Below are positions 1-27,571 of a stretch of DNA of 27,571 bases, in pieces (the first letter of the stretch is position 1; the number at the start of each line of letters is the position of its first letter). The translations under genes were made by a program, and so were the position numbers. The DNA is from a virus, in IMG/VR virus record IMGVR_UViG_3300017923_000008, positions 1 through 27,571 of that record; one strand, 5' to 3'. The notes below the pieces were generated by a model. The model searched no databases. It was given only the letters and a program-made list of their open reading frames with translations, and was not told the origin of the DNA.

Positions 1-2
1 AT

Positions 3-215
3 CGAGGATATGGGGGTGAACCCTGTGTTGCTCAGAAAGGCATGGCGGGTATGAGGCGGTGCCAGGATTGCCCCTACGCCGTATGGGTCGAAACATGGAA
101 TCCATTCCCGTGGGCCGGGGGCATATTATCCGTTAATGCAACAAAGCTGACCGTTGTCCGGCCACCAAGAGAGACAAGAAACAGACAGAAGGAAAAGGCG
201 AATGCGCTACTTTAA
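3..215 (+). CDS. Unknown protein, C-terminal part or small ORF
   Basis: An open frame runs from the left edge (frame starting at base 3) to a TAA at 213-215. If it is a complete small gene, the ATGs at 42 and 51 are possible starts, giving 57 or 54 residues, but neither has a convincing ribosome binding site. It may therefore be the tail of a longer gene outside the window. The product has a CxxC pair near residue 6 and a Trp/Pro-rich centre (WNPFPWAGG), and ends in a charged stretch. I do not recognise the family. It overlaps the next gene's ATG by 14 bases, which suggests translational coupling. Confidence 0.45.
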   Translation, partial: RGYGGEPCVAQKGMAGMRRCQDCPYAVWVETWNPFPWAGGILSVNATKLTVVRPPRETRNRQKEKANALL

Positions 216-798
216 GGACGAGAACGTCTTGGAGGCGGCAAAGGAACGAATCCGCTTTGTCTTTGGGGAGTTCGGGAACGTCTTTGTTGCCCATTCTGGC
301 GGCAAAGACAGCACGGTCACGTTTCACCTTGCGCTAGAGGTTGCAAAAGAGATGGGCCGGACCCCGTTGCCTGTTCTTTTCATAGACCAGGAAGCGGAGT
401 TCACGCAGACAATAGACGTAATCAAAAGCGTTATGTACCGGGACGACGTTGAACCACACTGGTTGCAATGTCCTATCTTCATTTTCAACGCCACTTCACA
501 CGAAAAAGATTGGATTGGGTGTTGGGAGGAAGGGGCTGAATGGCTTCGAGACAAAGACCCCGTTTCAATCAAAGAAAACAACTTCGGGACAACACGGATA
601 AAAGAAATGTTTTCTTATTATCCGGCCCACCTGTTCCCCAAAGAGCCTTTTGCAATGCTTGGCGGCGTCCGGTGTGAGGAATCCCCAACGCGACGAGCAG
701 GACTGACAGGGGCGCGAACGTACAAGTGGGTGACATGGGGTGCGGGACAGGGCTTGGGGCTTCTTTTTGTCCTTCGTGCCGGGGCTATGTCGGCGTAG
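202..798 (+). pseudogene. PAPS reductase-like (PP-loop) protein, C-terminus lost
   Basis: The N-terminal part is a PP-loop ATP-pyrophosphatase of the phage PAPS-reductase-like group. It has VFVAHSGGKDSTVT near residue 25 and GGVRCEESPTRR near residue 155, the nucleotide-binding motifs of the family. I chose the ATG at 202 because an AGGAAAAGG ribosome binding site precedes it; the frame is open back to 154. After YKWVTWG (about residue 180) the homology ends, and the frame runs through low-quality sequence to a TAG at 796. Relatives normally continue with further C-terminal sequence. The bases after the break encode a methyltransferase in another frame, so this looks like a deletion junction. 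Phage members may modify DNA or sulfur metabolites; the role here is unknown. Confidence 0.7.
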
Positions 799-1197
799 AC
801 ATTGACAAAGACATGGTGGCCCGTTGCCGCGCAAAGTTCCCCGGCAGAAAGTTCGTTTGCGGCGATGCTTCGTACCTTGTGGACCCGGCGCACGGGGTTC
901 TTTCCCTGTTCGCAATTAACTACCTGCCCTGGCGAGCAATCTTGGACATTGCTTTGCACCCTGGGCCGGTTTTTGTTGCTCGGGTACAACCGCCCTTTTC
1001 TGTCAGGGTCCGCTTCCGCGTATGCCGTCCACGGCAAGGCCGCGTACCGGGAGAACGTCGGCGTTGCAAAACCCCGATTGATCAGGGCCCTTTTCCGCGT
1101 GTCGGGGTTCCTGCTTTGGCCTTTGTGCGGGGAGCCTTACTACTACGTTGCGACTAAGGAGGCGACGGAACCATGCCTAGCAAAAAATCCAGCTTAG
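726..1197 (+). pseudogene. SAM-dependent methyltransferase remnant, frameshifted
   Basis: Reading from about 726 in the third frame gives a class I methyltransferase core: GDMGCGTGLG (motif I), then YVGVDIDKDM and FVCGDA (acidic ligand and motif II region). Around 963-979 the similarity moves to the first frame, which continues FLLLGYNRPFLSG and ends SGFLLWPLCGEPYYYV before a TAG at 1195-1197. A five-T run at 970-974 is the likely indel site. The usual segment before motif I is missing and replaced by the truncated PAPS reductase gene. No good start codon exists for the methyltransferase alone. It overlaps the first bases of the small terminase gene. Most likely dead; rescue by ribosomal frameshifting is possible but not supported by a clear signal. 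Confidence 0.6.
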
Positions 1198-1829
1198 TGC
1201 CCGAGGACGTGAATGTTCGGTCCTTCTCCCCTGGAGAACGGCTTCCTGGCGAAACGTCAAAAGCATACAACGCTTTCAGGACTTACCTGGAGCTTGGCCC
1301 CGAGCGGTCCCTTGAGAACGCACGGAGCCGACTTGGCTACAAGACAATCTACCAACTCAGCATTTGGTCTGTGCGGTGGCGGTGGCTTGAGCGGATTTCG
1401 TTTTGGGACCAGGAGGCAAACAAAAAGCAATCGGGGGCTTTCCTCGACGAGATGGAGAAGATGGGGCGGCGTCACGCTCGAATTGCTTCGCAGTCGATGG
1501 TTGCCTTGCTTCAACCGATTGAAGACCTGAAACAGCGAGTGGAAGAAGCCAAAGCAGAGGGGACCCGGCTTCGGTTTGGGTCAAACACCGACCTGATGAA
1601 GCTCATTTTGGACATGCCTCGGGCTTTGAGGGCTTTGACCGACATAGAGCGGCTTGCTTACGGGCAACACACCGACTCCCATGAAGTCAAAGAAAAAGAC
1701 GACGAAACAAAATCCATAGCACAACGAATTACCAACGACCCGGAGGCGTCGCGCCTTGCCAATGAACTGCTCGAATCCATTGCTCCTGGCTCAAGCTACC
1801 CCGGCGTGGTGGGCACACCTGACGAGTAA
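1173..1829 (+). CDS. Terminase small subunit (probable)
   Basis: A 218-residue protein immediately upstream of, and overlapping, the large terminase. It starts at an ATG preceded by AAGGAGG. The N-terminal half (SKAYNAFRTYLELGPERSL through YQLSIWSVRWRW) looks like the helix-turn-helix DNA-recognition part of small terminases, which bind the packaging site and load DNA into the large subunit. The middle is helical and charged, consistent with an oligomerisation segment, and the C-terminus is acidic. The call rests mostly on position, size and the N-terminal HTH-like pattern. Confidence 0.7.
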   Translation: MPSKKSSLVPEDVNVRSFSPGERLPGETSKAYNAFRTYLELGPERSLENARSRLGYKTIYQLSIWSVRWRWLERISFWDQEANKKQSGAFLDEMEKMGRRHARIASQSMVALLQPIEDLKQRVEEAKAEGTRLRFGSNTDLMKLILDMPRALRALTDIERLAYGQHTDSHEVKEKDDETKSIAQRITNDPEASRLANELLESIAPGSSYPGVVGTPDE

Positions 1830-4143
1830 TGGGGCCTGGGTCTTCCCGCGACACCTGGCGGCGTTGAACGATAAATTGCTGGAAGTCGCACGGGGGCAGT
1901 GCCAGCGTCTTATTATTTCGATGCCTCCACAACACGGGAAGCTTGTAGCTGACAGCACGCCTGTCTTGGCCCCTTCTGGGTGGACAACGCATGGCGAGCT
2001 TCACCCTGGGGATTTCGTGTATGGCCCGGACGGAAAAGCGGCAATGGTTGTTGGGGAATCCCCGGCGGACCTTGCGACGCTTGAAGTCGAGTTCACGGAC
2101 GGTGCGACTGTAAAGGTGCATCCGCGCCATGAATGGGTTGTTTACGACCGTTCAAGGGGCGCATGGCGCACGATGGAAACGCACGAAATGGCAAAGAGGA
2201 CCTTGTTTTCAGGGGGCAAGAAAAAAAGGGCTGTCTTGCAAGTCCCCGAAACGCCACGGATTGAAGGAAAAGAGGCTCTTTTGCCTTTGGACCCGTACAT
2301 TCTTGGGGCTTGGCTTGGGGATGGGTCTTCAAGCAAACCGTGTATCACGCATTCGCCCAAAGATAAACAGGTCATTGATAGCTTGGTGAAACACGGGCAA
2401 AGGATTTCCGCTGTCTGCGAACACAAAAACACCGGCGTATTGACGACGTATTTTACTCAAACAATGAAACACGGGCTTGAAAGTCTTGGTCTGTGGAACA
2501 ACAAGCATATTCCAAGCGCGTACCTCGTTTCCTCCGTAAAGCAAAGGCTTGAGCTTTTAGCTGGCCTTATAGACACTGACGGATACGTTCACAAAAAGAC
2601 AAAAAGGTATTGCTTTTCAAACGTCAACCATAGGTTGGTACAAGATACAGCGAAGCTCGTAAGGTCTCTTGGGTGGAGGGCAACAATCGCGTCTTATGCT
2701 CCAACTGTGTCAAGCTCTGGTATTAACGGCAAAAAAACAGTTTACCAGCTTACGTTTTCAGCGGACCTTACAATCCCAACACGACTTGAAAGAAAACGAC
2801 TTAGCACGTCAAACAGCTTACGGCGGCGACGGGGTGTTAAGGCAATACGGGAGGCACGCCCGGAGGCCGGTAAGTGCATACAGGTTGCTCGAGAGGATGG
2901 GCTTTACCTTGTCGGGGAACACCTTGTTCCAACTCACAACAGCGAGTTCACGTCAAGATATTTCCCATCGTGGTTCTTGGGCAATTTTCCCAAAAAAAAG
3001 GTTATTCTGGGAAGTTACGAGTCGTCTTACGCGCAGACCTGGGGCAAACAAGCCCGCGACACGCTGAAAGAATGGGGGCCGACTGTCTTTGGTGTCGATG
3101 TGGACCCCAACACGCGCTCCGGCCAGTTCTGGCGCACGGACCAGGGCGGCTATATGTGGTCCGTGGGCGTCGGCGGCGGTGTCACGGGTAAAGGGGCCGA
3201 CGTATTCCTTATCGACGACCCGGTGAAGAACGACCAGGAAGCTATGTCCCCGACGTACCGGGAAAAGACATGGAACTGGTACCGGGCCACGGCCAAGACC
3301 CGGCTTCAACCCGGCGGGGCTATAATAATTATTATGACGCGCTGGCACGAGGACGATCTTGCCGGGCGGCTTTTGGACCTGTCCCGGCGCGGAGAGATTG
3401 AACCGTTTGAGGAAGTCAACTTCCCGGCCATTGCGGAAGACGATGACCTTTTGGGCCGGGAGCGCGGCGAAGCCCTGTGGCCGGAACGCTACAACCTGAA
3501 ATGGCTCACGGACACCAAGTCGGACCTGGGCACCTTTTGGTGGAACAGCCTGTACCAACAACGGCCTGTGTCTGAGGAAGGCGGAATCTTTCATTGGAAT
3601 TGGTGGCAGTTTTATCGGGAGCTACCACGGAAGCGTAAACTCCGAATCCAGTCATGGGACACGGCCTACGAAGACAACGACTCTGCAGACTGGACCGTGG
3701 GCGGGACCTGGGACGAGTATGGGGTGGGTTACTTTTTGCGCGATGTATGCCGTAAACGCCTGGAATATCCGGACTTGAAGCGGGCGGTTATCCGGGAGTA
3801 CAAAAAATGGCAACCCGATGCTATCCTTGTGGAATACATGGCTTCCGGGAAGTCTCTGGTCCAGGATTTGAAGCGGGACCGGGAAATCAAGGCCCCAATT
3901 ATTGCTCAACAGGTGAACAAGGCCAGCAAAGAGGTCCGGGCGCGGGCCGTGTCGCCACAAGTCGAAGCCGGAAATGTCTACCTGCCCGAAGATGCGCCCT
4001 GGGTGGACGACTATTTAGAAGAACTCTGCCGCTTTCCTGCGGCGAAAAACGACGATCAAGTCGATATGACAACACAAGCCCTGGAGTATCTTGCCAAGCG
4101 ACAAGGCAAGGTTGTCTCCGGGGCCAAAGTTTTGAGGGGGTAG
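1762..4143 (+). CDS. Terminase large subunit interrupted by an intein
   Basis: The 793-residue precursor makes a terminase of about 460 residues after splicing. The ATPase P-loop is PPQHGK (55-60) joined to Ser394 by intein removal. Walker B is VFLIDDP near 480, followed by IIIIMTRWHEDD near 520. The C-terminal RNase H-like nuclease has SWDTAYEDND near 630, VEYMASGKS near 690 and DDQVD near 764, giving the expected acidic residues. It powers DNA translocation into the procapsid and cuts concatemers. I prefer the ATG at 1762 over an in-frame TTG at 1756; it overlaps the small subunit gene by 68 bases. Because the intein separates Lys60 from Ser394 of the P-loop, the unspliced protein cannot be an active ATPase. 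Confidence 0.95.
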   Translation: MNCSNPLLLAQATPAWWAHLTSNGAWVFPRHLAALNDKLLEVARGQCQRLIISMPPQHGKLVADSTPVLAPSGWTTHGELHPGDFVYGPDGKAAMVVGESPADLATLEVEFTDGATVKVHPRHEWVVYDRSRGAWRTMETHEMAKRTLFSGGKKKRAVLQVPETPRIEGKEALLPLDPYILGAWLGDGSSSKPCITHSPKDKQVIDSLVKHGQRISAVCEHKNTGVLTTYFTQTMKHGLESLGLWNNKHIPSAYLVSSVKQRLELLAGLIDTDGYVHKKTKRYCFSNVNHRLVQDTAKLVRSLGWRATIASYAPTVSSSGINGKKTVYQLTFSADLTIPTRLERKRLSTSNSLRRRRGVKAIREARPEAGKCIQVAREDGLYLVGEHLVPTHNSEFTSRYFPSWFLGNFPKKKVILGSYESSYAQTWGKQARDTLKEWGPTVFGVDVDPNTRSGQFWRTDQGGYMWSVGVGGGVTGKGADVFLIDDPVKNDQEAMSPTYREKTWNWYRATAKTRLQPGGAIIIIMTRWHEDDLAGRLLDLSRRGEIEPFEEVNFPAIAEDDDLLGRERGEALWPERYNLKWLTDTKSDLGTFWWNSLYQQRPVSEEGGIFHWNWWQFYRELPRKRKLRIQSWDTAYEDNDSADWTVGGTWDEYGVGYFLRDVCRKRLEYPDLKRAVIREYKKWQPDAILVEYMASGKSLVQDLKRDREIKAPIIAQQVNKASKEVRARAVSPQVEAGNVYLPEDAPWVDDYLEELCRFPAAKNDDQVDMTTQALEYLAKRQGKVVSGAKVLRG
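1942..2940 (+). mobile_element. Class 3-type intein with LAGLIDADG endonuclease
   Basis: This 333-residue in-frame insertion (precursor residues 61-393) splits the terminase Walker A motif. Block A is LVADSTPVL, with Leu as residue 1 in place of the usual Cys, Ser or Ala. Block B has HPRHEW with His123 and Trp125. Block F has KCIQVA with Cys372. Block G is VPTHN with Thr391, His392 and Asn393, followed by Ser394 as the +1 residue. Trp/Cys/Thr at these sites is the WCT set that defines class 3 inteins, in which the block F Cys is the first nucleophile. Two LAGLIDADG motifs are present, YILGAWLGDG (179-188) and LLAGLIDTDG (265-274), so the homing endonuclease may be active. The segment is visibly less GC-rich than the flanking exteins, consistent with separate acquisition. 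Confidence 0.93.
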
Positions 4144-4145
4144 AC

Positions 4146-4424
4146 ATGGAGTGTCCGCATTGCGGCCGGAAGAAGTCAACAATCGTAGACAAGGAAATCG
4201 TGCGGTGGCGACTTTTGCGAATCCGCAAATGCCACTGGTGCAAACAACCGTATCAGACCGAGGAACTTGTGGTTTGCCCCAACTGCAATTCAATGCACAC
4301 GACCATCGACGGGAAAGTGCAAGACATGGGAACCGTCGTGTCCAGGTATCGCCGTTGCAATACCTGTCTGACACGGTTTCAAACGCACGAAGGAAGGCCA
4401 GCATGCCCAATCCCTCGCTCGTAA
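4146..4424 (+). CDS. Tandem zinc-ribbon protein, NrdR-ribbon-like
   Basis: A 92-residue protein beginning MECPHCGRKKSTI, starting 3 bases after the terminase stop. It holds two similar units. The first has CPHC (3-6), IRKCHWC (CxxC at 29-32) and YQTEE; the second has CPNC (44-47), RRCNTC (CxxC at 71-74) and RFQTHEG. This spacing and the arginine/aromatic/Thr-Glu ending resemble the N-terminal zinc ribbon of the NrdR repressor, duplicated and without the ATP-cone. It probably binds two Zn ions and perhaps nucleic acid. Its place between terminase and the minor head gene suggests a packaging or late-regulatory role, but that is inference. Its end overlaps the next gene by 22 bases. Confidence 0.75.
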   Translation: MECPHCGRKKSTIVDKEIVRWRLLRIRKCHWCKQPYQTEELVVCPNCNSMHTTIDGKVQDMGTVVSRYRRCNTCLTRFQTHEGRPACPIPRS

Positions 4425-5338
4425 CACTGGCCCTGGCAAAAGAGGCGGAAACGATACTCAAAGCCCGCGACTTGGACGAAATCGTGCGGTCCATGCGCCA
4501 AGTCCTGCGCGACTCGTTCCAGCGGCAACTACGTCAAGCCACAATCGACGGCATCCGCTACCTGCAACGCACAAAGGCGTCGGTCCCGGAGATTGAAGAC
4601 TGGCTTCGGGACCACTACCGGACCCGCCTGGGCCACCGCTTTGCCGAAGTCGTGGGCGCGGACGTGGAGGACCACGCCGAGGCCGCGTACCGGAACGGCG
4701 GCGAAGCCGGGGCGAAGGCCGTCCCCGGTGTCGCGTGGCAGTTCCAGGACCCGGACGTGAAAAGCCTGAAAGTCTTGACCGGTGAAACCAAGTTCTGGAT
4801 TGGGGAGCATTTCAACGACCACCTGGAAGAAAAGCTTGAAGAAGGCCTGCGCGAACACTTCCGGGGGGTCGAGGGGACCAGGGAAGACTTGTCCTGGGCG
4901 TTGGAAGAAACCACGGCGGGGATTGCGCGGCGGTCCCGTGCGTACTGGGACTTCTTCGCGGACCACACGGCGACCAAAATCCGCGAAATTGGCCGCGTGT
5001 CCGGGTACGAACAGGCCGGGGTGAAGACAATCCGGGTCAAGGCACAACTGGACGACCGGACCACGGCAATCTGCCGAAACTTGCACGGCACGGTTATTTC
5101 CGTTGAACACCAACGGAAATTCGTGGATAACTACATGAAGGCGGCAGAAAGCCGGGACAAGGAGGCGATAAAAGAGGCGTGGCCCTGGTGGTCTGACCAG
5201 CAAGCGGGACGCCTGGAAACGGCACAGGGGCGGCGAGAGGCCGTTACACAAGGGAAGGTCGGCCCACCGCCGTACCATGCCCGGTGCCGGACAATCACGG
5301 TTGCCGAGTTCTCGCAAGAACCGATTGACGGCAAATAA
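4403..5338 (+). CDS. Minor head protein, SPP1 gp7 / Mu gpF type
   Basis: A 311-residue head morphogenesis protein. The chosen ATG at 4403 has AGGAAGG just upstream; the frame is open further back (to 4151), but that part overlaps the zinc-ribbon gene and does not look like protein. The N-terminal two thirds are helical and charged. The C-terminal region carries the family signature: ARRSRAYWDFFADH, then VKAQLDDRTTAICRNLHG, and the closing PPPYHARCRTIT. Members of the family bind the portal and sit inside the procapsid or at the DNA-exit vertex. In this phage the portal gene lies downstream on the opposite strand instead of just upstream. A bidirectional terminator follows directly. Confidence 0.88.
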   Translation: MPNPSLVTLALAKEAETILKARDLDEIVRSMRQVLRDSFQRQLRQATIDGIRYLQRTKASVPEIEDWLRDHYRTRLGHRFAEVVGADVEDHAEAAYRNGGEAGAKAVPGVAWQFQDPDVKSLKVLTGETKFWIGEHFNDHLEEKLEEGLREHFRGVEGTREDLSWALEETTAGIARRSRAYWDFFADHTATKIREIGRVSGYEQAGVKTIRVKAQLDDRTTAICRNLHGTVISVEHQRKFVDNYMKAAESRDKEAIKEAWPWWSDQQAGRLETAQGRREAVTQGKVGPPPYHARCRTITVAEFSQEPIDGK

Positions 5339-5341
5339 AAA

Positions 5342-5376
5342 GCAAAAACCCCGGCGTTGGGGGCCGGGGCTTTTGC
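5342..5376. terminator. Bidirectional rho-independent terminator
   Basis: A GC-rich stem (arms 5342-5355 and 5363-5376, one mismatch) is bordered by an A run on the left and a T run on the right. It can therefore end transcription from both directions. It lies between the + strand packaging/minor-head genes and the - strand neck/portal pair, exactly where two converging transcripts must stop. Confidence 0.85.
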
Positions 5377-5424
5377 CACAGGAGTCAGTGAGGTCACAGG
5401 AGCTTGCAAGAACGGGGCTGGCCG

Positions 5425-5916
5425 TCAGAGCAAGTCAATTCTTATCGTATCGACTATATGCCGCGCAACCTTTTTATTCAGGTTATCCCGCAGTAATGGA
5501 TAGAGAAATTCAAATCCCTCTCTCTGCACTTCTCGCAACCCTTCTGTAAGAAACGGCTGACCTTTCCGAGCCGGTTGCCGCACTTCCTTTGCATACACGA
5601 CACGGTTCCCGATTTTGAACTTGAGTCGCGCTCGTTCGGGGTGTTGCTGATACCACGCCTTGCTGTGGTATTTTTTGCGCTCCCCGCGTGGCGGGTTCTT
5701 GTCGATATTGGGCCGGATTGTGACCGGGCCGCGTCCGTCGTGGACCGCACGGGCATAGGACAGGTTTGACCCGACTGTGGCGACGCCTTGACGGACAAGG
5801 CTGGCCTGGATGGACTTCCTCAGGTCCCCGGTCTTGAACGGTATGCGCCCCTGTTTGGTGGCCGCGTCTCTGATTTTTTCCGCCACCTGGAGCGCAATTT
5901 GGCTCTCTAAGCTCAT
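5425..5916 (-). CDS. HK97 gp10-like neck / head-tail connector protein
   Basis: A 163-residue protein on the - strand. It has the family pattern of an N-terminal helix (ALQVAEKIRDAATKQ), FKTGDLRKSI, VGSNLSYARAVHDGRG, a basic middle and the C-terminal GQPFLTEGLREV. HK97 gp10-type proteins sit at the head-tail joint or top of the tail and complete the connector. Its ATG overlaps the stop of the upstream portal gene by 4 bases (ATGA), so the two are co-translated. The gene order portal then gp10 is normal; what is unusual is that the pair points away from the rest of the head genes. Confidence 0.75.
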   Translation of the reverse strand: MSLESQIALQVAEKIRDAATKQGRIPFKTGDLRKSIQASLVRQGVATVGSNLSYARAVHDGRGPVTIRPNIDKNPPRGERKKYHSKAWYQQHPERARLKFKIGNRVVYAKEVRQPARKGQPFLTEGLREVQREGFEFLYPLLRDNLNKKVARHIVDTIRIDLL

Positions 5917-7196
5917 ACAACGCCTTCCCCGGTGTTCGCCTTGCGGAATGCCTCAAGCGACCGAATGAGGCCCTTTTCTGTCCGTTCCTCGGGGTCTTCT
6001 TCCCTCCGGGCGTAGCCAAGTTCTTCCCGCGCTTCTTCCGCGTCGAGTATCCCGGCCTGAACATATTTGGGCAGGGCTTCGGACGGCTTCTCCGTCACGT
6101 TCGGGTCCAGAGAGCGGAGCCGGAAGTCCTTGACGCCGAAGTCGGCCAACACGGGGCGCAATTTGGCCTCCCAAAGCCGCTGATACGGGGCGACGGTCGT
6201 TTCCTGGAACATTTGCAACTGCCCGTACACTTCGCCGGACCCGCCCAACTGCCCGGACTGTACGACACCTGCAACGCGGGGGTGGACTCGGTGAGAAGAT
6301 AGAATGTTATCCCGGCACTGCATCCGCAGCTTTTCAAAGCTCATATCCTGGTCTTTCAACTGCGACGCCAATTTCTCGAACTTGACGGTCACGTCTTCGC
6401 CGGGGATTGGCAGGTATAAGACCCGGTGCGCGTTGTCCACGCCCTTGAAATTGCTCCGCAAGAACTCCTGCACGGCCTTTTCGCCTTCCTCTCCAAGTTC
6501 CCCGCCTTCGACCACGATAGCCAAATCCGGGACCCCGGAGTTCAGGAAGAACCGTTGATTGTAGCGCACGGCGTAGTAGTCCAGTTCAATGTCCGGGATT
6601 GCACCGAGCCAGTCCGGGATACCGTACAGGCGCGATTTGTTGGTCAACAGAGGAACGTACAGGATGCTGTTTTCGTCGCGTTCCCCGGCCTTGAACCGCG
6701 CCCACGGCGTCAAAATACCTTCTTCCATGTAGTAGAAAGGGGTTCTTGAGCCACGGGGCCGGAAATGCACGTCCTGGGACCGCATGTAATACAACTCAGC
6801 GGCGCGGCCTCGACGGTCCCGCACCACTTCCAAAGCCCCGGCCCCGCCAGCAAAGAAGTCTTCCCCGGCCTGGGCCGCAACGTCAAAAAAGCTCTGCCCG
6901 TATTCGTTGACTTCCGAAAGCCTGTCCATGACGGCCCCTTCTGAGCCGTCCGTCTCCAACAGGTCAATCCCGAGCCCTACCGTGCAAGCCTTTTTGGTTT
7001 GAACAGCAAGGTCATGGTACGAGTTCACCCCTTGCAGTCCAAGACAATACTCGCGCACGTCGCCGTATTCGTCGTTCTGCGGCGGAGAAATAATGTCTCC
7101 AGCGTCGTCTTGTTCGATTTGCACAGACTCTTTCCGCAATGGACTTACTTTCGCAACAAAAACGGTTTTCGCCCCGCCAAACGCTTCACTTGCCAT
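5913..7196 (-). CDS. Portal protein
   Basis: A 427-residue portal protein of the PBSX/HK97-like superfamily. Family marks are YYMRSQDVHFRPRG, then SRLYGIPDWLGAIPDIELDYYA, the stem region YNQRFFLNSGVPDLAIVVEGG, and the clip/wing helices ending FRLRSLDPN. The dodecameric portal forms the DNA channel and docks the terminase. I chose the ATG at 7196 because GGAGG lies 8 bases upstream; an in-frame GTG at 7223 would add nine residues. It is on the - strand between two + strand head modules, so it needs its own promoter to the right. Confidence 0.93.
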   Translation of the reverse strand: MASEAFGGAKTVFVAKVSPLRKESVQIEQDDAGDIISPPQNDEYGDVREYCLGLQGVNSYHDLAVQTKKACTVGLGIDLLETDGSEGAVMDRLSEVNEYGQSFFDVAAQAGEDFFAGGAGALEVVRDRRGRAAELYYMRSQDVHFRPRGSRTPFYYMEEGILTPWARFKAGERDENSILYVPLLTNKSRLYGIPDWLGAIPDIELDYYAVRYNQRFFLNSGVPDLAIVVEGGELGEEGEKAVQEFLRSNFKGVDNAHRVLYLPIPGEDVTVKFEKLASQLKDQDMSFEKLRMQCRDNILSSHRVHPRVAGVVQSGQLGGSGEVYGQLQMFQETTVAPYQRLWEAKLRPVLADFGVKDFRLRSLDPNVTEKPSEALPKYVQAGILDAEEAREELGYARREEDPEERTEKGLIRSLEAFRKANTGEGVV

Positions 7197-7353
7197 ATTT
7201 TCTACCTCCGGTTTGCTTTTCACCGGACACTAGCAACTTTGAGTACGCCTTACAGACAAAAAGGTACAGTTTTGGGTGTGTCCGTACAACTCAAGGTGGA
7301 CAAATGCTTTGTCTTTGTATCCCATTTGGGCAACAAATCAAGGGGGAACACCG
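7197..7353. promoter_or_regulatory. Divergent intergenic region, probable promoters
   Basis: These 157 bases separate the leftward portal/neck pair from the rightward protease-capsid genes, so at least the portal operon must start transcription here. The stretch is AT-richer than its surroundings. TTGAGT near 7239 and TACAGT near 7265 resemble sigma-70 boxes but are about 20 bases apart, too wide to call confidently. The ribosome binding sites for both neighbours lie at the edges. Confidence 0.45.
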
Positions 7354-8373
7354 ATGCCGCAACTGACCGATTTGAAAATCAACTTCCTTTCCCTGGTCCC
7401 CAAGGGAGCAAACAAGCGAACCGTTGTCTGGAAAAGCGCAGACGCCCCGGCCAAGTCGGACAAAGAGGATTTTTTGCGCCTCATTAAGACCGACGAAGAC
7501 AAGCGCCTCCTGTACGGCGTGGTTTACGCGCCGGACGACGAAGACGCGCACGGGGATTGGGCCTCGGCTGAGGACATTGAGAAAGCCGCGCACGACTTTC
7601 TGGCAAACGCTTTCGTGCGGAACGTGGATAAAGACCACGACTTTCGCCCGCAAGAAGGGGCGCACGTTGCCGAGAGCTTTATCTTGCGCGGGCAAGACCC
7701 CATGTTCCCCGACGAGAAAGCCGGGACGTGGGTGGTCGCAATCAAAATCGACAACGATGAAACCTGGGGAGCGGTCAAGAAGGGCGAAATTCAGGGCTTG
7801 AGCATGGCCGGAAGCGCGACCTTTATTCAAACGGACGGAGCGGACGGAGCGCGAAAAGCCTTTGACTTTGACACCGCAAACGCTTCGGAAAATGCCGACG
7901 GCCTTTTTTGGGCTCTGCGGCGGGCCATTGAATCAATCTTGTCCGACGAGGACGTAACCGACAAGCAAACCGCAATTTCCGACACACTGGACCAATTTAA
8001 AGCCGCAATGCTGGCGAGCTTTTCCAAGCAACAAAAATCGGAAAAGGGTTTTTTCGCCAAGTTTTTCAATCGCTTAAAAGGTAAGGAGAATGAAGAGATG
8101 ACCTACGAAGACGTGAAGAAAGCTGTTGCCGAAGCCACCAAGCCCCTGACTGACCGGCTGGACGTGCTTGAAAAGGCCAATACAGGCGACACCGACCAAA
8201 GCCAAAGCCCGGAACCACTGACCGCTGAAGCCGTCACCAAAGCGGTACAAGACGCCACCAAGCCGCTCACGGAACGCATCGAAGCCCTGGAAAAGCAGAC
8301 TCCCGGGACGAAGCAGGGCGAGCAAGAGGGCTACTGCGACGACCTGATTAAAGCCATGACCGGGCAAGAATAA
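7354..8373 (+). CDS. XkdF-type prohead protease fused to scaffold-like tail
   Basis: A 339-residue protein from the ATG at 7354, preceded by AGGGGG. Residues about 40-165 match XkdF-type phage serine proteases: LLYGVVYAPDDED, AAHDFLANAF, VDKDHD with candidate catalytic His95, ESFILRG, GTWVVAIKI, and GLSMAG with candidate Ser150. The remainder is helical and charged and contains a repeated unit, VKKAVAEATKPLTDRLDVLEK and VTKAVQDATKPLTERIEALEK, separated by a linker. A coiled-coil C-terminus on a protease is typical of protease-scaffold fusions, in which the scaffold part fills the procapsid and is then degraded. An internal in-frame start at 8098 could make scaffold alone. Confidence 0.82.
   Translation: MPQLTDLKINFLSLVPKGANKRTVVWKSADAPAKSDKEDFLRLIKTDEDKRLLYGVVYAPDDEDAHGDWASAEDIEKAAHDFLANAFVRNVDKDHDFRPQEGAHVAESFILRGQDPMFPDEKAGTWVVAIKIDNDETWGAVKKGEIQGLSMAGSATFIQTDGADGARKAFDFDTANASENADGLFWALRRAIESILSDEDVTDKQTAISDTLDQFKAAMLASFSKQQKSEKGFFAKFFNRLKGKENEEMTYEDVKKAVAEATKPLTDRLDVLEKANTGDTDQSQSPEPLTAEAVTKAVQDATKPLTERIEALEKQTPGTKQGEQEGYCDDLIKAMTGQE
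8098..8373 (+). CDS. Possible nested scaffold protein (internal start)
   Basis: Inside the protease gene, AAGGAGA at 8083-8089 stands 8 bases before an in-frame ATG at 8098. The product would be a 91-residue protein made only of the two coiled-coil repeats. Lambda Nu3, an internal product of the C protease gene, is the precedent. What is seen is a strong ribosome binding site placed exactly at the domain border; expression is inference. Confidence 0.5.
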   Translation: MTYEDVKKAVAEATKPLTDRLDVLEKANTGDTDQSQSPEPLTAEAVTKAVQDATKPLTERIEALEKQTPGTKQGEQEGYCDDLIKAMTGQE

Positions 8374-8423
8374 GCCCCTTCCCTGCCCGTCTGAACAACT
8401 TTTGAACGACAAGGAGCGCAATC

Positions 8424-8804
8424 ATGACTCAAAACTTTGGAATCAATAGTAACTCGGTGACCCCGAATACGGTGTTGGGCGACCATCCGCCCGTGACCAA
8501 GGCAATTACCATTGCCACCACCGGCGCGGAAGCCATCTACACACGCGGCACGGTCCTGGGGAAAATCACCGCCTCCGGCTTGTATGCGGGCCTGAACCCG
8601 GACGCCGCCGACGGCTCCGAGACTGCCGCCGTGGTCCTGCTCGACGACGTAACCGTGGACGACACCAACGACGAGCCCGCTGTCGCCCTGGTCCACGGTG
8701 TGGTCATTGCTGACGAATTGGTCTGGACGCACGACGGCATTACCGAAGCCGAACAGACTGCGGCCCTGGACCAACTCGAAGCCGCTGGAATCTACAACAA
8801 ATAA
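8424..8804 (+). CDS. Head decoration protein, lambda gpD family
   Basis: A 126-residue protein upstream of the major capsid gene, with AAGGAG before the ATG. It shows the typical Thr/Ala/Asp-rich pattern of gpD-type decoration proteins: TRGTVLGKIT, then GLYAGLNPDAADGSETAAVVL, and VHGVVIADELVW. Such proteins form trimers on the shell at three-fold positions and stabilise the expanded head. The neighbouring E-family capsid gene supports the call. Confidence 0.88.
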   Translation: MTQNFGINSNSVTPNTVLGDHPPVTKAITIATTGAEAIYTRGTVLGKITASGLYAGLNPDAADGSETAAVVLLDDVTVDDTNDEPAVALVHGVVIADELVWTHDGITEAEQTAALDQLEAAGIYNK

Positions 8805-8817
8805 AGGGAGATAGACG

Positions 8818-9837
8818 ATGCCTATTCCTTTTGACGAATTCAAATGGCGCAACATGACCCGCGCCATTAACGCGGTCAAGCCCGCCCCGCAGATGCTTTT
8901 GTCCACCATCTTTTCCGAATCGAACTCCAACGAGACGGACACAATCGACGTGGACATTACCCTGGGCGGCAAGGAAGTCGTGCCGTTTGTGTCTCCCGTT
9001 GAAGGCGGCACGGTTGTCGGCAAGCTGGGCCAGGAAATGCGGAGCGTCAAAACGCCTCGCGTTCGCCCCAAAAAGCAGTTCACCGCGCAAGAGCTTTTGA
9101 CCACCCGGCCCGCCGGACAAACCTTCTACGCCACCGGAGCTGGGGACATTAACCGTGCCCGCCAGCGTAAAGTCGGCCAAGAACTGACCGACCTGCGCCG
9201 CCGTGTGGATATCACGAAAGAGTGGATGTGCGGCCAAGCCCTGTCTGGCACCATCACCGTTGCCCAAGACAACCTCGCCTTTGAAATCGACTACCTGATG
9301 CCCTCCGCGCACAAGCCGACGGCCTCCCCGCTTTGGGACGACACGGACCCGACTGTTGAGGCCGACTTGCAGACCTGGGCGGACCTTATCGCGGAAGGGT
9401 CCGGTTCCGGCCCGACCATGTGCGTCATGGGCGCAAACGCGGCCAAGGCGTTTTTGGCCCATGCCAAAGATAGCAAGTGGTTCGACGCCCGCCGGGTCAA
9501 CGCCGGTAATCTGTCCTGGGACGTAAACAACGACTACCTGGGCAACGGCTACGGCATTGAGTTTTACCGCTACGCCAAAAAGCTGACCGACGGTAGCGGC
9601 ACGACCGCCCCGGTCATACCCTCCAATGTCGCCATTTTCATTAACCCCAACGCCCGCATCACCCTGGAACACGGGGTCATTCTGGACCTGGATGCCAACG
9701 CCCGCGTGGTTGGTGAGTATTTCTCCAAGTCCTGGCTGGAAAAGGACCCGTCCGGCCTGTGGATGTTGGCTGAATCCCGCCCTCTGCCCGTACTGTGGGA
9801 ACCGGAAGCCATTGTCTACGCTACCGTAACCTCCTAA
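8818..9837 (+). CDS. Major capsid protein, lambda gpE family
   Basis: A 339-residue protein, a normal length for E-family capsid proteins. The N-terminal part has the family pattern (IDVDITLGGKEVVPFVSP, RPKKQFTAQELL), the middle has LRRRVDITKEWMCGQAL, and the C-terminal domain has SNVAIFINPNARITLEHG and ends WEPEAIVYATV. It forms the icosahedral shell with an HK97 fold. A purine-rich GGGAG site precedes the ATG. It follows the decoration protein by 13 bases, as in lambda (D then E). Confidence 0.95.
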   Translation: MPIPFDEFKWRNMTRAINAVKPAPQMLLSTIFSESNSNETDTIDVDITLGGKEVVPFVSPVEGGTVVGKLGQEMRSVKTPRVRPKKQFTAQELLTTRPAGQTFYATGAGDINRARQRKVGQELTDLRRRVDITKEWMCGQALSGTITVAQDNLAFEIDYLMPSAHKPTASPLWDDTDPTVEADLQTWADLIAEGSGSGPTMCVMGANAAKAFLAHAKDSKWFDARRVNAGNLSWDVNNDYLGNGYGIEFYRYAKKLTDGSGTTAPVIPSNVAIFINPNARITLEHGVILDLDANARVVGEYFSKSWLEKDPSGLWMLAESRPLPVLWEPEAIVYATVTS

Positions 9838-9854
9838 CCCCTGCTCCCTCTCAA

Positions 9855-9889
9855 GGGGAACCGGGTCCCGTCCTCCTGCCCGGTTCCCC
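9855..9889. other. Strong hairpin between capsid and lysis genes
   Basis: Perfect 11-bp inverted repeat (9855-9865 and 9879-9889) with a 13-base loop. No T run follows on the + strand, so it is not a standard terminator. It could be an RNA-processing or stability element that separates very high capsid expression from the lysis genes, or a weak attenuator. Confidence 0.6.
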
Positions 9890-9913
9890 ACACTATAACC
9901 ACAAGGCGGAGCC

Positions 9914-10357
9914 ATGACGAACTGGAGCAAAGTCAAACATTTCCTGCCGAAAGAATGGGGCGACGACCCGCGCAAAGCAAGCCCCTTGTTGGTCCATGCC
10001 GTGGACGAGCTACGGGGCTTCATTTCTGCCGTATCCGGCAAAGACGTGCCAATCCATATCCATGTCTGTTGGTCGCAAGGCGGCCACAGTCCGCAATCGT
10101 ATCATTACACCGGGCAAGCGGTGGACCTGCATTTTGAGCCGGTGGTGTCTTACGCGGTGCAAATGGCCTGTATTTTGTCCATGACGCAATTTGGCGGCAT
10201 TGGCTTTTACCCGGATTGGAATTCTCCGGGCTGGCACCTGGACATGCGGAATGAATCGCCGCGTATCGTTTGGACCCGGCGCAACTCAGAGTATCTTTAC
10301 AGTCCGCTCCGGCTCACCGAAGCGGTCCACGCGGCTGACAAAGCCAAAGGATGGTGA
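9914..10357 (+). CDS. Endolysin, peptidase M15 family
   Basis: A 147-residue zinc peptidase of the M15A type. The SxHxxGxAxD signature is at residues 62-71 (SYHYTGQAVD, giving His64 and Asp71), and WHLD at 107-110 provides the second His ligand (His108) and Asp110. Enzymes of this family cut peptide cross-bridges of peptidoglycan. No signal peptide is visible, so export depends on the holin that follows. The neighbouring holin and spanin genes make lysis the likely role, as opposed to a virion-bound wall enzyme. Confidence 0.88.
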   Translation: MTNWSKVKHFLPKEWGDDPRKASPLLVHAVDELRGFISAVSGKDVPIHIHVCWSQGGHSPQSYHYTGQAVDLHFEPVVSYAVQMACILSMTQFGGIGFYPDWNSPGWHLDMRNESPRIVWTRRNSEYLYSPLRLTEAVHAADKAKGW

Positions 10358-10359
10358 AA

Positions 10360-10731
10360 ATGGACGTGAACCTTGCACCGCTGATGAATTACGGAGTGGA
10401 AATCCTGGGCATGGTCCTCATGGCCCTGGGGTCCTGGGCCGCGTCGTGGCTGGCCCACAAGTTCAAACTCGACTCCCTGGAACCGGAATTGGACCGGATT
10501 ATCACCGAGGGGGTCCGGTTTGCACGGCGGCAGGTCAAGGGCCTGGTGGGCAATCAAGTGGGTGTCCATGTGGACAACGAGATTGCCGGGAAAGCCTTGC
10601 AATACGTTGCTGACAACGGCCCCAAGACCGCCAAAAAATTAGGTTACACGCCTGAACAACTCCGGGCGCGGATTGAAGCATACCTTGATGTAGCAAACGA
10701 GGCCGACAATGCCGGTGGCGGGACTGATTAA
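10360..10731 (+). CDS. Holin-like membrane protein
   Basis: A 123-residue protein with one N-terminal membrane segment (YGVEILGMVLMALGSWAASW, about residues 10-29), followed by a long helical, charged cytoplasmic region. This resembles holins of the LL-H type, although I call the family from layout. The ATG at 10360 lies 9 bases after AAAGG and 2 bases after the endolysin stop; an ATG at 10351 would overlap that stop. Holins open the inner membrane and set lysis time. Confidence 0.65.
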   Translation: MDVNLAPLMNYGVEILGMVLMALGSWAASWLAHKFKLDSLEPELDRIITEGVRFARRQVKGLVGNQVGVHVDNEIAGKALQYVADNGPKTAKKLGYTPEQLRARIEAYLDVANEADNAGGGTD

Positions 10732-10927
10732 AGCAATAGGGGCGGTCCTGGGGCAAATCCTGTCCGCCCTGCCGTACCTGCTGACCTACAAGGCCGGGAA
10801 AGACTCTGTGACCAAGGAGAACGCCGAAAATGCGGCCCGGATACAACGCAAGCAACTGGAAATCGCTGCTCGCCGCCGTGCTTCTCGCGCTGATATTTTG
10901 CGCCGGATGCGCGACGGCGAACTATAA
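10709..10927 (+). CDS. Probable inner-membrane spanin (Rz-like)
   Basis: A 72-residue protein with an N-terminal hydrophobic helix (LIKAIGAVLGQILSALPYLL) followed by a highly charged, Arg/Glu-rich helix to the C-terminus. This is the layout of an i-spanin, but it is shorter than classical Rz. Its start overlaps the holin end by 23 bases. The Rz1-like lipoprotein gene begins inside it in another frame, the hallmark nested arrangement of Rz/Rz1. No sequence motif proves the call. Confidence 0.6.
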   Translation: MPVAGLIKAIGAVLGQILSALPYLLTYKAGKDSVTKENAENAARIQRKQLEIAARRRASRADILRRMRDGEL

Positions 10928-11075
10928 CGATTGCCCGCCCTGGCCGGAGGCCGGTCCCAAAGTCGCTGATGAACTCCGACGACTCCCTGAATCAGAATAC
11001 CCCGCACTCTGGAACTGGATTTATCGCCTCGACGTTTTGAAACAACAGTTAGACGCCGGAGACGAAGCCGAATGA
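10830..11075 (+). CDS. Outer-membrane spanin lipoprotein (Rz1-like)
   Basis: An 81-residue lipoprotein precursor. The signal segment SLLAAVLLALIFCAG is followed by Cys27, the probable lipidation site; the -3 position is Cys rather than Leu, which is slightly unusual. The mature part (NDCPPWPEAGPKVADEL, then WNWIYRLDVLKQQL) resembles Rz1-type o-spanins. AAGGAG lies about 9 bases before the ATG, inside the i-spanin gene. With the i-spanin it would fuse inner and outer membranes at lysis, so the host has an outer membrane. Confidence 0.75.
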   Translation: MRPGYNASNWKSLLAAVLLALIFCAGCATANYNDCPPWPEAGPKVADELRRLPESEYPALWNWIYRLDVLKQQLDAGDEAE

Positions 11076-11410
11076 CCGAAGACGATGCTATCAGAAACAT
11101 TAACCGGCAACTGCAAGAACAGGGACGACACCTGGAACGCCAGGGTGAAAAGCTGGACAGCATACAATCGACGCTTCAGCAAATCGCTGTCCAGGACGAA
11201 CAAATCCGGCAACTGCAAGACCAGCAGTCGGCAATGTGGGGCAAAATCGACTTTCTTTGCGCGTCTGACGGCCCGTTGGCTCAGGTCAGACAATGGCAAG
11301 CCGGTTGCCCGCGAAATCAAATCAAATACCTGTGGGTGGTCGTCATTCCAATGGGCCTGACAATGCTCGGAACGGCCCTCGCGCTTATCAAACTCACGAC
11401 CCAACTGTGA
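11072..11410 (+). CDS. Coiled-coil protein with C-terminal membrane helix
   Basis: A 112-residue protein. Residues 5-65 are a Gln/Glu/Leu-rich coiled coil (RQLQEQGRHLERQGEKL), and residues about 86-108 form one membrane segment (YLWVVVIPMGLTMLGTALAL). Its ATG overlaps the spanin stop as ATGA. Similar tail-anchored coiled-coil proteins occur at the end of lysis cassettes in other phages; the function is not established. It might tune lysis or assist holin assembly. Confidence 0.6.
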   Translation: MTEDDAIRNINRQLQEQGRHLERQGEKLDSIQSTLQQIAVQDEQIRQLQDQQSAMWGKIDFLCASDGPLAQVRQWQAGCPRNQIKYLWVVVIPMGLTMLGTALALIKLTTQL

Positions 11411-11417
11411 GGCAGAC

Positions 11418-11813
11418 ATGGCCTACGCCACGATAGATGACCTGTACGAAGCTGTGCCCGAAGCCAAGATTGTCCCTTTGGTGGATGACGAGGGCGACGG
11501 GTTACAAGTGGGGGCACGGATTGACGCGGCCCTGGACCGGGCCACGGACGAAATCGACGCCCGCCTAGAGGGCATTTACGACCTGCCCCTTGACCCTGTG
11601 CCTGACCGGGCGCGGGCTTTGTGCGTGGACATGGCGATTTTTCACCTGTTTTCCCGTGTTCAAGAGGAAATCAGCCCGACCCGGAAGCTGAAATACGAGA
11701 ACGCCCTGGCGTTCCTGGAAGACGTGCGGGACGGCAAGACGGCCCTGGTCAAAGCGGACGGCCAGGAAGCCGAACCAAGTCCGTCTGCGGGGCTGAGGCT
11801 TTATGCCATATAG
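11418..11813 (+). CDS. Mu gp36-like head-tail connector (DUF1320)
   Basis: A 131-residue protein with the DUF1320 pattern: MAYATIDDLYEAVPE at the start, RIDAALDRATDEIDARLEGIY, and YDLPLDP followed by ALCVDMAIFHL. In Mu-like phages the homologue lies between capsid and tail genes and is thought to form part of the head-to-tail joint. Its end overlaps the next gene by 11 bases. The lysis genes separate it from the capsid gene. Confidence 0.88.
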   Translation: MAYATIDDLYEAVPEAKIVPLVDDEGDGLQVGARIDAALDRATDEIDARLEGIYDLPLDPVPDRARALCVDMAIFHLFSRVQEEISPTRKLKYENALAFLEDVRDGKTALVKADGQEAEPSPSAGLRLYAI

Positions 11814-12249
11814 TGTTTTGGACGTTGAACAGCTTTTGCTTGCCAAACTCCAAGAAGCGGAGGGCATTGGGGTCCGCACTATCCGCGAGTATCAAGGCGA
11901 ACTCGAACAGGACTTGAATAGCATTGTGGCGCAATGGCCCGCACTTTTCCCGGCGTATGTCGAATCGTCATTTGAGGAAACCCAACGCCGGACCTTTGAG
12001 AATCAGACCTGGGATTTGTTTGTCGGGGACTTGTCTTACAAGCCGCGTGAATCACGGCGCGGTGGCGCAAACAACCCTGGAACTTACGCCATGCTTTCAT
12101 GGCTTCATGCGAACTTGCGGAAGGTAGTCTTGGCTTCCGGTTTAATGCCGGTGAGAATTACAGGCCAGGAAGCCCTTGCTTACAGCGATATGCACGGCAT
12201 TTCTCTTTATGTCGTGCGCCTTGCAATCGGACAACACTACAACGACTAG
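11803..12249 (+). CDS. Mu gp37-like tail completion protein (DUF1834)
   Basis: A 148-residue protein following the gp36-like gene, in the same order as in Mu. It begins MPYSVLDVEQLLLAKL and has the family-like RTFENQTWDLFVGDLSY region and a C-terminal strand-rich part ending VVRLAIGQHYND. Proteins at this position cap the tail tube and join it to the head. The call combines moderate sequence recognition with clear gene-order support. Confidence 0.75.
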   Translation: MPYSVLDVEQLLLAKLQEAEGIGVRTIREYQGELEQDLNSIVAQWPALFPAYVESSFEETQRRTFENQTWDLFVGDLSYKPRESRRGGANNPGTYAMLSWLHANLRKVVLASGLMPVRITGQEALAYSDMHGISLYVVRLAIGQHYND

Positions 12250-12259
12250 GAGGCCGCAA

Positions 12260-13030
12260 ATGCCTGTCAGCCCGAACACTGAAAACTATATGTACGGAAA
12301 GGGCGAACTGTTTTTCAAGCCCGACGGTGCAACCGGCTACATGCACCTGGGCAACTGTCCCGCTTTTTCTATCTCTGTCGAACTTGAGAAGGCCGAACAC
12401 TACTCTAGCATGGCCGGAACCCGCGAAAAGGACTTATCCAAAGTCACGCAGAAGACTGCAAGCTCCAGCATCACCTTGGAGGAATTCTCCGTTCAGAACA
12501 TGAACCTTGTGCTTATGGGCGGAACCCCAAGCACGTCTTCGCAAACATCTTCGACTCTGGACGGTGTAGAAGTGACCACCGTTGCCGACCAGTATGTGCC
12601 CATCCAAGAGGGGACCATGCGGCTGTCCAATGTGGTTGTCGAGGACGACCCCACAAGCCCCACCACGCAATACGAGGAAGGCGTGGATTATCTTGTGAAC
12701 CGGGAATCCGGGATGATTATGGCCCTGTCTACCGGGTCGATTTCTGGAACCTGCTACGTCTCCGCAGACGCGGCGGCCCTGGACATTTCCACTGTCAATG
12801 CCCTGGCCGAAAGCTCCACGTCCGGGGAACTGTACTTTGTCGGCAACCCTGACATTGGCCCGAACTGGCAGGTGCGCGGCTGGAAAGTCGAACTCTCTTT
12901 GTCCGGGGAACTCCCGTTCATTTCCGAGGACATTGCCCAACTGTCGGTGGATGCAGAGTTCCAGGCCGACCGGAACAACCACCCTGCCGCCCCGTTCTTT
13001 GAGGCCGTCAATCTGTCTGCCGGTGCTTAG
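12260..13030 (+). CDS. Major tail tube protein with inserted beta module
   Basis: A 256-residue protein from the ATG at 12260, preceded by a strong TAGGAGG. Position before the G/GT-type chaperones and tape measure identifies it as the tail tube subunit. The ends look tube-like (YMYGKGELFFKPDG at the start, GWKVELSLSGELPFI near the end). The middle (about residues 105-175) contains EEGVDYLVNRESGMIMALS, a module related to segments in three other tail proteins of this phage, and probably projects from the tube surface as decoration. Confidence 0.82.
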   Translation: MPVSPNTENYMYGKGELFFKPDGATGYMHLGNCPAFSISVELEKAEHYSSMAGTREKDLSKVTQKTASSSITLEEFSVQNMNLVLMGGTPSTSSQTSSTLDGVEVTTVADQYVPIQEGTMRLSNVVVEDDPTSPTTQYEEGVDYLVNRESGMIMALSTGSISGTCYVSADAAALDISTVNALAESSTSGELYFVGNPDIGPNWQVRGWKVELSLSGELPFISEDIAQLSVDAEFQADRNNHPAAPFFEAVNLSAGA

Positions 13031-13040
13031 GGGGGAATAA

Positions 13041-13418
13041 ATGAGGAAGCGCGACGTAGTACGCATTGATGACCGGGAAATCACCGTCAAAGAACTTACA
13101 GTTCAGGACGTTCTTGAAATGTTTGACTTCCAGGAAGGGGACAACTTTTGGACCCTGGCCCAACGGCACTTGCCGAAGGCAACGGACCTGAGCGTTGAAG
13201 ACATGCAGAAAATGGCCCCGTCCGAACTGGAAACGGTCTTTGAGAAGTGGAAAGAGGTGAACGCTTCTTTTTTCAGGATAGCCAGGGCGTTAGGTCTGAA
13301 CAGCGTCCTGGCGCAGATGAAGGATGCCGTCGTAGCCGACTTCTACAACTCGTTTTTCGGCTCATTGAAGACGGACACACACACGCCTGGAGCTACGGAT
13401 GGTCAGCCTTCTGCCTAG
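13041..13418 (+). CDS. Tail assembly chaperone, gpG-like
   Basis: A 125-residue protein between the tail tube and tape measure, the standard position of tail assembly chaperones that coat the tape measure before tube polymerisation. The sequence is mostly helical, with DVLEMFDFQEGDNFWTLAQ and ALGLNSVLAQMKDAVV. A second frame continues past its stop and overlaps the tape measure start, as in G/GT pairs. Two possible -1 slip sites lie in the last 150 bases. No sequence match is claimed beyond layout. Confidence 0.8.
   Translation: MRKRDVVRIDDREITVKELTVQDVLEMFDFQEGDNFWTLAQRHLPKATDLSVEDMQKMAPSELETVFEKWKEVNASFFRIARALGLNSVLAQMKDAVVADFYNSFFGSLKTDTHTPGATDGQPSA
13268..13274 (+). other. Candidate -1 slippery heptamer (T TTT TTC)
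   Basis: In the G-like reading frame this is a perfect X XXY YYZ site. If used, it would place about 84 bases of less protein-like sequence in the fusion, which argues against it. Confidence 0.45.
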
Positions 13419-13534
13419 CCTGTGAGGAAAATACGAAGCTCAGGCAGGAGCGAATGAAAGACACCGCTCTTGCCTGTCGCTTCGCCTATTACATGAAAGA
13501 CAAGCACTGGAAGGAATGGATAAATGGCCCGTGA
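13275..13534 (+). CDS. GT-type frameshift extension of the tail chaperone
   Basis: Reading in the -1 frame relative to the G-like gene gives an open frame through to the TGA at 13532-13534. The plausible protein part is RLIEDGHTHAWSYGWSAF, then CEENTKLRQERMKDTALA and YYMKDKHWKEWINGP. It has no start codon with a ribosome binding site, so it is expected as a -1 frameshift fusion with the G-like protein. Its last bases overlap the tape measure ATG. The T-domain of such fusions recruits the tube protein to the chaperone-coated tape measure. The start given is the earliest slip position; the later site at 13352-13358 gives the better-looking protein. Confidence 0.72.
13352..13358 (+). other. Candidate -1 slippery heptamer (G TTT TTC)
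   Basis: In-frame G TTT TTC located where the G-like frame loses protein-like quality and the -1 frame gains it (SFF then RLIEDGH). The first base is not T, so P-site re-pairing would be imperfect; the A-site slip from TTC to TTT is good. Confidence 0.5.
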
Positions 13535-16502
13535 CAACACCATTGAACTGCTAATTAAAGCGCGTGACCGGGCCACGAGACAAGTAAAAGGCGTTGCTCG
13601 TAGCGTAGAGGTCTTGAAAACCAGGGCTGACGCGGCGAGGAACGCCTTTTTTTCGTTGCAAACCGCCATTGCGGGAATCGGCGCGGGGCTTGCCGCACGG
13701 TCTATCTACAAAGCTGGCGAGGGCTTTGAACAGACCATGACCGAGGTGCTTGGCATAGCCCGCGCCACCCGTGACGAGTTTGAAGCGTTGGAAGCCCAGG
13801 CCCGAAAAATGGGCGAAACCACGGAATGGTCAGCGTCACAGGCCGGGCAAGCCCTGAAATTCATGTCTATGGCGGGCATGACAGCCGAGCAGTCCGTCAA
13901 GGCCCTCCCGGGTGTTTTGGACCTTGCCACGGCTGGACAAATCGACCTTGCGCGGGCGTCGGACATTGCCACCAACGCCCTGTCTGCCATGCGGCTCCCG
14001 GTGGAAGAACTGTCTCGTGTCAACGACACTTTTGTTCAGACCACCACGTCAAGCAACACCAACATCGAAATGATGGCCGAATCTTTTAAATACGCCGCCC
14101 CTGTTGCGGCTGGATTTGGCTACGACGTTGCCGAGCTTTCGGCTTTAATCGGCATCTTGGGCAATAACGGTATCCAGGCGTCACAAGCGGGTACACAACT
14201 CAAAGGGGCGTTCCAGGACGCCAGCAAGGTCTTTGACTATTACGAAGTGTCCGCAAAAAAGGCGAATGGCGAAACTAAAGACCTTGTTGACGCTTTGGAG
14301 CTTTTGGAGGAGCGCGGAGCCGAAGCCAACGAGATAATGAGCCTCTTTGGGGAACGGGCCGGGGTTGCAATCAACGCCTTGTTTGGCACGGGTTCTCAGG
14401 CCGTCCGCCAGTACATTGAATACATTCGTCAAGCAGAAGGGGCCAGCACGGACCTTGCGGCCACGTTCCGGTCTACGGCGCGAAATGCCAAAAAAGAGCT
14501 TTTCAGCGTCATTGAAAGCACTGCAATAGACGTTTTTGACAAATACAAAGTTCGGCTCAAAGCGGCGATACAGGCGACCACGGCCACCATCCGAGAAAAT
14601 AAAGAGCAGGTTGTCTCTTTTATTACCGGCTTAATTGACGGCCTGGGCGCGGCAATCCAGACCTTGGCGGGGCAGACGGCAACCGTTGTGGATACCCTGC
14701 AGAAGCCCTTGTCCGATATTTGGGACGCCCTGAACGAAATGTGGGACGGCTTTCGTAGTCTTCCAACGTGGGTCCAGGAAATCGGCATTGTGGCCGCGTT
14801 CTTGGGCGGGAAGAAAGGCAAAATCCTGGTTGGCGGCGCGGCGTTTCTCGCCGGGGAAATCAAAGATGCTTACCAGGGCATCCAGTATTGGACAGAGGGT
14901 CGTATTTCCTGGCGTGAGGCTAGCGATGAAGACACTTTCGAGAAGGCCCTGGAACGGGAGCGGGCCAAGGACCGGGAAGAACTCAAGGCGATGGACAAAG
15001 GAGACGGTGAAGAAGCCGGGGAAGAAAATGCCGAGGGCTTTTTTGCCGGGTGGCAACGCCGGTTCCGAGAACAGCAAGACAAACTCAAGAAGCAACTCGC
15101 CAAGATATTTGAAACCAACGAGAACGCGCCGGACAAGGGTTCTGGTGGGCCGAAACCGGACGACACGGGTACGACCTCGGAAGAAGTGACTGCCAAGCTC
15201 ACAGAGGCCGTCAAGCTTCAAAGTGCGCTTTCCCGTGCGCTGGCGAAGTCTCAAACGTCGCTGGCCGCTTTGGACGCTCAATACGAACGTCACGCAATCA
15301 ACGTAGAAGACTACTTCGAGCGCAAGCGGGAACTGGAACTGGAAGCGATTGACACCGAAATCAAATCGTTGCGCGAAACGGCAGAAGCCGAGGCGCGGCG
15401 GTTGCGTGAGCAAGCCGCCGTCACGTCGGACGCCAAAGAGCGTGAGCAACTACTTATCCAGGCCAAAAAGACCATGCTCAAGGCTGAGGACGAGATTGTC
15501 CAAAAGCTGGAAGAACGAAAACAGAAGGTCATTGAACTTGGGCTGGCCGAGGAAGAAGCCCGTGAAAAGCGCGAACAAGACCGGCGGAACCGGGAAAGCC
15601 TGTTGACGGACATTTCAGCGCGGGGTGCGGGGGAAAACGACCTGCAAGCCCAACAAGACGCTGAACTGGAACGGCTACGGAACAAACACGCCCAAGAGCT
15701 TCAACAACTCAAGGACTACGGGGCCAGCAAGCAGGAGATTTTGGAAGCCCAGGCCGCGCAAGAAATGGCTTTGGAGCGGCGCAAGGGCGAGATGCAACGG
15801 GAAATGTTCGACAAGCGCTTGTCCTGGGCGTCGAAGTTCACTGGCGACCTGGCGAACACAATGAAAGGGCTCTACGAATCCGGCGTGTTGCGGAATAAGC
15901 AGGCGTTGCAAGCTTACAAAGCCCTGGCGATCACGCAGACCATAATCGACACCTACCGGGCCGCTCAAGAGGCTTACGCTTCTATGGCCTCTATCCCCTA
16001 CGTTGGCCCTGCCCTTGGCGCGGCGGCGGCGGGTTCGGCTATTGCGGCGGGCATGGCCCGTGTCGCGGCAATCAAGAGCCAAAGCCTGGAAGGGTACGCT
16101 TACGGCGGCGAAATCCAGGGTCCGCGTCAAGGGGACCGTTCCGACAATGTGACTATCCGGGCGACTCCCGGCGAGTACATGATGGACCGGCCCACGGTGC
16201 GGCACTACGGCCTGGATGTAATGGAAGCCCTGCGCCAGCGGGCTATCCCGCGAGAAATATTCTCTGGTTTGGCCCTGCCGTCTTCCCGCCCTGCGTATGC
16301 CAAGGCCGGTTTTGCCTACGGCGGGCAGGTTGGCGCGGGGGCCGGAACGACTGCCGGACGTGACGCGGGAGACGTGACAATCGTGAATATCATGGACCGT
16401 TCCGAGCTTGACCGCTACATGGCGTCAAGTTCGGGGCAGAACGCCGTCCTGAATGTCATGTCGTCGCAAAAGCGGCGCGTACAAAGGATTTTGCAGGGAT
16501 GA
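13524..16502 (+). CDS. Tail tape measure protein
   Basis: A 992-residue protein, by far the largest tail gene before the tip. The N-terminus has the TP901-type tape measure domain (FEQTMTEVLGIARATRDEFE, KMGETTEWSASQAGQALKF, GNNGIQASQAGTQLKGAF; about residues 65-240). Hydrophobic stretches occur near residues 45-60, 365-385 and 415-440. A long Glu/Arg/Lys-rich coiled coil covers about 560-760, and a Gly/Ala-rich hydrophobic segment (YVGPALGAAAAGSAIAAG) lies near 825. At roughly 0.15 nm per residue it implies a tail near 150 nm. The start overlaps the GT-type extension; the end overlaps the next gene by ATGA. Residues 865-960 are Gly-rich. Confidence 0.96.
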   Translation: MARDNTIELLIKARDRATRQVKGVARSVEVLKTRADAARNAFFSLQTAIAGIGAGLAARSIYKAGEGFEQTMTEVLGIARATRDEFEALEAQARKMGETTEWSASQAGQALKFMSMAGMTAEQSVKALPGVLDLATAGQIDLARASDIATNALSAMRLPVEELSRVNDTFVQTTTSSNTNIEMMAESFKYAAPVAAGFGYDVAELSALIGILGNNGIQASQAGTQLKGAFQDASKVFDYYEVSAKKANGETKDLVDALELLEERGAEANEIMSLFGERAGVAINALFGTGSQAVRQYIEYIRQAEGASTDLAATFRSTARNAKKELFSVIESTAIDVFDKYKVRLKAAIQATTATIRENKEQVVSFITGLIDGLGAAIQTLAGQTATVVDTLQKPLSDIWDALNEMWDGFRSLPTWVQEIGIVAAFLGGKKGKILVGGAAFLAGEIKDAYQGIQYWTEGRISWREASDEDTFEKALERERAKDREELKAMDKGDGEEAGEENAEGFFAGWQRRFREQQDKLKKQLAKIFETNENAPDKGSGGPKPDDTGTTSEEVTAKLTEAVKLQSALSRALAKSQTSLAALDAQYERHAINVEDYFERKRELELEAIDTEIKSLRETAEAEARRLREQAAVTSDAKEREQLLIQAKKTMLKAEDEIVQKLEERKQKVIELGLAEEEAREKREQDRRNRESLLTDISARGAGENDLQAQQDAELERLRNKHAQELQQLKDYGASKQEILEAQAAQEMALERRKGEMQREMFDKRLSWASKFTGDLANTMKGLYESGVLRNKQALQAYKALAITQTIIDTYRAAQEAYASMASIPYVGPALGAAAAGSAIAAGMARVAAIKSQSLEGYAYGGEIQGPRQGDRSDNVTIRATPGEYMMDRPTVRHYGLDVMEALRQRAIPREIFSGLALPSSRPAYAKAGFAYGGQVGAGAGTTAGRDAGDVTIVNIMDRSELDRYMASSSGQNAVLNVMSSQKRRVQRILQG

Positions 16503-17689
16503 TTGCCGCAGACGTTTTCTTCCTCCGGCCCGATTGGGCGGAAAAAATGCAGGTAGAATACCGCTACGACACACTGACAAAGCGGGGGCTGACCGGCAAA
16601 GAGAAGCGGGTCAGCCTTCGCTCGTTGCCGGTCAAGTCGCTCCGATTTACGGGCAAAGCCCGGAACCCTGCCGAGGCAATCCGGGCGCGTCTCGCGCTCT
16701 ACAAGAATCAGGACAAAATCTTTGGGGTCCCTTTTTGGCCGGATGTGGTGGCGTTGACCGCCGACGTGGAGGCCGGGGCCCTGTCCTTGCCCGTGACCAC
16801 CACGGCGTACCGGCATTTTGACGGAGCCGTCGTTTTGACCAACGGGCAAGGGGCCTACGAAGTCGTGACCGGGACCGTGGCGGGTGGCACAACCCTGACT
16901 CTGGACACCGGGGCTGTCTACCCGTGGCCGGTCGGGACGCTCGTTTTGCCGTTTTTCCAGGCTTGGCTTGAGCCGAGCTTGACCGCCAAATCCGGCACTG
17001 CTGACGACTTGGCCGTGACCGTGCGCTTTGAAGAAGCCCACGCGGAGCAAATCGCCCTCCCCGCGCCGGACATTTCGGCGTTGCAGACATACCAAGGCTT
17101 GCCGCTGTTGCCTTCCCTGGTGGACTTCTCCGGGTCGTTGCACATGGCCGTAGGCCGCGACGTTGACGACTTCCAGGCATGGGGACCGCGCAATCGGTTT
17201 TCCCCGCAAGACTACCCCACACTGACCTACGATTGGGATTGGCAAGCTTTTGACCGGGGCATTTTGAAAAAGACCCTCGATTTATTCCGGCACTGCCGGG
17301 GACGCCTGGGCACGTTTTGGGGGCCGAGCCACGTCAGTGATTTAAAGCTCTCAGGGCCGTTCTCAGCGTCGGCAACCGACTTGCCCGTGGCTGACTCCGG
17401 GTTCGGGGAGTTCTTTCAGTTCTGTGGCGACCTGGGCCGGTTCCTGGCCCTTGTCTATGCTGACGGCACGGTGGTTTGTCGGGAGATTACCGCCTACAAC
17501 GCCGGACCTGGCACGATAACCCTGGACTCTGCACCTGGGAAGAACTGTCCAGGCCCGGACTATTGCAAGCTGTCTTTTATTACTCCGGCCCGGTTCGACA
17601 ATGATGCTTTTGAAATGGACTGGACCACGACAGACTCCGTGGCCGGGGCCGTAAAAATCAAATCGCTGTTAGGGGACGCAAATGCGTAG
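16499..17689 (+). CDS. Distal tail / tail tip adaptor protein
   Basis: A 396-residue protein at the position of the distal tail protein in GTA- and lambda-like tips, right after the tape measure. The C-terminal part has LDLFRHCRGRLGTFWGPSH, a pattern shared by proteins of this slot in which a fixed-size module ends with an FW.P-type motif. An internal pair of beta segments (GALSLPVTTTAYRHFDGAVV, and LSGPFSASATDLPVADSGF with following strands) appears duplicated. It probably forms a ring that connects the tube to the hub. Overlap with the tape measure (ATGA) and with the next gene (8 bases) marks a tightly coupled operon. Confidence 0.68.
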   Translation: MIAADVFFLRPDWAEKMQVEYRYDTLTKRGLTGKEKRVSLRSLPVKSLRFTGKARNPAEAIRARLALYKNQDKIFGVPFWPDVVALTADVEAGALSLPVTTTAYRHFDGAVVLTNGQGAYEVVTGTVAGGTTLTLDTGAVYPWPVGTLVLPFFQAWLEPSLTAKSGTADDLAVTVRFEEAHAEQIALPAPDISALQTYQGLPLLPSLVDFSGSLHMAVGRDVDDFQAWGPRNRFSPQDYPTLTYDWDWQAFDRGILKKTLDLFRHCRGRLGTFWGPSHVSDLKLSGPFSASATDLPVADSGFGEFFQFCGDLGRFLALVYADGTVVCREITAYNAGPGTITLDSAPGKNCPGPDYCKLSFITPARFDNDAFEMDWTTTDSVAGAVKIKSLLGDANA

Positions 17690-18695
17690 CGTGTCAGACG
17701 ACTATAAAGCCAACGAGCAAGCCAAAGAGGTCCGCCCCGCCGAGCTTTTCCACTTATGGGAAGACTCGGAAACCGGGCGGCATTGGTACTACACTTCCGG
17801 GGACGAGCCTGTCACGTTCAACGGCAAAGAATACGTTCCGGCAGGAATTACCCGCGAAAATCTGAGCTACGACACCGAGCTTCAAGCAACAAAGCTGTCC
17901 GTGACTGCCGGACACATTGACGAAGCCTTTCGGGATTATCTCGCGCAACAACCGACGGAACAGCTTTGGGTGTCACTGATGCGGGTACACCGGGACGACC
18001 CGAGCGAGGTCATGGTCCTCTTTATGGGCCAATGCTTGTCCGTGTCGTTCAAGGGGGCCACCGCAAAAGGGGAGTTCGCCGGGTTCCAAAAGTTTCTGCA
18101 AATGGAAATCCCGCGCTACCGCTATCAACCGCATTGCAACAACACACTTTTTGACGGGTTCTGCAAAATCCCGGTCCAGGACCATTCCTTTTTGGCTTTG
18201 GCGACGCCGGACACAACCGGGAAAGTGCTTTCTTTCGACGACTCTCAGGAGGACGTGGAAGCGCACACGGCGCACCTGGGCGAAGCGTTCACCGTCGGCT
18301 ACCCTTCGCCCACCTATGTCACCGTAACCGGCTACGACGAGGGCATAGACTACACCCTGGCCGGAAACGAGGTCACGGTGTTGTCGGACGGAAACATTAC
18401 CGAAGGCGAAACCCTGGAGGTCAAGTTTGGATACTCGTTTTCTTCCTTCGGAGACGGGTATTTCAGCCTGGGGTGGGTAGAGTTCCAGGGGCAAAAGCGG
18501 ATGATTGTTTCTCACGTCGGGCTGAATATCACCGTTCAGTATCCGTTCAACGATATGGCCGAAGGGGCCGGGGTCAAGCTCTACGCGGGGTGTGACCAGC
18601 GGATTGAAACCTGCCGGGACAAGTTCGACAACGTAAACAACTTTTTTGGAACCCCGTACATACCGCAAGAAAATCCGTCGGAGCGTATGTCGTGA
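17682..18695 (+). CDS. Tail hub protein, BR0599/DUF2163 type
   Basis: A 337-residue protein. The N-terminal part (PAELFHLWEDSETGRHWYYT, then AGITRENLSY) and the C-terminal part (YAGCDQRIETCRDKFDNVNN, FFGTPYIP) match the phage BR0599/DUF2163 family, equivalent to GTA gp13. Residues about 190-252 hold an inserted beta module (GYDEGIDYTLAGNEVTVLSD) that also occurs in the J-like and fibre proteins. CxxxC-type cysteines in the C-terminal part recall the iron-sulfur or metal site proposed for lambda gpL-like hub proteins, but this is uncertain. It links the distal tail protein to the host-specificity protein. Confidence 0.85.
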   Translation: MRSVSDDYKANEQAKEVRPAELFHLWEDSETGRHWYYTSGDEPVTFNGKEYVPAGITRENLSYDTELQATKLSVTAGHIDEAFRDYLAQQPTEQLWVSLMRVHRDDPSEVMVLFMGQCLSVSFKGATAKGEFAGFQKFLQMEIPRYRYQPHCNNTLFDGFCKIPVQDHSFLALATPDTTGKVLSFDDSQEDVEAHTAHLGEAFTVGYPSPTYVTVTGYDEGIDYTLAGNEVTVLSDGNITEGETLEVKFGYSFSSFGDGYFSLGWVEFQGQKRMIVSHVGLNITVQYPFNDMAEGAGVKLYAGCDQRIETCRDKFDNVNNFFGTPYIPQENPSERMS

Positions 18696-19144
18696 GCTAT
18701 TTTTTTGGAACAGATGAAGCAAAGGCCAATCTCAAAGCTGAGATGGACTCCTGGCTTGGAACTCCTTACCGCCACAGGGCGTCCGTCAAAGGGCGAGGCG
18801 CGGACTGCATCGGCTTTGTCGTGGGCGTTTTGCGGAACGTCGGCTACCGTGAACGGTTTAAGGTCCCGGACTACCCCAAAGATTGGCACCTGCACAACAT
18901 GGAATCCATCTTGTTGCGCGAGATACGGCGGCAGATGCGCGTCGAAGAACGCCACGTTGACGACCTGGAAAACGGGGACCTGCTCTTATTTTACTTTGGG
19001 CGCACGGTCAGCCATGCCGGTTTTGTATGGGGCCGGTGGGTCTATCATTCCGTGATTGGCATTGGCGTAGAACGGTTCGAGCTTACCGATGAAACATGGT
19101 TCCACCGCCGTAAATATAACATGAGGCTTTTGACATGGGCATAG
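18692..19144 (+). CDS. Tail tip peptidoglycan hydrolase, NlpC/P60 family
   Basis: A 150-residue protein with an NlpC/P60 core: WLGTPYRHRASVKGRGADC places the catalytic Cys at residue 39, and TVSHAGFVWG gives the catalytic His at 108. The equivalent GTA gp14 and the lambda gpK C-terminal domain sit between the hub and J proteins and open peptidoglycan during DNA entry. No Mov34-type second domain is present. Its ATG overlaps the hub stop by 4 bases and its end overlaps the J-like gene by 10 bases. Confidence 0.9.
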   Translation: MSYFFGTDEAKANLKAEMDSWLGTPYRHRASVKGRGADCIGFVVGVLRNVGYRERFKVPDYPKDWHLHNMESILLREIRRQMRVEERHVDDLENGDLLLFYFGRTVSHAGFVWGRWVYHSVIGIGVERFELTDETWFHRRKYNMRLLTWA

Positions 19145-22100
19145 GCGCAATTTCGTTTGCTATTGGCGCAATCGTCGTTGGTGCGTTGGTCGCCACGGCG
19201 TTTATGGCTCCACAAGACCCCAAGGCCGGACACCAAGACCCGCAAGCTTTGAAGTTTGCCACGAACAAGTTTGGCATTGCAATTCCGGAGGTCCTGGGGT
19301 GCGTCAAGCTGACCGGCAACTATCTTTTCCAATGCTGTGACCGCTCCGAGGAAATCACGCAGGACATGGAAGGCGGCAAAGGTGGCGGCGGAGGCGGCGG
19401 GGAAGTGGTCGTCGGACACAAATACTATGCGACGTTCGCCCTGGGTATTTGCCTTGGGCCTATTGATAAGATTTCCGCTATTTACAAAGACCAGGATTTG
19501 GTTTGGTCCGGGGAAATCTTGTGCCCGGAGGACGGGGTGGCGACGTTCCGAGTGGGAAAGACAGGGAACGTCACGATTTATTTTGGCACAGACACGCAAG
19601 AGCCGAACGCCAAATTCGGGAAAAAGGTCGGGGAATCGCTCAACCCGCCGTACCGCAATCTGTGTTGGGCATGGTTCAATGATGCTTACCTGGGAGAAAC
19701 GCCCCGCGTCCCGAACTATCATTTTGTCGTTCACCGCTACCCAGCTTACGCTTTTGACACCAACGACCACGGCGTTGTGTCCGGCATAGATTACAACCCG
19801 GCTCACGCAATTTGGCACATTCTGAACAACATGGTCGGCTTTCCTGAATCCTGGCTTGACCCGTCTTCGTTCCAAGCGGCGGCAGATAAGCTCTACGGCG
19901 AAGGCCGGGGCATCTCTATGTCGTTTGGGGAGGCCAAGCCTGCAATCGACTACATTGACAACCTGCTATCGCACGTCGTTGGCCGACTGCCTTACGGCGC
20001 AGACGGGCAGTTCCACTTGGATATTTTGCGCGACGATTACGACCGAGACGCCCTGCCCGTGATTGACGAATCCATTTGCACGGAACCGCCGACGATAAAG
20101 CGCAAGTCCTGGGCGGACACCGTGAACGAGGTCAAGGCCAAGTACACGGAGCGGTTTTACGAAACCGGGACAAGGGTGGCGATTGTCTTTTGCCTGTTTA
20201 TTGACGAATCGGGGGGGAGTTATACGCCTTCAAACAACGAGGCAGGGCCAGCAACACAGCAATGGTATGACGACTTGCAAGCACTAAGAAAAAAGCTTGC
20301 TGATATGTCTGAATATGCGGACGTTTATGCCAAAGTCTTTGATGTATATAGCTCAATGATAGCAGGGATTTTGCCGGAAGGAGAAAGCTGGCCTGACGAC
20401 GTTGCCGAGAGGGTGGACTGTTCACGTTCTCCATCTTTAGACTTTTTGAAAGACGAATTTCGTTCTCTTGTCCCTGGTCAATCTTCTGCGGCGACGAAAG
20501 CGTATTGTGTTTTGACCGTAGACACAAGCGGTTCAATGGACATGGGGACAATTGACCCGCCATTTTCAGAGTGGAAAGAATGGATACAAAGCGAGTATCC
20601 ACAGTTTGAGATGGTCCAGCACGACGAATCCAGGCCGGACGAACGCTGGCTTGACTGGATGAAAGACGACATTGACATGCCGCCACCGGGGGCGAACTAC
20701 CGCGAAAGCATCTCTGACCCCACCGCGCAGAACGTGGCGAATCAGAAAATCCAGGGCCGGGTCGTCTCTAAGACAATCGACGTGAACCTGTTTACCAGAA
20801 ACGAAAATGCAGTGTGGGCCGCGCAGGAGGTGTTGCGGAAAGAGAGCTATCCAGGGGCGGAGCTTAAAGCGCAGGTCAACCGAGATGCATTTTACTTGCA
20901 ACCAGGGGACGTTTTTGCCTTTTCGTATGCGCCGTATGGTCTTCAAGAGGTGATTTTCCGGCTAAACCGGATTGAAGAAGAGAGCATCGAAACGGACGAA
21001 ATCAGCATATCGGCGGAGGAAGAATATACTGCCGTTGCTGAAACAATGGAGCTACCACCGCCACCAACTGACCGTTCTTCTGCGGCCCCGAGCTATGTCT
21101 TATCAGGGACGCCACAAGAAACCGTTGAAACGCACACGGCAAAATCGTCATTTTATTTGGGCAGTGAGAACCCCACGAAGGTCAGCATTGCCGGGTACAC
21201 GGAAGGGACGGATTACTCTGTGGAACCATCCACCGGTGAGGTCACGATACTGAACGGCGGTGGCGTCACAGAAGGCGAAAGTCTGGAAATCACCTACGAA
21301 TACAAGCCTGAACCTTCGGCGCGGATTATGGAGGCCCCGTATGTCCTGACAGGGGGCGAAATCAAAGTCATGCCGGTTGTCGCAAGGCCCAACAGCCTGA
21401 ACACGGGGTTCCGTCTTTATTTTTCGCTGTCAGGAGCGTCTTATACACAAATCCATTCCGATACCAACTTTTGCCCATTCGGTACGGTGTACGAAGAATA
21501 TCCAAAGACGTTCCAAATCGACGACCAACGAGGCCTGTATGTCCATTTTGAAACCGACGACGTAATGACCATTGAAGACACCACCCGGGAGGAAATGCTG
21601 TCTACAAAGAACCTTGCACTTGTCGGAGACGAAATTGTCACTTTCCAGGGCATCCAGCCTGTGACCGGGAACATTTACCAACTGACCGGCGTGTACCGGG
21701 GCCGGTTCGACACGACAATGCAGGTGCATCCTCGCGGGACAAGCTTTTACTTCTTGGGTGCGGGGTTCCCGAAGCTTGTCGGACACCCCGAACTTGTCCA
21801 AGGCGTCGAGCGGCTTTTCAAGGTCTGCCAGTATAACCCGCGTTATGTTGCGGACCCGGCTTTTGCATCACCCATATCGCTAACCCCTGCGGGGCGTGGC
21901 CGCGCACCGTACCAACCCGGCAATTTCCAGGCCAACGGAGAGCGCATCCACCCGGAATATACAATCGGGGTAGACCTTGCCTGGGCTGGCCGTGTCCGGG
22001 GGCAGGGGGCCGGAACGCAAGACCCGTCAAAGACAGACTCCACGGCTGGGCGCGAAGGCAACTTCCGGCTTGACGTTTATACGGGTGGAGCCTTGGCGTT

Positions 22101-22272
22101 GACCGTGGACCCAATCTTGGACCTTGCTTACACGCTGTCGCAAGCAGAGCTTGAAGACGCCGGAATCCACGGCCAGGACTTGACTATCCATTTGACAAAT
22201 TACGTTATCGAAAACGGCGTACAGTACGACTCGCCAGCGGCCACGCTGACGGCCTACTACCACGGAGGCTGA
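19135..22272 (+). CDS. Host-specificity / tail tip protein (lambda J-like)
   Basis: A 1045-residue central tip protein. It begins with a hydrophobic segment (AISFAIGAIVVGALVATAF, residues 4-22) common in J-like proteins, followed by a Gly-rich stretch near 82-90. The hub fold includes ALGICLGPIDKISAIYKDQ, RVPNYHFVVHRYPAY and, after an insertion, NVANQKIQGRVVSKTIDVNL and YLQPGDVFAFSYAPYGLQ. Residues about 343-520 are an insertion with two MIDAS-like motifs (FIDESGGS at 356-363, DTSGSM at 463-468). A beta module (YTEGTDYSVEPSTGEVTIL) lies near residues 680-725. The C-terminal region is beta-rich and probably contacts the receptor. Confidence 0.9.
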   Translation: MGIGAISFAIGAIVVGALVATAFMAPQDPKAGHQDPQALKFATNKFGIAIPEVLGCVKLTGNYLFQCCDRSEEITQDMEGGKGGGGGGGEVVVGHKYYATFALGICLGPIDKISAIYKDQDLVWSGEILCPEDGVATFRVGKTGNVTIYFGTDTQEPNAKFGKKVGESLNPPYRNLCWAWFNDAYLGETPRVPNYHFVVHRYPAYAFDTNDHGVVSGIDYNPAHAIWHILNNMVGFPESWLDPSSFQAAADKLYGEGRGISMSFGEAKPAIDYIDNLLSHVVGRLPYGADGQFHLDILRDDYDRDALPVIDESICTEPPTIKRKSWADTVNEVKAKYTERFYETGTRVAIVFCLFIDESGGSYTPSNNEAGPATQQWYDDLQALRKKLADMSEYADVYAKVFDVYSSMIAGILPEGESWPDDVAERVDCSRSPSLDFLKDEFRSLVPGQSSAATKAYCVLTVDTSGSMDMGTIDPPFSEWKEWIQSEYPQFEMVQHDESRPDERWLDWMKDDIDMPPPGANYRESISDPTAQNVANQKIQGRVVSKTIDVNLFTRNENAVWAAQEVLRKESYPGAELKAQVNRDAFYLQPGDVFAFSYAPYGLQEVIFRLNRIEEESIETDEISISAEEEYTAVAETMELPPPPTDRSSAAPSYVLSGTPQETVETHTAKSSFYLGSENPTKVSIAGYTEGTDYSVEPSTGEVTILNGGGVTEGESLEITYEYKPEPSARIMEAPYVLTGGEIKVMPVVARPNSLNTGFRLYFSLSGASYTQIHSDTNFCPFGTVYEEYPKTFQIDDQRGLYVHFETDDVMTIEDTTREEMLSTKNLALVGDEIVTFQGIQPVTGNIYQLTGVYRGRFDTTMQVHPRGTSFYFLGAGFPKLVGHPELVQGVERLFKVCQYNPRYVADPAFASPISLTPAGRGRAPYQPGNFQANGERIHPEYTIGVDLAWAGRVRGQGAGTQDPSKTDSTAGREGNFRLDVYTGGALALTVDPILDLAYTLSQAELEDAGIHGQDLTIHLTNYVIENGVQYDSPAATLTAYYHGG
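20160..20698 (+). other. AT-richer VWA-like insertion inside the J-like gene
   Basis: Between YTERFYE and NYRESISDP, two segments that should be adjacent in J-like hubs, about 180 extra residues are present. The DNA is AT-richer than the flanks, mainly 20200-20560. The insert has two hydrophobic strands each ending in a DxSG motif (FIDESGGS and VLTVDTSGSM), as in the metal-binding MIDAS of von Willebrand A domains, plus helical, acidic linkers. Each unit is too short for a complete VWA domain, so it may be a degenerate or split one. A run of seven G lies at 20211-20217. Confidence 0.6.
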
Positions 22273-22275
22273 TGT

Positions 22276-23712
22276 ATGACCACGACACCGCTCTATGAGC
22301 TTGAGAAAATCGACTACTCAACCACCGGCTGGAATGGGATTGTTTCGGCCAACATGGACAAAATCGAAGCGTACCTGGGGAGCCGCTTTCTGGTCACGCT
22401 TGGTGAGTCCGTAGAGAAGCATGAGGCCGTGTATTTGGACCCGGCAGACGGCAAGGCGTACAAGGCCAAGGCCATTGCAGATGGCTCAAAACAGCCCGCC
22501 CTTGGCCTGGCTGTGGACCCCGGCGACCTGGACGAGCAGATCCGGTTGCAACGAGTAGGGATCATTCAGGACAGCAACTGGAGCTTCAGCACCGGGGTCT
22601 TGTACTTTCTCTCCCAGAATACGGCAGGGGCCCTGACGTCCAGCGCCTTGCAGACAGTGACCGACGAGCAATTTACGGCTGCATCTGCCGGTTCCTATGT
22701 GTCCTTGGCCAATGGGGCTATTGAGCTTCACTCCGAGACGGTCACGTCCTTGGACGGCAACACGACCTATACTCGGGGCGCGGACTATGAGCTGGACTAT
22801 ACCCTGGGGCGGATCACAATCCTGAGCGGCGGCAACATGACCGGGGCGACTGATTACCTTATAGACTACGAGTACAGCCAGATTGGAGAACGCCCTCAAG
22901 TTATAGGCCTGGCTGTGGGCATTGATAAAATTTTCGTTTTGTGCGGTCTTAATGATCTAGGGTATGTGCATATCATAGGGAACGAAGAAATTAAGGGGTT
23001 AAAGTCGTTTTCAACCCCTCCGCAGCTATCTGAATATGTAGCTCCCACTAATGACACACAATTCGTCCCCAAAAAATATATAGACCAAATTGCTGAAGAG
23101 CTCGCTGACGCGGGGGAGATTGATGGAACTCCTGTGGATTCGTCAAGCTTAGAAAACGGGGCAGCGCTGATATACAATGAATATACTGGAAATCTTGAAT
23201 ATAGAACGCCCCATGTTGTGAGCACATCGAAGCCAACGCCCAATGATGACGGTTATATAATCGGAACAACGTGGGTCTTTAATGAAGAAGTTTATTTCTG
23301 TATAGAAAACACCACAGAAAAGGCTAAATGGAAAGCTATATCTGGAAATATAATCAAAAGGCTTAGTGAGCTTGCAATATCAGTGAATAACACTCAGGTC
23401 ACACAGGGTCAAAATGTGACAATAGCTGCATCAAATGTTGATCAGTTAGCAGAAAGTATTGAGTGGAATATAGATGGATCATATACTGTGATTGATGGCC
23501 AAATATCAGGATCAACTCAAGAATATATTACTGTAGAATATACTGCTGATGGGGCTTTTAATGTATATGCTAATCAAATATCTAGCGACGAAGATATATA
23601 TGATTCATTGCCCTCTAACGAGGTATCAATATACGTTGGGAGCTATTACCCGTATTGTGGGATGGGTATATATTGCGGACAGGGTATATATCCTGGTCTA
23701 AACTCTGCATAG
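22276..23712 (+). CDS. Tail fibre / tip appendage protein
   Basis: A 478-residue protein directly after the J-like gene. The N-terminal third is high-GC and probably attaches to the tail tip (DKIEAYLGSRFLVTLGES, then LYFLSQNTAGALT). A beta module (YTRGADYELDYTLGRITIL, residues about 155-200) is shared with the hub and J-like proteins. From about residue 215 (22920) the DNA becomes clearly AT-rich and the protein changes: a fibre-like segment (YIIGTTWVFNEEVYFCIENT), an Ig/PKD-like beta domain (about 375-455) and a Gly/Tyr/Cys-rich end (YCGMGIYCGQGIYPG). The second part looks horizontally acquired, as expected for receptor-binding regions. Confidence 0.75.
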   Translation: MTTTPLYELEKIDYSTTGWNGIVSANMDKIEAYLGSRFLVTLGESVEKHEAVYLDPADGKAYKAKAIADGSKQPALGLAVDPGDLDEQIRLQRVGIIQDSNWSFSTGVLYFLSQNTAGALTSSALQTVTDEQFTAASAGSYVSLANGAIELHSETVTSLDGNTTYTRGADYELDYTLGRITILSGGNMTGATDYLIDYEYSQIGERPQVIGLAVGIDKIFVLCGLNDLGYVHIIGNEEIKGLKSFSTPPQLSEYVAPTNDTQFVPKKYIDQIAEELADAGEIDGTPVDSSSLENGAALIYNEYTGNLEYRTPHVVSTSKPTPNDDGYIIGTTWVFNEEVYFCIENTTEKAKWKAISGNIIKRLSELAISVNNTQVTQGQNVTIAASNVDQLAESIEWNIDGSYTVIDGQISGSTQEYITVEYTADGAFNVYANQISSDEDIYDSLPSNEVSIYVGSYYPYCGMGIYCGQGIYPGLNSA

Positions 23713-23726
23713 TAGGAGGCAAAAGG

Positions 23727-24032
23727 ATGAGAGGTTTCCCTAAGTTATTAAAAACAAATAAAGATGTTTCTGTGGCAATGAGTCTTGACCCAAACAAGAC
23801 CAAACGCATTGTTCAAAAAATGTTGAATGAGCATAGGCAATGGAAAATATCAGGGAAGTTAAGTGTTGCTGATGTTGGGATTGCGGATGGAACACATAAG
23901 GTTGTTGAGGTTGCTGATGATGAAGGTTCTATAGTAGAAAAATACCAATATGAATTACGGGAAGACCCCGCATCTGCTTTGTCTCGTGTCGGACTATCTA
24001 TTCAAGAAGCGGAGGATATTGTAAATGGCTAA
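23727..24032 (+). CDS. Small protein upstream of the DGR target, unknown
   Basis: A 101-residue protein from the ATG at 23727 with TAGGAGG 7 bases upstream. The DNA is AT-rich like the end of the fibre gene. The sequence is basic at the start (RGFPKLLKTNKDVSVAMSLD), helical, and acidic at the C-terminus (LSIQEAEDIVNG). It is not Avd: it lacks that protein's basic four-helix character and lies upstream of the target. Its end overlaps the next start by 8 bases, so it may be a fibre chaperone or attachment subunit co-made with the variable protein. Confidence 0.7.
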   Translation: MRGFPKLLKTNKDVSVAMSLDPNKTKRIVQKMLNEHRQWKISGKLSVADVGIADGTHKVVEVADDEGSIVEKYQYELREDPASALSRVGLSIQEAEDIVNG

Positions 24033-25113
24033 TGAACTAAGCATTAAGTGGAAGGACGAAAACTCGTCTGAGTATTATATAAATGCCGAAAACCTGCACG
24101 AAGTCCATCCGGCACTGAACTCACTTCATGCTCCATTCTTGATGCCCGGAACAACGACCAATAGACACCTGTTGTTTAGGGCCAATACAGCAATAAAGTT
24201 GGTCAACGCAGGTATCCACAAAGTGTTTCAAAGCGGGAACGCAGATATTGAAATAAATGCTGAGTCCAATTTGGATACAGGTACAAGCCTTTCTGCCGGA
24301 ACCGATTATTATGTCTATGTGGTGGATAATGCCGATGGGATGTCAAGTTTGGTCGTATCACTGAACAGCACCTACCCCGACGGCTACACGGCGGACAATT
24401 CGCGCAAAATCGGCGGCTTCCACTGCCTCTGCGCGGACGTGGGCACGATCAGCGGGCACTATCTGTCCGGGTATGTTGCTGGAGACATTCTGCCGCAGTC
24501 GGTTTGGTGTCTTAACCACCGCCCCGAGTCCGAGCCCGAGGGCATGGTTTATGATCCTGGCACGGGCAAATGGGTGGATATCTACCTGGCCAGCGTGCAG
24601 TCCGGCGAGCTTGGCAGCGTCAACGGAGCGACCATTGCCGACGGAGCAAGTGCCGAGGCGTTTCATTGGTACAAGTTTGACCAATGGCTCAGGCGCATCA
24701 AAAAGCGGTTCCCGTTTCAGGGGGAGTTCGTATCAATGTCGCTCGGCTCGAACCAAGGCACGAACATCGCAGGCGACTCTGATCCAGGGACCACTGGCGG
24801 TCACAGCGACACTGCCGGGCGGCGTATGATCTCTGACATTGGCTGCGAGGATTGCTGTGGTGCGCTGTTTCAATGGGGTATTGAGGCAGCGGCATCCGGC
24901 GGCGGTACTGCGTGGTCAGACGCGTATGACTCTAACGATTCCGACGTGGCTGGACAGCATTACGAGGTTCCAAACCGGCCCCGGTTCGGCGGCTCTTGGG
25001 ACGATGGGTCGTGGTGCGGTTCGCGCGGTTCGGCTTGGAATAGTTCGCCGCTCGCTCTGTATTCGAATGACGGGGCGCGCGGTGTCGCGGAGCCGTCTAA
25101 ACGCGGACAGTAG
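24025..25113 (+). CDS. DGR target: variable tail fibre with C-type lectin domain
   Basis: A 362-residue protein. The N-terminal part (about 1-135) probably anchors it to the tail. The segment IGGFHCLCADVGTISGHYLS, then AGDILPQSVWCLNHRP, and the region GRRMISDIGCEDCCGALFQW are typical of DGR target proteins with an FGE/C-type lectin fold. The variable repeat encodes residues 318-356, with FGGSW, CGSRGSAW and GARGVAEP as the fixed scaffold and changeable residues between them. The fold tolerates wide surface variation and binds ligands, so this is most likely the adaptable receptor-binding protein. No reverse transcriptase or template repeat is found in the window. The N-terminal coding part is AT-rich and the C-terminal part GC-rich, marking a mosaic gene. 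Confidence 0.88.
   Translation: MANELSIKWKDENSSEYYINAENLHEVHPALNSLHAPFLMPGTTTNRHLLFRANTAIKLVNAGIHKVFQSGNADIEINAESNLDTGTSLSAGTDYYVYVVDNADGMSSLVVSLNSTYPDGYTADNSRKIGGFHCLCADVGTISGHYLSGYVAGDILPQSVWCLNHRPESEPEGMVYDPGTGKWVDIYLASVQSGELGSVNGATIADGASAEAFHWYKFDQWLRRIKKRFPFQGEFVSMSLGSNQGTNIAGDSDPGTTGGHSDTAGRRMISDIGCEDCCGALFQWGIEAAASGGGTAWSDAYDSNDSDVAGQHYEVPNRPRFGGSWDDGSWCGSRGSAWNSSPLALYSNDGARGVAEPSKRGQ
24976..25092 (+). repeat. DGR variable repeat, copy 1 (in gene)
   Basis: The 117-bp segment at the 3' end of the fibre gene matches the downstream copy at 99 of 117 positions. Its 3' end, GCGCGCGGTGTCGCGGAG, is GC-rich and identical in both copies, as expected for the initiation-of-mutagenic-homing (IMH) region. 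All differences fall in 11 codons (residues 320, 324, 326, 330, 339, 340, 344, 346, 348, 349, 350). Confidence 0.85.
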
Positions 25114-25158
25114 ATCGCTGATCGCTGCGATTTTGGCAATATTTGGCTGGTGCGCCTC

Positions 25159-25275
25159 CGGCCCCAGTTCGGCGGCCAGTGGGGCGATGGGTCGAGGTGC
25201 GGTTCGCGCGGTTCGGCTTGGGGTGCTTCGCCGCTCGTTCTGGCTTCGTCTCGCTGGGCGCGCGGTGTCGCGGAG
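25159..25275 (+). repeat. DGR variable repeat, copy 2 (outside a normal gene)
   Basis: The same 117-bp unit 183 bases downstream. At seven differing sites neither copy has A, so it is not the template repeat. It follows the TAG of the fibre gene and has no start codon of its own with a ribosome binding site. It is in the same frame as the fibre gene, and an open frame extends from 25114 to a stop at 25372-25374. The bases upstream of it do not clearly resemble the matching part of the fibre gene, so it is a remnant or displaced repeat and not a simple long tandem duplication. Confidence 0.82.
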
Positions 25276-25293
25276 ACGTGTTGTCTGTCGCGG

Positions 25294-25317
25294 CCACTGC
25301 CCTGGTCCCGGCAGTGG
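25294..25317 (+). other. Hairpin downstream of variable repeat copy 2
   Basis: A perfect 8-bp stem (25294-25301 with 25310-25317) and 8-base loop, extendable by two G-T pairs and one C-G pair. It starts 19 bases after the repeat. DGR target sites often carry a short stem-loop shortly after the IMH that promotes homing. The loop here is larger than the usual tetraloop. Confidence 0.5.
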
Positions 25318-25323
25318 TTGCCC

Positions 25324-26214
25324 TTACTCCACGGCTGGGCGCACCGGCCCTGTCCAGTAGGCCGCAATGGCTGACCGGCAAAACACCCAACGGAGGGCCG
25401 GGCAGGCTAGTAGTAGGTGCGAACGTCTGCCCGGCCAAAACAATTTTAGGATGACATGAAGCGACACGGCGGCAAGGCGACGTTCCCGAAGCCGTGCAAG
25501 GAAGGCGTCGGACACCGGCACGAACCGGTCAGACTGCCGGGTCTTCGTGCCGCGAATCCGCACGGCTTTACGTTCCCAATGCACGTCCTCCCATTTGATT
25601 GACAGCAATTCCGTTTCTCCCGGCCTCGCGCCCAGGTGCCAAGCAACCTCTATGGCCCAAGCTAAATGCGGGGCGGATTCGCGCATGATTTTGCGGAGGT
25701 CGGCCACGGTCAGGCGCACGTCGCGCTTTCGGGGCTGTGGCATTGTCCACTGCGCGAGCGGGTTACGGGCGCATGTCCCTTCCAGGACGGCGAACCGGTA
25801 TGCGCTTTTGAGGTAGCCGGTGTACCTGTGCCTGGTCGTCGGGGAGGCGTCCGCGAAAATCCGTTCAACCGCGTCCAGGATTTCGCGCATGGAAAGCTCG
25901 TCGGCGGGGGCGTGGGATAGCTCCGGCAGGACTTTTTGGTTCAGCACGGAGGCCCATTCCTTGAGCCAGCGCGGCTTGCGGCCCTGGCCCTTTTTCCAGA
26001 CGAGCCAATCCTGGCAGATTTCCGCAAGATACGGCTTGGACCGCTCCTGCTCCGGGAGCGGAGCTTTCTGCTGTTTGGCGGCCTTAATCTGGTGGTCGTA
26101 AGCTTGCGCTTGGCGATACCCGGACTTGCCCGGCCCGATAGGAACGCGCTTATTTTTGCCGTCTTGGTCCCGATACCGGACGCACCAGACCCCGTTTCGT
26201 TTTTCGACGCTCAT
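25324..26214 (-). pseudogene. int: Tyrosine integrase, C-terminal catalytic part missing
   Basis: A leftward gene for a phage tyrosine recombinase. It begins MSVEKRNGVWCVRYRD (ATG at 26214) with an AP2/Arm-type N-terminal domain. The core-binding domain is ICQDWLVWKKGQGRKPRWLK and onward, and the catalytic domain starts with LGARPGETELLSIKWEDV (Arg of box I) and the TKT Lys hairpin. Similarity stops near 25450 after AFLARLRERRLAAV. The remaining 40 or so codons to the stop at 25324 have no HxxR, no second His/Trp and no catalytic Tyr. About 100 residues are lost, so it should be inactive. The break lies just beside variable repeat copy 2. An in-frame TTG start at 26253 is also possible. Confidence 0.85.
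25396..25436. other. 10-bp inverted repeat between VR copy 2 and integrase
   Basis: Perfect GC-rich 10-bp arms (25396-25405 and 25427-25436) around 21 bases. No T run follows on either strand, so it is a poor terminator. It sits at the border where integrase similarity ends, and may be part of a rearrangement end or attachment region. Confidence 0.45.
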
Positions 26215-26233
26215 GCCCGTTGTGTACCCGTAG

Positions 26234-26251
26234 GTTGACGGAGTAGTCAAC
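26234..26251. other. 6-bp palindromic repeat before integrase
   Basis: GTTGAC and GTCAAC separated by six bases, directly beside the terminator and about 20 bases upstream of the integrase start. It may be an operator or arm-type binding site; it is too short to be sure. Confidence 0.3.
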
Positions 26252-26281
26252 AAAAAAGCCCCGACCAGGAAGGCCGAGGCT
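26252..26281 (-). terminator. Rho-independent terminator (leftward)
   Basis: Read on the - strand, a 10-bp stem with two G-T pairs (26272-26281 with 26257-26266) and a five-base loop is followed by six T (26257-26252). It lies between the 59-residue basic protein gene and integrase, so most leftward transcription should stop before integrase. Confidence 0.75.
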
Positions 26282-26307
26282 TTGATTGGGAAGGGGATTG
26301 GGGAGGG

Positions 26308-26487
26308 TTATCGCGGGCTTTCTTTCCGGAACTGCTTGAATAGCTTTTCCAGGGCGGACGTTTTCACCCGTGCCCGCCGGTGCGCGGCTTTGCTCACGTC
26401 GCCGGGGTCTTTTTTGCCGCGCTGTGTCAGTTCGTCTTTGATTTCGTCCATTGTTTGGAACATTTCGGTGTAATCGCTTTGTGTCAT
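26308..26487 (-). CDS. Small basic protein, Desulfovibrio-like
   Basis: A 59-residue protein with a strong AGGAGA site 9 bases before its ATG (26487). The N-terminal half is acidic and helical (YTEMFQTMDEIKDELTQRG), and the rest is basic (KDPGDVSKAAHRRARVKT, then LFKQFRKESPR). I associate this pattern with small basic proteins, sometimes annotated histone-like, found in Desulfovibrio genomes and their prophages; I cannot verify that here. It could bind DNA, for instance in excision or regulation. It lies between an excisionase-like gene and integrase. Confidence 0.65.
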   Translation of the reverse strand: MTQSDYTEMFQTMDEIKDELTQRGKKDPGDVSKAAHRRARVKTSALEKLFKQFRKESPR

Positions 26488-26498
26488 GGTGTTGTCTC

Positions 26499-26717
26499 CT
26501 ATATCGACACGGTTTGCGTTTGCCGCTTGGACCTGGACCGGGGCTGAACAAACGCGAACGGGTCACGCATCCAGCGGTCTAAGTCTTCGGCGGCGTATCG
26601 GTTGCGCTTCGGCCCGTACATAGGCAAGCCCGCGCCACGAATTTCCTCGCGAAACGTGGACGGAGCCATGCCGCAGTATTCAGCGGCTTTTCCTGGTGGA
26701 AAATACGGACCTTTCAT
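26499..26717 (-). CDS. AlpA/excisionase-like HTH protein
   Basis: A 72-residue protein with a MerR-type winged helix pattern: YFPPGKAAEYCGMAPSTF (helix-turn-helix), RGAGLPMYGPKRNRY (wing) and LDRWMRD (last helix). Proteins of this kind direct prophage excision or regulate integrase. The Arg-rich end (QPRSRSKRQTQ) adds DNA affinity. It starts 3 bases after the upstream gene's stop, with only a weak ribosome binding site, so it is probably translated by coupling. Confidence 0.8.
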   Translation of the reverse strand: MKGPYFPPGKAAEYCGMAPSTFREEIRGAGLPMYGPKRNRYAAEDLDRWMRDPFAFVQPRSRSKRQTQTVSI

Positions 26718-26720
26718 AGT

Positions 26721-27140
26721 TTATCCCAAGGGCGCAAACAGCGTTGAATTGGTGTCAATACCGGCATGTCGACTGCCAGGGTCGTAGACGCCGGGGCCTG
26801 TGATTTGCTTGTCCGGGTCCCAGGGTCGAGGGCGCATTGCCCTGTTTACCTGCGCTTTGTGTCGGGCCTCCTGCCCTTTTATCCGCGCGGCTTCCCTGGC
26901 GTTTGCGGTTTTGCAATCAGGACACCGAATGCTTTGCACATGCCCGTGGTACTCGTTGCCGCACTGTGAGCAGGTCATGTCTCTGTATCGCTGGCACCGT
27001 CTGCAACGCTCCCCCGGTTTGTAGACCTGACTTACAGGCCGTCGTAGTGTGTCGTCTCTAATCGTGAACTCCGCGCCGCACCTGTCGCATTGGCAAATAT
27101 GCCGCTTGTATTGTCCTTTCCCCTTTGCCTTAATAATCAA
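26721..27140 (-). CDS. Zinc-ribbon protein with four CxxC pairs
   Basis: A 139-residue protein that appears to start with TTG (27140), as GGGGAGG lies 6 bases upstream. Four cysteine pairs occur: CDRC, CRRC, CSQC and CPDC, with CQ just before the first. They form two probable zinc ribbons in residues 15-80. A basic, Ala/Arg-rich helix follows (AREAARIKGQEARHKAQVN), and the end is disordered (DPDKQITGPGVYDPG). It may bind nucleic acid or act as an adaptor. I do not recognise the family. It belongs to the leftward early operon. Confidence 0.7.
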   Translation of the reverse strand: MIIKAKGKGQYKRHICQCDRCGAEFTIRDDTLRRPVSQVYKPGERCRRCQRYRDMTCSQCGNEYHGHVQSIRCPDCKTANAREAARIKGQEARHKAQVNRAMRPRPWDPDKQITGPGVYDPGSRHAGIDTNSTLFAPLG

Positions 27141-27197
27141 ATTGCGCCTCCCCGAAGCGTATTTTACTTTTTTTCACCGGCCCGGAGGCTGGAACGA

Positions 27198-27428
27198 CTA
27201 TTCCCTAACACCAAGGTTGGTCAAAAACTTCTCTGCAAACTCACCTGCGCGCTTCATACTGTATTCATGTCGATCTTTATTGGCCGCCACCTTATCAATG
27301 TCACCTATTAAAAAATCCACGACTTTACACATTTCGTCTAGATTATCCATTCTCTTGTCGTCAGTATGGGTTTCACCGACAGGCTCAATCGGACCTAAAA
27401 GTATCCTTACAATGTCAATCGTTTCCAT
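27198..27428 (-). CDS. Small phage protein of unknown function
   Basis: A 76-residue protein with AAGGAGA about 5 bases before its ATG. It is acidic and helical, with LDEMCKVVDFLIGDIDKVAA and a basic helix RHEYSMKRAGEFAEKFL. No membrane segment or known motif. It directly follows ssb in the leftward operon, so a role in early replication or recombination is possible but unproven. Confidence 0.7.
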   Translation of the reverse strand: METIDIVRILLGPIEPVGETHTDDKRMDNLDEMCKVVDFLIGDIDKVAANKDRHEYSMKRAGEFAEKFLTNLGVRE

Positions 27429-27444
27429 CTTGTTCTCCTTTTAT

Positions 27445-27464
27445 CCCCGACCCGAAGACCGGGG
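27445..27464 (-). other. UUCG-capped hairpin after ssb
   Basis: On the - strand, an 8-bp stem (with two G-T pairs) is closed by a C(TTCG)G tetraloop, a very stable RNA cap. It lies 5 bases after the ssb stop and about 8 bases before the ribosome binding site of the next gene, with no T run. It probably stabilises the ssb end of the transcript or dampens downstream translation. Confidence 0.6.
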
Positions 27465-27469
27465 GTTAC

Positions 27470-27571
27470 TTAGAACGGTATATCGTCCATCTCATTCGTG
27501 TTCGACGGAAACGCCAGGCCGGTGCCGCCCTGTTGCGGTGGGGTTTGCGCTTGTGTGTGTCCGCCGCTCTG
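27470..27571 (-). CDS. ssb: Single-stranded DNA-binding protein, C-terminal end
   Basis: Only the last 33 codons are inside the window. The sequence is the typical SSB tail: a Gln/Gly/Pro/Thr-rich linker (HTQAQTPPQQGGTG) ending NEMDDIPF, the conserved acidic tip that recruits partner proteins to single-stranded DNA. The OB-fold lies beyond the right edge. It heads the visible part of a leftward early/recombination operon. Confidence 0.9.
   Translation of the reverse strand, partial: QSGGHTQAQTPPQQGGTGLAFPSNTNEMDDIPF

Follow-up and report, generated by a model that had tools for sequence, protein, structure and literature searches.

The window analysed here, a stretch of 27,571 nucleotides of viral DNA, is an IMG/VR fragment whose record spans just these 27.6 kb. 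It contains two 117-bp repeats, copy 1 at 24976-25092 and copy 2 at 25159-25275 (both plus strand), and the question raised by this locus is whether copy 2 is a second target of a diversity-generating retroelement (DGR) or the remains of its template repeat (TR).

The repeat pair and its target gene

When the two copies were compared pairwise, they were identical at 99 of 117 positions (84 %). The 18 mismatches are confined to 11 codons, and the remaining 28 codons are equal base for base. The amino acid swaps between copy 1 and copy 2 are R/Q, S/Q, D/G, W/R, N/G, S/A, A/V, Y/A, N/S, D/R and G/W, and one of the 18 mismatches falls at a third codon position. An A is present in one copy at 11 of the mismatch sites (copy 1 at eight, copy 2 at three) and in neither copy at the other seven. 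These counts had all been given in a sequence-only reading of the window, and each of them was reproduced. A repeat search of the whole window returned no long repeat besides this pair.

Copy 1 lies at the 3' end of a gene at 24025-25113 (plus strand), of which it is the variable repeat (VR). This gene is predicted to encode a Mtd-like receptor-binding tail protein of 362 aa with a C-terminal C-type-lectin variable domain that contains the VR. The protein matched Pfam PF21916 (mtd_2nd, 6.6e-30), PHROG 11262 (tail protein, 2.9e-70) and solved structures of Bordetella phage Mtd (1yu3 and others; E-value 3e-24), the structural match extending across residues 75-356 with the variable domain included. 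By these matches, the ORF product is homologous to the major tropism determinant of the Bordetella phage. The repeat alignment places the VR-type 3' end GAGCC at 25090-25094, matching nearly all VRs of the relatives, for which the target protein and DGR reverse transcriptases (RTs) served as search queries.

Other genes of the window were also recorded. A PAPS-reductase-like ORF (154-798; PHROG 2302, 2.8e-44) lies near the left end. At 1756-4143, the terminase large subunit is split just past the Walker A lysine (HGK...SEF) by an intein-like insert of ~330 residues, which ends in HN, has Leu and not Cys or Ser as its first residue, and carries a Cys (CIQV) near its end; a Leu start with a Cys near the end is presumably the arrangement of class 3 inteins. 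Between 5425 and 7223, a portal-like gene and a neighbouring ORF are on the minus strand amid plus-strand head genes.

Copy 2 starts 45 bp past the stop codon of the target gene (TAG, 25111-25113) and is untranslated. It is in the frame of the target gene merely by accident of spacing, and the ORF list holds no gene of its own that reads copy 2 in this frame, nor a start codon for one. The mismatches had been described as purely non-synonymous. All 11 codons do change the amino acid, but as copy 2 is untranslated the label is only notional there. The mismatch pattern is a legacy of template AAY codons and not of selection acting on copy 2.

Copy 2 and the template-repeat locus

Among the surveyed relatives, the locus order is VR, short gap, TR, spacer and RT. 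The TR is the second copy and adjoins the RT, and ~100 related DGRs hold their TR at the place of copy 2. When the window was compared with L007, the nearest relative with an intact cassette, a single unbroken alignment ran through VR, gap, TR, spacer and RT start, in which copy 2 aligns to the TR of L007. The spacing between VR and TR is similar (183 bp in the window and 191 bp in L007), and the upstream flank of copy 2 is of TR type.

The 3' end of copy 2 also has the TR-type IMH* signature, GAGAC at 25273-25277 (plus strand), where the IMH of the VR reads GAGCC. The TRs of the relatives mostly end in GATAC and those of ~ten loci in GAGAC, and their VRs end in GAGCC. A VR-type IMH in copy 2, derived from GATAC by a change to GAG, was also considered and ruled out, as the ~ten relatives carry natural GAGAC TRs.

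A conserved structured TR-RNA spacer (Sp) follows at 25321-25467 (plus strand) and runs into the RT start codon. It was detected with a covariance model built from 40 other DGRs, with the window and the L007 clade excluded. The window scored 88.5 bits (E-value 6.6e-22) and L007 was lower at 78.1 bits. A comparison with Rfam gave no match. The model match ends in ATGAAGCGACACGGCGG, the RT start (MKRHGG). Since the spacer is intact, the loss of A in copy 2 described below is not general decay.

Between IMH* and spacer, the window has an extra stretch with a hairpin at 25290-25321 (plus strand), consisting of a 12-bp stem and an 8-nt loop. Its folding energy with DNA parameters is -10.9 kcal/mol, the most stable at this place among 72 DGRs, and the hairpin is weak in L007. 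An extra stretch of similar length is confined to L007-L010 and a few others; the distance from IMH* to RT is 179 in the window and 189 in the L007 clade, with a median of 138.

The RT gene itself has been lost. Its first six codons, MKRHGG, remain at 25456-25473 (plus strand; relatives begin MKRHGN), the rest is deleted, and a search across the window found no RT besides this remnant. Within ~12 bp of the remnant lies the breakpoint with a facing gene, a tyrosine integrase at 25480-26253 (minus strand) that lacks its C-terminal catalytic part. The integrase matched just profile positions 2-81 of 172 of PF00589, gave an integrase match to PHROG 1, and matched phage integrases by tblastn.

Because it has the TR-type position, flanks and GAGAC end together with the spacer and the RT start, copy 2 is, by comparison with the relatives, the TR's own locus and not a second target. 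The sequence-only reading had taken copy 2 for a displaced or orphan target whose template must lie elsewhere. In favour of that view, copy 2 is VR-like in base content and the window has no A-rich TR. However, copy 2 lacks a start codon and lies downstream of the stop, no coding gene ends in it, its 3' end is of IMH* type, and a second target is found at this place in none of the relatives. When a TR acting in trans was sought, nothing similar was found in plasmids, and phages gave one short match covering just part of the target gene. We consider an orphan target very improbable. The earlier statement that copy 2 is not the TR holds in so far as it is not a working template, but it occupies the TR locus itself.

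Adenine loss in the window and its relatives

The 18 mismatch sites were examined in the TRs of the relatives. Fifteen of them are A in the aligned TR of L007 (P = 2.6e-10), and 13-16 are A in the TRs of three other relatives. Thus, the two copies are a DGR repeat pair, each written (nearly) independently of the other from one A-bearing template, as had been proposed. The expectation that all 18 sites would be A in the TR held for most of them; sites 24983/25166, 24996/25179 and 25072/25255 are not A in the TR of L007, and they may be a few ordinary changes in copy 2 or places where the ancestral TR was different.

In 100 related TR-VR pairs, 1641 of 1729 interior mismatches (95 %) have A on the TR side, compared with 3 of 18 in the window (P = 3e-17). 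Since these sites are mostly A in L007 and so rarely A in copy 2, the TR locus now holds a mutagenised product from which the template adenines are gone. At eight sites copy 1 has an A that copy 2 lacks. Copy 2 in its present form was therefore not the source of copy 1, and the A loss in copy 2 would be later than the writing of copy 1.

A consensus-A set of sites was also built on five TRs, one of which (L059) was out of register and its line disregarded. Copy 2 retained A at 4 of 27 consensus-A sites compared with 35 % in ordinary VRs, a weak difference (P = 0.017) that suggests A depletion beyond one mutagenesis round. Copy 1 and copy 2 agreed at 12 of the 27 sites, with 7.7 expected (P = 0.055), which leaves room for some common history.

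The reading that we prefer, with a probability of roughly 0.8, is that the window carries a dead DGR, in which copy 1 is a VR written from an A-bearing TR and copy 2 is the TR locus, overwritten by adenine-mutagenised sequence. Adenine-specific change is the hallmark of the DGR RT. The likely order of events would be that copy 1 was written, the TR was eroded and the RT was then deleted. Copy 1 would have been last rewritten from an adenine-bearing TR. The source of the new TR sequence would be either mutagenised cDNA of the DGR itself, recombined into the TR, or a VR by which the TR was converted. With each round, adenines would be stripped irreversibly, and a TR turned target would thus ratchet itself to death. 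Once the TR was without adenines, loss of the RT would be costless, and one deletion may have taken the RT body and the end of the facing integrase.

The DGR of the window is known from one metagenomic contig, as an assembly and not as reads, and VR reads placed at the TR could in principle have produced copy 2. VR and TR share up to ~26 bp, and the junction of RT remnant and integrase could be a chimera. A near-identical sibling contig, IMGVR_UViG_3300017922_000017 (98.9 %), differs around 728-740, confirms most of the window from 113 to 19513 and ends before the DGR. A misassembled RT/integrase junction would leave copy 2 unaffected either way. In addition, the sequences flanking copy 2 on either side are TR-specific, the exact sequence in common with copy 1 at its edges is just ~18-20 bp, and copy 2 differs from copy 1. 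These features and the relatives described next make an assembly artefact improbable.

Four separate metagenomes yielded one assembly each of a single phage clade, L007-L010. The full RT is present in L007, L009 and L010, and the contig of L008 stops short of it. Their TRs vary at 15 sites, each of which is A in L007, with C, G or T as the replacement (P = 6e-13). L009 and L010 have six differences in the TR, none in the VR and none in 8,216 bases outside the repeats (Fisher's test, 8e-12); with the VR counted, there are no differences in 8,337 non-TR bases. For comparison, TRs were identical in about a dozen other close pairs drawn from different records, none of which showed such strictly A-to-N changes. 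In most other close pairs the TRs are identical or less diverged than the flank, as in L002/L003 (flank divergence 4 %, TR 0) and L036/L092 (16 % and 0). Thus, A-to-N change of the TR is shown, by comparison of these assemblies, to happen in a related phage clade still bearing the RT.

Two mechanisms are compatible with the preferred reading of a dead DGR. The first is self-homing: the TR-RNA is copied into mutagenised cDNA, which recombines into the TR as its best match, and A is lost in each round. This mechanism is consistent with the restriction of the L007-L010 changes to A sites, with the identical VRs and different TRs of L009 and L010, and with an A depletion of copy 2 that exceeds one round. 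The long stretch between IMH* and spacer common to the window and the L007 clade, with its strong hairpin in the window, is also in its favour, since BPP-1 targets require a hairpin after the IMH (PMC3240598). However, the hairpin is weak in L007, and the IMH* of L007-L010 and of copy 2 looks TR-type and intact. We put this mechanism at somewhat less than an even chance, and the hairpin after the TR as its cause is a lead, not a result.

The second mechanism is VR-to-TR gene conversion, in which ordinary recombination copies a stretch of VR, the phage's own or that of a co-infecting sibling, into the TR. L024 (3077-3391) resembles such an event and thus argues against self-homing. Its TR equals its VR over the first 83 bp except for one codon, with codons of VR type there, and is A-rich just in the last 33 bp; 1 of 9 remaining As differs in the VR in the former part and 6 of 9 in the latter. 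The TR of L024 is likely a conversion product. In L008, a TR tract has lost all nine As and has a sharp edge, and copy 2 carries GGT TCG GCT, which is common in selected VRs. On the other hand, copy 2 is no copy of copy 1. When copying of the L008-L010 tracts from known VRs was examined, the mutated TR bases matched the clade's known VRs no better than chance (combined P = 0.14), which is also in line with self-homing. Conversion is therefore considered possible, at a lower probability than self-homing.

It is more doubtful that the TR of this lineage is in general a homing target, with mutagenised cDNA returning to overwrite the template, such that the DGR varies its own template and then burns out. 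If true, template self-variation would narrow which VR sites can vary, and diversification by the DGR would be self-limiting. The additional stretch with its hairpin downstream of IMH* might then be the feature that turns the TR into a target.

Further losses were seen among the relatives. L085 (4749-4874, record 2832461067) has the TR codon TCT where its VR has GAC and the TR of the related L087 has AAC, likely a small TR erosion of one codon. L006 (6303-6360) has a deletion from mid-TR to beyond the RT gene; the VR is retained, and half of the TR and the RT are lost. The closest target gene is that of L005, and no TR lies within its short contig end. Together, L006 and L005 suggest that decay of the cassette has recurred in this phage group.

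Comparison with known DGRs and significance

The locus resembles the DGR of Bordetella phage BPP-1 (mtd, avd, TR, brt) in several features: the target is a Mtd homologue whose gene carries the VR at its 3' terminus, a GC-rich segment precedes IMH (VR) or IMH* (TR), and downstream of the TR come a structured spacer and the RT. Unlike BPP-1, the window has no avd between VR and TR, its RT is deleted and its TR is stripped of adenines. The BPP-1 TR "remains unchanged throughout the process", and the mismatches between IMH and IMH* set the directionality (PMC3240598). With the Mtd-type phage DGRs of IMG/VR (L007-L010, L021, L093 and ~90 others), the window shares the layout, the conserved spacer and the GATAC or GAGAC versus GAGCC ends. 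These retain an A-rich TR and an RT, unlike the window, and the TR is partly eroded in L008-L010.

Degraded DGR loci, such as that of Thiohalocapsa PB-PSB1, have likewise lost DGR components while the target gene stays (PMC10907252). Decay proceeded via transposons in that case, whereas in the window the TR itself appears A-mutagenised. According to the main text of a global survey, just seven clusters have <75 % of their mismatches at TR adenines (PMC8144416). The window is like these in its weak apparent adenine bias, for which that text gives no cause, whereas in the window the weak bias is explained by A loss from the TR. The window also lacks the RT on which surveys of this kind rely, and it is a warning that surveys based on adenine bias or on the RT will miss such loci.

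Templates are described as unchanging, which is what lets DGR diversification repeat indefinitely (PMC3240598, PMC10907252). A literature search, conducted outside subscription journals and supplements, found no report of A-specific TR self-mutation in nature. In the window, the template appears rewritten with the element's own adenine-specific signature. In the sister clade with intact RTs, the TR shifts from sample to sample, and the target and the remaining genome are constant. These loci provide natural sequences for testing the rule that information flows from TR to VR only, and they suggest that DGRs have an inherent route to their own death or to a narrower repertoire.
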